This document shows, piece by piece, positions 1 through 64,000 of a stretch of DNA of 64,000 nt (positions within the stretch are counted from its first letter, which is position 1; each line of letters opens with the position of its first letter). The notes under the pieces are model-generated. The model ran no database searches, was not told the origin of the DNA, and saw only the letters and a list, made by a program, of their open reading frames with translations. This stretch comes from Caldicellulosiruptor diazotrophicus (lineage in GTDB: Bacteria; Bacillota; Thermoanaerobacteria; Caldicellulosiruptorales; Caldicellulosiruptoraceae): positions 2,457,501 through 2,521,500 of the forward strand of contig NZ_AP024480.1 of assembly GCF_017347585.1 (NCBI RefSeq). The letters run 5' to 3'. Made by a program: the position numbers and the translations under genes.

Positions 1-30
1 AACAAGCTTTTTAAAAAGCTGGCTTTATAA
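1..30 (-). pseudogene. fragment of an AraC-family regulator gene
   Basis: This short stretch matches, with a few changes, the part of the intact AraC gene at 23702-24619 that encodes the start of its helix-turn-helix domain (near 23893-23929). A longer copy of the same fragment is at 21497-21580. In both places it is followed directly by the same hairpin and a PIN-domain gene or remnant, so it probably marks an old duplication boundary. It is cut by the window edge. Confidence 0.4.
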
Positions 31-41
31 AAAACAAAAAA

Positions 42-76
42 GCCACAGATAGTTTGCAGAAAAAATTATCTGTGGC
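42..76 (-). terminator. intrinsic terminator after the PIN/antitoxin-like pair
   Basis: The stem GCCACAGATA pairs with TTATCTGTGGC. Read leftwards it is followed by a T-rich run (complement of 30-41), as expected for a rho-independent terminator of the minus-strand genes at 95-747. A copy is at 21591-21628. Confidence 0.7.
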
Positions 77-94
77 TTGCCTGTTATGAAATTA

Positions 95-267
95 TTAAAT
101 AATTTCCTTCTTTCTTTTCTTTTTCAGTTCCTCTAATTCTCTCTCTACTTTTTTTGCCGTTTCTTCAAAATATCTAATAAATTCTTCTGGGGTCATGCCT
201 TTTGTTTCTTCGTAGATCTCCTCCTGTATCCTGTGCAGTTCTTTCATCGCACTTGTTTCAAACATAT
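95..267 (-). pseudogene. small antitoxin-like gene, frameshifted
   Basis: The start codon at 267 lies 3 nt after the PIN stop codon and has a strong ribosome site (GAGGAAGAGGAG). The first eight codons and the following reading frame match the intact 57-residue gene at 6179-6352, with the shared pattern MK/QEL/IHR, Q-E, YEETK-MT and a charged helical tail. The two parts lie in different frames because there are two extra A residues in the run at about 239-243. The charged helical product and its coupling to a PIN gene suggest the antitoxin partner, by inference only. As read, the protein stops early, which would leave the PIN toxin unpaired unless the indel is a sequencing error. Confidence 0.6.
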
Positions 268-270
268 TTG

Positions 271-747
271 TCACTCCTCTTCCTCTAATATCATAAGTGG
301 GGACACCAGTTGAATTTCTCTATAACCCATAAGTTTGTTTATTGCGTTTACGCCTTGAATTGTCCTATATCTAACTATATGCTTAAAATTCCATGATACC
401 AAAATATCACATTCGTTAATGCTTGCAACTGCAATATGGACTGCGTCGTCGAAATACTTTGACGGAATTATACATTCATTTACATACTTCTGCGCAAGTT
501 CCAAAACTTGTTGGTTAATCTCAATTCTCGTGAATTCTATCTGGGACATATACTCTAATAGCCTGCTTCTTTTTGGTTCCTTGCACTTATTTAATTCAGT
601 TATTACTGCACTTGAAATGTATACATTGTATTTTCCTTGTTTAAGCTCATCCCAAAATTTTTTTGTTATCTGCATATACTCAGGATTATCCTGCTGGTCT
701 AAGTGACTTATAACTGAGGTGTCAATGTATACTCGTAGTCTCCTCAA
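271..747 (-). CDS. PIN-domain protein, probable VapC-like toxin ribonuclease
   Basis: A 158-residue protein beginning MRRLRVYIDTSVISHL. The IDTS motif gives the first metal-binding Asp of a PIN domain, followed by a conserved Glu in the AVITELNK region, an Asp in YFDDAVHIA and a C-terminal WNFKHI motif. PIN proteins of this size usually cleave RNA as VapC toxins, using Mg2+ held by acidic residues. It sits immediately upstream of a small charged ORF (95-267) in one transcription unit. The order toxin then partner is reversed relative to classical VapBC. A 3'-end copy of this gene, broken, is at 21646-21790. The family assignment is secure and the toxin role is inferred. Confidence 0.85.
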   Translation of the reverse strand: MRRLRVYIDTSVISHLDQQDNPEYMQITKKFWDELKQGKYNVYISSAVITELNKCKEPKRSRLLEYMSQIEFTRIEINQQVLELAQKYVNECIIPSKYFDDAVHIAVASINECDILVSWNFKHIVRYRTIQGVNAINKLMGYREIQLVSPLMILEEEE

Positions 748-924
748 TGCTACAAACTTTCTCCTTTCTTACACTAACACCTCTTCCCCGCCTCTGATTT
801 AATTATACCACAAGCCGGCGTATTCTAGAATATATCTTCATTATTATAAAAAATTTTAGTAAAATAAAAGCATTGGTAGAAAACATTCAAGCATTTGAAC
901 TTTGAAGGCAAAGGGAAGACTACT

Positions 925-1560
925 TTGAAAAAACCTAAGGTTTTAATTGTTGATGATAACCCTGCCGTTTTGGACGGTCTTAAAATCATCCTTGAGCTTG
1001 AAAATTTTGATGTTGTAAGCCTTTACACCAATGCAAAAGAGGCAATAGAGTTTCTCAATATGTGGCATGTTGATGTTGTTCTTATGGATATTAGAATGCC
1101 TGTTATGGATGGTATTGAGGGAACTTTTAATATAAAAACCAAATTTCCAAATGTCAAAGTGATAATATTAACAACATTTTGTGAAGAAGATTACATAGAA
1201 AAGAGCTTGAGTTTTGGCGCAGATGGGTACATCCTTAAAAGCTCTGATGCAAAGCATATTGTAAATTCCATTTTGTCTGTGCTTGATGGTAAGGTTGTTA
1301 TAGACAAAGAAATTGCTTTATACGTTTCAGATGTATTGAAAAGGACTAGTAAGCAGCTGCTTGAAAAAACACAAAACCTTACTGAAAGAGAGCTTGAAAT
1401 TGCAAAGCTCATATCACAAGGATACTCAAATAAGGAAATTGCAGCCATGCTTTTCATCTCTGAAGGTACAGTAAGAAACTACATAACATCCATTCTTCAA
1501 AAGTTAAATCTTAAAAACAGAACACAAATTGCAGTATACTATCTAACCAAATTTTCTTAA
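925..1560 (+). CDS. NarL/LuxR-family response regulator
   Basis: A two-domain DNA-binding response regulator. The receiver begins KVLIVDDNPAVLDG (acidic pair), has the phospho-acceptor Asp in LMDIRMP (about residue 55), the Thr in ILTT and the Lys in YILK. The LuxR-type helix-turn-helix follows (LTERELEIAKLISQGYSNKE, then TVRNYI). I choose the TTG at 925 because AAAGGGAAG lies just upstream; an in-frame TTG at 895 has no visible ribosome site. No histidine kinase is adjacent, so the partner must be elsewhere and it is an orphan here. Targets cannot be read from the sequence. Confidence 0.9.
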   Translation: MKKPKVLIVDDNPAVLDGLKIILELENFDVVSLYTNAKEAIEFLNMWHVDVVLMDIRMPVMDGIEGTFNIKTKFPNVKVIILTTFCEEDYIEKSLSFGADGYILKSSDAKHIVNSILSVLDGKVVIDKEIALYVSDVLKRTSKQLLEKTQNLTERELEIAKLISQGYSNKEIAAMLFISEGTVRNYITSILQKLNLKNRTQIAVYYLTKFS

Positions 1561-1655
1561 TCTTACTTTTTGTGTTTGCCGGAGTAAAGATGTTATCCAA
1601 AAATGTACTTCGAAGGTGTTAATTAAAGTTTTTCTTGTGATAATATTTTAATTCA

Positions 1656-1802
1656 TTAATGTAATATATCGTAAATTAGTCTGCCAACAAATTCTCCAAT
1701 TCTAAAGGTTAAAAGAGAAAATAATCCAAAACCAATAAAAATCAGCGATACCCTAATTATAGGTGGGAATTTCTCCAATTTTGTAATCATCTGTTTTAGC
1801 AT
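1656..1802 (-). CDS. small single-pass membrane protein
   Basis: A 48-residue ORF starting MLKQMITKLEKFPP, with one hydrophobic segment (about residues 15-31, IIRVSLIFIGFGLFSLL) and a charged tail. The ribosome site GGAGG lies 8 nt before the ATG, which supports real translation. It is convergent with the response regulator. I do not recognise a family. Confidence 0.6.
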   Translation of the reverse strand: MLKQMITKLEKFPPIIRVSLIFIGFGLFSLLTFRIGEFVGRLIYDILH

Positions 1803-1917
1803 TTACCAAACCTCCAGTTCTATATCGGAGATGATTAATGGCATTTTTTAATAATTATATCACAGCAATTTTTTTGCAAAATGTAAAATTTTCTACATGT
1901 GAACAGTGTGGCTAAGC

Positions 1918-2085
1918 TAAATGCATATCTGTAATTCATCCAGTAGTCTTGCAACATTTGATACAAACTCACCCATTCTATAATTATTTCTTGCAGTATA
2001 TACCAATCTTTCTCAAGACCGTTGTACGTTACTATCGGAATTATTGCTGGAAGTTTCTTTACACCTTCTCGTTTTACTCATTTGT
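1918..2085 (-). pseudogene. remnant of an Rpn-family nuclease gene
   Basis: Two short stretches match the Rpn genes elsewhere in the window. Around 2030-2085 the minus strand encodes KLPAIIPIVTYNG, and from 1976 down it encodes MGEFVSNVARLLDELQ. In the intact genes these motifs are about 100 residues apart and in one frame, so an internal deletion has occurred. The gene is dead but shows that this family once occupied this site too. Confidence 0.65.
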
Positions 2086-2089
2086 GGCT

Positions 2090-2320
2090 TTATGCGGCCA
2101 TTTCAGAATAATTTGCAATAACAATTTCTGCTCTGTTTTTCAATAGCTCATCTACCATTTTTTCAAGTTTTTCAACAACTTCGTCGTCAAGGCATGATGC
2201 CCCGCATTGTTTACATACAAGAGCGGGAACATCCTTAATAATAATAGTTTGTTTTTCCATATCTACAATATGTTTAATTTTCCCTTCTATCATACTTGCA
2301 CCGCACAATGAACATTTCAT
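2090..2320 (-). CDS. YgiT-type zinc-finger protein (MqsA-like antitoxin)
   Basis: A 76-residue protein starting MKCSLCG, with two CXXC pairs (CSLCG and VCKQCGASC) typical of the MqsA/YgiT N-terminal zinc finger, and a C-terminal helix predicted from VVEKLEKMVDELLKN. YgiT-type proteins are commonly encoded directly after DUF4258 proteins and are taken as the antitoxin of the pair. Here the reading frame is continuous with the end of the upstream DUF4258 sequence because of a frameshift. The internal ATG at 2320 is chosen because the zinc-finger domain begins there. Confidence 0.75.
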   Translation of the reverse strand: MKCSLCGASMIEGKIKHIVDMEKQTIIIKDVPALVCKQCGASCLDDEVVEKLEKMVDELLKNRAEIVIANYSEMAA

Positions 2321-2573
2321 TCTTTCTTTATCACTTGTTCTGAAATCATCACACCACTCATCTTCGGATGGATAATAAGCGGTTATAAGCCATAACCATC
2401 CTTCTCCAACAGCACAAACAACATGCATTGCACTTCCCTTTTTTACTTTTCCCTAATACTAGGCAACTTGGATGAGGATAATCTTTATCGTACTGTCCTA
2501 TAATTTCACCTTCCTGTATACATTCCAATATATCTGTTCTTGTTATATTTCTTTCTCTCATTCTTTGTATCAT
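2321..2573 (-). pseudogene. DUF4258 toxin-like protein, frameshifted
   Basis: The N-terminal part (MIQRMRERNITRTDILECI) and the C-terminal part (MHVVCAVGEGWLWLITAYYP) of a DUF4258 protein are both recognisable but lie in different frames. The break is at about 2430, where one extra G follows a run of six A. The start of the domain (the usual SNHA motif) is also reduced, with an in-frame stop just upstream of the ATG. It pairs with the YgiT gene as a likely toxin-antitoxin operon that is now inactive, unless the indel is an error. Confidence 0.7.
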
Positions 2574-2760
2574 ATGATTTTACCATTTTATTTTTCTTTT
2601 TTAACCAGTTTCCTTATCTTATCTATAACTAGTTACATTATTGTAAGTTTTATCCTATTTCTTCCTATTCTCAGTAAAAACTTTTATATGCAAACTATCA
2701 AAGAAAAGCTATCTGGTAATGATTATACCACAAATCGGTGTATTTATGCTACTAAAAAGC

Positions 2761-2843
2761 AAAAACCACAGCTCTTTGCTGTGGTAGTCTTTATTTTTAC
2801 ATTTCTGTAGACAGGTTTTGAACATGGCTTTGCTAACTGGTTT
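2761..2843 (-). repeat. dispersed small-RNA-like element, copy 1
   Basis: The element shares with the copies at 6076-6137, 6392-6484, 7025-7120 and 16003-16072 the minus-strand core GTCTACAGAAATGTAAAAAT. It is followed by a CCACAGC...GCTGTGG stem-loop and a T-rich run. This copy lacks the upstream TATAAT seen in others because it is joined to another repeat at 2845. Confidence 0.6.
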
Positions 2844-2844
2844 G

Positions 2845-2904
2845 CCTTCGTGTTTTGTTTTCGGGATGAATTTCTCATCCCTAGGCAGCAGAGCGCCAAT
2901 TTGT
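2845..2904 (-). repeat. partial copy of the structured RNA element at 15765-15950
   Basis: These 60 bases match 15771-15830 with one or two differences. They include the GGGATGA-GAAA-TTCATCCC stem-loop and the GGCGC-CTGCTGCC segment. The element is joined here to the truncated end of the surface-protein gene, so it marks a recombination junction. Confidence 0.6.
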
Positions 2905-4033
2905 AGACGTATTTTTAATACACTTTCCCTTACAGTTTTTATTTGTTTCTGGATCTTTATGTGTAATTTTAAAATAGTTAATGATAGTTGCATAACTTGT
3001 AACATCGTTTCTTGTCGTCACTAAACCTTCATAGTAAGGGTCTGCACCATTTGTGCCAAGATTGTCCGTAAGTTTACCTGTGATAAACACATTCACACTT
3101 GGTGACATGTTTGTTGCAGGGTCATATTTTAACACAGACCCGTTCTGGTCAAGTTTTACAAGATAACTGTACGAATCAAGGGTTATTGAAACTGAGTCTG
3201 AACGAAGCTTTGATGGGTCTTGTTTTATCACCATACCGGAGTATGTTCTGTACCAGAGCCCACCGTTTTTCCTGTGAACAATTACAACAGATGCACTTCC
3301 TTGGCTGTCTACACCCTTGAACACTGCTCTTTGTTTGAACTCATCCGGTGGTAATGTATCGCTACTAAACTTGGAAAATAGCTGACCAAGACTTTGCCCC
3401 GATTTTAAATCTTTAAGATTATATCTTGATTTCCATTACAGTCTCCCATTGATAACTTGCAACTTTGCTTGGGTCATAATCTGCCACGGCAAGTTTTGAC
3501 TTTGTAAAGTTATCTAATTGACGGATTTCTGACCATGTTAGAATATTGGCATATTCTACTGGTTGTGTTCCATCACCATCGTTTGGAAATTCTTTGTCTG
3601 GAAAAAGGTCACCGTTCATAGTATAACCAGCATATCTGAACCAACCACGTGGACCTGTACCATCTCTGTTTTTATGAAAGTACCCATTGGGGTCTTCTTT
3701 GAAATTCCAAACAAAGTTGTTATCTGGCACATCCCATGGTGTACCATACACTACCATCCTTCGCTCTGCGTAGATTTCGCAGTTGAAGTATTCATCTTTG
3801 CCGTTAACCTTAATTGATTTATATGTGTTAATTTCTTCAGACTTGAAACCTGCCTGTTGCATCCAGTAACTTCTGTCCTTACCATTGTAACTATCATATC
3901 CGCCGTTATACAAATTAATATCATCTGCTTTAACTGTCTGCCATATCCCCGCTGGTGGAACAAGACTTAAAATTAATGAGAGTATACATAAAAAAGAAAG
4001 AGCTTTGAACAAGCTCTTGTGTTTTTTAAGCAC
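2881..4033 (-). pseudogene. secreted surface protein, cassette A, frameshifted and truncated
   Basis: The N-terminal part (3419-4033) has a Sec signal peptide (about residues 8-37, hydrophobic core FLCILSLILSLVP) and the motifs LYNGGYDSYNG and NCEIYAERRMVVYGTP shared with the copies at 10932 and 18595. One extra A near 3440 shifts the frame; the downstream frame continues from about 3440 to 2881 with motifs WYRTYSG and DPYYEGLVTTRNDV. The C-terminal half present in the third copy is missing, replaced by repeat sequence near 2905. The function is unknown; the family appears to be an envelope or secreted partner of the SLH protein encoded just upstream. Confidence 0.75.
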
Positions 4034-4052
4034 CTTAATATCACCCCTTTAT

Positions 4053-5924
4053 TTATTGAGTATATTTTGAATTTGGTTTTGCAGGGGAAAGAAACACGTA
4101 ATAATTTTTCTCTCTTGTTTCAGTAAAGTACAAAGGTAATACAGTATAGAGTTCGTATTTAACTACATTAGCACCAAAGAGATATGCAGCATTAAAAACA
4201 ATAAATACGTCCCCATATTGCTTGATAATTTTATTACTTTTGGATACAGATTTGATTTTTCCAAACGTGTAATAATTCAAATCTTTTTGAAGTTCATCTC
4301 TGTATGCTGGTGCAACGTAGGCAAGAAGTTTTGTTTTAGGATAGTCCCATAGACTAACCAATGGGTCGCAAATTCCAATTTTAGGATAATCAAATTCATC
4401 ATATAGGACAATTGATTGCCCATTGAAGTTTAGTTCTGCTAAATCAATTGACCCTAACATGCTGTTTGTTTCAGCAATACTAAAACTACCAAAACCTTTT
4501 TCTGAAACATATTTGTTAGGTATTACATTCTTTGCCATTATAACAAATCTCATTGACTTTAGTTCTTCTATTCTAAATAAAGCTTGGGTAGAAGCCAAGG
4601 ATACTCCACCGCCACTTTCATCTGCTTTTGTTTCAAGTTCTGTATATTTTTTCTTTTCCTTTTCAAAAATCATATATCTGCCTGTACCTATATTAGCTTC
4701 TGGAATCCAATAAGCTGAAGATTTTACACTAACCTCATCCAGCACATCTCTTTTGCTTTTATCGAACACTCTTGTAATCATCTGTACAGCTTCTGCTCTT
4801 GTTAGCGTTTTGCCTGCGTTGAAGTAGTAAACGCCAATGTACAGTGCTGACTGGTCTGGTGTGATAATGCCCAAATCTGCCAAGTGCAACATCGGTTCTC
4901 TGTAAAGCTGCGGTATCTTGCTGTAGTCCTTGCAGTAATAAGCAAACCTTGTATGGTCGGTTGGATATTTTCTGGGATAGTTTATTAAAAAGTCTTCAAG
5001 GTACATATTGAAATATGGGTGTTCTTTGATGTCGTAATATCCATAATAACCTTTCAAAGTAGTTCCTTTCTTCTCAAAATAATAACCGTAGTTTATCTGT
5101 GCTATATCCTCTCTTGTTATCGGGTAACCAAGCTTTGTAAACTTGCTGATAACATCTTCGGCTTTAGTAAGTATTTGTCTTGCATAGTCAATTGAACTAT
5201 GAACACTTGCATCTATTGTAGCTGGAATACCTTTTGTATCCCTTACAATATCCATTGCAAACATCCAGCCTTTTTGCCACGGTCGTGGTGCGTATACCAC
5301 TTTGTCAGGGTATTTCTTCTTGAACTCTGCAACTAATCCCAAAAAATCTTTGCTTATTTTATTTATCCCACCCACAGGGTCATATTTTATACCTTTGTAT
5401 CTGTCCCATACATACTTGAATGTAGTCAAGCCGTCTGCGTATTTGTATTCCAGTATCAACAGTTGATAACCCTGAATAAAATCATCAAGGTCGTAACCTG
5501 GAACATAACCAAATTCATTTTCATATCCGCCAGGCCCACCGAAAAAGCAAATACCTCTCATGAATGCTTCTGTTGGTGGTACTCTTCTGACTGACACCGG
5601 TATGTTCTTGTTTTTGAGCTCCGGCACCGCATTTATTAACTTCCACACAATGTAGCTTGCCTGAGCTCGTGTTATGGGTCTGTCTTTTTTGACCTCTTGA
5701 GGTATCAAGCCCATTTTGACTGCCTTTCCCCAGTAGTCCAGAGGCTTATCCGGCTTTACCTTTGCACCTATTAAGAGCGATGTTACAAACTCATCTGCTG
5801 TGATGTAGTCTATTTTGTTTATTGCTGCCTGTACTTTCTGTGTGATTGTTCCTGCCTGTGCTACCGGGAAGGCAAAGGTTAAAAGCAGGCTCAGGATGAC
5901 TGCAAAGCTCAAAAGTTTTCTCAT
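4053..5924 (-). CDS. SLH-domain envelope protein, cassette A
   Basis: A 623-residue protein with a signal peptide (MRKLLSFAVILSLLLTFAFP...VAQA) and SLH-like segments at both ends. The N-terminal one spans about residues 40-95 (YITADEFV ... ITRAQASYIVWKL). The C-terminal one is at about 340-400 (LADLGIITPD ... FNAGKTLTRAEAVQMI). SLH domains anchor proteins to secondary cell-wall polysaccharide, so this protein should sit on the cell surface. It is one of three paralogues (with 10953-12821 and 18621-20216), each followed by a secreted partner. The middle of the protein and its C-terminal third match nothing I recognise. Confidence 0.8.
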   Translation of the reverse strand: MRKLLSFAVILSLLLTFAFPVAQAGTITQKVQAAINKIDYITADEFVTSLLIGAKVKPDKPLDYWGKAVKMGLIPQEVKKDRPITRAQASYIVWKLINAVPELKNKNIPVSVRRVPPTEAFMRGICFFGGPGGYENEFGYVPGYDLDDFIQGYQLLILEYKYADGLTTFKYVWDRYKGIKYDPVGGINKISKDFLGLVAEFKKKYPDKVVYAPRPWQKGWMFAMDIVRDTKGIPATIDASVHSSIDYARQILTKAEDVISKFTKLGYPITREDIAQINYGYYFEKKGTTLKGYYGYYDIKEHPYFNMYLEDFLINYPRKYPTDHTRFAYYCKDYSKIPQLYREPMLHLADLGIITPDQSALYIGVYYFNAGKTLTRAEAVQMITRVFDKSKRDVLDEVSVKSSAYWIPEANIGTGRYMIFEKEKKKYTELETKADESGGGVSLASTQALFRIEELKSMRFVIMAKNVIPNKYVSEKGFGSFSIAETNSMLGSIDLAELNFNGQSIVLYDEFDYPKIGICDPLVSLWDYPKTKLLAYVAPAYRDELQKDLNYYTFGKIKSVSKSNKIIKQYGDVFIVFNAAYLFGANVVKYELYTVLPLYFTETREKNYYVFLSPAKPNSKYTQ

Positions 5925-6023
5925 GGCTACATCAACTCCTTTTGCTAAAGTTTTTTCTTATTATAGTTATACCATGATTTTGAAATTTGCTACACAAAAA
6001 TTTTGCCTGCCCAAAAAACAAAA

Positions 6024-6064
6024 AGCCACGGCAAGGTTTTTTCCTGCAAACCTGTACCGTGGCT
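6024..6064 (-). terminator. hairpin terminator upstream of cassette A
   Basis: GCCACGG pairs with CCGTGGC, with an inner AGGTTT/AAACCT stem. Read leftwards it is followed by a T-rich run. Near copies precede cassettes B and C (12921-12957 and 20318-20359), so it moved with them. Confidence 0.65.
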
Positions 6065-6075
6065 AACTTCCTTTT

Positions 6076-6137
6076 TATTTTTACATTTTTGTAGACGCAT
6101 TTTGAACATGGTTTTGCTAACTGTTTTAATTATACAT
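6076..6137 (-). repeat. dispersed small-RNA-like element, copy 2
   Basis: The minus strand begins with a TATAAT box, then the shared core GTCTACAAAAATGTAAAAAT. It runs into the 6024-6064 hairpin instead of the usual CCACAGC hairpin. Confidence 0.6.
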
Positions 6138-6178
6138 CGAATTTTTAAGTCTTGCAACATGGTTTGAAAACAGGGTAC

Positions 6179-6352
6179 TTATTGTTTCAGTATTTCTTTT
6201 CCATTTTCTTCTTTAAACTCTTCTAATTCCTTCCTGACTTTTTCTGCTCTTTTGTGTACGTACTCTAAAAATTCTTGCAAAGTCATATTTTTTGTTTCTT
6301 CATAGAATTTCTCCTGAAACCGATGAATTTCTTGCATTACAGTGCTTTCCAT
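6179..6352 (-). CDS. small charged helical protein, antitoxin-like
   Basis: A 57-residue ORF starting MESTVMQEIHRFQEKFYEET, strongly charged and probably helical throughout. GAGGAG lies 7 nt before the ATG. It is the intact homologue of the frameshifted gene at 95-267, which follows a PIN toxin. Here no PIN gene is adjacent, so it would be a solitary antitoxin. The role is inferred only from that pairing. Confidence 0.6.
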   Translation of the reverse strand: MESTVMQEIHRFQEKFYEETKNMTLQEFLEYVHKRAEKVRKELEEFKEENGKEILKQ

Positions 6353-6391
6353 AATTGTTACTCCTCATTTACAAGCATATCGTCACAAAAG

Positions 6392-6484
6392 CAAAAACCA
6401 CAGCTCTTTGCTGTGGTAGCTTCTATTTTTACATTTTTGTAGACAGGTTTTAAGTGCAGTTTTCCCGCCTGAATTTATTATACA
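6392..6484 (-). repeat. dispersed small-RNA-like element, copy 3
   Basis: The minus strand has TATAAT near 6478-6483, about 70 transcribed bases containing the shared core, and a CCACAGC...GCTGTGG hairpin with a T run at its end. It is a complete promoter-to-terminator unit with no ORF. Confidence 0.65.
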
Positions 6485-6532
6485 CAAAATTTCAGTTTTT
6501 ACAACAATGAAACTACTGGGTATTGAGAAAAC

Positions 6533-6757
6533 CTAAAGGAGTTCCAAAAACTCTTCCAGACTTATTCCTGCTTGTTCCAGAATACTTTTCAATGTTCCTC
6601 TTGCAACTTCTTCATGCATTGGGACAATTACGACCCTTGTTGGGTTTTCTTTTTTGAGTTTGAGATGACTGCCTTTTTGTGCAACTTCCCTGAATCCAGC
6701 TTTTTTGAGTGCTCTTATTATTTCCTGTGGTTTTAGTATAGGATACCTGTAAGACAT
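6533..6757 (-). CDS. hicA: HicA-type mRNA interferase toxin
   Basis: A 74-residue protein with the HicA signature: a KPQEIIRALKKAGF start, the catalytic His in GSHLKL (about residue 32), and a C-terminal VPMHEEVARGTLKSILEQAG. HicA toxins cleave mRNA and tmRNA and are neutralised by HicB. The start codon follows the hicB stop by 1 nt, so translation is coupled. Confidence 0.92.
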   Translation of the reverse strand: MSYRYPILKPQEIIRALKKAGFREVAQKGSHLKLKKENPTRVVIVPMHEEVARGTLKSILEQAGISLEEFLELL

Positions 6758-6758
6758 T

Positions 6759-6959
6759 TTATACTGCCACCTCTATGGTAGTTATCAACGGTGGCATTTG
6801 TGGTTTTTGTATTTCTTCGCCGTCGTAATAAAGTTCAATAGCTTCTTTTAAGTTAGCTATTGCTTCTTCGATGGTTTTCCCCTGTGAAGCTACACTGTTT
6901 TCTACGCATTTAGCGACATACCAGTTATCCTCTTTGCTTACTACTACTGTGAACAACAT
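6759..6959 (-). CDS. hicB: HicB-type antitoxin
   Basis: A 66-residue protein (MLFTVVVSKEDNWYVAKCVE...) with the HicB partial RNase H-like fold and the SQGKTIEEAIANLKEAIELYY motif. The ATG at 6959 is chosen because AAAAGGTGG lies upstream; a longer frame would begin inside the promoter. The TATAAT box at 7006-7011 (minus strand) is the likely promoter. No separate DNA-binding domain is visible, so it belongs to the short HicB class. Confidence 0.9.
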   Translation of the reverse strand: MLFTVVVSKEDNWYVAKCVENSVASQGKTIEEAIANLKEAIELYYDGEEIQKPQMPPLITTIEVAV

Positions 6960-7024
6960 AACGAAACCACCTTTTTCTGTTTGAAAGTTTTTGCTTACAA
7001 TTTTTATTATACCACACAGAAAAA

Positions 7025-7120
7025 CAAAAACCACAGCTTTTGCTGTGGTAGTTTTTTATTTTTACATTTTTGTAGACAGATTTTAAGGTGTGGTTTTGCT
7101 AACTGGTTTTATTATACACC
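7025..7120 (-). repeat. dispersed small-RNA-like element, copy 4
   Basis: This is the best-formed copy. Reading leftwards, it has GTGTATAAT near 7117, the shared core GTCTACAAAAATGTAAAAAT, a CCACAGC-AAAA-GCTGTGG hairpin and a T run. The separate hicBA promoter lies immediately after the hairpin, so the unit is an independent transcript of about 80 nt. Confidence 0.65.
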
Positions 7121-7299
7121 TTCTTTGCAGTTTTTGCAATACAATTTAAAAAGAGATTTTTCAAAGCTCTTTGACTACTGGAACAAGCCTTGTTTGGGCT
7201 TTTGGGCTGGTCGTTTTTTGACCAACATGACTTTTTAGTTACTATACCTTGACTCTGTTCCTGAAAACAAAAGGCAGGGTTAAAACCCCGCCTCAAAAT

Positions 7300-8259
7300 C
7301 TATTGTTTTTGTTGTTGATTTCTAAGCTCTTTTACTTTTTCAATATCAAGTCCTGTTACTTTAGCTATAAAACTATCTTCTGCACCTTCAAGTATCAGAT
7401 TCCTTGCTATCTCGAGTTGTGCTTCCATTCTGCCTTCAATCTTTCCTTCAATCTTTCCTTCAATTTTCCCTTCAATTTTGCTCTCTAACTTTATTTTTCT
7501 CTTTTCTTCTGCAAGTCCTTTTTTAATTTTCATTGCAGTACTTTGAAACATCTCTTCCACCCCCAAAATTTTTGATTTTTCAAACAACTCGTTGACTTCT
7601 TCCCGGGGTATCTTATAACTTTTCAGTACTGCATGATAAAGCCATTCTGCCAGCTCTTCTCTTTGTTCTTCCGGAATTCTGATGTTTTTGCCCAGTTCCA
7701 AAAGTCTTTCTACAACACTGTCCGGGTTTGTTGCAACCTGGTCTACGTACAGGGCAGCGGCAAGCACATTGTTGCCATTCAGCAGTTTATCCTCCGGTAT
7801 ATCTCTTACGTCGATGAAAATATAATTCAATCTCTGAACATACTCAGGAAAATCTTCTGCGTATTCAACGTTATCAGCGAATTGTGTCGCAGGTTGCCAT
7901 TTTTCTACTCCATTATACAAAACCACTGGTACAACCACAGGAAGTCTTTTGTTTATCTGATACTTCTTTTGAATAAGAAATACGTACTCATAGATTCTGC
8001 AATGCATTTGCTTATTTGGCCTGCTTTGAAACTCCACCAGCAAGTATATCCACGATGATGAATAGGGGAGTCTGTATACCATATCAGAGCGTCGTACTTT
8101 CCACTGGTTGTTTATAGACTCTGTTGCAACAATCTCAATATCCGACTGTGTATAGTTTTTGAGTCTTGGTTCCGGGATTATTTCGGTTATAAACCAGCAA
8201 ACATTTATCTTGTCTGAAAAAAGTTTTTTAAACCCCACATCATAGCTTCTTGTTAACTT
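7300..8259 (-). CDS. Rpn-family recombination-promoting nuclease (PD-(D/E)XK)
   Basis: The protein is about 319 residues from a GTG start at 8259 (a longer frame to 8304 is open); GGGGGTTTG just upstream serves as ribosome site. The N-terminus VKLTRSYDVGFKKLFSDK and the catalytic pattern SDMVYRL ... YLLVEFQS place it in the Rpn/YhgA-like family of DNA endonucleases linked to recA-independent recombination. The C-terminal third is a coiled region with four KIEG tetrapeptide repeats, then a helix with AKVTGLDIEKVKELR. It is related to the Rpn genes near the CRISPR arrays but differs in sequence. Confidence 0.85.
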   Translation of the reverse strand, partial: KLTRSYDVGFKKLFSDKINVCWFITEIIPEPRLKNYTQSDIEIVATESINNQWKVRRSDMVYRLPYSSSWIYLLVEFQSRPNKQMHCRIYEYVFLIQKKYQINKRLPVVVPVVLYNGVEKWQPATQFADNVEYAEDFPEYVQRLNYIFIDVRDIPEDKLLNGNNVLAAALYVDQVATNPDSVVERLLELGKNIRIPEEQREELAEWLYHAVLKSYKIPREEVNELFEKSKILGVEEMFQSTAMKIKKGLAEEKRKIKLESKIEGKIEGKIEGKIEGRMEAQLEIARNLILEGAEDSFIAKVTGLDIEKVKELRNQQQKQ

Positions 8260-8384
8260 CACAAACTGCAAACCCCCTTTTCCTGGCAAACTTCCAGGGG
8301 GCATATTGCCTTACAATCTAATTATACCACGAGAGTGAGCAGTTATACTACAAAAAAGCAAAAAGCCGCAATTTTTTTCTGTGA

Positions 8385-8434
8385 CTTAATGTAGATGCAT
8401 TGTGCTTATAGGTTCTCCCACTGACTCCATTATA
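8385..8434 (-). repeat. degenerate copy of the dispersed element
   Basis: It keeps a GTAGATGCATT core and ends near a TATAAT-like box (ATTATATC). It is recognisable only by comparison with the better copies and lies upstream of the next block of repeats. Confidence 0.35.
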
Positions 8435-8491
8435 TCTCTAATTTTCAGTTTTTACAATACAACTCAGAGTTGAAATTCTCAAGACTTTTGT

Positions 8492-8803
8492 CTACTGGCA
8501 CAGGTCATGTTTGGGCTTTTGAACCAGCTGTTTTGTAGCTGATATGACTTTTTTATGCAACACTTTTGTGAAATCGTTTACAAATCTTTTCCCTGTCCCT
8601 TTGCCTGTTTTGTCGCTTAACCCCAGCTCGAAAGCCCTTCTCAGGTTTGCCTGCTTCCTGCAAACCCGCTTGTATTCTTGTTTTGTGCCATATACCGGAG
8701 TCTGTTTTGAGCTTTCGAGCTGTCCTGTGTCTGCTGGGGTTTCAAAAAGTTTGATTTGCTTTGAATTAATTTTAGAATAGCAAACATTTGTTGGGGTAAG
8801 CAA
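8492..8803 (-). CDS. hypothetical 103-residue basic protein, copy 1
   Basis: The ORF is nearly identical to 16125-16436, part of a duplicated block of about 600 bp (8470-9055 and 16100-16690). The product is Lys/Arg rich with no recognised domain. It has only a TTG start without a clear ribosome site, so coding is uncertain; conservation may simply reflect recent duplication. Confidence 0.35.
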   Translation of the reverse strand: MLTPTNVCYSKINSKQIKLFETPADTGQLESSKQTPVYGTKQEYKRVCRKQANLRRAFELGLSDKTGKGTGKRFVNDFTKVLHKKVISATKQLVQKPKHDLCQ

Positions 8804-8804
8804 A

Positions 8805-8916
8805 GTCTAATCATCGTTTTTACTCAATCCCCTTATAAAATCACTTATCAATTTCAATTTATTTCCTGGCATCTTAGAAGCTACATTAATTAACTCTAAC
8901 AGCGCAGGAGAAAGTT
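8805..8916 (-). pseudogene. C-terminal gene fragment, copy 1
   Basis: A short open frame encodes ELSPALLELINVASKMPGNK and ends GLSKNDD. It resembles the tail of an XRE-type regulator but has no start. It is fused to the end of the surface-protein gene and duplicated at 16437-16549. Confidence 0.35.
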
Positions 8917-10932
8917 CTATTTTTCCTTCAGAAAAAAATCGACCAATGTATTTTCGCTATGAACTGCTGTGAATACCCATTTTTGAATTGTCTTAGCCCC
9001 TGTCTCGCCCACCTTTGCAGTGGCTGAGATTTTTACTGTGTATGTAGTTGGGTTGCTATTTCTTATCAAGATTAATTACATCATTTGAATTTGCAAAAAG
9101 CACTGGTGTATCAGAATTTTCTTTCACACTGACTCTTGCCTGGACAGGTGCAGGAGGGTTTGACCAATCTGATGTATGCAAATTCCCGTTTGGGTCTTTC
9201 AAAACGTACCTGACCTTGCCGTAGTATGCCGGTGTACCTTCCTTGTTTGGCTGGATGTATGTTGTGTTGTAATCAAAAGTTTTGCTCTGTGTAAAGCTTG
9301 TGATGGATGTTGCTGTTGTATCATAGCTTTCGCTGTAATCCGGTGTTGTTGCACTTTGAACCCTGCTTCTGTCTTTGTCAATCACAAAGTCAAGTCTTAC
9401 AACCCTCCAGCCTGCTGGTACTGTCATACCCGACACTTTTACAGGTTTTACTTTGTGCTGGATTGTTGATGGGTTGTACTGACCGTTTGAAATTACAACT
9501 TCGCTATAAGAAGGAGTTACTGAAAGTTGAAGCTGTGGTGCTGGTGGATTTGGAACTCTGATTGTAAATGTTAAGGTTGCTGAATTTTGTGAAAATACAG
9601 TTTTTGTTTTGCCATCCCCTACGTCAAATACTACCCGTGTTTCGCCTGTGACCACAACTGTATTATCTCCGTCTTTCAGCATATCTGCTGGTATATCAAA
9701 TCGCCTGCCTTCTACTGCTGTCCTGAAGTTAACTGTATTAACATCTCTTTTGGTAACTATTGCATCTGTCCATCTGTTGATAATACTGCTACTAACAGGA
9801 TTGCCATTGATTGTGATTGACGTTATCCTTGTTTGATACTGCAAAACGTCATTTCTTGTAAGGGCATTGTTGTCATAGTATGGGTTTGCTGAATTTGCCC
9901 CAAGCTGATCATCAAGTATCCCGTCAATGTAAAGGTCCACTGAAGGTTTTGTGTTGCTTCCATAGCGGTTATACTGCAAAACTGCACCATTCAAGCTGGA
10001 CGAACCGCTGCCACTTGCAAAGCTCAAACCTGAAACTATTGTGCCATCAACAGTTTTTGTTGTAACTTTAGGACTGCCGCCCTGCGGAATAAAACCTGTA
10101 TATGTTCTGTATCTGAGTCTGCCAGTAGAATCACGCCATACAATTCTTGCTGAAGCGTTGTGGTTTGCGTCGGTGCCAAGGTATGCAACATATGTGGGAA
10201 GTTGACTTACTGATGTCACTTTTCCGCTGTCAAAAAGCAATTGTTTCAAGGATTGGTAGGTACAGAATCTTTTTCTGTTAACAGGTGCAGATTCTGCCAC
10301 AGTGTTTGCCAGTCAGAAGGAGATACCCTGCTCGGGTCATACCCTGCAAGACCAAGGTCATCTCTTGCCGAAGCAGGAACACTTGAGAGTTTAACCACTT
10401 CATTTGGCTGTACAACTTCCGGCTTTAAGTCAGGAGGGAAATTGGAGTCGGAAAACGGAGCTCCTGACTTTGAATATCCCAGGTATCTGAACCAGCCACG
10501 GACAGCTCCCGGTGTTCCTGGCAGTGCTAATTTGTATGACCCATTGCTTTGCTTGACGGCATAGAAATACCCATCTGCTGCCGGTTTGAATCCCGCTGGG
10601 GAAACAAGATGATTTTCTGGCACATCATCTGGTGTGCCATACACTACCTGCCCACGCTCTGCGTAGATTTCACAGTTGAAATATTCATCTTTGCCGTTAA
10701 CTTGGATTTTATCAAGATATTTGTTAGGGTCTGTTGGGTCTTTTACCCCCGCTTTCTTTGCCCAGTCATAGCTACCTAAACCATTATAGCTTGTGTAACC
10801 GCCATTATATAGGGTTGTATCATCTGCATTAATTCTCTGCCATATCCCTACTGGTGGGACAAGACTTAAAATTAAAGACAATATACATAAAAAAGAAAGA
10901 GCCTTAAACAAGCTCCTGTGCTTATTATTCAT
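8917..10932 (-). pseudogene. secreted surface protein, cassette B, frameshifted twice
   Basis: The N-terminal part (10246-10932) has a Sec signal peptide and the LYNGGYTSYNG and YAERGQVVYGTP motifs. A frameshift near 10250-10300 moves the frame to 9056-10300, which carries the domain shared with cassette C (SVTPSYSEVVISNGQYNPS and onward). A second indel near 9060 (one extra A) stops the frame before the last 46 or so codons, which are still present to 8917. Apart from these two indels the coding sequence is well conserved with the intact copy at 16550-18595. Confidence 0.8.
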
Positions 10933-10952
10933 CTTTCCCTTTTACCCCCCTT

Positions 10953-12821
10953 TTATTGTTTGTATTTTGGGTTTGGTTTTGCTATCAAGATTGGATAATA
11001 ATTTTTATCAGTAAGCTTATACTGTGGTATCACTGTGTAAAGCTCATAATCCATTATTCTTCCGTGTATTGGTTTAGCTTTGTAATTGATATATACATCA
11101 CCATATTGCTTCAAAATCTCTCCACTTTTACTCATACTTTTAACTTTTGCGGGTGTATAGTTTGCAAGGTCTTTCTTTAATTCATCTCTATATGCAAGCG
11201 GTACGTAATCAATCAATTGAGTTTTTTGATTGTCGGAAATCTCTACTTTAACACTGTCTACTTCATCATAAACGATACATCCTCTATCTCCTACACCAAA
11301 GCCAGCCAAATCATAATCTCCCAAGCTTATTTGTTGAGCCAATCCAAAGCCGCCATATCCTTGGGGATACAATTTTGCGTTAACCCTTGTGATACTCATT
11401 ACTTTCGGTTCTTCTATCCTTACAATAACCTGTGGATTAGCAAATACAACTCCGCCTCCCATCTCATCAAAGGAATATTTATTTTGAGAAGTTACAAATT
11501 TACGCACAATATCGTCATAATAAACATAATATCCTAATCCTACTTCATTTTTGACAGCCCAATATTCCTGTACTTTTGAATTGAATTCATCTAGCACATC
11601 TCTTTTGCTTTTATCGAATACTCTTGCAATCATCTGTACAGCTTCTGCCCTTGTTAGCGTTTTGCCTGCATTGAAATAGTAAACGCCAATGTACAGTGCT
11701 GACTGGTCGGGTGTGATAATGCCCAAATCTGCTAAGTGCAACATCGGTTCTCTGTACATCTGCGGTATCTTGCTATAATCTTTGCAGTAGTAAGCAAACC
11801 TTGTATGGTCGGTTGGATATTTTCTGGGATAGTTTACTAAAAAGTCCTCAAGGTACATGTTGAAGTATGGATGTTCTTTGATGTTGTAGTTTGCTATACC
11901 GCCCTGAAATACTTCTCTTCCCTGTGTGTGATAAAGATAGGTTATCGCTGCTAAATCAAATCTGGTAAGGGGTATACCAAGCGGAGTACACAGGTCTATA
12001 TCTGAAAATAACCAATCAATTATTCTTTCAGGACTATCTATGCTATATCTCTCCTTAACGTATTTCTTTGTATACGAATCAAAATTGGTACAATACACAT
12101 CCGTCGGATATTTCAAATTCAACTTTTTTACCTCGACCAAAGGGTCTATTGTGAACATCCAGCCCTTCTGGTATGGACGTGGTGCGTATACTATCTTGTC
12201 AGGGTATTTTTTCTTGAATTCTGCGAGTATCTTTCTGAACGGGTCATCTATATACTTGTATGTTCCCGGTGCTAAACTGGCATCCTTGTATCTGTCCCAC
12301 ACATATTTGTATTCAGTCCTTCCGTCAGCGTATTTGTATTCCATTACCAGCAGTTGATAACCTTGAATAAAGTCGGTAAGGTCGTAGCCAACTATCTGCC
12401 TGTTGAAGATGTCATAATTGCTTGCAAGTGGTCCACCGAAAAAGCAAATACCTCTCATGAACGCTTCTGTTGGTGGTACTCTTCTGACTGACACCGGTAT
12501 ATTCTTATCCTTAAGCTCTGGCACTGCATTTATGAGTTTCCACACAATGTAGCTTGCCTGAGCTCGTGTTATGGGTCTGTCTTTTTTTACCTCTGCCGGT
12601 ATCAAGCCCATAGTCTGAGCTTTCCCCCAGTAGTCTGCTATACCATTTGGCTTTACCTTTGCACCTATCAAGAGCGATGTTACAAACTCGCCTGCTGTGA
12701 TGTAGTCTATTTTGTTTATTGCTGTCGTTACTGCCTGTGTGATTGTTCCTGCCTGTGCTACCGGGAAGGCAAAGGTTAAAAGCAGGCTCAGGATGACTGC
12801 AAAGCTTAAAAGTTTTCTCAT
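10953..12821 (-). CDS. SLH-domain envelope protein, cassette B
   Basis: A 622-residue paralogue of the protein at 4053-5924, almost identical over the signal peptide, the N-terminal SLH segment and the region around NMYLEDFLVNYPRKYPTDHT. It differs in the middle (about 200-290) and the C-terminal third. This pattern, conserved anchors with variable internal segments, suggests surface diversification after duplication. The secreted partner gene follows 20 bp downstream. Confidence 0.8.
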   Translation of the reverse strand: MRKLLSFAVILSLLLTFAFPVAQAGTITQAVTTAINKIDYITAGEFVTSLLIGAKVKPNGIADYWGKAQTMGLIPAEVKKDRPITRAQASYIVWKLINAVPELKDKNIPVSVRRVPPTEAFMRGICFFGGPLASNYDIFNRQIVGYDLTDFIQGYQLLVMEYKYADGRTEYKYVWDRYKDASLAPGTYKYIDDPFRKILAEFKKKYPDKIVYAPRPYQKGWMFTIDPLVEVKKLNLKYPTDVYCTNFDSYTKKYVKERYSIDSPERIIDWLFSDIDLCTPLGIPLTRFDLAAITYLYHTQGREVFQGGIANYNIKEHPYFNMYLEDFLVNYPRKYPTDHTRFAYYCKDYSKIPQMYREPMLHLADLGIITPDQSALYIGVYYFNAGKTLTRAEAVQMIARVFDKSKRDVLDEFNSKVQEYWAVKNEVGLGYYVYYDDIVRKFVTSQNKYSFDEMGGGVVFANPQVIVRIEEPKVMSITRVNAKLYPQGYGGFGLAQQISLGDYDLAGFGVGDRGCIVYDEVDSVKVEISDNQKTQLIDYVPLAYRDELKKDLANYTPAKVKSMSKSGEILKQYGDVYINYKAKPIHGRIMDYELYTVIPQYKLTDKNYYPILIAKPNPKYKQ

Positions 12822-12920
12822 GACTACATCAACTCCTTTTTGCTAAAGTTTTTTCTCATTATAGTTATACCATGATTTTGAAATTTGCTACACAAAAATT
12901 TTGCCTGCCCAAAAAATAAA

Positions 12921-12957
12921 AAGCCACGGCAAATTTACTTCCTAACTTTTGCCGTGG
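12921..12957 (-). terminator. hairpin terminator upstream of cassette B
   Basis: GCCACGGCAA pairs with TTGCCGTGGC, followed (minus strand) by a T-rich run. It is a sequence variant of the hairpins upstream of cassettes A and C. Confidence 0.65.
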
Positions 12958-13019
12958 CTAACTTCCTTTTGATTTTACTTACCTTCGTTTTACTCATTTA
13001 AAAAATTTGACACTCTGTA

Positions 13020-13367
13020 TTAACACCTAAAAGATACATTTGTGGCAATTGGTTCTAAATATATTATACCACTGCCAATAGGATTCTTTCTTCTCTCCTC
13101 ATCTGTCAAGCTCTTAAACTCTTCCTCATAAGGGGTTAAAATTGGAATTCTTTCAAGGCGATACTCCTGATTTCTTATTTTTGACTCTATGTTATGAAAC
13201 ACATACTGATATGATTTGTATTTGAGCAATTTTTTTATTTCATTCAATACATCATCTGGAATGATAATGTGACCTGCGAAAAGTTTATCTACTATATCAA
13301 GTCTGTTTATCCATGAAAAGGAACAAATACAATCATTGTCAAAAACTATTGGCATCTTCAAATTCAT
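13020..13367 (-). CDS. PIN-like protein, probably truncated at the C-terminus
   Basis: A 115-residue product starting MNLKMPIVFDNDCICSFSWI, with the first acidic residues of a PIN-like fold (FDND) and IIPDDVLNEI. Homologous proteins continue well past this length with a GEAxAIALA-type motif after the Gly-Ser-Gly; here the sequence changes at GSGIIYLE and stops. It overlaps the end of the ImmA/IrrE gene by 29 bp, so it belongs to that operon. It is likely a toxin-like partner, possibly inactive. Confidence 0.55.
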   Translation of the reverse strand: MNLKMPIVFDNDCICSFSWINRLDIVDKLFAGHIIIPDDVLNEIKKLLKYKSYQYVFHNIESKIRNQEYRLERIPILTPYEEEFKSLTDEERRKNPIGSGIIYLEPIATNVSFRC

Positions 13368-14106
13368 TTATTTCACCTTCTGTATCCTGCTGGGGTTCAA
13401 ACAACAAAGGTGCATATCCGCCCTCTACTAAAAGTTCCTCATATTTGCCGTATGAAATTCTGCCAGCTTCAAGTAGTTTTCTTGCAAGCTCTGCATACTC
13501 TGAATATACTTGAATTTCTTTATCTGATGTGTCTTTATAAAGCTGAGTAGAATATCCATATTCTTTTGCTTTGGCAATTACATTCTGGCTAAACTCTTTT
13601 TTCTGCTGTTCATTGATTATCCCCAGTTCTCTTAACCTTATTAACATGCACTGGTGACTTACCCCAAAGTATTGCTCCAGAAAGATTATATCACTAATCC
13701 CTATCTGTTTACCTTTTGTCTTTTTTTGCAGCACATATTTTAGCCCGTCGGCAGGGACCAAAAGATTAAGAGTAAAAATGTTTGCTTCTCTTTCTTCCGG
13801 GTTGTCATCTGCAAACTTTCTTATTGGGCAGATCCTGCTTACAACGCCTTTGCCATACTTGAAGTGGTAGTATTCATGTGCGGCTGTAAACCTCTGATGT
13901 CCCAGACTCTTTCTTGAATTGATTACTATCAGGTTTGCTTTGCCTTTTCGAGTAAATAAACCTGACATCTTGTTGCTCATTTCCATAATCACAACTGATA
14001 TACCTTCAATCTCATGAAGGACTTTAAAAATGTCAACCGGTTCATAAAATGCAAGCCCAAGTTCTTTTCTTGTTTCCAGTGCTCTAAGCTCTGCAATATT
14101 ACTCAT
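13339..14106 (-). CDS. ImmA/IrrE-family metallopeptidase
   Basis: A 255-residue protein with the COG2856 zinc-binding motif HEYYH in RFTAAHEYYHFKYG (about residue 79) and the downstream Glu in EEREANIFTLNLLVP. These peptidases usually cleave or inactivate a partner XRE repressor. The start overlaps the upstream XRE gene by 8 bp, and a PIN-like gene follows. Confidence 0.88.
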   Translation of the reverse strand: MSNIAELRALETRKELGLAFYEPVDIFKVLHEIEGISVVIMEMSNKMSGLFTRKGKANLIVINSRKSLGHQRFTAAHEYYHFKYGKGVVSRICPIRKFADDNPEEREANIFTLNLLVPADGLKYVLQKKTKGKQIGISDIIFLEQYFGVSHQCMLIRLRELGIINEQQKKEFSQNVIAKAKEYGYSTQLYKDTSDKEIQVYSEYAELARKLLEAGRISYGKYEELLVEGGYAPLLFEPQQDTEGEINEFEDANSF

Positions 14107-14455
14107 TTTCTATCTCCTCACACATCCTGTACATCATATCAAGGTTCATTACAAACTCATTGGCAAAAGCTATAACCTCAAGGTCTTCGTCTGCAATTTC
14201 ATCGGCTCTAAAATTAATCGCAACCTGTGTGTTTAATTGTTCATCGTCGCTTAAAAGGTAGTTGTAATCACAACCATATAACCTTGCAAGAGCCTGCAAT
14301 GTAGCAACGCTTATTTCTCTTGCTCCGGTTTCATAATATGAAAGTTGTTCCTGAGTAATACCCAGGTATTTTGCAACCTGCTCCTGGGTAAAACCTCTTT
14401 GTTTTCTCAACTCTCGAAGTTTTTCACCTATTTTCTTGTATACCTCTTCTTTCAT
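14099..14455 (-). CDS. XRE-family transcriptional regulator
   Basis: A helix-turn-helix regulator: MKEEVYKKIGEKLRELRKQR followed by GFTQEQVAKYLGITQEQLSYYE, a classic lambda-repressor-like fold, plus a C-terminal segment of about 50 residues. I choose the ATG at 14455 because GGAG lies 8 nt upstream; the longer frame to 14494 begins almost at the transcription start implied by TATAAT near 14508. It probably represses its own operon and is a likely substrate of the adjacent ImmA/IrrE peptidase. Confidence 0.87.
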   Translation of the reverse strand: MKEEVYKKIGEKLRELRKQRGFTQEQVAKYLGITQEQLSYYETGAREISVATLQALARLYGCDYNYLLSDDEQLNTQVAINFRADEIADEDLEVIAFANEFVMNLDMMYRMCEEIENE

Positions 14456-14549
14456 AAACATCACTCCATATAACCATTCGTTATAAATGTTCATTTCCTC
14501 TATTTAATTATACCATATTTGTTATCACAGTAAATAGTTTTTCTCCCAA

Positions 14550-14599
14550 GAAAAACAGAAAGCCACGGCAAGGTTTTTTCTGCAAACCTGTACCGTGGC
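14550..14599 (-). terminator. hairpin terminator (GCCACGG family)
   Basis: The same GCCACGG...CCGTGGC stem with inner AGGTTT/AAACCT as at 6024-6064, followed leftwards by T residues. It terminates transcription from 14609-14890 before the XRE promoter. Confidence 0.65.
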
Positions 14600-14608
14600 T
14601 AACCTCCA

Positions 14609-14890
14609 TTAACTCTTATTCAAGTTCGTTGTCGGTTTATTGTCGTTACAATTTTTACTGCAGACTTGTTTTAAAGTAGGATGAAAATGTATACTCAAGG
14701 CAAAACCAACGATGCTAAGAAATAAAAGGAAAAGAATAAAAGCCCGTGCAGTAAACTGGTATAATTTGTTATCTACTGTACCATGCAGCAGAAATAGTAT
14801 GACTAATGCAGGTATTGCCAGGAATACGCTAATAACCCATACCAAAAACACTTCAAACCATATAGATTTCTTCTTTTTTGTATTATCCAT
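14609..14890 (-). CDS. small two-pass membrane protein
   Basis: A 93-residue protein with two hydrophobic segments (about residues 12-35 and 48-67) and a polar Asn/Lys-rich tail. GGAAGAAAG lies just before the ATG. The gene stands alone between two terminator hairpins. No family recognised. Confidence 0.6.
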   Translation of the reverse strand: MDNTKKKKSIWFEVFLVWVISVFLAIPALVILFLLHGTVDNKLYQFTARAFILFLLFLSIVGFALSIHFHPTLKQVCSKNCNDNKPTTNLNKS

Positions 14891-14987
14891 CTTTCTTCCC
14901 CTTCTTTGATTTTCTCAAGCTTTTCAATAATATTTATACGGCACTTTTCAAAATTTCGACACAGAATTTTTTGTTGTTAAAAACAGA

Positions 14988-15025
14988 AAAGTCACAGATA
15001 GTTTTTGGAGCAAACTATCTGTGAC
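14988..15025 (-). terminator. intrinsic terminator after 15079-15693
   Basis: GTCACAGATAGTTT pairs with AAACTATCTGTGAC, followed (minus strand) by TTCTGTTTTT. It closes the transcription unit of the PBECR4-like gene. Confidence 0.7.
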
Positions 15026-15078
15026 TAACTTCTTTTTGAAGGGTTTTCCGATTACATTCGCAGCAGAATCCTTACTTA

Positions 15079-15693
15079 TTATTGCCTTTTTTGCATTAAG
15101 AATTTTTTTGTTCCGTATTTTTTTACCTTCTTCAGTCTGTGCACTCTCTGTTGACTCAATATTCTCACGTTTTTAATTTGAACTAACTTTTGATTCCTGC
15201 AATACTTATCAGGCTGGCGACGTTGAACTATAAAGGTCTCTGGACAGTATATCTTTGGTTTTTCGCTCCTTTCTCTAATCCCCAAATAAAGATAAACAGG
15301 TTTGTTCGCTTCTATTTCTATTCTGAAGAACAAAAATTTGGACTGGAGCTTGCAGTTTTGCAGTTTACTGGGGTCAAAATCAATTATGTATTTGCTATTT
15401 GTTAATATGGGGAGTATATCAAAAAATTTTATTCTATCCTCAATTTCGTTGAAATATTTGCTTGTTTTCAGGCAAGCAAAAGTGATTTTTCCTTCATTGA
15501 TGCTTTTAAAAACTCTATCTGGGGGTGCTTTTGACAAATGCGGTCTGTCAAGAAGTTTATGTAAACCTAATAAATGTTTTAAATTCCTTTTCCCACACTT
15601 TAGTATTATTTTTTGTCCATCATCTAAAGTATACACAAAATACTTTCCTATTACCTCTTTGTAATTTTCAAGTGCTTGTTGCAACTGATCCAT
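15079..15693 (-). CDS. PBECR4-like nuclease-domain protein (tentative)
   Basis: A 204-residue protein. The N-terminal half (YFVYTLDDGQKIILKCGKRN, LKHLLGLHKLLDR) resembles PBECR4, a domain of the barnase/EndoU/colicin/RelE-like superfamily found in phage and mobile-element proteins. The C-terminal part is very basic (RRQPDKYCRNQ, KKVKKYGTKK). It lies downstream of a structured RNA element and a terminator hairpin. The family call rests on motif resemblance only. Confidence 0.45.
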   Translation of the reverse strand: MDQLQQALENYKEVIGKYFVYTLDDGQKIILKCGKRNLKHLLGLHKLLDRPHLSKAPPDRVFKSINEGKITFACLKTSKYFNEIEDRIKFFDILPILTNSKYIIDFDPSKLQNCKLQSKFLFFRIEIEANKPVYLYLGIRERSEKPKIYCPETFIVQRRQPDKYCRNQKLVQIKNVRILSQQRVHRLKKVKKYGTKKFLMQKRQ

Positions 15694-15720
15694 AAAAGAA
15701 GAACCCCCTTTAAAGCAAAA

Positions 15721-15744
15721 ACCCTGGGCATTATGACCCAGGGT
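15721..15744 (-). terminator. intrinsic terminator between the structured RNA and 15079-15693
   Basis: CCCTGGG pairs with CCCAGGG across an 8-nt loop, followed leftwards by TTTTTGC. It lies in the 5' leader of the PBECR4-like gene, so it either ends the upstream RNA or attenuates the gene. Confidence 0.7.
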
Positions 15745-15764
15745 CTACTCCTTTACCTATAAAC

Positions 15765-15950
15765 ACTATGCCTTCGTGTTTTGTTTTCGGGATGAATTTC
15801 TCATCCCTAGGCAGCAGGGCGCCAACACGAAGGAAAAGCCCCAATGCGCTTCTATATTTTACGTCCCGAAGCTAGGGAGAGGCTTGCTGCCACAGCCCGG
15901 TATGCTTTTAAGGTGCATACCACACCTTACTTGCTCTCTTCGATGAGTAT
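15765..15950 (-). ncRNA. structured RNA candidate, possibly omega-RNA/HEARO-like
   Basis: The minus strand shows several nested complementarities. GGTATGC pairs with GCATACC across a short loop. GTGGCAGC can pair with GCTGCC, and CCCTAG with CTAGGG. CCTTCGTG can pair with CACGAAGG, and GGGATGA-GAAA-TTCATCCC is a GNRA-capped hairpin. The region has no ORF, has above-average GC, ends before a terminator, and has a partial duplicate at 2845-2904. The layout recalls RNAs of IS200/IS605 or IscB elements (HEARO), but no IscB or TnpB gene is adjacent. Confidence 0.45.
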
Positions 15951-16002
15951 TCTAAAAATCCTCTACTTTTATTATACCCTTCTTAGCTTAATTTGAAAAC
16001 GT

Positions 16003-16072
16003 ACTTTTTATTTTTACATTTTTGTAGACGTATTTTTCATACACTTTCCCTGACAGTTTTTATTATATACCC
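16003..16072 (-). repeat. dispersed small-RNA-like element, copy 5
   Basis: The minus strand begins TATATAATAAAAACTG, then has the core GTCTACAAAAATGTAAAAAT. This copy lacks the terminal hairpin. A partial copy with the same variant core is at 2906-2945. Confidence 0.55.
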
Positions 16073-16124
16073 TAACTTTAAAATTTGCAACACAGTTTGA
16101 TGCCAGGATTCTCAAGAGTTTTAG

Positions 16125-16436
16125 CTACTGGCACAAGCCTTGTTTGGGCTTTTGAACCAGGTGTTTTGTAGCTGATATGACTTTTTTATGCAGCACTTTT
16201 GTGAAATCGTTTACAAATCTTTTCCCTGCCTCTTTGCCTGTTTTGTCGCTTAACCCCAGCTCGAAAGCCCTTCTCAGGTTTGCCTGCTTCCTGCAAACCC
16301 GTTTGTATTCTTGTTTTGTGCCATATACCGGAGTCTGTTTTGAGCTTTCGAGCTGTCCTGTGTCTGCTGGGGTTTCAAAAAGTTTGATTTGCTTTGAATT
16401 AATTTTAGAATAGCGAACATTTGTTGGGGTAAGCAA
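16125..16436 (-). CDS. hypothetical 103-residue basic protein, copy 2
   Basis: Nearly identical to 8492-8803, in the same position downstream of a surface-protein gene. It is Lys/Arg rich with no recognised domain, and has a TTG start without a good ribosome site. It could be a degenerate remnant carried by the duplicated block. Confidence 0.35.
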   Translation of the reverse strand: MLTPTNVRYSKINSKQIKLFETPADTGQLESSKQTPVYGTKQEYKRVCRKQANLRRAFELGLSDKTGKEAGKRFVNDFTKVLHKKVISATKHLVQKPKQGLCQ

Positions 16437-16549
16437 AGTCTAATCATCGTTTTTACTCAATCCCCTTATAAAATCACTTATCAATTTCAATTTATTTCCT
16501 GGCATCTTAGAAACTACATTAATTAACTCTAACAGCGCAGGAGAAAGTT
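16437..16549 (-). pseudogene. C-terminal gene fragment, copy 2
   Basis: The same fragment as 8805-8916 (ELSPALLELIN...), joined to the 3' end of the surface-protein gene. It has no start codon of its own. Confidence 0.35.
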
Positions 16550-18595
16550 CTATTTTTCCTTCAGAAAAAAATCGACCAATGTATTTTCGCTATGAACTGC
16601 TGTGAATACCCATTTTTGAATTGTCTTAGCCCCTGTCTCGCCCACCTTTGCAGTGGCTGAGATTTTTACTGTGTATGTAGTTGGATTGCCATTCTTATCA
16701 AGATTAATTACATCATTTGAATTTGCAAAAAGCACTGGTGTATCAGAATTTTCTTTCACACTGACTCTTGCCTGGACAGGTGCAGGAGGGTTTGACCAAT
16801 CTGATGTATGCAAATTCCCGTTTGGGTCTTTCAAAACGTACCTGACCTTGCCGTAGTATGCCGGTGTACCTTCCTTGCCCGGCTGGATGTATGTTGTGTT
16901 GTAATCAAAAGTTTTGCTCTGTGTAAAGCTTGTGATGGATGTTGCTGTTGTATCATAGCTTTCGCTGTAATCCGGTGTTGTTGCACTTTGAACCCTGCTT
17001 CTGTCTTTGTCAATCACAAAGTCAAGTCTCACAATCCTCCAGCCTGCTGGTACTGTCATACCCGACACTTTTACAGGTTTTACTTTGTGCTGGATTGTGG
17101 ATGGGTTGTACTGACCGTTTGAGATTACAACTTCGCTGTAAGAAGGAGTTACTGAAAGCTCAAGCTGTGGGTCTGACAGAGAAGGCTTTTTGATTATTGT
17201 GATTGTCTGGCTTGCTGAGTTGTAGGAATCTACATGGTAACCTGCTGTAAAGAATACTCTTACCTTGGCACTTATCGTTATTGTGTTAGTACCTGTTTGT
17301 AAAAGATTTGATGGTATTTGAATATTGTAATCGCTCGATCGGCTTGTGAAGACTGCTTTACTATTGTCAGATTGATTTCTCTGATAATCCCCTTCTCTGT
17401 ACCTATTTTCACCTGTCACACCTTTGTAAATAAGCTGGTCTGTGTAATCAACATCATTGATTTTAAAGTAGTTTAAAACTGTGTAGTATCTTGCGTCGTT
17501 TCTTGTAAAATACCATATGTCTACTATGCTATGGTTGTAATCCTTATAATCGTAAAATACACCTTTAACTGTTAGGTTGATATTAGCTGTAGAGTTTTTC
17601 GCAGGGTCAAATACAAAGGCAGAACCATCTGATGTTTTAGGTAAATTTGAACTACCGTATGAAATACTGTAGGCTACTACGTCCTGCTGGTCTGGCAAGA
17701 ACTTGTTAATTGCACCAGTAAATTTTACAGGTGCAACTTTTCCGTTTTTCCTGAAAAACAGGATTATTTGCAAATATCCTTCCTGTGCAGAACCTATTAT
17801 AACGCCTTTGCTGAAAAGTAAATCTTCTGTAAGCCAGGAAAGTGCATTGATGTATGAACCATCTATATCTTTATTTGAGCTCACAGCTCTGAGATAGTAT
17901 CCGCCTTTCACGTATGTGTTGTAAATTTTATCTTTCTCTTTACTACCCAAACTATTTGTTCTGTACTGTGCAACCAAACTGTTATATTGGTTCCTGACAT
18001 CACTATCTGTTTTTGATGCAAGGTTTGAACTTGTCAGGTCTGACCACTTCAAAAAATCATCGCCAGTTTCCGACCAGTAAGGATTTTGATATGGCTGACG
18101 GCTCATGTCATATCCATCGTATTTGAATATAACTCTGGTTGCACCAGAAGTATTAGGCGGTACTATTGTTGCAATGTTTGGCTGGTATTCTTTTATCCAC
18201 CAGTAACCGATTGATGATGGTTTCCAAGGATTTGCACTGTAACTTACTTTGGTTGCACCATAAGGATTGCCCTGTACATTCCCCGGCAGTCCATATACTG
18301 CTTTCCTGTAGTCTATTGCGTATTCGGTGTTGAGGTAAAAGGTGCCGTAACCCTGTTTGTCTATTTTTTGGTCGCTATTTATGTCACCGTGAAGTATATC
18401 CCTTATAACATCTGTTCTTGTTATTCCATTATAACTATCAAAACCACCTTCATAATAATTATTGGCTACTGCACTATAATCAATTGCATATGCTTTTGTT
18501 AAGGGCAAAAACTGAGCTACAAGTTCAAATACAAATACCAAGATTAAAAATAAAGCAAGGGGTTTATTTTGTCCCTTGCTCTTGAATATTTTCAT
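16550..18595 (-). CDS. secreted surface protein, cassette C, intact
   Basis: About 681 residues from the ATG at 18595, which has GGAGGTG upstream; a longer frame to 18637 overlaps the preceding gene. It has a Sec signal peptide (core ALFLILVFVFELVAQFLPL), a dockerin-like or EF-like short motif (DINSDQKIDKQGYG) near the N-terminus, the YYEGGFDSYNG motif, and beta-rich repeats ending in a domain (about 490-660) shared with cassette B. It is the only complete member of this family in the window. The last residues (VDFFLKEK) seem to result from fusion with the gene fragment at 16437-16549. The function is unknown, probably extracellular. Confidence 0.75.
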   Translation of the reverse strand: MKIFKSKGQNKPLALFLILVFVFELVAQFLPLTKAYAIDYSAVANNYYEGGFDSYNGITRTDVIRDILHGDINSDQKIDKQGYGTFYLNTEYAIDYRKAVYGLPGNVQGNPYGATKVSYSANPWKPSSIGYWWIKEYQPNIATIVPPNTSGATRVIFKYDGYDMSRQPYQNPYWSETGDDFLKWSDLTSSNLASKTDSDVRNQYNSLVAQYRTNSLGSKEKDKIYNTYVKGGYYLRAVSSNKDIDGSYINALSWLTEDLLFSKGVIIGSAQEGYLQIILFFRKNGKVAPVKFTGAINKFLPDQQDVVAYSISYGSSNLPKTSDGSAFVFDPAKNSTANINLTVKGVFYDYKDYNHSIVDIWYFTRNDARYYTVLNYFKINDVDYTDQLIYKGVTGENRYREGDYQRNQSDNSKAVFTSRSSDYNIQIPSNLLQTGTNTITISAKVRVFFTAGYHVDSYNSASQTITIIKKPSLSDPQLELSVTPSYSEVVISNGQYNPSTIQHKVKPVKVSGMTVPAGWRIVRLDFVIDKDRSRVQSATTPDYSESYDTTATSITSFTQSKTFDYNTTYIQPGKEGTPAYYGKVRYVLKDPNGNLHTSDWSNPPAPVQARVSVKENSDTPVLFANSNDVINLDKNGNPTTYTVKISATAKVGETGAKTIQKWVFTAVHSENTLVDFFLKEK

Positions 18596-18620
18596 CCTCG
18601 AAAACACCTCCTCAGCAGAA

Positions 18621-20216
18621 TCAGTACGTCCCATCATATAAAGATATCTGAGCTGCTGTTGTTCCTATCGCACCATATTCTCTATTAAAAACTATTCCAA
18701 CAGAGTCCTCCGAACTAAGAAGCACCAACCTCTTTTCAGTTGTAAGTCTATATTTGCAATACAACAGTTGCCACAGTTCATCTATTCGGTACGTTATTGT
18801 CTTGCCTGTATGGTAGTAGAGAACACAGTATAAACCGTCAGGTTCATATCCCCTTGCTTCTTTAAACTTATAATTATATCCATAATCATCGATAGTATCA
18901 TTTTTAAATGTCAGTTCATCAAACACAACTCTTTTGCTTTCATCAAATATCTTTGTTATCATATCAACTGCTTCTGCCCTTGTTAAAGCCTTACCTGCAT
19001 TGAACCTTATATCAGGCACGTTCATTACAGGTGGATATCTTGGAACACCTGTCCATGCATCAGCAATCGGTTTAAAGTTTTTATAAACGTTTTTAAATAT
19101 GTTCATATCAACATTGGCTTCTGGTTGGATTATGCCAAGGTCTGCAAGTCTTGCTATTGCCTCTTGATAGAGTTTCGGTATTGAATCATAGTCCCTGCAA
19201 ATGTATTTAAACCTTGTCCAGTCAAGTGGGAGCTTCCTTGGCAGTTTCATAAGCCACCTGTTAAGTGCTTCATTCGTCACAGGATTGAGCTCTGCTGTCC
19301 ACTGCCAGTCATCTACATTTGTGCTCTTGTACTTGCCAAATTCAAGCCATGGTAAGAATATCTGGTAGTATAATTTCCCTTCGCTCTTGTCATCTTTAAA
19401 AGTAAAAAACGAATATCCTTCACCCCAGCCACGAGGAAAATCTTTAGGAACATAAAATAACGAATACAGCTGTCTGTTAACATTATCTGGTACTGCAAAT
19501 TTTTTATCGGAAATACTCTTACTTGCTAAAAATTTGTAATGTCCCAACACCCACACTTGAGCTTTTAATCTTTCTGAAGGCATATCAAACTTGACTTTGT
19601 CAGGGTTCTCTTTCATAAACCTCTGCAAAACCTTCCACCAGTCAAGCGGCAAAAAGTAATCTTTTAGCCTGTTCCATACATGCACTGTCTTAACTGTCCC
19701 GTCCTTATAATACTTGTCAATCACAACAAGGTCATATGCCATAATAGCGTACTTTGAGTTAAAATGTGCCCAAGGGCTATTATCCCATTCTGGTGGAGTC
19801 CACGCAACATAAGCACCTCTGAAATTGTGAGTTACATCCCCTCCTGACCAGAATGTGTAATCTACCGGTGACAGTACAACTGTTTTGACCGGTATATTCT
19901 TATCCTTAAGCTCTGGCACTGCATTGATGAGCTTCCACACAATGTAGCTTGCCTGAGCTCGTGTTATGGGTCTGTCTTTTTTGACCTCACCGGGAATCAA
20001 GCCCATTTTGACTGCCTTTCCCCAGTAGTCAGCTATACCATTTGGCTTTACTTTTGCACCTATTAAGAACGATGTTACAAACTCGCCTGCTGTGATGTAG
20101 TCTATTTTGTTTATTGCTGCCTGTACTTTCTGTGTGATTGTTCCTGCCTGTGCTACTGGGAAGGCAAAGGTTAAAAGCAGGCTCAAGATTACAATAAAGC
20201 TTACAAACTTTTTCAT
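18621..20216 (-). CDS. SLH-domain envelope protein, cassette C
   Basis: A 531-residue paralogue of 4053-5924 and 10953-12821. Signal peptide (MKKFVSFIVILSLLLTFAFP) and N-terminal SLH segment (ITRAQASYIVWKL) are conserved; the C-terminal SLH segment (FNAGKALTRAEAVDMITKIF) is present at about 405-435. The central region is diverged and shorter. The ATG at 20216 is preferred over the TTG at 20222 because GGAGTGATTG lies just upstream. The secreted partner follows closely. Confidence 0.8.
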   Translation of the reverse strand: MKKFVSFIVILSLLLTFAFPVAQAGTITQKVQAAINKIDYITAGEFVTSFLIGAKVKPNGIADYWGKAVKMGLIPGEVKKDRPITRAQASYIVWKLINAVPELKDKNIPVKTVVLSPVDYTFWSGGDVTHNFRGAYVAWTPPEWDNSPWAHFNSKYAIMAYDLVVIDKYYKDGTVKTVHVWNRLKDYFLPLDWWKVLQRFMKENPDKVKFDMPSERLKAQVWVLGHYKFLASKSISDKKFAVPDNVNRQLYSLFYVPKDFPRGWGEGYSFFTFKDDKSEGKLYYQIFLPWLEFGKYKSTNVDDWQWTAELNPVTNEALNRWLMKLPRKLPLDWTRFKYICRDYDSIPKLYQEAIARLADLGIIQPEANVDMNIFKNVYKNFKPIADAWTGVPRYPPVMNVPDIRFNAGKALTRAEAVDMITKIFDESKRVVFDELTFKNDTIDDYGYNYKFKEARGYEPDGLYCVLYYHTGKTITYRIDELWQLLYCKYRLTTEKRLVLLSSEDSVGIVFNREYGAIGTTAAQISLYDGTY

Positions 20217-20317
20217 GGTCAATCACTCCTTTTTTTGTTTTTTAAACCTCTCATTATTGTTATACCACGCTTTTAGAAAAACAGGCACAGAATTTTGCCT
20301 ACCAAAAAAAAACAGAA

Positions 20318-20359
20318 AGCCACGGCAAGGTTTTTTCTGCAAACCTGTACCGTGGCTAA
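20318..20359 (-). terminator. hairpin terminator upstream of cassette C
   Basis: GCCACGG/CCGTGGC stem with inner AGGTTT/AAACCT; T-rich on the minus-strand 3' side. It terminates the M48 peptidase gene. Confidence 0.65.
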
Positions 20360-20450
20360 CTTACCATTTAAACCAAGATTTATCTATTGGTAGTTCCACG
20401 TTTTTTATATGTAAAACACAATAACTTTGATATACAACTTTTGCATTTTT

Positions 20451-21224
20451 TTAAATAGACTCAAAGCTATAAACTTGTGAATTATCTTGAGCTGAGTTAA
20501 CATAACGCAAAAATTCCTTCACAGCTTCTATTCTTTTTACTAAGCAGGGATGAGTAGAAAAAAGTTCTGCAAAATTCATCCAAAAACTTTTATCCTCTCT
20601 TGCTCCCTTTAAAAGCTCATCGATATCAATTTTATTATACAAATCCTTGCCTGCTGCAAGTAAAGTCAAACCTTTTAAAGAACCATTTGGTGAATAATAT
20701 GCTCCATATCTGTCTGCTGTATATTCACATGCTCTCAAATAAGCATACCCAAGCAATGGAATTAAAAATATGCTCAACTGAACAAGCCATCTGTATTTTA
20801 GATGATTTGCTTTAAGATGTCCAAGTTCATGCGCAAGAATGAACTTAACCTCATCAATGCCTTGTTTATATGCCAGTTCTAAAACATCTGCATAAATAAC
20901 TACAAAATTTCTTCCAACAAATCTTGTAGCAAAAGCATTTAGAAGTCCCCCACCTTGAATTAGATAAATATCTGGGACTTCATCAAATCCCATTTGTTTT
21001 GCCATCTGTTTGTATTCATTGTAGATGTCACCAAGTTGATTATAAGAAAGCTTTACAGCATTCCCTTTAATGTTTCCTATAAAAATACCTTTTGAGATGA
21101 ACAAAAAAATTATTATTGGAATAACATAAAGTAAGCCTACTATGGTGAATATGAAAATTATATAAAGCACAATACTAAAAAATGCCAGAATACCAAAAAG
21201 GATTTTTTCACTTGACAGTTTCAA
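20451..21224 (-). CDS. M48-family membrane metallopeptidase (HtpX-like)
   Basis: A 257-residue protein. Two hydrophobic segments lie near the N-terminus (about 10-48) and one after the active site (about 145-160). The zinc motif is in ILAHELGHLKANH (HELGH, about residue 132) with the third ligand Glu in ACEYTADRYG. The preceding GGGLLNAFATRF segment is typical of M48 proteases. Such enzymes degrade misfolded membrane proteins. It may be monocistronic. Confidence 0.88.
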   Translation of the reverse strand: MKLSSEKILFGILAFFSIVLYIIFIFTIVGLLYVIPIIIFLFISKGIFIGNIKGNAVKLSYNQLGDIYNEYKQMAKQMGFDEVPDIYLIQGGGLLNAFATRFVGRNFVVIYADVLELAYKQGIDEVKFILAHELGHLKANHLKYRWLVQLSIFLIPLLGYAYLRACEYTADRYGAYYSPNGSLKGLTLLAAGKDLYNKIDIDELLKGAREDKSFWMNFAELFSTHPCLVKRIEAVKEFLRYVNSAQDNSQVYSFESI

Positions 21225-21496
21225 GTTAATTTATTTCATATAAAAAATTCCCTCCATTTACTTATAGTAATTAAAAAGGAACAATTGAAAACTATTTTAA
21301 TTTTTTTCTAAAATATGATTTTTGCAATTACATTATCTTTGATTATAATACCATTCTTAAGGTTTATTTGCAAGTTTATGCGTTTGAATTGCATATTCAA
21401 AACAGTCGTTACAAGTCTTTTCAAACAATTTTGAATATCTAAAACCTCAAAATCAATGCTTGTCTCTCGTTTTTTTCTTTTGAAAGCACCAAATTT

Positions 21497-21580
21497 CATG
21501 CGTGCTTAAAAACATTACCTCAATCAAAAAGTTGTGAAAGTTACTTACAACCAAGCTTTTTTAAAAAGCTGGCTTTCTAA
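21497..21580 (-). pseudogene. fragment of an AraC-family regulator gene
   Basis: The + strand sequence from CATGCGTGCT to GCTGGCTT matches 23847-23929 inside the intact AraC gene, with scattered changes and small gaps. It encodes part of the HTH region and is far too short to function. It is joined directly to the hairpin and PIN remnant below. Confidence 0.6.
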
Positions 21581-21590
21581 AAAACAAAAA

Positions 21591-21628
21591 AGCCACAGAC
21601 GGCTTGCAGAAATAATTATCTGTGGTCT
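21591..21628 (-). terminator. terminator-like hairpin, copy of 42-76
   Basis: AGCCACAGAC...ATTATCTGTGG is an imperfect stem, followed leftwards by TTTTTTGTTTTT. It is part of the block duplicated from the left end of the window. Confidence 0.45.
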
Positions 21629-21645
21629 GCCTGTTGTGAAATTTA

Positions 21646-21790
21646 AGTGGGGACACTAGTTGAATTTCCCTATAACCCATAAGTTTGTTTATTGTGTTTA
21701 CGCCATGAATTGTCCTATATCTAACTATATGCTTAAAATTCAATGATACCAAAACATCACATTCGTTAATGCTTGCAACTGCAATTATGT
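21646..21790 (-). pseudogene. 3' remnant of a PIN-toxin gene
   Basis: About 140 bp match 293-435 of the PIN gene at 271-747 (FKHIVRYRTI-GVN-INKLMGYREIQLVSP). The rest of the PIN gene and the antitoxin-like gene are missing. The junction on the left is directly to the hairpin at 21591-21628. Confidence 0.7.
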
Positions 21791-22040
21791 AATTATCATC
21801 GTTATCTTACCAAATAATTGACTTAATATGAACTTTTATTCAGCATTTTATAATTTCAAAACTTTTGACTTCAAAACAGAACTTGCACTGAAATATTCTA
21901 TGTCCTTAAATAATTATGCTTGCTTTTTTTTAATTATTAGTTTATTATATAATTAAATGCTTATAAACTAAATGAAAGTGGGGTGTAAAAAGCACAACTC
22001 TTTCTTTTAAAGCTGAAAAAAGAAAGATTGTGCAAAAAAT

Positions 22041-22337
22041 ATGTCCATGGAAGAAAAGCTTGCAAAAGTGTTCAAAGCACTTTCCCATCCAATTAGAATA
22101 AAGATAATTCAAAGTCTTTTGAGCGGGGAAAAGTGCGTATGTGAACTTTTACAGTTTGTTGAGTTTTCTCAGCCAAACTTATCTCAACATTTGAAAATCC
22201 TAAAAGAAGCTGGTTTGCTTGAGCATCGCAAAGTGGGTGCAAATATGCACTACAGGATTAAAAATGAATATGTCAATGATTTACTGAATATTGCAGAGAT
22301 CTTTATAATTGAGAGTCAAAAGACTGAAAGGGTGTGA
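22041..22337 (+). CDS. ArsR/SmtB-family metalloregulator
   Basis: A 98-residue winged-helix repressor with KALSHPIRIKIIQSLLSGE, the metal or metalloid site CVCEL, and the recognition helix SQPNLSQHLKILKEAGLLEHR. CVC-type ArsR proteins sense As(III) or similar thiophilic ions. It is the first gene of an apparent operon with the ArsP-like permease and thiol-disulfide protein (7 bp gap), so it likely represses that operon. Confidence 0.92.
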   Translation: MSMEEKLAKVFKALSHPIRIKIIQSLLSGEKCVCELLQFVEFSQPNLSQHLKILKEAGLLEHRKVGANMHYRIKNEYVNDLLNIAEIFIIESQKTERV

Positions 22338-22343
22338 TAGCAT

Positions 22344-23315
22344 TTGTTTTCGCCTGTTCAGAAATTTGCAGATTTTGTAACATACAATATTTTCAAAATC
22401 CCTCAGAACTCAAAGCTTGCAAGTGCTGTAAACTTTTTTATATTTGACACAATCAAGATTTTTATCCTGCTATTTTTGATTGTATTTGTCATAACCTTTA
22501 TAAGAAGCTTTTTCTCACCTGAAAAAACAAGAGAAATTCTTTCACACAAAAACCAAAATATCCTCCTTGCCCACATTTTAGCAGCGCTTTTGGGAATTGT
22601 GACACCATTTTGTTCTTGCTCAGCAGTTCCACTTTTTATTGGCTTTGTTGAAGCTGGAATTCCGCTTGGCGTGACATTCTCGTACCTAATTGCCGCACCG
22701 ATGGTAAATGAGGTTGCACTTGGACTTCTGTATGCAAATTTTGGTCTTAAAATTGCTCTTATTTATGTACTTTCAGGTGAGATAATTGCAATTGTAAGTG
22801 GTATTGTAATTGGAAAACTTAATCTTGAGAAGTATGTTGAGGACTATGTTTTTAAAATTAAAGTTGGAGATGTTCAAATTGCTGAGGACAAAAAAACTTT
22901 AAATCAGCGTCTCAAAGAAACACTGGAATTTACCATTGAGCTCATAAAAAAGGTATGGGTGTTTGTTGTTGTTGGAATTGGTATTGGCGCATTCTTGCAC
23001 GGCTACATCCCAACAGGTGCACTGGCAAAGATTGCTGGCAAGAACAATCCTTTTGCTGTAATTTTTGCAACAGTGCTTGGGATACCTCTTTACTCAAACG
23101 CAGCAGGAATTATTCCACTTGTAAGCGAGTTTAGGCGCCTTGGAATTTCGATGGGAACATCACTCTCTTTTATGATGAGTGTGACAGCCCTCTCTTTGCC
23201 TGAGATGATACTTTTGCGAAGGGTTTTAAAACCAAAACTTTTAGCAGTATTTGTTGCAATTGTGGGTTGTGGAATTATTGTAACCGGATATTTATTTAAT
23301 TTTATTCTTGGATAA
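22344..23315 (+). CDS. ArsP-like permease (PF03773 family)
   Basis: A 323-residue membrane protein with about eight hydrophobic segments and the signature PFCSCSAVPLFIGF (about residue 89), where paired cysteines face the substrate path, and a second TVLGIPLYSNAAGIIPL motif. The family exports organoarsenicals or related thiol-binding compounds. TTG at 22344 is used as the start. Its place between the ArsR regulator and a small thioredoxin-like protein supports a metalloid or thiol-stress role. Confidence 0.9.
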   Translation: MFSPVQKFADFVTYNIFKIPQNSKLASAVNFFIFDTIKIFILLFLIVFVITFIRSFFSPEKTREILSHKNQNILLAHILAALLGIVTPFCSCSAVPLFIGFVEAGIPLGVTFSYLIAAPMVNEVALGLLYANFGLKIALIYVLSGEIIAIVSGIVIGKLNLEKYVEDYVFKIKVGDVQIAEDKKTLNQRLKETLEFTIELIKKVWVFVVVGIGIGAFLHGYIPTGALAKIAGKNNPFAVIFATVLGIPLYSNAAGIIPLVSEFRRLGISMGTSLSFMMSVTALSLPEMILLRRVLKPKLLAVFVAIVGCGIIVTGYLFNFILG

Positions 23316-23349
23316 AACTTTTGGAAGAAAGGAAGGTGTGATAGGAAAG

Positions 23350-23589
23350 ATGGTTATAAAAATTCTTGGTGGTGGATGCGCAAACTGCAAAAAACTAATG
23401 GAAAATGCTAAAAAGGCAGCTGAGGAACTTGGAATTGATGCTAAATTTGAAGAGGTAAAAGACATCGAAAAGATAATGTCTTACGGTGTTATGAGAACAC
23501 CTGCACTTGTTGTAGATGAAAAGCTTATATTCTCTGGCAGGGTTGCAGGTGTTGAAGAGATAAAAGAGGTTTTGAAAAAAGAGGCATAA
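23350..23589 (+). CDS. small thioredoxin-fold redox protein
   Basis: An 80-residue protein with CANC near the N-terminus (GGGCANCKKLMEN) and a cis-Pro motif (MRTPALVVDEKL), as in the MTH895/redox-active disulfide protein 2 family. I start at the ATG at 23350, which has AGGAAAG just before it; a longer frame starts at 23308 inside the permease gene. It often accompanies PF03773 permeases and probably reduces or carries the thiol-bound substrate. Confidence 0.88.
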   Translation: MVIKILGGGCANCKKLMENAKKAAEELGIDAKFEEVKDIEKIMSYGVMRTPALVVDEKLIFSGRVAGVEEIKEVLKKEA

Positions 23590-23614
23590 AAGTAAAAATC
23601 TATTTTTATTGTGA

Positions 23615-23638
23615 GGCGGGCAGCACACCCGCCTTTTA
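23615..23638 (+). terminator. intrinsic terminator of the arsR-permease operon
   Basis: GGCGGG pairs with CCCGCC across a 7-nt loop, followed by TTTT. Confidence 0.8.
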
Positions 23639-23701
23639 ACTTTCTATGTTGTATTTCCCATCACTCTTTTAGCTAACCAAAATTCATTTGTGAGACTTGC
23701 T

Positions 23702-24619
23702 CTATGAAACTCCCCCTCTTTTTCTGAACTCCAGTGCGCTCATACCTTTGTGTTTGTGAAAAACTCTTGCAAATGTTGAATACGAATCAAACCCAACCTC
23801 AAGAGCAATATCTGTCACCGGCTTGTCTGTTGAAAGAAGCAAGCTACATGCGTGCTGAAGCCTCACCTCAATCAAAAAGTTGTGAAAGTTGCTCCCAACA
23901 AGTTTTTTGAAAAGCTGGCTTACGTAAGAAGGACTTAGGTGAAACTCTTTCGACAAGGTCTTTAGGTCTATGTTTTGGTTATAATTTCTATGCACATAGT
24001 ACACAAGCTGCCAGTAGTCGGTCGGAACAGGAATGCTCTCTTTTTTAGCCCTGTTTTGGACAAAGTTATAGGCAGGTTTTTGAGAGTTTTTAGCACATGC
24101 AAAATTTCTACATCTATCGAAATACGTAACTATCTCTAAAATCTTAGCTTTGAGTATTATCTCTGCCCACACATCCTGCTGGTTGTAATATATCCACGCT
24201 TCTTTAAAAAGCCTATCCATAACTTCTTTTTCCTTGCCTTCAAAGTAGTAATAGGGAAGGATATTTTCATCATAATTTAAAAGAAGTTTACCTATTCTGT
24301 AAAAAATGCTTGATGGTGCTAAAAGTTCCTCAAACGAAATAGCAACAACATAGATTGAAATAGGTTTTTGCTCCGAATAGTCTATTCTGTGAATCTGGTA
24401 AGGCATTACAATTGAGAATGTACCGGGTTTTAAGCTGTAGCTTATTGAATTTATATATTCTGTCCCCTCCCCTTTTACAACATACATACATTCAACAAAG
24501 TTGTGCCTGTGAAGCTTAAAATACCTTGGGTCTTCCCAGAAATTCAAGACAAACTTCTGTGGACGCTGGCTAACATAATCAAAAATCTCTTCTATGTAAT
24601 GAGGGCTCTTTTCTGGCAT
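23702..24619 (-). CDS. AraC-family transcriptional regulator
   Basis: A 305-residue protein with an N-terminal cupin-type sensor domain (FKLHRHNFVECMYVVKGEG, then LKPGTFSIVMPYQIHRID). The C-terminal double helix-turn-helix (about 205-300) has LSPSYVSQLFKKLVG and the second helix pair ITDIALEVGFDSYSTFARVF. Such proteins usually activate sugar-utilisation genes. No sugar gene is adjacent, so the target is unknown. Short fragments of a related gene are at 1-30 and 21497-21580. Confidence 0.9.
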   Translation of the reverse strand: MPEKSPHYIEEIFDYVSQRPQKFVLNFWEDPRYFKLHRHNFVECMYVVKGEGTEYINSISYSLKPGTFSIVMPYQIHRIDYSEQKPISIYVVAISFEELLAPSSIFYRIGKLLLNYDENILPYYYFEGKEKEVMDRLFKEAWIYYNQQDVWAEIILKAKILEIVTYFDRCRNFACAKNSQKPAYNFVQNRAKKESIPVPTDYWQLVYYVHRNYNQNIDLKTLSKEFHLSPSYVSQLFKKLVGSNFHNFLIEVRLQHACSLLLSTDKPVTDIALEVGFDSYSTFARVFHKHKGMSALEFRKRGGVS

Positions 24620-24732
24620 TCATCATTCTCCTCAAAAATTTTAAATTTGTATGTTAATTTTCATTATACTCCAATTTACATCGTAAATAAAAGTGTGGTA
24701 AAATCATTTTAGCAGATGCTTCAAAGCGCTGC

Positions 24733-24767
24733 CCGGGTCGCGGCAAACCCCGGTCAAAAAAACAAGG
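24733..24767 (+). promoter_or_regulatory. preQ1-I riboswitch
   Basis: CCGGG-TCGCGG-...-CCCGG forms the P1 hairpin, followed by an A-rich tail ending AACAAGG. The arrangement closely matches the Thermoanaerobacter preQ1-I aptamer. The tail overlaps the ribosome site AAGGAAAGGAAG of queF, so ligand binding should block translation. Confidence 0.88.
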
Positions 24768-24785
24768 AAAGGAAGTGCAAATTCT

Positions 24786-25181
24786 ATGTCTGATAAGTAT
24801 CAACAAAGAAGATTTGACATCTATGGGTATGAAAAGATTGACACAGAGGTCTTAGAAGCAATCCCTTATGAATACCCTGAAAAGAACACGGTAGTGGAAT
24901 ATATCACAGAAGAGTTTTCGTCAGTCTGTCCATGGACAGGTCTTCCTGACACAGCCCGGCTTACAATAAGGTATATACCCAACAAAAAGCTTGTCGAGCT
25001 AAAATCATTGAAATATTACCTGACATCATTTAGAAATGTGGGAATTTTGCAAGAACATGCAGTAAACAGGATTTTAGACGACCTTGTAAAACTGCTTGAA
25101 CCAAAGTTTATGGAAGTGATTGGAGAGTTTCACGAACGTGGTGGTATTTCAACAAGAGTTGTGGCAAGGTATGAAAAATAA
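24786..25181 (+). CDS. queF: NADPH-dependent 7-cyano-7-deazaguanine reductase QueF
   Basis: A 131-residue single-domain (YkvM-type) QueF. It has the family motif ELKSLKYYL (about residue 77), the catalytic Cys in [11 protein letters not shown] (about 48) and the C-terminal [12 protein letters not shown]. It reduces preQ0 to preQ1 in queuosine synthesis. A preQ1 riboswitch directly upstream gives feedback control. The other que genes are not in the window. Confidence 0.95.
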
Positions 25182-25197
25182 CACCTTGCCACTTTTT
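25161..25197 (+). terminator. intrinsic terminator of queF
   Basis: GTGGCAAGGT pairs with ACCTTGCCAC, followed by TTTTTT. The left arm overlaps the last codons of queF. Confidence 0.85.
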
Positions 25198-25204
25198 TAA
25201 TCTT

Positions 25205-25780
25205 TTATATGTTGCTGAAAATCTCTTCAGTTGACATTTCAAAGCCAGGCAAAGCAGAGGATTTTACCATAGCTGGATGAAAATATATTCTGCCTCTGTC
25301 AAATCCATCTTCTTCTGCTTGTATAAATACAGCAACGCTTTTTTCCTGAGGATTCACTATCCAGTACTCTTTTGCACCATATTTTTCATATAGTTTTAGT
25401 TTTATAAGATAATCCCTTGCAGATGTGTTTGGAGAAACAACCTCTATAATAAATTCTGGTGCTCCTATAATCCCTTTTTGATCAATCTTAGATTTGTCAC
25501 AAATGACGAATACATCTGGCTGCACAACGTTTTTTATATCCTTATCTTCAGCTCCTTTTGGTGCAAGTATCACGTCCACAGGCGAAATGAAAGGTATGCA
25601 TTCTTTTCCTTGCAGAAAAATCCTCAGTTTATGGTATATGTTTCCGCACACATGCTGATGAAAAATTGAAGGAGAGGGAGCTAAATTGTACAGCCTTCCC
25701 TCGATAATTTCATATCTGTTATCATCTTCTATATTTTTGTACTTATCATAATTGAATTCTTCTAAAATGTAGTCTTCCAT
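25205..25780 (-). CDS. Uma2-family (DUF820) PD-(D/E)XK nuclease
   Basis: About 191 residues from the ATG at 25780 (AAAAGGTG upstream); the longer frame to 25822 starts within a TATAAT promoter. It shows the DUF820 pattern: YEIIEGRLYNLAPSPSIFHQ, VQPDVFVICD (first catalytic Asp), APEFIIEVVSPNT (Glu), and LIKLKLYEKYGAKEYWIVNP. The family is a restriction-endonuclease fold of uncertain role, common in cyanobacteria and thermophilic Firmicutes. Confidence 0.9.
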   Translation of the reverse strand: MEDYILEEFNYDKYKNIEDDNRYEIIEGRLYNLAPSPSIFHQHVCGNIYHKLRIFLQGKECIPFISPVDVILAPKGAEDKDIKNVVQPDVFVICDKSKIDQKGIIGAPEFIIEVVSPNTSARDYLIKLKLYEKYGAKEYWIVNPQEKSVAVFIQAEEDGFDRGRIYFHPAMVKSSALPGFEMSTEEIFSNI

Positions 25781-25858
25781 AATACAAAAGCACCTTTTCA
25801 GTATGTTCTTTTCTACTTTCAATTATACACCATAAAAATTCTGCCAGCCAGCTTCTTT

Positions 25859-26515
25859 CTATTCAGCCCCTCCAAATATATTCACCACAAACTGCAAATT
25901 ATCAAGCCTAAAGAGGGAAAAGTTGTCCCAGAAGATGCAGCTTCCACACACAATTAGCTTTCCACCGCTTTCAAACCTTTTTTGAGCAATGAGCACAGGC
26001 GATTTTTTGCCGCTGTCTGTGAGGCTTGTCTTTCTTGCCCTCAGTATAATTTCAGCTCCATTTCCCACCTCAAGCGGAGCTGAGTACGGGAACACAACCT
26101 CTTTTACACCTTTTTGATAAAGCTTTACTTCATCTGTGGTTATTATAAAAAGGTCATCTTCTAAATGGTGTACCTTATCTTTTATGCCTTCTGGCAATAT
26201 GTTTATTCCATATTCTTTTGTGATGCTATTGCAAATTTCAGAGACACCATCTTTGTTTTTGAAATGTGCTGTAAAGATTATTTTCTTGCCCTTTTGCTGT
26301 AAAGCCTCTCTTATCTTTTCCTTCTCTTCATTGCTGAAAGGATTTTCTGGGTAGTTGAAAACTATGACGTCATACTCAAAAAGCTTATTAAAATCATCTA
26401 CTTCCTTAATTTCAATTTTTCTTTTAAAAAGTTCTTTGTAAAGCCCTGAAAAGTAATAGCCATCTGTAATCAAAAACTCCTGATGAGTTGCGCTCCATGC
26501 AACTTTCATTTTCAT
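25859..26515 (-). CDS. hypothetical protein with glutamine-amidotransferase-like (GIFT/ThuA-like) fold
   Basis: About 218 residues. It shows MKVAWSATHQEFLITDGYYF, FEYDVIVFNYPENPFSNEEK, then KKIIFTAHF and GGKLIVCGSCIFWDN, the order of strands seen in class I amidotransferase-like domains that have lost catalysis. No Cys-His-Glu triad is obvious. The ATG at 26515 has AAGGTGAG upstream. The role is unknown. Confidence 0.5.
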   Translation of the reverse strand: MKMKVAWSATHQEFLITDGYYFSGLYKELFKRKIEIKEVDDFNKLFEYDVIVFNYPENPFSNEEKEKIREALQQKGKKIIFTAHFKNKDGVSEICNSITKEYGINILPEGIKDKVHHLEDDLFIITTDEVKLYQKGVKEVVFPYSAPLEVGNGAEIILRARKTSLTDSGKKSPVLIAQKRFESGGKLIVCGSCIFWDNFSLFRLDNLQFVVNIFGGAE

Positions 26516-26728
26516 TCTCACCTTGTATGTTTGATTTTTTCACAATTCAGGTGGACAAAGCTATTTAATACTTTATATAATTTATTTTACCATCATCAAA
26601 ATTCCTCTCGAAAGTCTTAAAATATGCAAAATTGTTCTTTATGGTGTATTTATTTTTGTCAAAAAGTGATATTATTATATTATGTAGCTTTGAAGAATAA
26701 AAAGTTTATAAAATTTTGAAGGGAGCTA

Positions 26729-28180
26729 TTGATAGGGACAATGCACAGTCAAGAAGACAGAAAAATAAATAAAAACATACTCATCGCAACAACACTTTCT
26801 TCTTTTTTGGTGCCGTTTATGTCAAGCGCCGTTAACATTGCTGCACCAGATATAGCAAAAAGTTTTAAGCTCAACGCTGAAGAACTGAACCTTGTGATAA
26901 GCATATTTTTGATATTCTCTGCAGCTTTCATCCTTCCCATGGGAAAGCTTTCTGACACATTTGACAGAACAAAGATATTCAAAACAGGGCTTTTGCTGTT
27001 TACACTTTCAACCCTGATGTGTGCACTCTCAAACACAGTAGAAATTCTTTTTGTCTTCCGTAGCCTGCAGGGATTTTTCTCAGCATTCACATTTGTTACA
27101 TCAATGGCAATCTTGATTGAAGAACACTTACCACAAATAAGGGGAAGGCTTTTAGGGATAAACACAGCAGTTGTGTACTTGGGAACATCCTTAGGACCTT
27201 TTTTAGGTGGTTTGCTTGTAAAACTTTGGGGATACAGAAGCATATTTTTGTTTGGTTCTGTTATAGGACTTGTTGGTTCATTTGTGAGTTTATTTTTGAT
27301 CCAAAAAGAAGTGAAAAATGCAAAGCAAGCAAAACTGGTTGACAGCCTTAAATCACTTGACAAAATGGGCACAATCCTGTCGATGACAGGGCTTTTTCTT
27401 TTGATGTACGGAGCCTCCACATTTGAACTGGGAAATACCTCTAAAATTTCGTTCTTTGCAGGGTTAATTTTGATAGTAATTTTTGTTGTTGCAGAGTCAA
27501 AACTTCAAAATCCCATTCTGGACGTAAAACTGTTTGTAAAAATCCCACAGTTTGGATTTTCAAACTTAGCAGCGCTAATAAACTACAGCTGCACATTTTC
27601 TGCGTCTTACCTTTTGTCGCTGTACCTTCAACTTGTAAAAGCTCTGCCATCCCAGCTTGCAGGTTTTATTTTGATTGTCCAGCCACTTTCGCAGGTTATA
27701 ACCTCATTGATTGCTGGCAGAGCCTCTGAAAAGGTAGAGCCGCGAAAACTCGCAACAGCCGGCATGGTCCTCACAACCATAGGACTTTTTGTGTTTTCGC
27801 TATTTAGCAGCAAGACAAGCCTTGTGATTGTTATACTAAATCTTCTTATTATGGGAATTGGTTTTGGACTCTTTTCATCGCCGAACACAAATGTTGTCAT
27901 GAGCTGTGTGCCAAAGTCACTCTATGGAACGGCATCATCAACAATTTCTGTCATGAGAGTTGTCGGTCAAGCATTCTCAATGGCAATTGTCTCGTTTGTA
28001 TCAATGCTGTCTTTAAAAGGAGTAAGACTTTCGCACGAAAACTCTATCCTGATTTTAAAGAGTATGAAGACAAGCTTTTTGGTGTTTGCAATCCTTTCCA
28101 TTTTGGGAATTGTTGCATCATACAAGAGAGGGAATATATACAGTGAGAACATCACAACAGAAAAAGGGGCAGTACTTTGA
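26729..28180 (+). CDS. DHA2-type MFS drug transporter
   Basis: A 483-residue membrane protein with about 14 transmembrane segments. It carries the family motif A (GKLSDTFDRTKIF, about residue 73) and motif C (NTAVVYLGTSLGPFLGG). TTG at 26729 with AGGGAGCTA upstream is the likely start. DHA2 members export drugs or small organics by proton antiport. The gene is monocistronic, ending at a strong terminator. Confidence 0.92.
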   Translation: MIGTMHSQEDRKINKNILIATTLSSFLVPFMSSAVNIAAPDIAKSFKLNAEELNLVISIFLIFSAAFILPMGKLSDTFDRTKIFKTGLLLFTLSTLMCALSNTVEILFVFRSLQGFFSAFTFVTSMAILIEEHLPQIRGRLLGINTAVVYLGTSLGPFLGGLLVKLWGYRSIFLFGSVIGLVGSFVSLFLIQKEVKNAKQAKLVDSLKSLDKMGTILSMTGLFLLMYGASTFELGNTSKISFFAGLILIVIFVVAESKLQNPILDVKLFVKIPQFGFSNLAALINYSCTFSASYLLSLYLQLVKALPSQLAGFILIVQPLSQVITSLIAGRASEKVEPRKLATAGMVLTTIGLFVFSLFSSKTSLVIVILNLLIMGIGFGLFSSPNTNVVMSCVPKSLYGTASSTISVMRVVGQAFSMAIVSFVSMLSLKGVRLSHENSILILKSMKTSFLVFAILSILGIVASYKRGNIYSENITTEKGAVL

Positions 28181-28206
28181 AAAACTAAAAAGTATCTGCC
28201 CCTTTT
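28162..28206. terminator. bidirectional intrinsic terminator
   Basis: AAAAGGGGCAGTACTTT pairs with AAAGTATCTGCCCCTTTT, A-rich on one side and T-rich on the other. It separates the convergent MFS and 28233-28928 genes. Confidence 0.85.
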
Positions 28207-28232
28207 GTTTTTGCTTTAAATTACATCATTTT

Positions 28233-28928
28233 CTATTTTAGAACCTTTATATCTTCAACAACTGGATTTGATTTAGGATTTTGAGGATTTGTTTTAAAAG
28301 TTACTTCAACATAGGTATTTTCATCAAAGTAAGCTAATTTGTCAGAAACATTACTTATCTGAAGAACTATGTGTTTTTGGTCAAACACAAACTCTGCAAA
28401 GTTGTTATCTGCAAGTCCCACAAACTTCCCTTTTAGAGTCACTTTGTCAGGCTTTTTTATGCTCACAATTCGGGGGTTGCCACCATCTTGAGGTTTTTCA
28501 AACTCTACTTCAACAATCTCACCCTCTGAAAGACTTAGCCCATGAGTGAGATTTTCATTAATCTCAAATTCTTTATAATCAAAATTGGTATTTATGAGAG
28601 AAAGTTGAATTTCATGGGCATCAACACCACCATCAAATCTTGCAAAAGCCTTGTAAACCTCTGAAGAAATTGTTGTATCCTGCTGCTTTGACTCAGAACC
28701 TTGTAAGTTTGTAACCTGACCCTGCTGTGCTCGGCTTGAGCTATTTTGTTCATTTTCCCCTTGCAATTGCCGGGAAGACTGGTCTGTCTGCGAAGTTTGG
28801 TCAAGAGCAGCAGGTCTTTTACCAAGATGCCCTGTCATGTAATATCCAGACAAAATACCAAGAGCACATACTGCTACAATCAGAACAACAACCCAAACTC
28901 TTTTAGTATTGGCTTTTTCTCTTTTCAT
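28233..28928 (-). CDS. membrane-anchored hypothetical protein
   Basis: A 231-residue protein with one N-terminal transmembrane segment (VWVVVLIVAVCALGILSGYY), a Gln/Ser-rich linker (about 38-80), and a beta-rich extracellular part with two similar halves (around VEFEKP and VTFKTN). No family recognised. It probably acts outside the membrane. Confidence 0.65.
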   Translation of the reverse strand: MKREKANTKRVWVVVLIVAVCALGILSGYYMTGHLGKRPAALDQTSQTDQSSRQLQGENEQNSSSRAQQGQVTNLQGSESKQQDTTISSEVYKAFARFDGGVDAHEIQLSLINTNFDYKEFEINENLTHGLSLSEGEIVEVEFEKPQDGGNPRIVSIKKPDKVTLKGKFVGLADNNFAEFVFDQKHIVLQISNVSDKLAYFDENTYVEVTFKTNPQNPKSNPVVEDIKVLK

Positions 28929-29025
28929 AAATATTCTGACTCCTTTTCGGTTACAAAAATCAAATCTACATTCTTAATTTATACCTATAAGTCTACAGCA
29001 ACATAAATGTAAAATCAATGGAATT

Positions 29026-30081
29026 TTAAGACGCAGCAGCTCTTTTGTAATGCCTGCTTTGTCCTTTTCCATGTCCAACTTTTCTGCCAAGCGAAATAAT
29101 GATTGACTCAATACAACCTCTGCACTTTGTCGCATCTTCATTTATGCAAATCTTCCCAGGATATAGTTCATATTTGAGTTTGTACTCAAGGTCATTTACA
29201 TTTGGCATCACAATGTTTGCACCGCACATGAGACCTTTTTGTCTTCCAAGAGGGTCTAAAGTGCCAAGCGCAGTTGTTGCAGGTATGTTGCTATCTGGAA
29301 TCAAAAGCCTCAAAATAGCAATGCTCTTGAGGGTCAAATCCACCGAACCTTCCTCTGCATCTTTTAGAGGCGTCTGTGGATGAGGAATAAAAGGTCCGAT
29401 GCCTATCATATCTGCATCCAGCTCTTTTACAAAAAGTATATCCTGTGCTAAATCATCAATACTCTGCCCCGGAAGGCCTATCAAAAAACCTGTTCCAAGC
29501 TCATACCCAAGATTTTTGATCCATTTGAGACATTCTATCCTGTTTTCAAAGCTCATTCCGGGATGATATTTTCTATATAGCTTTTCGTTTGAAGTTTCAA
29601 ATCTCATCAAAAACCTGTCTGCCCCGGCATCTTTGAATGCCTTGTACTCATCATACGACCTTTCACCAATCGAAAGTGTTATAGCAACATCCACGCTGCT
29701 TTTTATCTTCCTTATGATTGAACACAGCATGTCTTTGGTGTAATACATATCCTCACCAGACTGCAATACCACCGTGCGGTACCCCATCTGATACGCCCTT
29801 TTCGCAACCTCTACAATCTCATCTTCCTGCATTCTGTAACGCTGAGCGTGTCTATTGCTTTTTCTCAGTCCGCAGTAAAAACAGTCGTTTTTGCAGTAGC
29901 TCGAAAACTCAATAAGCCCTCTTAAAAAAACCTCGTCGCCAACATACTCTTTCCTTACCCTGTCTGCTGTTTCGAAAAGAAGTTCTTTATCCTTATCTTC
30001 TGCCATCAGCAAAAGCTTTATCTCATCTTTAGAAAGAATATTCTCATGACATGCTTTTTCCAAGATATCTTTTACTTTCAT
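29026..30081 (-). CDS. hydE: [FeFe]-hydrogenase H-cluster radical SAM maturase HydE
   Basis: A 351-residue radical SAM protein with the cluster motif CKNDCFYCGLR (CX3CX2C, about residue 68). The TVVLQSGED and RFLMRFETSNEKLYRKYHP motifs are typical of HydE, and Cys residues follow near the C-terminus (ATKCRGCIES). HydE helps build the H-cluster with HydF and HydG, which are not in this window. The organism is therefore expected to make an [FeFe]-hydrogenase. Confidence 0.93.
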   Translation of the reverse strand: MKVKDILEKACHENILSKDEIKLLLMAEDKDKELLFETADRVRKEYVGDEVFLRGLIEFSSYCKNDCFYCGLRKSNRHAQRYRMQEDEIVEVAKRAYQMGYRTVVLQSGEDMYYTKDMLCSIIRKIKSSVDVAITLSIGERSYDEYKAFKDAGADRFLMRFETSNEKLYRKYHPGMSFENRIECLKWIKNLGYELGTGFLIGLPGQSIDDLAQDILFVKELDADMIGIGPFIPHPQTPLKDAEEGSVDLTLKSIAILRLLIPDSNIPATTALGTLDPLGRQKGLMCGANIVMPNVNDLEYKLKYELYPGKICINEDATKCRGCIESIIISLGRKVGHGKGQSRHYKRAAAS

Positions 30082-30260
30082 TTTATTGACTCTCTCCTGT
30101 CATAAAGAAAATTTTGAGTATTTCTATCTACTTTGCTGCTATTAATTATACCACATTTTAAACAGGTTTAAAAGCTGACTGCCATCCACCTTTTCCCAGA
30201 ATGGTATACATATTTATTTTTGTGGTATAATTGAATAAGGAAAGAGGGGAGGAATATTCG

Positions 30261-32705
30261 TTGCAAAGCAAAAATAAAAAAACAAAAATACAAACGCCAT
30301 TTAGGCTTTTTCTCAAAAGCTTTTTAAGAACTACTTTAGTACTTTTGATTGCAAGCATGGCAGTTTTAATTGGTGCTGGTTTTGGAATGGTCACAGGATA
30401 CATAAAGGCAATACCAGCAAATGCTTTGGAGATAATAACATCTTCTGCAGACACCCAAACAACTATTGTCTATGACCAGAGCGGAAATGAAATTGCCCGG
30501 CTTCATGGCAGTGAAAACAGAATAAGAGTGCCATATACTAAGATTCCAAAAAATCTCATAAACGCTTTTGTTGCAATTGAGGATGAGAGGTTCTGGCAAC
30601 ACAATGGAATTGACATTAAAAGAATATTCGGTGCAATATTCAAAAACATAAAAAGCGGTTCTCTTTCAGAAGGCGCAAGCACAATCACCCAGCAGCTTGT
30701 GAGAAATAAACTTTTGAGCTTTGAAAAATCTTTTAAACGAAAGATTCAAGAGCAGTACCTTGCCATTCAGCTTGAGAAAAGATGGACAAAAGAACAGATT
30801 TTAGAAGAGTATCTCAATACAATTAATCTTGGTAGCGGTGCTTATGGTGTTGGAGCTGCAGCATACACCTATTTTGGAAAGGATGTATCGCAACTGACTC
30901 TGGCAGAGTGTGCTTTAATTGCTGGAATTACTCAAAACCCCTCATATTATAATCCATATGTATTTCCGGACCATGCAAAGAAAAAGCAGGAAATTGTTCT
31001 TAAAAAGATGCTTGAGCTTGGATATATAACCGAACAAGAGTACTTAGAGGCAAAAAATCAGCCACTTGTTTATGTAAAAAAAGACATCTCTGCAGAAAGT
31101 GCATACAAACATCCGTACTTTGTTGATTCTGTGATAGATGAAGCCATTGAAATTCTGGCTGAAAGGAAAAGAATTTCTGAGGATGAGGCAGAAAACTTAA
31201 TCTATAGCGGCGGGCTTAAAATCTATACAACAATGGATGAAACAATACAAAGCATAATGGAAGATGTTTTTTCAGATCCATCAGTTATGCCAAAAATAAA
31301 ACACTACGATGCATCAGGAGTACCACAGCCACAGGCAGCAGCTGTTTTGATTGACTTTAAAACAGGTGCTGTGAAAGGTATCATAGGCGGAAGAGGAAAT
31401 TTAAAAGGTGTTAGGCTTTTGAACCGTGCAACAATGTCTGTGCGTCAGCCGGGCTCTGCCATAAAGCCAATTGCTGATTATAGTTTAGCGCTTGAAAATG
31501 GCTATACTGCTGCAACTGTGATTGATGATGTACCATTTTCTGTTGGCAGATACACACCACGAAACTGGTATAAAAGCAATGTTGTATCAGGTAAGCGTGG
31601 ATACAAAGGATTTATGACAGTAAGAGAAGCCTTGATATGGTCGGCAAACGTTCCTGCTGTAAAGGTTGCATATAATCTGGGAATTCAAAATGTTTATAGA
31701 AACTTGAAAAGGTTTGGTTTTACAACTCTTGCACCACAGGATATGAACAGTCTTTCAATTGCAATTGGTGGATTTACCTATGGAGTCAAGCCCATTGAGC
31801 TGACTGCTGCGTTTGCTGCAGTTGCTAACAGCGGTGTGTATATAAAGCCCTATTTTATAACAAAAATTGAAGACAAAAACGGTATTACAATATTTGAAAG
31901 AACGCCCTATAAAAGAAGAGTAATGGATGAAAAGAATGCATATATACTTACAAATATGCTCCAGAGCGTTGTCACTGCAAGGATAACAGTAGGTGTCAGA
32001 TTTTCATACCCTGTTGCAGGAAAAACTGGTACCACCGATGATAGCAAAGATAGATGGTTTGTGGGATACACTCCAAATTATGCGCTTGGCGTATGGGTTG
32101 GCGAAGACAAGCCTGTTGCACTGAATTATTTAACTGGGACAAATCCGGCACTGAAAATTTTCAAAGGAATAATGGACAGGGTTGTGAGCCAAAAAGGTGT
32201 AAGCTCAGAGTTTATAAGACCAGCTGGAATTGTGGAAAGGTATGTGTGTAAAGAGTCAGGCAAACTTGCAACAAGCCTTTGCAAACAAGACCCTCGTGGA
32301 AGTCAGGTTATAAAAGAGATTTTTGCTGAAGGCACAGAACCAACAGAGTACTGCGACAGGCATGTAAAACTTAAAGTTTGCACAGAGTCCAAAAAGCTTG
32401 CAACACAGTACTGCCCAACAACAATTGAAAAGGTGTTTATAAAAAGAGATAATCCTATTTGGCCAGGTTCTTCAGCTGTCCCACCTGATGATTATATGTA
32501 CCAAGCACCAACCAGCTACTGTGACATTCACAAAGCACCACAAGAGGTGGTTGTGCCACAGGAGGGCAATACCTCGCAGCAGGAGCAACCTTCTTCACAG
32601 AGCCAGCAACCATCATCGGCTGACCAGGGCAGCCAGCAAAGCGTTGAAGAAAGCCTGCCTCTTGAGAGTGGTACAACACAATCAAGCACTTATTCTTCAC
32701 AGTAG
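30261..32705 (+). CDS. class A penicillin-binding protein (PBP1A-type)
   Basis: About 814 residues. A transmembrane anchor (about 25-50) is followed by a GT51 glycosyltransferase domain (AIEDERFWQHNGID, EGASTITQQLVRN) and a transpeptidase domain with SXXK in RQPGSAIKPIA, SAN in WSANVP and KTG in VAGKTGTTDD. Two Cys-rich PASTA-free repeats and a Gln/Ser-rich tail end the protein. It polymerises and crosslinks peptidoglycan. The TTG at 30261 (GGGGAGG upstream) is chosen because the TTG at 30231 overlaps the TATAAT at 30226. Confidence 0.95.
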   Translation: MQSKNKKTKIQTPFRLFLKSFLRTTLVLLIASMAVLIGAGFGMVTGYIKAIPANALEIITSSADTQTTIVYDQSGNEIARLHGSENRIRVPYTKIPKNLINAFVAIEDERFWQHNGIDIKRIFGAIFKNIKSGSLSEGASTITQQLVRNKLLSFEKSFKRKIQEQYLAIQLEKRWTKEQILEEYLNTINLGSGAYGVGAAAYTYFGKDVSQLTLAECALIAGITQNPSYYNPYVFPDHAKKKQEIVLKKMLELGYITEQEYLEAKNQPLVYVKKDISAESAYKHPYFVDSVIDEAIEILAERKRISEDEAENLIYSGGLKIYTTMDETIQSIMEDVFSDPSVMPKIKHYDASGVPQPQAAAVLIDFKTGAVKGIIGGRGNLKGVRLLNRATMSVRQPGSAIKPIADYSLALENGYTAATVIDDVPFSVGRYTPRNWYKSNVVSGKRGYKGFMTVREALIWSANVPAVKVAYNLGIQNVYRNLKRFGFTTLAPQDMNSLSIAIGGFTYGVKPIELTAAFAAVANSGVYIKPYFITKIEDKNGITIFERTPYKRRVMDEKNAYILTNMLQSVVTARITVGVRFSYPVAGKTGTTDDSKDRWFVGYTPNYALGVWVGEDKPVALNYLTGTNPALKIFKGIMDRVVSQKGVSSEFIRPAGIVERYVCKESGKLATSLCKQDPRGSQVIKEIFAEGTEPTEYCDRHVKLKVCTESKKLATQYCPTTIEKVFIKRDNPIWPGSSAVPPDDYMYQAPTSYCDIHKAPQEVVVPQEGNTSQQEQPSSQSQQPSSADQGSQQSVEESLPLESGTTQSSTYSSQ

Positions 32706-32787
32706 TGAAAGGAAAAATAACATTTTGAAATTTTCATTGAGCAAAACTAAGGTAAAACTCTACGAAGCAAAAACCATACTTTACAAG

Positions 32788-32828
32788 AAAGGGGCTATCA
32801 TATTATCTTTGTAAATAGCCCCTTTTTT
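32788..32828 (+). terminator. intrinsic terminator after the PBP gene
   Basis: AAGGGGCTAT pairs with ATAGCCCCTT, followed by TTTTAA. Confidence 0.8.
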
Positions 32829-33036
32829 AATACCATCATCTTTATTTGGTCTATTACAAAGATCATTCTATAAGCGCTGTTACACCATTTCAGTCCATTT
32901 TCTGAGCACTCTAAAACTATATTCAAAAAACAATTCAGTCAATTCTTATTTACAAGCAATGATTTACTATTTTGTTATTACATTTATTACCTTTTAAAGC
33001 CATGTATTTAGATGAACCTGCGAAATAAAGCTTTTG

Positions 33037-33214
33037 TATTTACCAATTGTTGTCGACCTGTAATCCCCCAAAAACCCCTGGGGGTCGACAGCAAAAGGTC
33101 GTTTTTTTGGCATGTGTTGACCTGTAAGCTTTTGTGGTGTATTATAGAAACAACCTACTGCAGCTTGAAAACTTAACCATTTATTCCTTGCAAGACTCTG
33201 AGGACTCTCTACGT
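33037..33214 (+). promoter_or_regulatory. CRISPR leader 1
   Basis: This region is conserved with 37720-37894 and 49378-49552. It contains an inverted repeat TGTCGACC...GGTCGACA enclosing a C-run and G-run, then a sigma-A promoter (TTGACC at 33117, 17-bp spacer, TATTAT at 33140) reading into the array. The last 70 bp before the first repeat are also conserved. Confidence 0.88.
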
Positions 33215-33439
33215 GTTTGTAGCCTGCCCTTTGGGGATTGAAACAGGCTTGCAACAAAGTTTTTTAAGCTTATCCTTAGTTTGTAGCCTGCCCTTTGGGG
33301 ATTGAAACATGTACCCATCTTCTGTTTCTGTAATAACCCTACAAGTTTGTAGCCTGCCCTTTGGGGATTGAAACTCAGTTGTCCCACTCACAAAATATGC
33401 ACTAACCTGGTTTGTAGCCTGCCCTTTGGGGATTGAAAC
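33215..33439 (+). CRISPR. CRISPR array 1 (4 repeats, 3 spacers)
   Basis: There are four identical 30-bp repeats (GTTTGTAGCC-TGCCCTTTGG-GGATTGAAAC) at 33215, 33279, 33345 and 33410, with spacers of 34-36 bp. The repeat end ATTGAAAC is typical of type I-B and III crRNA tags. After the fourth repeat the sequence continues into phage-like coding sequence with no fifth repeat, so the array is truncated. Confidence 0.98.
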
Positions 33440-33653
33440 ATACTATCCCACGCTTTTTTGCGCTTTCTCGAATGGTCTGCCAAACCCTAGTCAACCAATC
33501 GTGGAAGCCCAGGAAGTTTGCCTTCCACGCCGCTATAGCCCAAGCAATTATGCCTGTAATACCAAGAATAATCCAACCCACGGGACCAAGGCCAATCAAC
33601 CAAGCCGCTGCCATGCGAGCTACCGACATGAAGTTTTCTACACTGCCCATCAT
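33440..33653 (-). pseudogene. phage tail tape-measure gene fragment
   Basis: About 70 codons (MMGSVENFMSVARMAAAWLI, then WIILGITGIIAWAIAAWKAN, FHDWLTRVWQTIRESAKKR) look like the hydrophobic repeat region of a phage tail tape-measure protein. The frame runs straight into the fourth CRISPR repeat, which it would read through as nonsense. The first 35 or so bases occupy the position of a spacer. It has no function as a gene here. Confidence 0.6.
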
Positions 33654-33655
33654 GA

Positions 33656-34157
33656 TTACAAATCAATTTCTTCGAGTGTGTTTTTAACTATTTCCCTTAA
33701 CTTTTTTTCGAAAGTTCTTGTACTTTTAGCCCAAACAAAAGAATACTTGTTCGCATTAGCTTCAACTTTTGTTTCATCGAGATAATAAAAGTCGAAGTTT
33801 ACATACCCTAACTCTAGAAGAAGTTTAACTACCTCGGCAAAGATATTTTCAATTGCCTCTCCCAAAATTTCTTTTCTAAATCTGTTGATAGTCCTGAAAT
33901 CAGGAGCTTGATATTTTGAGAGCCACATAAAAGTAATGTTTTCTCGTAAAGCCCGAGCTATTTTTCTTGATGAATAAATACCTTGTATGTAAGCGTAGAT
34001 TAACACCTTTAATAACATCAACGGGTGATAACTGCTTGTACCACCACCTTTGTTCTTTTCCATTATGGTTGATATATCTTATTTTATCAATGATTTTATC
34101 AATTACTCTGACCAAATGATTTTGTGGGATAAAAGCTTGTGAGTCAATAAGTATCAA
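33656..34157 (-). mobile_element. IS1182-family transposase fragment
   Basis: The N-terminal part (AFIPQNHLVRVIDKIIDKI) and the next part (TSSYHPLMLLKVLIYAYIQG, MWLSKYQAPDFRTINRFRKE, YLDETKVEANANKYSF) are typical of IS1182 transposases (DUF772 plus start of the DDE domain). One extra A near 34080 breaks the frame. The C-terminal half of the transposase is missing: the reading stops at LEEIDL where the phage fragment begins. No terminal inverted repeats were found. Confidence 0.8.
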
Positions 34158-34458
34158 AAATTGGTATGAGTTGAATTTTTGAAGATAACTTCATCATGTT
34201 TACGAGCTATTGGTTTATTACCAAATGTTATCATTTTTTTGACATATTATATTAAAAATATATCACTATGTCAAAAAAGTAAAATCAAAGGAGCTGTCCA
34301 TTCATCTTTTTAGACAGCTCCAAGATAGTCCAATTATAACAACTGGAAAAGAAAACATCAAAAGCACATGCAAATTTTGAGTAAAAGAAAATTGCAAGAA
34401 CTATTTTTACCTGTAAATGTCTCTGAAATTTACAATACATAGTGCTAATATTTTTAAA
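34158..34458. other. AT-rich gene-free stretch
   Basis: It holds a hairpin at 34290-34321 (GGAGCTGTC with GACAGCTCC). Otherwise I see nothing coding. The hairpin lacks a clear T run and might be an old IS end or terminator. Confidence 0.4.
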
Positions 34459-34488
34459 GTTTGTAGTCCTCATTTCGGAATTGAAATA
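34459..34488 (+). repeat. solitary degenerate CRISPR repeat
   Basis: GTTTGTAGTCCTCATTTCGG then AATTGAAAT aligns over the whole 30-bp repeat with about six or seven changes. It lies about 1 kb beyond the last repeat of array 1, with the IS and phage fragments between, and may be the original distal end of that array. Confidence 0.7.
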
Positions 34489-34511
34489 AAACTGTTATCA
34501 TTATTCCATTT

Positions 34512-35896
34512 TTAAACTTCAAATTTACTAATCAATAACACATAAGGATTTTGTATAGCAAAATTTATTACCTCATCTGCAAAACCACTTTTTGAGAATA
34601 ACACATAGAACTTTTTACGATTATTAAAAATCATACTCTTTTCTATTAGGTTATTCAAAACAGACATATCAACTTTCTGGTTTCTCCATTTGCATTCACC
34701 AAACAGGATGTTATTGTTGTCAAATGCTACTATATCAATTTCTTCTTCACGCTTTTTATAAGGATTATTCCCCCACCATTTACCTATATTTTCAAAAATG
34801 AAGGGTAATTTTTTTGTCTTGTTTAAAATCTTAAGATAATCCATGCATATCTCCTCATAAACTTCTCCAATAAACTCATTCATAAAAGGTTTAATTTTAT
34901 TCTCGATAACTTCATCAATCAATCCCTGTTCAATTAAAGTCTTGTTGGTAAAAACAAATCGATACCAGAATCTAAAAAATTATCCTTAATTCTGTAAATA
35001 CTTTTTCTGCTCTTTGCTTCCAAGAAAAGAGGAGTTACCTTTTCAAGAATTTTTAAATCTATGAGTACAGAAATATATTTTGCACATTTATCAATGTCAG
35101 TTCCCACTTTTGCAGATATCTCACTTAATTTACTGCTGCCTGTTGCTATTGCTTCTATTATCGAATTATACAAAGCTGGTTCTCTTACTTCTTGCCTTAA
35201 AAGCAGTTTTGGTTCTTCATAAAGATAAGATGACTTGTCCAATATTTTTGTCTTGATGTTTTCGTATATGTCTTTTGTGCTGTCAAAGATACTCAAATAT
35301 TGAGGAATTCCTCCCAAAACTCCATATGCAATAACCTGATCTTCAAAACTATAATTAGGGAAAAACTCTCTACTTTCAAAAAAACTAAATGGCTCAACTA
35401 TTAACTGAGCAGTTCTTCGTCCATATAAAGGGCTTTTATAGCTTAAAACTTCCTTTTCGATGAAACTTACAGAAGATCCACAGATAATCAAAAAAAGTTT
35501 GGTATTCTTTAGATGATGGTCAATCAAATTTTGCAGAAGTGATAGTATACTTTTGTTTGAATTAACTATATAAGGAAATTCATCAATTACAACAATTAAT
35601 CTTTTATTCCTCGCTTGCTGTGCCAAAAATATAAATGCCTTCTCCCATGATTCAAATCTGCCCACTAACCCTTCAAGGTTAAAATAAGATAGGACCTTAT
35701 CTGAAAAAGATTCAAGGTTAATTTTATCATTGTATTCTTCAGCAACAAAGAATATTGAGGGTTTATTTTTGCAAAACTCAGTAAGCAGAGTAGTTTTTCC
35801 AACACGCCTTCTTCCATACACAACAACAAAGTGGAATTTGTCTTAATTATAAAGTTTGTTTAATGTTTCAAGCTCATACTTTCTGCCAACAAACAT
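34512..35896 (-). pseudogene. DUF234/archaeal-type AAA ATPase, broken
   Basis: The gene starts at ATG 35896 (MFVGRKYELETLNKLYN), then has an in-frame TAA at about 35845 before VVVYGRRRVGKTTLL (Walker A). The Walker B region IVVIDEFPYI and the sensor region follow. A frameshift near 34975 separates the last 136 codons, which carry the DUF234 nuclease-like motif (EEEIDIVAFDNNNILFGECKW). The intact paralogue is at 56819-58210. Two independent lesions make this a real pseudogene rather than an error. Confidence 0.85.
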
Positions 35897-35913
35897 AAAA
35901 TCACCTACTTTAA

Positions 35914-35954
35914 AGTTACTAACTCCAGAGTTACTAACTTTAAAGTTAATAACT
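35914..35954 (-). promoter_or_regulatory. three palindromic iterons upstream of the ATPase pseudogene
   Basis: AGTTACTAACT occurs at 35914 and 35929, and AGTTAATAACT at 35944. Each is an 11-bp palindrome (AGTTA-N-TAACT), with an exact 15-bp period. They lie 18 bp before the start codon, where an operator for a dimeric regulator would be expected. Confidence 0.65.
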
Positions 35955-35987
35955 TTGAAATCAATAAATATTACAACATAGTTTTAG

Positions 35988-37094
35988 TCAGATTTCTATT
36001 GTGTTTTTGATTTTTCTGAGATACTCTAAAACTTTTTCTTCAAGCCAATCGTTAGAATCTTCTTTTGAAAAAACTTCTTCCATAGTACAAAAAGATTGCT
36101 GCTCTATTGTTTTTAATTCATTGAATTTCTCCTGAAGAATATTATCTTTCTCAATCTTCCTTGAGCCATCTTTTTCCCTAATTCTTACCTCGTCTTTTTC
36201 AAGGTCAAGATAACTGCACAAAAGAGGAGATTTTTCATCATACTTTTCTACATTTTTGATAATTGAATTTCTACTAAAATTCGCATAGCAGTAAGTACAA
36301 AAGTGTTTGCAGGTATTGAATATTCCAAGGTCTATGCTCTGAACACACCCGCACGCCTTTCTCTGATTGTTGTCTTTTTTGTATTCTTTATCTTCACAAA
36401 AACCTTTTTCTTTTCTGAGTTCCCTTATAAGCTCGCCATCCACACAGTGCGCTTTTTTCAGCCCCAGCTGTTCAATCGGCACATCTTCTGTGCATGTCTC
36501 AACACTCAGATTATATCTTTTCCCTATACTGCCTATTGCACCAAAGACATTGTAAAGCTCCTCTACCGAAAGATCCTTTGCATTTATTTTGTTCAGCTCA
36601 TCCACTGCCTTGCTGTAAAAGTCAACATAGCTTATTATGCACTTTTGAGTGTAAGGTGAAAGCTTTTCGCAGAGCTCCTCAAACTTTTCCTTATGGTAAC
36701 TAAGCGGCATTTTGTCGGTAATAATTATTGGGTCATATCTCCAGATAACTCTCTTTTTGCCTATCATGTTTGAAAGCTCTATAAAAGTTTGTATAACTTC
36801 ATCCTTTGGTGGAATATTAGGTTCTATGTCTTTGCCGTAAGGGGTAATTGTGAATTGAAAATAATAAGTATACTCTTCTAAGTACTTTAGCTTGTCTAGA
36901 AAATTTTTGGGATTTTTTGTCCAGAAGACTATGGCATCAACATCTTTTGGATGAAGCGACACTGCAAAAACCTGAGTAGGCCTCATGGGATTTCGATACA
37001 TTGCAAATCCTTCTTTTATTCTGTTTATAAACCAATCGCCGAAAAAAGCTGGGATATCTGTTCTTCTGCTTGCACTTATAATCAACTGTATCAT
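35988..37094 (-). CDS. DUF1848 iron-sulfur protein
   Basis: A 368-residue protein. The N-terminus LIISASRRTDIPAFFGDWF, the middle IVFWTKNPKNFL and RVIWRYDPI, and the C-terminal cysteine cluster CGCVQSIDLGIFNTCKHFCTYCYAN are the hallmarks of DUF1848. The family binds an Fe-S cluster and may be radical-SAM-related; the reaction is unknown. An alternative start is TTG 37085, with GGAG at better spacing. Confidence 0.88.
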   Translation of the reverse strand: MIQLIISASRRTDIPAFFGDWFINRIKEGFAMYRNPMRPTQVFAVSLHPKDVDAIVFWTKNPKNFLDKLKYLEEYTYYFQFTITPYGKDIEPNIPPKDEVIQTFIELSNMIGKKRVIWRYDPIIITDKMPLSYHKEKFEELCEKLSPYTQKCIISYVDFYSKAVDELNKINAKDLSVEELYNVFGAIGSIGKRYNLSVETCTEDVPIEQLGLKKAHCVDGELIRELRKEKGFCEDKEYKKDNNQRKACGCVQSIDLGIFNTCKHFCTYCYANFSRNSIIKNVEKYDEKSPLLCSYLDLEKDEVRIREKDGSRKIEKDNILQEKFNELKTIEQQSFCTMEEVFSKEDSNDWLEEKVLEYLRKIKNTIEI

Positions 37095-37129
37095 CTCCTA
37101 CTTATAAATTTTATAATACATTTCAGTTT

Positions 37130-37483
37130 TTAATTAGAACAAGCTGAATATTCATCCCACATCTCAAAATAGTCTTTTAAGTCTTCAGGTATATTAGAAA
37201 AGTCAACCCTGAAATCAGAATGTGCAGCGCCAAATTTAAGACTTGGGTCATCTTAGTATGGAAAGTAATATTTGATTACTGATATGTTATAGTATATCAT
37301 ACTTTGACAATCATAATCACGGATATTGCCATTATTCTTCCTTTTAAAGTGAACTCTTGGAAGGCATTTCTCACAAGTGCTTACTCTCTGATAGGTCGAA
37401 TTCAAAAAACGAAGACAAACAGGTGAGTGAAATTCTTTTGCAACCCTCATAATATCATACACAAGTAAATGCACTTTTTTCAC
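37130..37483 (-). pseudogene. hypothetical gene with an in-frame stop
   Basis: The frame starts MKKVHLLVYDIMRVAKEFHS and runs to a TAA at 37253-37255. It then continues open in the same frame for 40 more codons with sensible composition (DDPSLKFGAAHSDFRVDFSN, then EDLKDYFEMWDEYSACSN). The N-terminal half has a Cys pair (CEKC). I do not recognise the family. Position upstream of DUF1848 suggests a shared operon. Confidence 0.45.
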
Positions 37484-37719
37484 TCTCCTTCACAGACTGG
37501 AAATACAAAAGACATAGGCAATTTTAATATGAGATTTTGATAACTTTAAGGTCAAAAATTATGCGAATTTCATTTATGAACATGAAAATTTGGAACTTTC
37601 ATTATATTTGATAAATAATATTATTTGTATTTCAGTTTATATTTTCTTTTTTTGTTATAATGTTATTTATGATTTTTACTTTTTGTATTTTCATTTTTCA
37701 TAACTTTTTTACTTTTGCA

Positions 37720-37894
37720 TTTACCAATTGCTGTCGACCTGTAATCCCCCCAAAAACCCCCGGGGGTCGACAGCAAAAGGAAGTTTTTGACATGTGTTGA
37801 CTTGTAAGCTTTTGTGGTGTATAATAGAAATAACCTACTGCAGCTTGAAAACTTAACCATTTGTTCCTTGTGAGATTCCCCAAGCCATCTACGG
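37720..37894 (+). promoter_or_regulatory. CRISPR leader 2
   Basis: Same elements as leader 1: the TGTCGACC/GGTCGACA inverted repeat, TTGACT at 37797, a 17-bp spacer, TATAAT at 37820 and a conserved 70-bp tail. AT-rich sequence further upstream (37500-37720) contains an ATTATGCGAA motif also seen upstream of leader 3. Confidence 0.9.
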
Positions 37895-39643
37895 GTTTGT
37901 AGCCTCCCCTTTGGGGATTGAAACTTTTTTATATGAGCACTTCAACAATCCTTCTACTTTGTTTGTAGCCTCCCCTTTGGGGATTGAAACTGATGTAGTG
38001 CTGATTGTACAGTTTGATAGGATGATTGTTTGTAGCCTCCCCTTTGGGGATTGAAACTGAAAAAAATTTTATGTATATTGAGAATAGTAATTTGGTTTGT
38101 AGCCTCCCCTTTGGGGATTGAAACGGTCAAACTTTCTTGTTATCTTGTCAATCGTGTAATTTGTAGCCTCCCCTTTGGGGATTGAAACTTCATCGTTGTA
38201 ATTCAGCCCTGTTAGTTCACACAATTTGTAGCCTCCCCTTTGGGGATTGAAACTCAAATACATGAATTTTGCCTTTTTTAACTTGTTCATTTGTAGCCTC
38301 CCCTTTGGGGATTGAAACCCATCCAGAATAACTATATTATTCTGGATGGTAATAATTTGTAGCCTCCCCTTTGGGGATTGAAACTCCTTTTTTGATAATC
38401 TTTACCCTCCAAAACGACTAGTTTGTAGCCTCCCCTTTGGGGATTGAAACTTTCGTTTAACAGCTTTATAATGAGCCAATTTTGTGTTTGTAGCCTCCCC
38501 TTTGGGGATTGAAACTAAATCCTGCATTATAAAGCTTTTCTATAAGTTCAATAGTTTGTAGCCTCCCCTTTGGGGATTGAAACTTGAATAAATCGTAATT
38601 TGTAACATAGCCTTTTTGTTTGTAGCCTCCCCTTTGGGGATTGAAACAAATGCTTTCTATTCCACGGGCATATTCTTGAATTACAGTTTGTAGCCTCCCC
38701 TTTGGGGATTGAAACTCTATTTCCTTTTTATCACCGCGCACATACCAATTGAGTTTGTAGCCTCCCCTTTGGGGATTGAAACTCTTTTCTCATTATTTTT
38801 CAACCCTCCATTTCTTTTGTTTGTAGCCTCCCCTTTGGGGATTGAAACAAGTTTTTAGTTATAGTGGCAATGCTTTTAGAGGAGTTTGTAGCCTCCCCTT
38901 TGGGGATTGAAACATAACCTGTGCATTTTGATCAGCAGGATTGTTCACAAGTTTGTAGCCTCCCCTTTGGGGATTGAAACACACTACTTAGAGACATGCG
39001 CAGTATAGAGTTTTATTGTTTGTAGCCTCCCCTTTGGGGATTGAAACTCAAGACAGTATTATATTAACACAAGCGAAGCAATAAAGTTTGTAGCCTCCCC
39101 TTTGGGGATTGAAACTAACTCTGCCATCAGCTGTTTTAAAAGCACCTTCTCTGTTTGTAGCCTCCCCTTTGGGGATTGAAACAATTTACATCCGCACTGC
39201 AACCGCACAGCACCTGCGTTTGTAGCCTCCCCTTTGGGGATTGAAACTCAATCACTCTGTCAGTCTTCTCTTTAGCTTCATTAGTTTGTAGCCTCCCCTT
39301 TGGGGATTGAAACCATCTGCTGCTGCCATGAGTTTTGCTGCCATTTCCCGTTTGTAGCCTCCCCTTTGGGGATTGAAACTCCTCCCAATTGGCAGGGCCT
39401 GGTAGACATCCTAGTTTGTAGCCTCCCCTTTGGGGATTGAAACTGAAAAGCTGAACAGGAATATCAATCGTGCGTACTAATTTGTAGCCTCCCCTTTGGG
39501 GATTGAAACAGGCTCAGCTCTGTCAATACTCCCATGTGAAAAGCATTTGTAGCCTCCCCTTTGGGGATTGAAACAAAGTAATTCCCGCTGCCTTCGGATA
39601 TCCACCACCACCAGTTTGTAGCCTCCCCTTTGGGGATTGAAAC
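37895..39643 (+). CRISPR. CRISPR array 2 (27 repeats, 26 spacers)
   Basis: The repeat is as in array 1 but with C at base 12 (CCTCCCC). Repeats start at 37895, 37961, 38028 and so on to 39614, with spacers of 34-38 bp. About six repeats have A instead of G at base 1. One spacer (38254-38288) is shared with array 3, and one (38319-38354) is a near-perfect hairpin. The last repeat is followed by phage-like coding sequence. Confidence 0.98.
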
Positions 39644-39690
39644 ACTGAAGCGGAAAGAGAGAAAATCAAGGATATTTGGAGTGATGAAGA

Positions 39691-39939
39691 ATGATGTATG
39701 ATACTTATTCTTCGCTAAAAGAGTTTATTGATGACTTAAAAGCGGTTGGTGAAATAGAGTTTGAATATAATGACAAGCATTATTCGCTTTTGTATTATGA
39801 TAAAATCTATATTTGTGAGTATAACAAACCGGAAACTGAGGAAGAGTATGACACCATTGAGGAGTTTTTAAATAACTACAAGATTGACGGAACATCAATT
39901 AAAGACTTGGCGACAAGAATCAAAGTGATATTCCACTAA
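39691..39939 (+). CDS. small acidic protein, phage-like
   Basis: An 82-residue acidic protein (MMYDTYSSLKEFIDDLKAVG) resembling small hypothetical proteins of Clostridial phages. An upstream reading frame begins at the end of the last repeat, reads EAEREKIKDIWSDEE, and ends in a TGA that overlaps this ATG. This looks like two neighbouring phage genes fused to the end of array 2. It may not be expressed. Confidence 0.5.
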   Translation: MMYDTYSSLKEFIDDLKAVGEIEFEYNDKHYSLLYYDKIYICEYNKPETEEEYDTIEEFLNNYKIDGTSIKDLATRIKVIFH

Positions 39940-40043
39940 CCAACCACCCAACCCAACAGTGTTGAGGTGGTATTTTTATGTCTTCTTGTAAGGGAGTGAG
40001 TGTCATGGCTGAGAAGGTTAGCAACAGAGTATGGGGCGAAATC

Positions 40044-40186
40044 GTTTGTAGCCTTACCGTTGGAGATTGAAGGTGGTAGGAGATTTTGTAGACTCCTCGT
40101 TTGGGATTGTAATAAGGTGAATTTTAACCTCTATGTCGGAAATTGAGAGGAAAGGAGTGGATAGCCTTTTCTTTGTGGATTGAAAA
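40044..40186 (+). repeat. cluster of four degenerate CRISPR repeats, period 36-40 bp
   Basis: Degenerate repeats start at 40044 (GTTTGTAGCCTTACCGTTGG), 40084 (TTTTGTAGACTCCTCGTTTG), about 40120 and 40157 (GTGGATAGCCTTTTCTTTGT). They are separated by only about 6-10 bp, far less than normal spacers. The last two match the mini-array at 60622-60687. No strong promoter is visible directly upstream. Confidence 0.75.
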
Positions 40187-40192
40187 AAGAAA

Positions 40193-40942
40193 GTGATAGT
40201 CACTTCTTGGAATCTGAAATATATTCTGATTGAGAACCAGTCAACTGTAAAAAAAGAGATGCAGCAAAAGATTTTAAAGTACATGATAAGTTTATGGGCG
40301 GAGGAGATAAGAAAAGGGGTCCAAATCCTGCCAGCAATTATACCGATAGTTGTATACAATGGAATAGGTGAAAGATGGAGTATATCAACCGACCTTATGG
40401 AAGCATTTGACATATTTAAGGATGATGTGTTTAGATACAGAGTAGTTGACATAATAGAGCTTAATGTAGAGGAGCTTTTGGAAAGAGAAAAGGATGTACT
40501 GCTACCTATAGTGTTTTATCTTGAGCAGGTAAGAGAAGACAGGGGTGAGCTGATAAGAAGGCTTTTAGAGGTTGAGAAGAACTTAAAGAAGCTGAGCAAA
40601 AAGAATGTAGATAGATTTTTGGAATGGTCGTATCGCATTATAAGGCCAAGGCTTTCTGAAGATCAAAAGCCAGAGTACGATAGAGTTGCAAGAAGGTTGA
40701 AAGAAGGAGGAGTGAATGCCATGGGTGAGTTTATATCAAATGTTGCAAGACTTCTAGATGAGGCAAAGACAAAAGATTTCATGGCAGGTAAACTTGAAGG
40801 CAAACTCGAAGGTAAACTAGAAGCCTCAATAGTGTTTGCAAAAAGATTAATAAAAAAGGGGTTTAGTGATGAAGAGATTGCAGAACTTACAAAGCTTCAG
40901 ATTGAAAAAGTCAAAGAATTGAGAAAATCCATAGTAAATTGA
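40193..40942 (+). pseudogene. Rpn-family nuclease, 5'-deleted copy of 60808-61785
   Basis: About 249 codons are almost identical to the C-terminal two thirds of the Rpn gene at 60808-61785. The promoter, start and first 75-80 codons (about 315 bp) are deleted: the sequence matching 60711-60727 joins directly to that matching 61037 at a short ATA overlap. Part of the catalytic nuclease core is lost. The KLEG linker has three units here versus five in the full copy. Confidence 0.85.
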
Positions 40943-40970
40943 GAATATTTGAACATAAAATAGTAAGTAA

Positions 40971-40997
40971 GGGTATCCAAAAAGATGATGGATACCC
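40971..40997. terminator. hairpin between convergent rpn fragment and cas2
   Basis: GGGTATCC pairs with GGATACCC, with an 11-nt loop, followed by CCTT. It likely serves both directions weakly. Confidence 0.6.
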
Positions 40998-41026
40998 CCT
41001 TGAGGTTTCCCATTTATTTTGATTCA

Positions 41027-41290
41027 CTATGTCATAAAATCCACAGGATTTTTTTCAATGCCAATTATTTGCCTTTCTGAGTACCAGGTATTTTGAAATT
41101 TGTAGATAATAACCGAATCTTCAGACAAATCCAGTATTCTTTCAAGTTCGAGAATTAGTCTTCTCAATGTCCCCTCTGATATATTTCCTTCAAATACCGA
41201 ATTTTGTACCCATGTAAGATATTGTCTGCATTTTTTCAAAGCTTTTGCCACCCGTTTTTCATTGACATCATAAACAAGAATCACAAACAT
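41027..41290 (-). CDS. cas2: CRISPR-associated endoribonuclease Cas2
   Basis: An 87-residue protein starting MFVILVYDVNEKRVAKALKK, with the first-strand Asp (YDV) and the SVFEGNISEG motif. It forms the Cas1-Cas2 integrase that inserts new spacers. The ATG at 41290 is chosen because GGAG lies upstream; it begins 6 nt after the cas1 stop. It is the last gene of the cas operon. Confidence 0.95.
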   Translation of the reverse strand: MFVILVYDVNEKRVAKALKKCRQYLTWVQNSVFEGNISEGTLRRLILELERILDLSEDSVIIYKFQNTWYSERQIIGIEKNPVDFMT

Positions 41291-41295
41291 AGCTC

Positions 41296-42288
41296 CTACC
41301 ACCTTGCAACAAAAGGTTTGTATTCTATATTTTCTAAAAACAACTTCTGAAGCTTATATGCTTCCATCCGAATAAGCCTTTTGTAGCTCACCTGAGTGTT
41401 CAATTTTGGATGCATAATGGTTGAGTAAAGCTTTTGGTTGTACTCAGAGATAAACAATTTTTTGCCCTGGTCATTTAGAATAATTCCATTTAGTTCCTTT
41501 TCAAAATGTTTTTCGCTCAGCACTTTCTTGTTAACAAGAGAAAAAATTACTCTGTCAACAATTATGGGCTTGAAGATTTCAGAAATATCCAAATTCAAAG
41601 AAAACTTACGCTGGTTTGTAGAATGTAGATACCCAATGCGTGGGTCAAGCTGTGTCTGGTAAATCTCTCCAAGAGTTGTAGCATACAAAAGAGAATTTCC
41701 AAAGCTAATCAGAGCATTTATCCTGTCAAGAGGTGGATTTTTGCTCCTGCGGACAAATGTAAAATTTTCATCATCCAGTATCTTGTTAAAACACTTATAG
41801 TAGATTTCTCTTATATTCCCTTCCAAAGCCATAAGCGTATTTACATCACTGCAGGCGCTTATGTTATGGCGCATTCTTTCGATAGTTTCTATCTCATCTT
41901 TTAACATATTTCCACGGGAATTGTAGTACCTCAGAACCACAAGCATGTTCAAAACAGCACCTTCAACAATTGACCTTGCAATGGTTATTCTTTTATTATA
42001 GTCGTTGTAAAATTCTACCTGCTTGAGTATCACAATGCCTGAGTTGTAATGTTCGCGCGGGTAGTATGTACCAACGTAGTACTCATACCTGTTGAAAAAG
42101 TGTACACATATATTCTTTTCTGTCATGAACTCCAAAAATCTTTTGTTTATGTCAACCTCTCCAAATATAAAAACTGATTCTATCTCTTCAACAGGAAAAT
42201 ATTTTTTGCCCTCATCTGTTTCAAACATGATGGTGTTATCTTTCCTTCTTAAAAATCCTGAATTGAACACATAAAGGTCTTTTTTCAC
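41296..42288 (-). CDS. cas1: CRISPR-associated integrase Cas1 (type I-B)
   Basis: A 330-residue protein of the Cas1b type: beta-rich N-terminus (YVFNSGFLRRKDNTIMFETD, VFIFGEVDINKRFLEFM), helical C-terminus with the metal-binding residues Glu (in ALEGNIREIYY), His (in GYLHSTNQRKFSLNLD) and Asp/Glu further on. It catalyses spacer integration with Cas2. Downstream of cas4. Confidence 0.97.
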   Translation of the reverse strand: MKKDLYVFNSGFLRRKDNTIMFETDEGKKYFPVEEIESVFIFGEVDINKRFLEFMTEKNICVHFFNRYEYYVGTYYPREHYNSGIVILKQVEFYNDYNKRITIARSIVEGAVLNMLVVLRYYNSRGNMLKDEIETIERMRHNISACSDVNTLMALEGNIREIYYKCFNKILDDENFTFVRRSKNPPLDRINALISFGNSLLYATTLGEIYQTQLDPRIGYLHSTNQRKFSLNLDISEIFKPIIVDRVIFSLVNKKVLSEKHFEKELNGIILNDQGKKLFISEYNQKLYSTIMHPKLNTQVSYKRLIRMEAYKLQKLFLENIEYKPFVARW

Positions 42289-42333
42289 TTCAAATCACCC
42301 CGAAAAGTTTTTTGAAGACATTTGACTTGTTTT

Positions 42334-42831
42334 TCAAGCAAAACAATATTCCCTGTAAGCACACTTTGGACAATATCGGCATGTGGCTGCAGGAGGCGGG
42401 CTTTCTTTTTCAATTATCGTTTCAATCTCAGCTATCATCTTTTCCAATTTTTCTTCTTCCTCAGCTGTCAGAACAACCTCTTCCTTTTTTCTTTCCTCTG
42501 GATAAAAAAGCACTCCTTTTGCTGAAATTCCTGCTTCTTTTAGAAGCTTTATATAAAACAAAAGCTGATACCTTGATGCTTCTTTGAACCTTGAAGATTT
42601 CTTTGTTTCACCAATCACTATCTCATCTTTATCCTGATACAGAATGTCAAACACTGCATTGCCGAATTTTATTTCCTTCTGATCTTTCCTGTAATAATAC
42701 TCATGAAGAAACCTGCCAAGCACAATGTTATCGTCGTTCTCATCTGGCAAGATGCTATGTGCCATGAGCCACACCTGTCTTTTGCAGATGTTGTAATACC
42801 AGATGTAAACACCTGTCATGTAAATATCCAT
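42334..42831 (-). CDS. cas4: CRISPR-associated exonuclease Cas4
   Basis: About 165 residues from ATG 42831. It shows the Cas4 pattern: first cluster Cys in YNICKRQVWLMAH, His in LGRFLHEYYY, catalytic Asp and Glu-Lys in FDILYQ ... VIGETKKSS, and a C-terminal cluster CRYCPKCAYREYC. It trims prespacers and checks their PAM. A longer frame overlaps cas3 but has no support. Confidence 0.95.
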   Translation of the reverse strand: MDIYMTGVYIWYYNICKRQVWLMAHSILPDENDDNIVLGRFLHEYYYRKDQKEIKFGNAVFDILYQDKDEIVIGETKKSSRFKEASRYQLLFYIKLLKEAGISAKGVLFYPEERKKEEVVLTAEEEEKLEKMIAEIETIIEKESPPPAATCRYCPKCAYREYCFA

Positions 42832-42859
42832 TTTCAAAACACCATCCTGTTTCTTAAAC

Positions 42860-45283
42860 TCAGGCAAAAATAATATGGTCGTTTGGGTCATACACAAATC
42901 CTGTCTTAGGGCTATAGTATCGCTGGCAGGATGTGGGTGGCAAAGATAATATTCCTTTCTCTTCATCAAAAATCTGGGCGTATTTTATTGGCACAGAAAT
43001 TGTATATTCAAAAAGGATATTTTTAAGTTTAAGATAGATTTCTCTTCTTTCGTAATAATCTTTAATGGAAAAAGAGTCTATATACCTTTGATAAGCATCT
43101 TCTATTTCTTCATTGCTTCTTATGATAACGCTGACATACCCACCCCGCTGCTGGATAAGACTAAACCTTGAAATTGTGAGTTCTTCCTTTTCCAGAATAC
43201 TGTCAAACTTTAAAAGCCTTATTGCCTTCAAAAACTCATCAGACTTTTTAAATGATTTATTTTCTTTTATCATCCTGAAATAACTATCAATCAGCATACC
43301 ATAGTCTTTTTCTTCCACTTCAAGATGCTTCAAAAGAAGTCCTCTTGATATTTCAATTGCCGTGTTGCCATAAACTCTTTTTGCAAAGGTTATGCCACTT
43401 TCATCTTTCATGTTTACAACCAGCACACTACCCTGGCTTTTTTCATTGTGCCTGTTGCACCTTCCTGCACACTGGATTATTGAATCAATAGGAGCTATGT
43501 CTCTTACTACACAATCAAAGTCAATGTCTACCCCTGCCTCAATCACCTGAGTTGAAACAACAATGGGTTTTGCACCACTTTCTAACATTTTTTCAATTTT
43601 CTTTATAATATCTTTTCTATCTTTTGGTACAAGGCTTGCTGAAAGGTAAATAACCTCTTTATTTTTGAGGTTGTTTTTTATGCCATTGTAGATTTGATGC
43701 GACTGATTTATGGTGTTGGCAACAATCAAAAACGATTTTTCGTCTTCATATACCTCTTGTAAGAAGAAATCCACAAATTCAGCTACTTTTAAATCGCTGT
43801 GGTGATACATAAGCTTTGTTCTGTTAAAAATTGAATAGTCACAAAACCCTGCAAGCTCACAAGCATCTTCGAATATAAGCGGTTTTGTGGCTGTCATGAG
43901 AATAATCTTGCACCTGAAAAGCTGTGTTAGTTTCTTTAAAACCTCTTCAACAAGCGGCAAAAGCTCAACATCAATTGCCTGAATCTCATCAAGGAGAAGT
44001 ACTGAGTCATAAAAAGTATGAAATTTTTTGAGCATCCTGTTTCTGTTCGAAATTAAAGTTTCAAGCAGCTGGACAAATGTTGTCACTACAAACCCAGATG
44101 TCCAGTTTTCTATAAAACACTCTGAAGCAACTTTTTCAAATACAGTAATTTCATCTGTAATTTCTTTTAGCGCTCCTTCTTTCCCCCTGAATTCAACATC
44201 AGTTAAATGATGGTGTTTTAACAAGTACCTGTCTCTGTTTTTTTCAAAATCTTCTATTGCCTTAAATAGATTTTCGACAACATGGTAGTTTTGGTCTATT
44301 ATAGAGGTAAACGGAAGAGCATATATTATCCTACCAGACTTTTCCAAAATCTCTTTCAGTTTTAATGCTGCAAAAACTCCTGCCAAAGTCTTTCCTGTAC
44401 CAGTTGGTGTTGTGATTGAAAATATATCTTTCTCTTTGTTCTTTTCAATATTTGAAAGCACAGCCTCAAACACACTTTGCCTTATTCTCTGCAGATTTTT
44501 GTCCTGAGTTGGTTTGATAACTTTGTCTCTTGCCACAATAAGTCTGTCTGACGAAGCATAGCAAGGAAACAGTAACTTGTAATTTGCAGCCGACATCTTG
44601 TCTGCCCATATGAGAAGAGAATACAACTTTTGCTGGGCAAAATAAAGCTCAGTTCCATCTTTGAAAGCCTGCGGTATCATACCAATCATGCGAATGCCAT
44701 ATTCAATTCTTTTAAGATATCTTAGGATATCCTCTATAAAACCCCTTTGCTGTGCCAAAAACTTTTCAAATTTGTTGCCAAGTCCAATTTTTTCAAGCAA
44801 AGGTTTTATATCTTCAGCGTTGCACCTCAAATCCTCAATCTGAACATAGGCATCATCTATTTTCTGAACAAGGTTTATATCTGCCTTGAAATCTCCTTTA
44901 AACTTTTCTGGCAGGTTCTTGCTAATATCCTTGACATCTCCGTGATGGTGAAGAATGCAAGCGTAAATCAAAAGAGATATGACTTCATCTAAAGAAGCTG
45001 GGGGGTTCATCTGTTGTAAGCACAGTCCTTTCTTTTGCATCCAGCAAAAGACTCCAAAGATGGCTGATAAAAAACCATGCTGTGAATGCTTGCTTGATAC
45101 ACCGCTAAGATGACTTTGAAAAAATGTTGTAAATTTCCCAAAGTCATGACAAAGACATATAATTTGCAGCGCTTCTTTTTCCCAGTTCTTAAGCTCAACA
45201 TTTGCCTTCATAGCATAGTGATAAACTTCAAGAAGGTGATCATAAAGAAGCTTATCAGGATTTTTGTGAGAATAATACTCCAT
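42860..45283 (-). CDS. cas3: CRISPR-associated helicase-nuclease Cas3 (HD + DExD/H)
   Basis: An 807-residue protein. The N-terminal HD domain has HLLEVYHYAMKA and CHDFGKFTTFFQSHL (about residues 16 and 49), and a second His pair in CILHHHGD. The helicase shows motif I TPTGTGKTLAGVFA, motif II LLDEIQAID and motif VI QCAGRCNRH. It degrades DNA recruited by the type I-B Cascade. A hairpin with T run lies in the 92 bp before it. Confidence 0.97.
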   Translation of the reverse strand: MEYYSHKNPDKLLYDHLLEVYHYAMKANVELKNWEKEALQIICLCHDFGKFTTFFQSHLSGVSSKHSQHGFLSAIFGVFCWMQKKGLCLQQMNPPASLDEVISLLIYACILHHHGDVKDISKNLPEKFKGDFKADINLVQKIDDAYVQIEDLRCNAEDIKPLLEKIGLGNKFEKFLAQQRGFIEDILRYLKRIEYGIRMIGMIPQAFKDGTELYFAQQKLYSLLIWADKMSAANYKLLFPCYASSDRLIVARDKVIKPTQDKNLQRIRQSVFEAVLSNIEKNKEKDIFSITTPTGTGKTLAGVFAALKLKEILEKSGRIIYALPFTSIIDQNYHVVENLFKAIEDFEKNRDRYLLKHHHLTDVEFRGKEGALKEITDEITVFEKVASECFIENWTSGFVVTTFVQLLETLISNRNRMLKKFHTFYDSVLLLDEIQAIDVELLPLVEEVLKKLTQLFRCKIILMTATKPLIFEDACELAGFCDYSIFNRTKLMYHHSDLKVAEFVDFFLQEVYEDEKSFLIVANTINQSHQIYNGIKNNLKNKEVIYLSASLVPKDRKDIIKKIEKMLESGAKPIVVSTQVIEAGVDIDFDCVVRDIAPIDSIIQCAGRCNRHNEKSQGSVLVVNMKDESGITFAKRVYGNTAIEISRGLLLKHLEVEEKDYGMLIDSYFRMIKENKSFKKSDEFLKAIRLLKFDSILEKEELTISRFSLIQQRGGYVSVIIRSNEEIEDAYQRYIDSFSIKDYYERREIYLKLKNILFEYTISVPIKYAQIFDEEKGILSLPPTSCQRYYSPKTGFVYDPNDHIIFA

Positions 45284-45339
45284 ACAAATCCCACCTTTTT
45301 GACAATATATAAAAACTTTTTTGACAAAACAAGAAAAAC

Positions 45340-45365
45340 GCCATCTGGGCTATCCCCCAAATGGC
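45340..45365 (-). terminator. hairpin between cas5 and cas3
   Basis: Read leftwards, GCCATTTGGG pairs with CCCAGATGGC and is followed by GTTTTTCTTGTTTT. It looks like a terminator or attenuator that would lower cas3, cas4, cas1 and cas2 transcription relative to cas8b-cas7-cas5. Confidence 0.7.
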
Positions 45366-45375
45366 AAAAGATTTT

Positions 45376-46128
45376 TTACATCACACAAATGCATTCTTTT
45401 CTGTCACCTGAAAATTCTTTTATATAATACACCTTGTCTTGCGCACTGCTATCCAAATCTACCCAGATAGGATTGAGATTTTCGTCGTGAATATACGTCT
45501 TGACCTTTGTGGCAAACCTATCTTTGTCAAAATCGCACGGCATCCTGTCTCTCATAAGAGCAAGAGAAGAAGCAGACTCTAACTCTAAGCTTAGAGATTT
45601 TATTAAGCCTGCATCAAGCACAGTTAAAATACCAGCCCTGCTGTCTTCCCACCTGCAAGCTTCAAATTCACCCAAAAACTCAGTTTTTGCAGCAAACGGA
45701 GCACTGCCAAAGTATATCGGAAATTCTGACTTGCCACTTTCAAGCCTTGCCCTCAAGAGAGAATATATCTTCTCATCTTTGGGCATAACAAAAACTCTAA
45801 AACCTACAAATCCATTGTAGCCAGCCAAGATCTCAAGCGGCACCTGTGTGTGGGTATTTGGATTTTTTAGTTCATTTACAGTTTGAGCTTTTATATAATT
45901 TACCGTCTGTACAATCTTATATGTCCTTTCTATCTTTTGTACTGCAACTAAAAGGTTTTCTGCTGAGAGCACCCCATAATAACTATCCCTCTTAAAACCC
46001 AAGATAGCTGCAACCATACCTTCAATCACAGTCCTCGGTGGCACAAGATACGAAAGCGATGATGAGTTTGTATAAAATTTTCTAAAGTGAGCGAACTTAC
46101 CTTTGAGGTCAAACACTAAAAATTTCAT
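45376..46128 (-). CDS. cas5b: type I-B Cascade subunit Cas5
   Basis: A 250-residue RAMP protein: MKFLVFDLKGKFAHFRKFYT, SLSYLVPPRTVIEGMVAAIL (the Cas5 signature region), and a C-terminal region ending KEFSGDRKECICVM. It caps the 5' handle of the crRNA in Cascade. It follows cas7 by 20 bp. Confidence 0.95.
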   Translation of the reverse strand: MKFLVFDLKGKFAHFRKFYTNSSSLSYLVPPRTVIEGMVAAILGFKRDSYYGVLSAENLLVAVQKIERTYKIVQTVNYIKAQTVNELKNPNTHTQVPLEILAGYNGFVGFRVFVMPKDEKIYSLLRARLESGKSEFPIYFGSAPFAAKTEFLGEFEACRWEDSRAGILTVLDAGLIKSLSLELESASSLALMRDRMPCDFDKDRFATKVKTYIHDENLNPIWVDLDSSAQDKVYYIKEFSGDRKECICVM

Positions 46129-46148
46129 TTTCTTCTCACCTTGTTTTT

Positions 46149-47033
46149 CTAAACTTCTTCAAGCTCAAAAGTACCAAATGCATCTTTAAAGTCCACAACA
46201 TTGCCACCGCAAACAAGGCAAAGCTCTGGGTGTTTGAAATAGTAAATCTTTGAAATTACATTCTTGTTCTTATGCAAAAACTCAGCCAAATCTGTGATGT
46301 CAAGCTGAACATCTTCAATTTTTCGCGGTTTTTCGACAACTTCTATAAGCTTGACATAATCTCTGAGCTCTCCAAGCAAGGTCTTATCATCTACATACTC
46401 TACTCTCATGTAAAGCCTCGGATACTGACCTATCTTGCTTCTGGTTGCCTGAAGTGGAATTGCTTCTTTCATTGCTCTATCCAAAAACTTTAGGTCATCT
46501 TCTGTAAGTCTTGTCTCTTTTGCTCTTCTTGCGCTCACTATTCCAGAAAAAGCTATGAAAGAGTATTTCACTCTGTAGTCTTTTCCTATAGCACCCTGCT
46601 GTTTTTTCTCATCGCTTGCAAAATGGCTTGTGATAGATGCTTCTAAAAGTTCAACCTTGTTGAGTGAATATCCCCAGTTGAACTGTACAGGCCCGATGTA
46701 AGTTCTCGTCTCTTTCTTAATAGGTATTGTTGCACCAAAAAGCCTTATGTCAATGAACGTCTCAAGCTCGTCGATGTCTTCTCCTACGCTTTTGATTACT
46801 TCTTCTGGCTTTACGCTCTTGCCTTCAATCTTTCGAACATAAATTGGAATACCCTGGTCGTCTGCATAATCACGGATATACCTTTTTAAACGAACATCTG
46901 ACACAAGGTTTATCTCTTTTTCCCAATCCATCCTTGGTCGATTTTCCTCATCCGGGTCACCGTTTGGATTGCAAAGCTTAGCATCATAGGTAAACAAAAT
47001 CTCGCTGGTCTTATCAATAATCTTCTTTTCCAT
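46149..47033 (-). CDS. cas7b: type I-B Cascade backbone Cas7 (Csh2)
   Basis: A 294-residue protein with the Csh2 motif NPNGDPDEENRPRMD (about residue 22), SDVRLKRYIRDYADDQG, and RLFGATIPI. Several copies form the crRNA-binding backbone of Cascade. A CLVCGG motif near the C-terminus may bind metal. It follows cas8b by 21 bp. Confidence 0.95.
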   Translation of the reverse strand: MEKKIIDKTSEILFTYDAKLCNPNGDPDEENRPRMDWEKEINLVSDVRLKRYIRDYADDQGIPIYVRKIEGKSVKPEEVIKSVGEDIDELETFIDIRLFGATIPIKKETRTYIGPVQFNWGYSLNKVELLEASITSHFASDEKKQQGAIGKDYRVKYSFIAFSGIVSARRAKETRLTEDDLKFLDRAMKEAIPLQATRSKIGQYPRLYMRVEYVDDKTLLGELRDYVKLIEVVEKPRKIEDVQLDITDLAEFLHKNKNVISKIYYFKHPELCLVCGGNVVDFKDAFGTFELEEV

Positions 47034-47054
47034 CTTTACATCAGCCCTCCTATT

Positions 47055-49121
47055 TTAATTAGATGTATCCTGAGAGTTTGAAGAAGCATTTAATATAACC
47101 TTTTGAGTTTTGTATGCATAACCTGAGAGGATGTAAAAAAGAGTTTCATACTTGTCAAGCTTCCATGAATCTATGTGCTTGTCCAAAAGCCTCTTCATCT
47201 CGGCAAAAATCATCTCGGTGTATGGCAAAATCTTTTCCTGCCTCAGCTTGTTGTAAACATCATTGCACAGTCTTATAAGCTTTGGCTTGTCAATCCCATT
47301 GTAATTTATCTTGTTCAAAATTGGTTTGTGCCCAGCAGAGTCGTCTTGCCTATCTTTGGTAGCAAGATATTGTTTTGCTCCTATCTCGCCAATCAAAACT
47401 CCAAGCAAAAACAGAGCTGTCTTTGGCTCATCATAATTCATTTGTTGAATATAGCTTTTGAGATCGTCGGACAAATTCAGCTGCGCAACATCCATCCCTC
47501 TTTTCACCTCCAGACAATCCAAAATTTCTAAAAATCTTATAACAAAAACCATTCTGATAACCATTGAAGCAATGTTGTTTCTTATCAGCTTTGATATGTT
47601 ATACCCTTCTTTCTTGTAAACAACAACACCTACTGCCTTTATAAAATTTTCTATGAGAACATTTTTTGCTATTTTTCTGCCAGAAAAAATAGCATCGTAG
47701 ATGTTCAAAAGCCTTTGCGCTTCTTTACTCTCACTTATGTTTTTGAGCCTTATTGGAACGCTGTAATAGATGCTTTCAAGGGAAATCTTAAAAGAAGGGT
47801 CATTCCCAATGAGGTCAGTATATTGAGAAAAGACTTTTGATGCTGCATTGTAAATCTTGTCGAAAATTGAAGGATTGATGTCAGGTATAAACCTTATTAT
47901 CTTTGTACTTGCTTGTGCTTCTCTGTAAAAAATCAGGTTCAGTAAAAAATAGTGGTTTTGGTCGAAATATGAAAGAAAGTTGTATATATCATCTCGCAGT
48001 TTTTCCAGGCTGTTATAGTTCCATGCAGTGTTCAACGAATTCGTGATATTTTGGGAAAGTTCTTCTAAATAGTTTTTTGTTAGCTTTGCACTTGTGTAAA
48101 CAAAAGTTGGCAGAACATATACATCAAAAGAGCCAAGCTGGGTTTTAAGTTTATTTCTTAAAAATATATCTCCTGCCACAAGCTTTAAAAGACATTTTTC
48201 GCATACAGTTATGTTCTTGGCATAGTTCTTTTGGTCAAGATAAGATGCAAAAATATTTTTGTCTGTTGTAAAATATTTAAACTTTGTCTTTTTAAATCCT
48301 TCGTAAGATAAGTTATCTGTGTCCAAACATATATAACATATATTACCTTCTTTTTGCTTCTTTTTAGTTTTTTCTGTGCCTTTTTTGACCTGGCGTTTGT
48401 ATGCAATAACAGCGTCAATATACTCTTGATAGCTTGTCAAAGGTTTCCCATCAATGCAAAGTACATATAAGCCTATTTGCTGAGGTTTTAGCTCTGTTAA
48501 TTTTCTTAATCCATTTGTACATTCCTTTGTAAAAACATCTCTCAATTGCTTAAAAATCTTATCTGTTGATTTTGCATTGTTAATTAGTTCTTTGTAAATC
48601 TGTGATAGCGGCTTTTCAGTCAGTCTCTTGTTGTCATTTACCACTATATTGTCAGTATCTAAAAAATAAACGTATTTTTTCTCTATTCTCTGCTGCAAAT
48701 ACCTCTTTTCTTCATCGAAAAGTTCAGAAGACTTGCTTAGATATTCTTTGACTTTGACAAAATACATATCCAATATTTTTTTACATATGTCAGATACTAC
48801 AGGTATTTCACATTCAACAAGGTTTGGAATGGTTTCTGTTAGAAAATATGCAAAAGATGTCGTAGAAGCAAACCATTGTGACGAATTTGCCCCTTCTGCC
48901 GAACCAACATAAACATATTTTTTAGCAGTTTCACTATCAATTTCTTCAGCACAGTCTATATTAATCTTTTTCTCATTTGTAGAAAAGTTAATTTTTGCAA
49001 CATATCTCTTTTCATCCCCAGATGGAACCTCAATATCTTCTGTAAGAACAGATAAATAGGCATCATTTCCAGATGCATCACCAATTAGAACATCACCAAT
49101 CTCAACCATTTCCTCTATCAA
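47055..49121 (-). CDS. cas8b: type I-B large subunit Cas8b (Csh1)
   Basis: A 688-residue protein of the Csh1/TM1802 type, with a four-Cys zinc ribbon split over about 50 residues (NICYICLDTDN and VCEKCLLKL, about residues 265-310). Cas8b recognises the PAM and starts R-loop formation. It is the first gene of the cas operon. TTG 49121 follows GGTGAG; an ATG 12 bp downstream is an alternative. The operon promoter is the box at 49148. Confidence 0.92.
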   Translation of the reverse strand: MIEEMVEIGDVLIGDASGNDAYLSVLTEDIEVPSGDEKRYVAKINFSTNEKKINIDCAEEIDSETAKKYVYVGSAEGANSSQWFASTTSFAYFLTETIPNLVECEIPVVSDICKKILDMYFVKVKEYLSKSSELFDEEKRYLQQRIEKKYVYFLDTDNIVVNDNKRLTEKPLSQIYKELINNAKSTDKIFKQLRDVFTKECTNGLRKLTELKPQQIGLYVLCIDGKPLTSYQEYIDAVIAYKRQVKKGTEKTKKKQKEGNICYICLDTDNLSYEGFKKTKFKYFTTDKNIFASYLDQKNYAKNITVCEKCLLKLVAGDIFLRNKLKTQLGSFDVYVLPTFVYTSAKLTKNYLEELSQNITNSLNTAWNYNSLEKLRDDIYNFLSYFDQNHYFLLNLIFYREAQASTKIIRFIPDINPSIFDKIYNAASKVFSQYTDLIGNDPSFKISLESIYYSVPIRLKNISESKEAQRLLNIYDAIFSGRKIAKNVLIENFIKAVGVVVYKKEGYNISKLIRNNIASMVIRMVFVIRFLEILDCLEVKRGMDVAQLNLSDDLKSYIQQMNYDEPKTALFLLGVLIGEIGAKQYLATKDRQDDSAGHKPILNKINYNGIDKPKLIRLCNDVYNKLRQEKILPYTEMIFAEMKRLLDKHIDSWKLDKYETLFYILSGYAYKTQKVILNASSNSQDTSN

Positions 49122-49147
49122 TAGCCTCTCACCTCGCTTTTATGTTA

Positions 49148-49153
49148 ATTATA
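49148..49153 (-). promoter_or_regulatory. extended -10 promoter of the cas operon
   Basis: The minus strand reads TTGGTATAATTAAC about 27 bp before the cas8b start. The TGG-TATAAT form recurs at other genes of the window (30222, 54145, 60751). No clear -35 is visible, as is common with an extended -10. Confidence 0.65.
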
Positions 49154-49377
49154 CCAATTTTATTTTCAAGATACAACCAAATTTTGAACTTGCAATCCTC
49201 GTTACTTAGTACACTTTTTAATTTTACATATCATCATTATAATTTTTAAGGTCAAATTTTATGCGAAGTTAATTAGATATATATGTCATTTTTTTCATTT
49301 TATATTATTTTTGTTTGTGCAAAAATTGACATTTTTAATTATGTACTTTGTGATTTGCGACGTATTATGACTTTGCA

Positions 49378-49552
49378 TTTACCAATTGCTGTCGACCTGT
49401 AATCCCCCCAAAAACCCCCGGGGATCGACAGCAAAAGGTAATTTCTGGTATGTGTTGACTTTCAAGAGCTTGTGGAGTATAATAGAAATAACCTACAGCA
49501 GCTTGAAAACTTAACCATTTGTTCCTTGTAAGATTTCTCAAGCCATCTACGG
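49378..49552 (+). promoter_or_regulatory. CRISPR leader 3
   Basis: Same layout as leaders 1 and 2: TGTCGACC...GATCGACA inverted repeat (one mismatch), TTGACT at 49455, 17-bp spacer, TATAAT at 49478. The 200 bp further upstream (49160-49370) are AT-rich with no ORF and separate it from the divergently read cas operon. Confidence 0.9.
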
Positions 49553-52500
49553 GTTTGTAGCCTTCCCTTTGGGGATTGAAACCAAAACACGCAAGCAGAA
49601 AAAAGCTCCAGCAGACGGTTTGTAGCCTTCCCTTTGGGGATTGAAACCCGTATTTGCAAACCGGCCGGTAAGAAACCAAAACCGTTTGTAGCCTTCCCTT
49701 TGGGGATTGAAACCAAAGTGGGGGCTATCTGATACGTGCAAAAAGCCCGGTTTGTAGCCTTCCCTTTGGGGATTGAAACGGAAATTTTTTTCATCTCTAA
49801 CTTCTATCTTATTCAGTTTGTAGCCTTCCCTTTGGGGATTGAAACTGGGATTTAACGGAGCGGAGCTATAACTCCGCTCCGTGTTTGTAGCCTTCCCTTT
49901 GGGGATTGAAACAATATATAGCCTGCCCTGCAAAAACATCGCCACCCGGTTTGTAGCCTTCCCTTTGGGGATTGAAACTAACCGTGGCGGATAGCATCCA
50001 CCACGGTTCGAATGGTTTGTAGCCTTCCCTTTGGGGATTGAAACTTCAAACATTCATACAGCTTGTCAGCGCTGCATGGAGTTTGTAGCCTTCCCTTTGG
50101 GGATTGAAACATAGACTCTGCTTCTGGAGAAGCAGAGTTTGTCGGTTTGTAGCCTTCCCTTTGGGGATTGAAACTTCTTTATAGAACTATTATAGCATAA
50201 TTGGCAACAGTTTGTAGCCTTCCCTTTGGGGATTGAAACTTTCGGCTCTTTGTCAAGAGTTGGGGTGGGTATTCGTTTGTAGCCTTCCCTTTGGGGATTG
50301 AAACATTTCTAACTTCTATCCATTTCGTCTTATTCATTTGTTTGTAGCCTTCCCTTTGGGGATTGAAACTCTTCATAAATAGTAGGGCCTGGTAGACATC
50401 CTACGTTTGTAGCCTTCCCTTTGGGGATTGAAACTTTTATTATTTAAAATTTTGGCAACACAATCAAAAGTTTGTAGCCTTCCCTTTGGGGATTGAAACT
50501 CCTTCTATAACTTTTCTTACTTTTTCTTCTTTTTGTTTGTAGCCTTCCCTTTGGGGATTGAAACCATTGTCAATAATAATGCTTTCATCTTTGTAACATA
50601 AAACGTTTGTAGCCTTCCCTTTGGGGATTGAAACTACCTCCCTTATAAAATTTTTAGCTTCTTGGACAAATTGTTTGTAGCCTTCCCTTTGGGGATTGAA
50701 ACGAAGACAATACCATACCAAAGTAAATGAATATAAAGGTTTGTAGCCTTCCCTTTGGGGATTGAAACTGAAATTATCTGTTATTGGCTTACCACAAACA
50801 GGACAGTTTGTAGCCTTCCCTTTGGGGATTGAAACATAACTTAAAGAGAGATGTTTATAATAGAATGATTGCGTTTGTAGCCTTCCCTTTGGGGATTGAA
50901 ACACTGGTGGAGTTGATATTGTAGGAGCTCTTACAAGGTTTGTAGCCTTCCCTTTGGGGATTGAAACTGTAAATGGGAATAAAATAGGAGAATATGCTGG
51001 GAGTTTGTAGCCTTCCCTTTGGGGATTGAAACATTGCATTGTGTCGTAATATCTAAAGTAGCGTTTGGTTTGTAGCCTTCCCTTTGGGGATTGAAACGCT
51101 GTTACAACATGTTTTAAATGCTCATAAATGTTTGTTTGTAGCCTTCCCTTTGGGGATTGAAACGCATATTTTCTGTTCTTCATATTAGGTGCAAGTTGTT
51201 TGTAGCCTTCCCTTTGGGGATTGAAACAAAAAAATAAAAATACATCCCCCTTATTATGCACTATCGTTTGTAGCCTTCCCTTTGGGGATTGAAACTCGGT
51301 AAAACCATTCAGTTGGTCTGCCTTTTTGTTGCGTTTGTAGCCTTCCCTTTGGGGATTGAAACTTTTTTTGGCTTTTCTTATTTCTCTAAGCTTGTTCAGT
51401 TTGTAGCCTTCCCTTTGGGGATTGAAACAAGGTCTAACGAATCCATACCTATCAAACTCTTTCGGTTTGTAGCCTTCCCTTTGGGGATTGAAACTTCAAA
51501 CATTCATACAGCTTGTCAGCGCTGCATGGAGTTTGTAGCCTTCCCTTTGGGGATTGAAACAAGAATCACTTCGAAGTCTACAACAGCTACTGAGCGTTTG
51601 TAGCCTACCCTTTGGGGATTGAAACAACCCCAAAGGGTAGGCTACGCAGGGGCTAAAAGGTTTGTAGCCTTCCCTTTGGGGATTGAAACACAATTTGGAT
51701 ACTAACAATTCGGTCGCTGATGTTGGTTTGTAGCCTTCCCTTTGGGGATTGAAACGTTAATGAAATTAAGGAGAGGCTTATATATGAATTAGTTTGTAGC
51801 CTTCCCTTTGGGGATTGAAACTTTTTTTAATTAAATTTCTCTCTAACATTTTTTACCGTTTGTAGCCTTCCCTTTGGGGATTGAAACTGCTAATCGATAT
51901 AATGTTGATTTTGAAGAATTATTGGTTTGTAGCCTTCCCTTTGGGGATTGAAACTCAAATACATGAATTTTGCCTTTTTTAACTTGTTCAGTTTGTAGCC
52001 TTCCCTTTGGGGATTGAAACTAAATTTGCAAGCACAATTCTGTAAATGCATAAATAGTTTGTAGCCTTCCCTTTGGGGATTGAAACTAGTCCTTCTCACA
52101 ACATTGAGAAGGACTGCTTTCGGTTTGTAGCCTTCCCTTTGGGGATTGAAACAGATTAGCCAGGGCAATAAAAACACAATTGTTGATAGTTTGTAGCCTT
52201 CCCTTTGGGGATTGAAACTCAAAGATGGTCAAGTTATTGAAACTTGGGAATTAGTTTGTAGCCTTCCCTTTGGGGATTGAAACCTGTGCGCTGCGATCCA
52301 GGTAGGCACCTGAACCGACGGTTTGTAGCCTTCCCTTTGGGGATTGAAACAATATTTTATGCCGTCTTTTCAATTTTGGCGATACGTTTGTAGCCTTCCC
52401 TTTGGGGATTGAAACCCAAACCTCGATCCACAACTGTGGTTCGAGAAAATAAGTTTGTAGCCTTCCCTTTGGGGATTGAAACAAACTAACAATCCATCCA

Positions 52501-54119
52501 CTATAAAATCAACCATAGTTTGTAGCCTTCCCTTTGGGGATTGAAACATATTGTTCCAGTCTTCTTTGAACATCATAACACTCCGTTTGTAGCCTTCCCT
52601 TTGGGGATTGAAACATAAATTCAAAATAAAATGTATTGTTTCTTATAAGTTTGTAGCCTTCCCTTTGGGGATTGAAACATTTTTTTAAAAAAATACTTGA
52701 CAAAATAAAAAAGTTTGTAGCCTTCCCTTTGGGGATTGAAACCTATATAGCAAAGACAAGCCGTACAGACCAATTGCCAGTTTGTAGCCTTCCCTTTGGG
52801 GATTGAAACACAATCCTCTCATTGCATTTCCACTGTAAGTAAAGAGTTTGTAGCCTTCCCTTTGGGGATTGAAACCCAAGCACGGTTAACGCTGCAAACT
52901 TCATAGTCATAGTTTGTAGCCTTCCCTTTGGGGATTGAAACGGCCACAAGAAATACATCTGCATATTGGAACGTTAGGTTTGTAGCCTTCCCTTTGGGGA
53001 TTGAAACCAATAACAACAGCTAATGAATTTGAAGGAACATCAGGTTTGTAGCCTTCCCTTTGGGGATTGAAACTCAAACACCTAAGATTAATTGGGCAGC
53101 GGGCAATGTTTGTAGCCTTCCCTTTGGGGATTGAAACTCAAACACCTAAGATTAATTGGGCAGCGGGCAATGTTTGTAGCCTTCCCTTTGGGGATTGAAA
53201 CGGAACTTATAGATGGTTGCACAATGACAAAGATTTGTTTGTAGCCTTCCCTTTGGGGATTGAAACACTTCTATCCACTTCATCTTTTAAACCTCCTTTT
53301 TGTTTGTAGCCTTCCCTTTGGGGATTGAAACTGTTTTATATTGCTACAAGAAAAACAAACATAATTAGTTTGTAGCCTTCCCTTTGGGGATTGAAACGAA
53401 GCAAAATTTTTATTGCTTTTTCTATCATTTCGGTTTGTAGCCTTCCCTTTGGGGATTGAAACTATTTTTCCATGAATCTACAATTTAGTATCAATTGGGT
53501 TTGTAGCCTTCCCTTTGGGGATTGAAACTAATCCTTAACATCTATAAGCCTACCAGTAACAATACGTTTGTAGCCTTCCCTTTGGGGATTGAAACTATGA
53601 AAAGGGAGGTTTTGTTGTTTAAACTGTAAGTTTGTAGCCTTCCCTTTGGGGATTGAAACCAAGAGAGGCTTTGGTTACAGGTACTAATGTTCAGTTTGTA
53701 GCCTTCCCTTTGGGGATTGAAACTGAAATCAAACAGGCTGCTTTAGAGGTTGATAAAGGTTTGTAGCCTTCCCTTTGGGGATTGAAACTTAAAACAACAA
53801 TATAACCAGAACAATAAAAAATTGGTTTGTAGCCTTCCCTTTGGGGATTGAAACTTTCTTCAAGCTTAGGCTTTGCGTATTCGGCAGCCTGTTTGTAGCC
53901 TTCCCTTTGGGGATTGAAATCCGGTACTATCAATTAGAATAATAGCACCGGTAGCGTTTGTAGCCTTCCCTTTGGGGATTGAAAATTTGCTCATCACCCA
54001 TATTTGCATTTGCTTTGATAGTTTGTAGCCTCCCCTTTGGGAATTGAAACTTGATATCAACAAGTGCTTGAATTCTGTTGAAACCATTGGTTTGTAGCCT
54101 GCCCTTTGAAGATTAAAAA
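49553..54119 (+). CRISPR. CRISPR array 3 (about 70 repeats)
   Basis: The repeat has T at base 12 (CCTTCCC). I count repeats from 49553 to 53891 at 64-67 bp steps, then three decaying ones at 53956, 54021 and 54090; the last two carry the C and G variants of arrays 2 and 1. One internal repeat (51596) has A. Spacers at 50045 and 51495 are identical, as are those at 53074 and 53138; the one at 51955 recurs in array 2. The spacer at 51626 contains an inverted copy of the repeat. Confidence 0.98.
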
Positions 54120-54146
54120 AATGAAACTGTGAGACCGCTTTTGTGG

Positions 54147-54152
54147 TATAAT
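54147..54152 (+). promoter_or_regulatory. extended -10 promoter of the Rpn gene after array 3
   Basis: TTGTGGTATAATTAAATTGG lies 28 bp beyond the last degenerate repeat and about 95 bp before the TTG start. The untranslated leader is long but shows no obvious structure. Confidence 0.6.
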
Positions 54153-54245
54153 TAAATTGGACAAAAAATAAAACAAACTCAACATCTTTGGCTACAGAGT
54201 GTAGAATTTTATTCTGAAAAATTCATAAGTCGGAGTGAAAGTGCC

Positions 54246-55211
54246 TTGAGCTCTGAAATTCCACCAATGGAGCATGATACCACTTTTAAGTTCTTGCTCA
54301 AAGACAAAAAAGAGCTACTTGTGCTTATAAAAGAGATTCTCAGATACAGCTGGGCAGATGAAATAGATGAGGAGTCTATAGAATTTGATGACAGCGAATT
54401 TGTAACACAGCACCTATCCCAGCTCAGAGCCGATATTGTTGCAAAAGCAAAGCTAAAAGGAAGAGAAGTATATTTTTATATCCTGATAGAGAACCAGTCG
54501 ACAGTGAAAAGGGATATGGCACAGAAGATACTAAAGTACATGGTAAGCCTGTGGTGGAATGAACTTAGCAAAGGGGCAGAGAATCTTCCGCCTGTCATAT
54601 CCATAGTTGTGTACAACGGAACAAAGGAAAGATGGAATCTTTCTACTGATTTAATGGAAGCATTTGAGACTTTCAAGGATGATGTATTCAGTTACAGAGT
54701 AGTAGATGTGTCTGAAGTAGATGTCAAAAAGATTCTTCAAGAGGAGAAGGACTTGCTAACGCCGATAATATTTTATTTAGAGCAGGTAAGAGAAGAAAGG
54801 GATGAGCTTATAAGAAGGCTTTTAGAGGTTGAGAAGAATTTAGAGAAACTGAGCAATGAGAACATAGACAGATTTTTAAGGTGGGCATATTACATAATAC
54901 GACCGAGGTTGCTGGAAGAGCAAAAAGAGGAGTATGAACGGTTAGTAGAAAGGGTTAAACAAGGGGGTGGTAAGAATATGGGTGAATTTGTATCAAATGT
55001 AGCAAGACTTCTTGATGAAGCAAGAGCAAAAGATTTCAGCCTTGGTCTGCAACAAGGTTTGCAGCAGGGCTTGCAACAAGGTATTCGTGAAAGTCAAATT
55101 AGAATAGCTAAGAAGATGATACAAAAGGGTATGAGAGATGAAGAGATAGCAGAGCTGACCGAACTTGATATTGAGGAGATAAAGAGATTGAGGAAAGAGC
55201 TTTTGAATTGA
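54246..55211 (+). CDS. Rpn-family recombination-promoting nuclease (copy A)
   Basis: A 321-residue protein. The N-terminus (MEHDTTFKFLLKDKKELLVL) and the catalytic pattern (QLRADIVAKAKLKG ... VYFYILIENQST, with Asp and Glu-X-Gln) identify an Rpn/PD-(D/E)XK nuclease. The C-terminus has a GLQQ tandem repeat (three units) and the helix IAELTELDIEEIKRL. TTG 54246 has GGAGTG upstream. It lies directly after CRISPR array 3; its 3' end and 400 bp of downstream sequence are duplicated at 59990-60600. Confidence 0.88.
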   Translation: MSSEIPPMEHDTTFKFLLKDKKELLVLIKEILRYSWADEIDEESIEFDDSEFVTQHLSQLRADIVAKAKLKGREVYFYILIENQSTVKRDMAQKILKYMVSLWWNELSKGAENLPPVISIVVYNGTKERWNLSTDLMEAFETFKDDVFSYRVVDVSEVDVKKILQEEKDLLTPIIFYLEQVREERDELIRRLLEVEKNLEKLSNENIDRFLRWAYYIIRPRLLEEQKEEYERLVERVKQGGGKNMGEFVSNVARLLDEARAKDFSLGLQQGLQQGLQQGIRESQIRIAKKMIQKGMRDEEIAELTELDIEEIKRLRKELLN

Positions 55212-55227
55212 CAGCAAGAGAATTGCA

Positions 55228-55276
55228 CCACAAGTGGCTTTAGAGTTAAAAAGCTGCTTGTGGTTTTTGTTTTTTT
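55228..55276 (+). terminator. intrinsic terminator of Rpn copy A
   Basis: CCACAAG pairs with CTTGTGG, with an inner GCTTT/AAAGC stem, followed by TTTTTGTTTTTTT. Duplicated at 60221-60269. Confidence 0.8.
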
Positions 55277-55538
55277 AAAGCAAGAGTAATACAGATTATG
55301 GTTTTTGAATATTATTCAAAAGATGACTTATATTATTTCTTTTTGACCAAAAGTCATTTCTGTCGACCTCCGGTGGATATTTTTTAAGGTTTATTTTGTA
55401 CTCGGTTTCAGTGCTTATGCTACAGACTTTGACATAATTGCTGGCAGCAGCTGGATAGACGGAAGGATAGATGAGGCTTAAGAGCTTGATTTTTCTGAAC
55501 TGAGCAGGATTTTGATATGATGTACTGATAAAAAAACA
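55277..55538 (+). other. gene-free spacer upstream of mini-array, duplicated at 60270-60532
   Basis: No ORF is convincing. It has a TGTCGACCTCCGG motif (55361-55373) that recalls the TGTCGACCT of the three CRISPR leaders. The stretch is about 85 percent identical between the two copies and leads into the promoter of each mini-array. Confidence 0.5.
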
Positions 55539-55657
55539 TTGACACCCCTGCATAAAGTTGATACAATAAAGTCAAGCATTTGAACGTGTTTGTAGCCTCC
55601 CCTTTGGGGATTGATAAGGTTGAAAGGATTTGTACCTTTTCATTTGGTATTGAATAA
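55539..55657 (+). repeat. promoter-driven mini-array of two degenerate CRISPR repeats
   Basis: TTGACA (55539), a 17-bp gap and TACAAT (55562) form a good sigma-A promoter. A nearly perfect repeat follows at 55588 (changed only at the 3' end, GATAA for GAAAC), then about 10 bp, then a degenerate repeat at 55628. The expected transcript starts about 14 nt before the first repeat. The terminator-like hairpin at 55662 follows. Confidence 0.7.
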
Positions 55658-55661
55658 AAAT

Positions 55662-55696
55662 GCCACAGGCATAATTTGTTTTGCATTGCCTGTGGC
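55662..55696. terminator. hairpin terminator of the CARF gene, possibly bidirectional
   Basis: GCCACAGGC pairs with GCCTGTGGC; T-rich on the minus-strand side (ATTTTTATTC). It could also end the mini-array transcript on the + strand. Confidence 0.75.
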
Positions 55697-55721
55697 TTTA
55701 AAGTTTTTAAGTTTAATTTTT

Positions 55722-56711
55722 TCACTCTTCCTCAATATCTATTTCAACTAATTTATTTTTATCCATATCTATTATCTTTTTTCCTTTTGCAATTTTCCCG
55801 CAGTCATCTTCATACTCATCATGTTTAAGCCAGATTTTGTATATAGATAAGACGCTGTTGATACTGTCAAAATCATATGCGCATCTGAATACAAATTTAC
55901 TGCCATTTGATACCCCTTTGTAAATATATGGTTTATTTATTCCCCAAGTTTCATTGTGTTGCAGTTCTCCTTTTAAACCCTGATACTCCCTGTAATTTTT
56001 GAAATACAATTTTACCTTCTTTATAAGTTCCATCAACTGATTATGAATAAAATTCTTATACTGCTCATTTTTGTTTATTAATTCTTTTACCTCTGTACTT
56101 ACCTTTATTGTTGTATTGATGTAATCTTCAAAAATAAACTGTGCAAAAGCATTTGGGCTTACAATCTCTTGCCCATCAACTACTATCTTTTCGAAAAAAT
56201 AAGGCATTGTGTCTACAACTTCTTTTTCAGCTTCACTAAGTTCTTGATAACTCAGCTGCCCAGCTTTCAGCAAGTTTGCTATAAAATTTTTGTTTTTTGC
56301 AATTAAATCAAAATTTATTTCAATAGGAATTGGGGGCACAACAAGCAACTCTTGATCTTTTTCGTACATATACCCAGATGGATAACCAAAAAGAGCACCT
56401 GCAACATATCCCAGATAAGTCATGTATTTGTAGCCACCAATTGGCGCAAAAAAAGTTGTTTCTTTTGAACCCTTTAATAGTTCTTTTCCAACAACTTGCA
56501 TAAAATTCCCTAAGGACCTTTGCAATTTCACTTCATTTGAGACATCCACATCTTCTACCTCTGCCATAAAAACTGTTGAACCTTCAAAAATAAGTTCTAT
56601 TACTTTTTTATTAATTAGCCCAGCCATAATGCCATCTGGAGTATCAGAATGTATAATCGAAACACTAAAATTTTCACCCAATAATCCTTTTTCTTTTAGA
56701 CTATTTAGCAT
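55722..56711 (-). CDS. CARF-domain CRISPR ancillary protein, N-terminus lost
   Basis: A 329-residue protein. The first residues (SAEFSMLNSLKEKG, reading from upstream of the ATG) and FFAPIGGYKYMTYLGYVAGA match the ligand-binding elements of CARF proteins of the APE2256/Csx1 type, which sense cyclic oligoadenylate made by type III systems. The open frame extends upstream about 45 bp to a stop, but the first beta strand (usual TVGTS motif) is missing, so it may be inactive. The C-terminal part matches no effector domain I recognise. It fits the type III-A genes at the right end. Confidence 0.65.
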   Translation of the reverse strand: MLNSLKEKGLLGENFSVSIIHSDTPDGIMAGLINKKVIELIFEGSTVFMAEVEDVDVSNEVKLQRSLGNFMQVVGKELLKGSKETTFFAPIGGYKYMTYLGYVAGALFGYPSGYMYEKDQELLVVPPIPIEINFDLIAKNKNFIANLLKAGQLSYQELSEAEKEVVDTMPYFFEKIVVDGQEIVSPNAFAQFIFEDYINTTIKVSTEVKELINKNEQYKNFIHNQLMELIKKVKLYFKNYREYQGLKGELQHNETWGINKPYIYKGVSNGSKFVFRCAYDFDSINSVLSIYKIWLKHDEYEDDCGKIAKGKKIIDMDKNKLVEIDIEEE

Positions 56712-56818
56712 TGAAAATTCAGCACTTACTTGATTGGGTTTTTCTTTGACCGATCTTTATCTTAGTGTTTTGATAATCCTTTTTGCCCATACAGACGTTC
56801 TTGCTACCTGAGCTATTT

Positions 56819-58210
56819 CTATGGAAACTTTATCAGTATCAAATTCTTTGTCTCTTTCGCAAACTCCAAAAGCCTTTCTGAAAATCCTGTTTTGCTAAAG
56901 AGAATATAAAGTTCTTTTTGCTCAGGAAATATTTTGATACTTTCTGCTTTTTTCTTAAGGTTAAAAAATACATCAATATCAACTACATTTTGTGAATATT
57001 TGCATTCACCAAAAACAACATGACCTGTATTTTTACCAATTCCTACTATATCAATCTCCGACTTTGAATCCCACCACTTGCCTACTCTGTCTAACTGAAC
57101 ATCAATCTCTTTTGTTTTTACTAAATCCATTAAAATTTGCCTGCAAATTTCTTCATAAACAAAACTTATGTGATTTGTCACAATTCTTGACTTGATATTT
57201 TCAAGCACATATTTAGTATTGTCAAGTTCCAATTGTTCTCTGTAGGGATATACAAACTTAAACCAGAAATCTATGAAATTATCGTTTATAAAATATAACC
57301 CTCTTTTGCTCTTTTCTGGATACTCCTCTGTTATTGGAACTTCTCTTCTTACAATATCAAGGTCCATTAAAGTATTCAAGTATTTTGTAAGTTTTGTTTG
57401 TGCTACAGAAAGGTTCTGGGCAATTTGACTGAGTTTATGGTTTCCAAGCGCAATGCTTTTAATTATCGAAAAATAGCTTCCTACCTCATGAACTTCCTTT
57501 TCAAGCAAAAATATAGGCTCTTCATACAAGAAGCTCTGTCTGTTTAGAATATTTTCTTCAATTGCCTTGTAAATATCGCCTTCAAACTTGAACATCTCTA
57601 AATATTTTGGAACACCGCCAATGATGGAATATATCCATATAAATTGGTGGTCTGACACTTCAGGAAAAAATTCTTTTGCTTCTTTGAAAGAAAACTGCTT
57701 CAGCTTTATTTGTCCTGTTCTTCTACCGTACAAAGGACTTGAATAAGAAAGAGCATGTTCTTGCATCATGCCAACCAAAGAACCACTTAAAATAAGCATG
57801 AAATTTTGGTTTTTTAGTTTTTCATCCCAGATTCTTTGAACAACCGAAGCAAAAGCTGGATTTGTTTTGCACAAGTTTTGAAATTCATCAAATACTATCA
57901 CTACTTTTTTATCAATTTTTGAATTTACTATAACATCAAAAATATCATCCCAACCTACACCAGATAATCTTTCAATCAAAGGATTTTTTAAAAAATTGCT
58001 TACAGCTTTTTTAAAATACTCTATGTTTTGATTCTCCGCCTCTTCAGAAGCCAAAAAATAAATAGCAGGCTTGTGTTGAATACATTTTTTAATAAGTGCA
58101 GTCTTGCCAATTCTCCTTCTTCCATAAATGATAACAAGCGATGAATTTTTCTCTTGATACTGTTTCTCTAAAAACTCAAGTTCTTTGCTGCGGTTTATAA
58201 ATTTTTTCAT
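56819..58210 (-). CDS. archaeal-type AAA ATPase with DUF234 domain
   Basis: A 463-residue protein: Walker A YGRRRIGKTALI (about residue 29), Walker B VVIVFDEFQNL, an SGSLVGMM sensor, a winged-helix segment near KLSQIAQNLSVAQTKL, and a C-terminal DUF234 with nuclease-like SEIDIVGIGKNTGHVVFGEC. The family is often found near CRISPR and mobile elements; its role is unknown. The broken paralogue is at 34512-35896. Confidence 0.85.
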   Translation of the reverse strand: MKKFINRSKELEFLEKQYQEKNSSLVIIYGRRRIGKTALIKKCIQHKPAIYFLASEEAENQNIEYFKKAVSNFLKNPLIERLSGVGWDDIFDVIVNSKIDKKVVIVFDEFQNLCKTNPAFASVVQRIWDEKLKNQNFMLILSGSLVGMMQEHALSYSSPLYGRRTGQIKLKQFSFKEAKEFFPEVSDHQFIWIYSIIGGVPKYLEMFKFEGDIYKAIEENILNRQSFLYEEPIFLLEKEVHEVGSYFSIIKSIALGNHKLSQIAQNLSVAQTKLTKYLNTLMDLDIVRREVPITEEYPEKSKRGLYFINDNFIDFWFKFVYPYREQLELDNTKYVLENIKSRIVTNHISFVYEEICRQILMDLVKTKEIDVQLDRVGKWWDSKSEIDIVGIGKNTGHVVFGECKYSQNVVDIDVFFNLKKKAESIKIFPEQKELYILFSKTGFSERLLEFAKETKNLILIKFP

Positions 58211-58438
58211 AAAAAATCACCTCATGTTTATTATACTCTATTTTATTATACTTTAAAGTATATTTTGTAAGCCTGCATATGGATTATCTTAGATGTCATG
58301 ACATTCTTGCTTTTTAAAATAATTTTATTTCTCATTATTGGAAAAATATTTTTTGAGATGTTTGTTTTTAAATGCTGATAGTTTTTGAGCCTGTTTAGAA
58401 TTGAATAAAATTTATTTTTCTCGCTTTGATTAGTTATA
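58211..58438. other. AT-rich intergenic region
   Basis: I see nothing coding in it. A TATACTTTAAAGTATA palindrome near 58247-58262 could be an operator or part of the promoter of the ATPase gene. Confidence 0.4.
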
Positions 58439-59412
58439 TTAAAGAGTTCTCAGAAATTCAAGCACAGCGTCGTTTGCATTTTGTACATAAATAGGCAACG
58501 GTACAGCTTCTAAACCAATTGCATCATAGCTTACAAGTAGCCAGCATCCTTTTTTGAACTTGAATGTCTGCTTGAACATATCTTCACTAATACCAAAAGC
58601 ATCTGTTATTCTCTCCTGGTCAGACTTTCTCGGAAGCTTGCTGACAAAATATGTATGCGGCTGTGCCATAATATTGGTGTTAAGGTAAGTAATCCTCTGG
58701 GTTGCAATACCTATCCCCAAGCCAAATTTTCTTCCTCGCCTTGCTAAGTGCATTACAACCTCGCTTGAACGCTCGTATGAATCCTTTGCATCCTGCGGAA
58801 TGATCTCATCAGCCTCGTCAAATATAAAACTTACAACAGGGTCAATCTTGCCGCTTCTGCGCCTGTCTTCAAAAATTGACATGCCAATCTGATATGCAAG
58901 ATTTCGCAGCTCATCAGGATCATGCGATTTAAATATCACAAGCGTTTTTTCGTCTGGTCTGTTGAGAATATCAATAAGTTTTTTCTGGTCAATAACATTT
59001 TTATTTGAAAATCCAAACTCTTTAAGTTTTTCATACCTCTTTTTCAGCTCATTTACAAAAAGTTCTAAATTAGAACGAGCAATTAAACCAAGGTTATCGT
59101 AAAAAAAATACTTTTTTCTATATACAGCATGAGATTGCAATAAACTGCAGCATTTAAAGTATTTGTCTTTTTCAGAAGCTGTTCGTAAAGCTTTTTTACC
59201 GCAGCTTTGCTCTTCTCCAAATTACCTTTTAAAAGCATTCTCTCATGCATTCTAACAAAATCAGCAACAGTTATGTTGCAGTTCGCCAAATCTTTATTTT
59301 TTTGCTGTTTAGAATCTTATAAATATTATTGGCTGCCTCTGTCAAAAATCCCGGATACCCAGAAAAATCATTGTCAAGTTTATAATAAAGCGGCAGCACA
59401 ATTGAACATTCA
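58439..59412 (-). pseudogene. HerA-like ATPase, fragmented
   Basis: Three frames carry successive parts. They are LDNDFSGYPGFLTEAANNIY (around 59300-59400), NITVADFVRMHERML to LYIEKSIFF (59083-59289), and the C-terminal part (58439-59140). The C-terminal part has the Walker B region VSFIFDEADEIIPQ and the HerA signature RRGRKFGLGIGIATQRITYL. The Walker A part is absent, so the 5' half is deleted. It is adjacent to a decayed nurA-like gene, the normal HerA partner. Confidence 0.7.
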
Positions 59413-59414
59413 TT

Positions 59415-59915
59415 TCACTCCTTATCATCAAACTTGAGGCTATCTCGAAATTTCATAAAAGTCATATTGAGTGGATCTTTTCTGTAAAAGTGCTGACTGC
59501 TCTGAATTATACCCTTAGCAAATTTTAAGAGGGTTTTAGCACCTCTGTCTGCCTTGTGAAGCGGTTCTGGATAACTATTGACAACTAAAGACATAAGAAG
59601 GTCGGTGTATGAACTATCAACTCTTTTGTAGCGGAAAGAAGAGGATAGAAGGTCGGAAATTCTTAGGGATTGTGCGAGGGACAAAGATTTCAAGACACAA
59701 GTCAGGTGTTGCAAGTTTTACTTCAATAAAAGCCATTGCCTTTGTCTTTTTCGTTTTTAGCAAGGCTACTTTTCTTTCCGATAACATAAAGCAATCGAGC
59801 AAATTTTACTTTTAGCTGTTTTAGAGCTGGGCAAATAGAGCCATCACAGGAAGCAATACATAATTTGTTCGATAGCCATATTTTTAGCGGTCTCAAAAAT
59901 TTCATTTTTCACCAT
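59415..59915 (-). pseudogene. NurA-like nuclease, frameshifted
   Basis: It starts at ATG 59915 after GGGGGTTTACG. The early frame shifts within 20 codons to one with IASCDGSICPALKQL (the DGS of NurA), then to another with KAMAFIEVKLATPDLCL, and then to a frame reading LLMSLVVNSYPEPLHKADRG near the C-terminus. At least two frameshifts and a deletion make it inactive. The promoter box TATAAT is near 59950. Confidence 0.6.
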
Positions 59916-59989
59916 AATCGTAAACCCCCCTTGGTGATTATTTCAATACTAATTATACAGTGGACACAATTTTATTTTAACTCCCTCAA

Positions 59990-60204
59990 ACACAGCAAGA
60001 CTTCTTAATAAAACAAGAGCAAAAGATTTCAGCCTTGGTCTGCAACAAGGTTTGCAGCAGGGCTTGCAACAAGGTATTCGTGAAAGTCAAATTAGAATAG
60101 CTAAGAAGATGATACAAAAGGGTATAAGAGATGAAGAGATAGCAGAGCTGACCGAACTTGATATTGAGGAGATAAAGAGATTGAGGAAAAAGCTTTTGAA
60201 TTGA
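59990..60204 (+). pseudogene. 3' fragment of Rpn copy A
   Basis: About 70 codons (RAKDFSLGLQQGLQQGLQQG to IKRLRKKLLN) are nearly identical to the end of the gene at 54246-55211, with no start. It begins abruptly after the promoter region of the nurA-like gene. The identity continues through the terminator to the mini-array at 60582. Confidence 0.85.
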
Positions 60205-60220
60205 CAGCAAGAGAATTGCA

Positions 60221-60269
60221 CCACAAGTGGCTTTAGAGTTAAAAAGCTGCTTGTGGTTTTTGTTTTTTT
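60221..60269 (+). terminator. duplicate of the Rpn copy A terminator
   Basis: The same CCACAAG/CTTGTGG hairpin and T run as at 55228-55276. Confidence 0.75.
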
Positions 60270-60532
60270 AAAGCAAGAGTAATACAGATTATGGTTTTTG
60301 AATATTATTCAAAAGATGACTTATATTATTTCATTTTGACCAAAAGTCATATCTGCCGACCTCCGGTGGCAAAATTTTAAGGTTTGATTTGTATACGGTT
60401 TCAGATTTGCTGCACATGGATTTGAACAACCTTCTGGCAGCAGCTGGATAGACGGAAAGGTTCAATAAGCTTTTATCGCTTGATTTTTCTGGGCTGATTT
60501 GAGTTTTACACAGATGTTTCGATATAAAAACA

Positions 60533-60687
60533 TTGACAGGGGTGTATAATATTGATATAATAAAATCAAGCTTTTTAACGTGTTTGTAGCCTCCCCTTTG
60601 GGGATTGATAAGGAAGAGAAGGTTTGTAGCCTTCCTGTTGGAAATTGAGAGGAAAGAGTGGGTAGACTTTTCTTTGTGGATTGAAAA
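60533..60687 (+). repeat. promoter-driven mini-array of three degenerate CRISPR repeats
   Basis: TTGACA (60533), a 17-bp gap and TATAAT (60556) form a consensus promoter. Degenerate repeats follow at 60582, 60622 and 60658, with 10- and 6-bp gaps. The first keeps 27 of 30 repeat bases, the third about 20. It lies 120 bp upstream of the intact Rpn gene copy B, whose own promoter is at 60754. The layout resembles a CreA-type antitoxin RNA gene next to its toxin. Confidence 0.75.
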
Positions 60688-60753
60688 AAGAAAGTGGTAG
60701 TCACTTTCTTGGAATCTGAAATAAGCAATGTATCTTTTGCTTTCATAGTGTGG

Positions 60754-60759
60754 TATAAT
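60754..60759 (+). promoter_or_regulatory. extended -10 promoter of Rpn copy B
   Basis: AGTGTGGTATAATAAAAGTG lies 49 bp before the GTG start. It belongs to the recurring TGG-TATAAT type. This box is among the bases deleted in the 40-kb copy. Confidence 0.65.
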
Positions 60760-60807
60760 AAAAGTGTACAGAAAACCATACAACCTAAGAAAAAAGGAGA
60801 AAAAACT

Positions 60808-61785
60808 GTGTGCGAGAAATTGCCACCAAAAGAGCACGATACAACGTTCAAGTTTTTGTTTTCAGACAAAGAAGAAATACTTTTGCTGGTAAAAGACATA
60901 CTATACTATACATGGGCAGACATCATAGAAGAAGACTCTATCGAGCTTGTCAAGACAAACTATGTTACCCAGCAGTTTTCGCAGGTTGAGGCTGATATTG
61001 TAGCAAAAGCAAAACTAAAGGACAGGGAAGTATATTTTTATATTCTGATTGAGAACCAGTCAACTGTAAAAAAAGAGATGCAGCAAAAGATTTTAAAGTA
61101 CATGATAAGTTTATGGGCGGAGGAGATAAGAAAAGGGGTCCAAATCCTGCCAGCAATTATACCGATAGTTGTATACAATGGAATAGGTGAAAGATGGAGT
61201 ATATCAACCGACCTTATGGAAGCATTTGACATATTTAAGGATGATGTGTTTAGATACAGAGTAGTTGACATAATAGAGCTTAATGTAGAGGAGCTTTTGG
61301 AAAGAGAAAAGGATGTACTGCTACCTATAGTGTTTTATCTTGAGCAGGTAAGAGAAGACAGGGGTGAGCTGATAAGAAGGCTTTTAGAGGTTGAGAAGAA
61401 CTTAAAGAAGCTGAGCAAAAAGAATGTAGATAGATTTTTGGAATGGTCGTATCGCATTATAAGGCTAAGGCTTTCTGAAGATCAAAAGCCAGAGTACGAT
61501 AGAGTTGCAAGAAGGTTGAAAGAAGGAGGAGTGAATGCCATGGGTGAGTTTATATCAAATGTTGCAAGACTTCTAGATGAGGCAAAGACAAAAGATTTCA
61601 TGGCAGGTAAACTTGAAGGTAAACTTGAAGGTAAACTTGAAGGTAAACTCGAAGGTAAACTAGAAGCCTCAATAGAGTTTGCAAAAAGATTAATAAAAAA
61701 GGGGTTTAGTGATGAAGAGATTGCAGAACTTACAGAGCTTCAGATTGAAAAAGTTAAAGAATTGAGAAAATCCATGGTAAATTGA
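60808..61785 (+). CDS. Rpn-family recombination-promoting nuclease (copy B)
   Basis: 325 residues from GTG 60808, with AAAAAAGGAG 7 nt upstream; the frame is open further upstream but without a start signal. The catalytic region is QVEADIVAKAKLKDREVYFY then ILIENQST. The C-terminal linker has five KLEG units encoded by a 12-bp tandem repeat, followed by the DEEIAELTELQIEKVKELR helix. It is a full-length version of the fragment at 40193-40942. It lies between a degenerate-repeat mini-array and the type III genes. Confidence 0.88.
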   Translation: MCEKLPPKEHDTTFKFLFSDKEEILLLVKDILYYTWADIIEEDSIELVKTNYVTQQFSQVEADIVAKAKLKDREVYFYILIENQSTVKKEMQQKILKYMISLWAEEIRKGVQILPAIIPIVVYNGIGERWSISTDLMEAFDIFKDDVFRYRVVDIIELNVEELLEREKDVLLPIVFYLEQVREDRGELIRRLLEVEKNLKKLSKKNVDRFLEWSYRIIRLRLSEDQKPEYDRVARRLKEGGVNAMGEFISNVARLLDEAKTKDFMAGKLEGKLEGKLEGKLEGKLEASIEFAKRLIKKGFSDEEIAELTELQIEKVKELRKSMVN

Positions 61786-61841
61786 GAATGTTTGAACATA
61801 AAATAATTAATGGGGCTGTCCAAAAAGATAATAAGAAAAAA

Positions 61842-61878
61842 GGCTTGAAAAAGCCATTTTGTGGCTTTCAAGCCCTTT
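61842..61878. terminator. bidirectional terminator
   Basis: GGCTTGAAA pairs with TTTCAAGCC, with an inner AGCCA/TGGCT stem; A-rich before and TTTT after. It lies between Rpn copy B and the convergent small gene. Confidence 0.8.
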
Positions 61879-61917
61879 TAGAGTGTTGTCAGAAGCTATT
61901 ATTTCTTTGCAAATACT

Positions 61918-62061
61918 TTAATTCTTAGCAAGCGCCTTTTTAAAGCCCTGCCAAAACCCTTTTATAACAAACCCCAGAACAACAACAATTGCAAAAACTT
62001 TTAACCCTTCTGCAAGCCCATTGAGCATTATTGATGCGCCAAGAAGAGAACTTAGCGACAT
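61918..62061 (-). CDS. small single-pass membrane protein
   Basis: A 47-residue ORF (MSLSSLLGASIMLNGLAEGL) with a hydrophobic segment (about 21-36, KVFAIVVVLGFVIKGF) and a basic tail. GAGGTGAG lies 5 nt before the ATG. It is downstream of the Cas6-like gene on the same strand. No family recognised. Confidence 0.6.
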   Translation of the reverse strand: MSLSSLLGASIMLNGLAEGLKVFAIVVVLGFVIKGFWQGFKKALAKN

Positions 62062-62192
62062 CGCTTCTCACCTCGCAGCACTTTCCTACTACTTATAATT
62101 TACCCTCTATGAAAAGCTTACAAAAGTCAATTTTTCTGCGAAGAAAATTGGTTTGCAGCCTGCACAAGTTGAATAGCAGAGTTTTACAAAAT

Positions 62193-62816
62193 CTACTTTA
62201 CACAAAACAACTGACAAAACATATCAAGAAGCTCTGTTGAGGCAAATACTTCGTATCTACCAAAATACTCAATTCTTGAAGGAACCACATGCTGTTTTTT
62301 CAAGCCATCTTTTATGACAAAGAAAAATCTCTGGTCTTCTGGGTATGTTCCAAACCTTTGGTAGTAGATGCTCAAAAGCTGCCTTCTTAGCATCTCTGAA
62401 AAAATCTCTGGCTGTCTGTCATATTCTAAGCAAGCCCCGTCTTTTTGAACAAACACACCGCTGAGCAAATTTCCACTTGTCTTTGGCTGCTGTGTCATGC
62501 ATGAAATTCTCTTCAAGTAAATGCCATCAAACAAGCTATTTAAACTTTCATAAATCTTTAATACGTTTTGTGTAACAAGCTCTAAAAAAGGTGTTGCAAG
62601 GTATATTCTAAAATCTTCGAACACCCATATGCCATCTTCAACCTCTTTTTTGTTTTTTGTTCTAATGGGTGAGATGGTAAACTGCTCTGTAGCAAGAAGA
62701 CTTTTCAAAGCTTCATATACCTTAGAGTAATAAGAGGATGGCAAAAATACGCCATCCTCCCTTGCCCAGAAATGAAATGTAAAGTATTTTGCCACTTTTT
62801 CATCACAGCCCATCAT
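62193..62816 (-). CDS. cas6: Cas6-like crRNA endonuclease lacking the C-terminal Gly-rich loop
   Basis: A 207-residue RAMP-fold protein: FTFHFWAREDGVFLPSSYYS at the N-terminus, FRIYLATPFLELVTQNVLKI in the middle, and RIEYFGRYEVFASTELLDMF near the end. The last is the stretch that in Cas6 immediately precedes the glycine-rich RNA-binding loop (GxGxxxxxGFG). The frame stops just there (CQLFCVK), so the loop is missing. It overlaps csm5 by 4 bp (ATGA) and is the only cas6 candidate in the window. Confidence 0.65.
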   Translation of the reverse strand: MMGCDEKVAKYFTFHFWAREDGVFLPSSYYSKVYEALKSLLATEQFTISPIRTKNKKEVEDGIWVFEDFRIYLATPFLELVTQNVLKIYESLNSLFDGIYLKRISCMTQQPKTSGNLLSGVFVQKDGACLEYDRQPEIFSEMLRRQLLSIYYQRFGTYPEDQRFFFVIKDGLKKQHVVPSRIEYFGRYEVFASTELLDMFCQLFCVK

Positions 62817-63985
62817 CTAATGGTTACTTTTATCCAGCCGGGGACTGTCCAAATATTCCCATCTTTGAACAAAAGCCGTCGTGACTTTGGAAAAATGTCT
62901 GGATAGATTTTCGACTGAGTATCTACCCTTGAAAGTTTTTCAAAATGGTTTTTGTTGAAAAATATTCCCACAGTTTTTGAAAGATATCCTGTTGAAAATC
63001 CTATCTGGAGCAAAAACTGATTTTTGTCAAGAGAATTCAAAATACTCAAAAGTTTTTGATACTCAGAAACAATCTGCTTTTGATTATATTTTGAGTAAAA
63101 GCTTATTTCTTTCTGGATATAATCCTTTGCAACAGAACTTAAAATCTGGGCAACAAACTCATATGGTGAAGATGATGCTCCACTTGTCAAAAGCTTCTCC
63201 TTTAACCCTTTAACTGCGCTGTTGCCTTCAATTAAATCTTTTTCAGCTTTGATAGTTCCATAAAGCTTTACACCAGGTTTCAATCCTTCAGCAACAATGG
63301 CAGTTGCCTGACTTGGGTCATCAATATTACCATTTCTCGAAAACCATTTTGCATGATTTGAACATATGTTCAAAACTTTTATTTCAAAAATCCCTGCACT
63401 CTCTTGATCTGCAAAGCTGCTGTCGCTTACCTTTAGGTATTTGAACGGCGATTCATAAGGTGTTCCAAAAATCTTCTCATCTGCATCACGGCTTACAAAC
63501 TTGGAATCAACTCTGCTTTTGTTCAACGCCTTCTGGTATGCATTTGATAGCGCATTCTCATAAAGCTGCAAAAGGTTTTTCGAAAGAGCTTTTGTTATAG
63601 AAGATCTCATTGCCCCTTTTAGCGACGATCCCGGAATGTAAAACCTGCCTGCACTTTTTACAAAAGCAACTACTTCTTTGCAATGGCTTGTAACACCCTC
63701 AAGTCTAAGCCTGTACTTTACCGCCTTTTTAAAATCTATGCTATATTTTTTCAAAATATCTTTTATATTAAAATCTCTTGCACCTGACGAAAGCCCTCTT
63801 GAAAGCTCTTCAATGAAGCTATCTTTAAAAAGGTTTTTCTCAAAGAGCTTATCAAAGTTCAAAAAGTACAAATACTCTCCTTCTCTTACAAACTCAAAAC
63901 TCTGAATTTTATCCTGTCCCCCTATGATTGTGGGAGTCAGAATCTCAATCTCGTATGTTTTGCTTTCAAAGCTATCTGCTGCCAA
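62813..63985 (-). CDS. csm5: type III-A effector subunit Csm5
   Basis: A 390-residue RAMP protein: YEIEILTPTIIGGQDKIQSF at the N-terminus, YIPGSSLKGAMRSSI (about residue 117), the LLQIGFSTGYLSKTVG glycine-rich segment near 330, and a final WIKVTIR strand. Csm5 caps the 3' end of the crRNA in the Csm complex. The TTG at 63985 has AGGGGTG upstream. The upstream genes (csm4 and others, with cas10) should lie beyond the right edge. Confidence 0.9.
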   Translation of the reverse strand: MAADSFESKTYEIEILTPTIIGGQDKIQSFEFVREGEYLYFLNFDKLFEKNLFKDSFIEELSRGLSSGARDFNIKDILKKYSIDFKKAVKYRLRLEGVTSHCKEVVAFVKSAGRFYIPGSSLKGAMRSSITKALSKNLLQLYENALSNAYQKALNKSRVDSKFVSRDADEKIFGTPYESPFKYLKVSDSSFADQESAGIFEIKVLNICSNHAKWFSRNGNIDDPSQATAIVAEGLKPGVKLYGTIKAEKDLIEGNSAVKGLKEKLLTSGASSSPYEFVAQILSSVAKDYIQKEISFYSKYNQKQIVSEYQKLLSILNSLDKNQFLLQIGFSTGYLSKTVGIFFNKNHFEKLSRVDTQSKIYPDIFPKSRRLLFKDGNIWTVPGWIKVTIR

Positions 63986-64000
63986 ACAGCATCACCCCTT

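Follow-up and report, generated by a model that had tools for sequence, protein, structure and literature searches.

A structured RNA upstream of a PBECR4-domain gene in Caldicellulosiruptor diazotrophicus: a candidate antitoxin of a type III-like toxin-antitoxin system

Introduction

What kind of RNA is encoded by the non-coding, structured element at positions 15765–15950 of this DNA stretch from Caldicellulosiruptor diazotrophicus, and does it have a protein partner? In the following, the window means the whole stretch that was analysed, 64,000 nucleotides long. The original prediction read the element either as the RNA of a mobile element (omega-RNA or HEARO) without its protein, or as another RNA of an unrecorded class. 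To our knowledge, the toxins of known type III-like toxin-antitoxin systems are ToxN-type, HEPN (AbiF) or deaminase proteins. The analysis of the window and of related loci suggests that the element is likely to be the RNA antitoxin and leader of such a type III-like system, in which proteins with a PBECR4 domain would form a new toxin family. As in type III loci, a non-coding RNA lies upstream of the proposed toxin gene on the same strand, with a terminator in between.

Results

The locus

The element is a genuine structured RNA of about 200 nt, encoded on the minus strand and driven by a promoter (Table 1). The expectation of a non-coding stretch with several complementary segments was borne out, as the 15765–15950 region folds better than its shuffled versions on both strands, with z −2.80 and none of 200 shuffles equally stable on the minus strand, and z −2.41 on the plus strand. 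The sequence reads as a minus-strand unit, since the promoter, the terminator and a downstream gene of the same orientation are all present there; the plus strand was rejected as the RNA strand, having no promoter, terminator or gene in phase. The promoter scores 10 of 12, with a spacer of 17 nt between its −35 and −10 boxes, and the RNA core of about 160 nt (15928–15771) is nearly invariant in the alignment of four genomes. Between the terminator and a gene for a 204-aa protein there is a G-rich ribosome site, also on the minus strand. The protein matches the Pfam family PF18813 (PBECR4) with 59.1 bits against a cut-off of 27. We take PBECR4, after the name of the Pfam family, to be phage Barnase-EndoU-ColicinE5/D-RelE-like nuclease 4. 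The RNA is thus not without a protein, as had been supposed: the PBECR4 gene stands directly behind it on the minus strand, both in the window and in a second genome of the genus, G004.

Table 1. Positions of the RNA, its signals, its paired segments and related features. Coordinates are those of the window unless a locus is named.
Feature	Position	Strand	Basis or remark
−35 box TTTTCA, 4/6 consensus	15994–15999	−	Read from sequence
−10 box TATAAT	15971–15976	−	GGGTATAAT stretch invariant across all four homologues
Structured RNA	15765–15968	−	Fold z −2.80; alignment; homologues 93–100% identical
5' H-type pseudoknot	15899–15928	−	15928–15923 with 15915–15910; 15921–15916 with 15904–15899
5' arm x (GGCAGC) of long-range pseudoknot	15886–15891	−	Pairs with 15810–15815
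5' arm y (CCTTCGTGTT) of 10-bp closing helix	15824–15833	−	Pairing count
3' arm x' (GCTGCC), TA directly after	15810–15815	−	Alignment, pairing count
Hairpin GGGATGA-GAAAT-TCATCCC, then GAAAACAAAAC	15789–15807	−	Order as in drum's x'-UA-stem-GAAAGAAAA
3' arm y' (AACACGAAGG) of closing helix	15771–15780	−	Pairing count
Intrinsic terminator, hairpin and T run, in the RNA/gene interval	15717–15744	−	Terminator scan; G004 has one too
PBECR4-domain protein of 204 aa; proposed toxin, predicted RNase of BECR fold	15079–15693	−	PF18813 E 9.9e-16
Broken copy of the 3' part of the RNA	2843–2899	−	98% over 57 nt
Two-unit RNA examples	L026:2115–2251 (−), L027:2121–2261 (−), L061:408–545 (+), and 14 more loci		Alignment

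The proposed fold has 40 pairs, made up of the 5' H-type pseudoknot, the x/x' pairing, two hairpins and the closing helix, and it is kept in 99.4% of the cells of the four aligned RNAs. All pairs of the 5' pseudoknot are kept in all four sequences, with one G-C to G-U change, and in G004 the x/x' pairing carries a double change from G-C to C-G. The closing helix is 10 bp rather than the 8 bp first proposed. The hairpin predicted as GNRA does have GAAA in its loop, but the loop of the minus-strand RNA is GAAAU and no clean GNRA tetraloop is formed. Homologues with compensatory changes, the absence of which had been named as evidence against the element, do exist, but in the window RNA this evidence is a single double change, a value reached by 122 of 500 shuffles, and therefore the four sequences cannot prove the fold alone. 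A tandem repeat of the classical type III antitoxin kind is absent from the window RNA, which is not among the 12 of 106 PBECR4 upstream regions with a repeat of at least 75% over 40 nt.

The suggestion that the RNA belongs to an unrecorded class has held up: no Rfam family matches the region at gathering score, and a permissive Rfam search (E ≤ 5) of the same region gave nothing plausible. A different role, in which the RNA would not inhibit PBECR4 but act as its guide or sensor and lead it to a target RNA, is compatible with the anatomy of the locus, and AbiF, the RNA of which serves as an antitoxin, is reported to be the ancestor of Cas13 (PMC12737573). But a variable guide segment is absent from the window RNA, whose core is nearly invariant in four species, and we regard a guiding role as highly improbable compared with that of an antitoxin.

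Relatives in the genus

Among 13 genomes of the family the RNA is present in four, the window genome (G000), G001, G002 and G004, with 93–100% identity; a 36-nt match in G003 (L010/L014) was discarded as a homologue because it sits in a permease-like reading frame. PBECR4 was found in G000 and G004 only, each time directly behind the RNA and in the same one-strand order of promoter, RNA, terminator and gene. Both PBECR4-bearing genomes of the 13 therefore carry the RNA, and two of the four RNA-bearing genomes (G001 and G002) have no PBECR4 beside it. A search of 37 genomes of the class with the PBECR4 protein of the window returned G000 and G004 alone.

In G002 the RNA and its flank are 98.9% identical to the window over 349 nt, and the neighbouring HTH-ImmA-PIN operon has 73.5% DNA identity. 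G002 keeps this operon and has no counterpart of window 14611–15751, which holds PBECR4 and a 93-aa gene; on this comparison, the nuclease gene of G002 is gone and the RNA remains. In the window itself genes for an HTH protein, an ImmA/IrrE-like peptidase and a PIN-like protein stand in a row behind PBECR4 (13020–14494, minus strand), and the PIN-like frame, shorter than that of G002, may be broken. Short dispersed repeats flank the RNA stretch shared by G000 and G002, and what remains, as far as the sequences suggest, is a mobile flavour of this stretch. A family of dispersed repeats, the longest of about 430 nt (window 16005–16436, 8492–8803, 2786–2815 and 2900–2945; L011, L012 and L013), adjoins the RNA and occurs in related genomes too. 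It holds a 103-aa open frame that recurs at 94%, has no Pfam match and is probably not a gene.

The partial second copy of the RNA that had been noticed in the window is real, with 98% identity over 57 nt, and its placement at a break in a surface gene was roughly right, the copy lying just beyond fragments (2953–3354 and 3437–3916) that match a 695-aa surface protein. In this copy x', the hairpin and y' are retained while x and y are missing, and no PBECR4 gene follows; the window genome has only one. Having lost the 5' arms of both long-range helices, the copy cannot form the fold and represents a broken duplicate. Surface-protein genes paralogous to one another, two of which are fragmented, are located at window 2953–3916, 8920–10809 and 16553–18637. 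The window also contains CRISPR arrays at 33215–33439, 37895–39643 and 49553–54050, all with the Rfam repeat type CRISPR-DR2.

Having more than one copy, dispersed repeats at its flanks and a very recent spread in G000 and G002, the RNA could be thought to be the omega-RNA or HEARO-type RNA of an IS200/IS605-like element whose nuclease was lost. We consider this extremely improbable, and the mobile-element part of the original prediction is contradicted. The RNA has no Rfam match, to HEARO, to an IS605-associated family or otherwise; no TnpB was found within 4.8 kb of the four homologues, the nearest TnpB zinc-ribbon being about 4.8 kb away in G002 and 34–190 kb away in the other three genomes; and, for IscB, the RRXRR domain does not occur in G000 or G001, while in G002 and G004 its distance from the RNA exceeds 200 kb. 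The promoter box is conserved, and a terminator and a PBECR4 gene follow the RNA in two genomes.

The next gene on the strand of the RNA in G001 encodes an Abi_2 protein (E 3.5e-56), and AbiF RNAs are reported as antitoxins in the parts of two papers covered here (PMC12373285, PMC12737573), so the RNA might be part of an AbiF/Abi_2 defence module with PBECR4 as an incidental neighbour. This is very unlikely. The window genome has no Abi_2, the Abi_2 gene of G004 is elsewhere and has no window-type RNA beside it, and only G001 has Abi_2 next to the RNA. Moreover, the Abi_2 gene of G001 apparently has a promoter and a stable hairpin RNA of its own, the latter with a T run (fold z −3.45), and the neighbourhood in G001 is therefore read as incidental; on these grounds AbiF was rejected as a general partner of the RNA. 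The linkage with PBECR4, on the other hand, is seen in two species, and for the drum type of RNA described below it recurs at dozens of loci. The hairpin RNA in G001 is likely an AbiF-associated RNA in its own right (L012:7950–8070, plus strand), with a promoter, a stable hairpin (z −3.45) and a T run before Abi_2, and has no Rfam match.

PBECR4 loci in other bacteria

The reading of the window RNA as an antitoxin also draws on loci outside the genus. One bacterial family has PBECR4 in 71 of 397 genomes, another in 38 of 189, and a phylum sample in 3 of 398, the window's own included; the first loci taken were the best-scoring of the matches, 30 from the former family and 29 new ones from the latter. 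The order of promoter, RNA, terminator and PBECR4 recurs across Bacillota and in Treponema bins, nearly everywhere that upstream regions were read. A terminator at −110 to −4 was found for 47 of 62 PBECR4 genes; shuffled sequences had one in 7 of 310 cases and other open reading frames in 10 of 77. Some of the terminators missed by the scan can be recognised by eye as hairpins that are long or AT-rich. The gene starts come from a script, which misplaced some of them (for example in L022 and L048). Promoter scores of at least 10 were obtained for 125 of 138 PBECR4 upstream regions versus 10 of 207 control frames. Upstream folds with z below −2 were found at 88 of 106 PBECR4 loci versus 20 of 110 controls, the latter a random draw from a longer list (Mann-Whitney p 3.6e-20).

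Many of these upstream RNAs belong to a known family. In 21 of the 40 loci selected from the first PBECR4 loci for comparison with Rfam, drum RNA (RF02958; function unknown) is directly upstream of PBECR4 at gathering score, and it also precedes PBECR4 in L022 (52.3 bits) and L023 (43.0 bits, with the cut-off at 43). When 250 genomes were searched for drum first, 25 matches were obtained. In 18 of them PBECR4 follows directly, one is cut by the end of its contig, and six are without an intact PBECR4; in one of these six, L090, a PBECR4-like C-terminus is retained behind the RNA, as judged by eye. The x/x' pairing of drum is formed in 94.4% of cells, with double changes in all five pairs. Two loci have two drum RNAs each on the same strand, L176 (1525–1636 and 1795–1920) and L189 (905–1009 and 1926–2036).

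A covariance model, R1, was built from 18 drum RNAs and applied to a named set of 79 loci from Lachnospiraceae, Selenomonas ruminantium, Treponema, Roseburia faecis, Hungatella hathewayi and others, many of them metagenome bins whose labels may err. Three of the 79 loci were excluded because they start too near the PBECR4 match. Of the remaining 76, which have enough upstream sequence and belong to a set that was fetched with drum-type proteins, contains near-duplicates and overlaps the loci from which R1 and the x/x' descriptor used below were made, R1 matches 74, always on the strand of the gene. All 62 intact PBECR4 genes (180–245 aa) of the named set are preceded by an R1-matched RNA. Loci with broken or odd-length frames keep the RNA in 12 of 14 cases, and the two without it have broken frames. 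In the drum-type set, then, RNA without intact toxin occurs and intact toxin without RNA was not seen; an RNA that is kept longer than the toxin is as predicted for a toxin-antitoxin pair.

Other PBECR4 genes are preceded by a second RNA, absent from Rfam, which consists of two tandem pseudoknotted units of about 55 nt each. In 17 sequences its 33-pair pseudoknotted structure is formed in 96.8% of cells, compared with 26–50% in slid controls. Double changes occur at 25 of the 33 pairs against a shuffle mean of 14.3, with none of 500 shuffles as high; the number of further pair types, 36, falls short of the 39.7 that the shuffles give on average. On a tree built from 50 PBECR4 proteins, a single change separates the drum and two-unit labels, and none of 500 shuffles is as low for either label. 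The proteins of the window and G004 fall among the drum-associated PBECR4 and are parted from the two-unit clade by a branch with support 100; the tree, made by a quick method and with long branches flagged, is read for this split and not for deeper placement. As far as it indicates, a change of RNA class goes along with a change of toxin clade. In a few loci the upstream RNA was assigned to neither class. At L078 there is an Rfam DUF3800-VIII RNA match (1361–1423, plus strand) beyond the 3' end of the PBECR4 gene (1438–2073, minus strand), on the opposite strand.

These observations bear on the question whether the RNA is only a cis-acting leader, similar to a riboswitch or attenuator, that controls read-through into PBECR4 and has no function in trans. 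Such a leader would explain part of the same anatomy, in that the RNA occupies the 5' leader of a gene of the same orientation and has a terminator at its end, and the AbiF leader RNA of C. difficile is described as lowering downstream expression by termination (PMC12373285). Against this stand drum RNAs that lack an intact PBECR4 downstream (6 of 25 matches; of the 14 loci with broken or odd-length frames, 12 retain the RNA), and the two genomes of the window genus, out of four, in which the RNA is present but the gene is missing. Further, RNA class tracks protein clade, as expected for an RNA that touches the protein. A purely cis-acting role is thus rather unlikely, and since the AbiF leader also acts in trans, cis and trans roles are not exclusive.

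Is the window RNA itself a drum RNA? It gives no match to the Rfam drum model, at gathering score or at E ≤ 5, and R1 does not match the RNA in the window, L011, L012 or L013. It does share with drum the place before PBECR4 with promoter and terminator (an association found here, outside the Rfam definition), the 5' H-type pseudoknot (by eye), the long-range x/x' pairing, the order x'-UA-stem-GAAA..AAAA and a 3' helix that opens in an A run. It differs in its diverged sequence, in a longer closing helix of 10 bp and in the position of x outside a hairpin loop. A strict descriptor of the x/x'-UA-stem-GAAA..AAAA feature, written after the window RNA had been seen, has this RNA as its sole match when both strands of the 64-kb window are scanned, and it matches 19 of 136 other PBECR4 upstream regions. 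A looser version finds 51 of 136 PBECR4 upstream regions versus 37 of 3113 background tiles; it also finds nine places in the window, the RNA included, and 7 of 2000 shuffles of the window RNA, and misses 14 of 23 Rfam-positive drum loci. As neither the Rfam model nor R1 scores the window RNA, it is drum-like in architecture and not a member of the family; judged by these shared features it is probably a strongly diverged counterpart of drum RNA.

The protein

Alignments of PBECR4 show an invariant His (residue 40 of the window protein) and Gly (HxxG), and Asp, Arg, Phe and Tyr are invariant in the drum-type set; the window protein keeps all invariant residues. Of the residues described by Iyer et al. 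2017 (PMC5512222), the histidine agrees with the invariant His, and no assignment was reached for the Thr/Ser. Structure models were obtained for the PBECR4 proteins of Hungatella (pLDDT 94.6) and of the window (pLDDT 74.4). Foldseek found no match in the PDB for either model at E ≤ 0.001, and for the Hungatella model it returned two unnamed viral proteins (E 8e-9 and 7.6e-7). In a second structure comparison with the PDB, 12 toxins of RelE, HigB, ParE, BrnT and CDI type were among the 50 matches listed for the Hungatella model, the best toxin match being BrnT (Z 4.2, rmsd 4.3 over 75 residues); the window model matched RegB (Z 3.2, rmsd 4.7, 101 residues). All structural similarities to known toxins have Z below 5. 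The models are consistent with PBECR4 being a BECR nuclease and do not prove it. An NCBIfam search of PBECR4 gave only sub-cutoff rows, and a PDB sequence search nothing convincing. DNA and protein searches of plasmids and phages gave no match, single-protein scans of viral contigs no relative, and two exact RNA patterns were not found in viral contigs.

Discussion

The features of the locus suggest how such a system might operate. The minus-strand promoter would make the pseudoknotted RNA, most of which would end at the terminator before the gene, and occasional read-through would yield the PBECR4 mRNA. The RNA may accumulate as a short, abundant transcript. By analogy with ToxIN and AbiF, this abundant RNA would bind PBECR4 and block its RNase site; a loss of the RNA, for example when phage infection shuts down transcription, could free the nuclease, which would then cut cellular RNA and stop growth.

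More broadly, it seems reasonably probable that PBECR4 proteins are the toxins of a widespread and apparently unnamed type III-like system of Bacillota and, by bin labels, Spirochaetota, with at least two unrelated pseudoknotted antitoxin designs that would have diverged together with the protein: the drum type, of which the window RNA would be a far branch or else a third design, and the two-unit tandem type absent from Rfam. If so, drum, an RNA of unknown function, gains its job, a BECR-fold nuclease with an RNA partner adds another toxin fold, and the two-unit RNA is a strongly covarying family missing from Rfam. The accessible parts of the literature on drum concern k-turn folding, covariation and the Rfam listing (PMC8191799, PMC7657543, PMC7779021, PMC12510878). 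A link between drum and PBECR4 was not found in the titles and abstract openings searched, and it may have been noticed earlier in the original description of drum; PBECR4 was not found by name in the literature searched.

How does this system compare with known ones? PBECR domains are part of phage polyvalent proteins (Iyer et al. 2017, PMC5512222), a report whose accessible part mentions neither an RNA partner nor PBECR4 by name. By Pfam name the predicted RNase superfamily is the same, but in the window the domain makes up a solo 204-aa protein with an RNA partner. The nearest experimental precedent, by analogy, is AbiF in C. difficile, whose leader RNA is described as stopping transcription ahead of the gene and also as co-purifying tightly with the AbiF protein (PMC12373285). 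Its arrangement is that of the window, with a promoter, a short structured RNA, a terminator and then an RNase gene on the same strand; the toxin fold of AbiF, however, is HEPN (Abi_2) in place of PBECR4, and the window RNA differs from that of AbiF and exceeds it in length. ToxIN, CptIN and TenpIN, as presented in the same paper, likewise have a pseudoknotted RNA before the toxin with a terminator between them (PMC12373285). They differ from the window system, the protein of which matches PBECR4 and no ToxN-type Pfam profile and the RNA of which is unrepeated, whereas the two-unit RNA of other PBECR4 loci resembles theirs in having two tandem units with pseudoknots.
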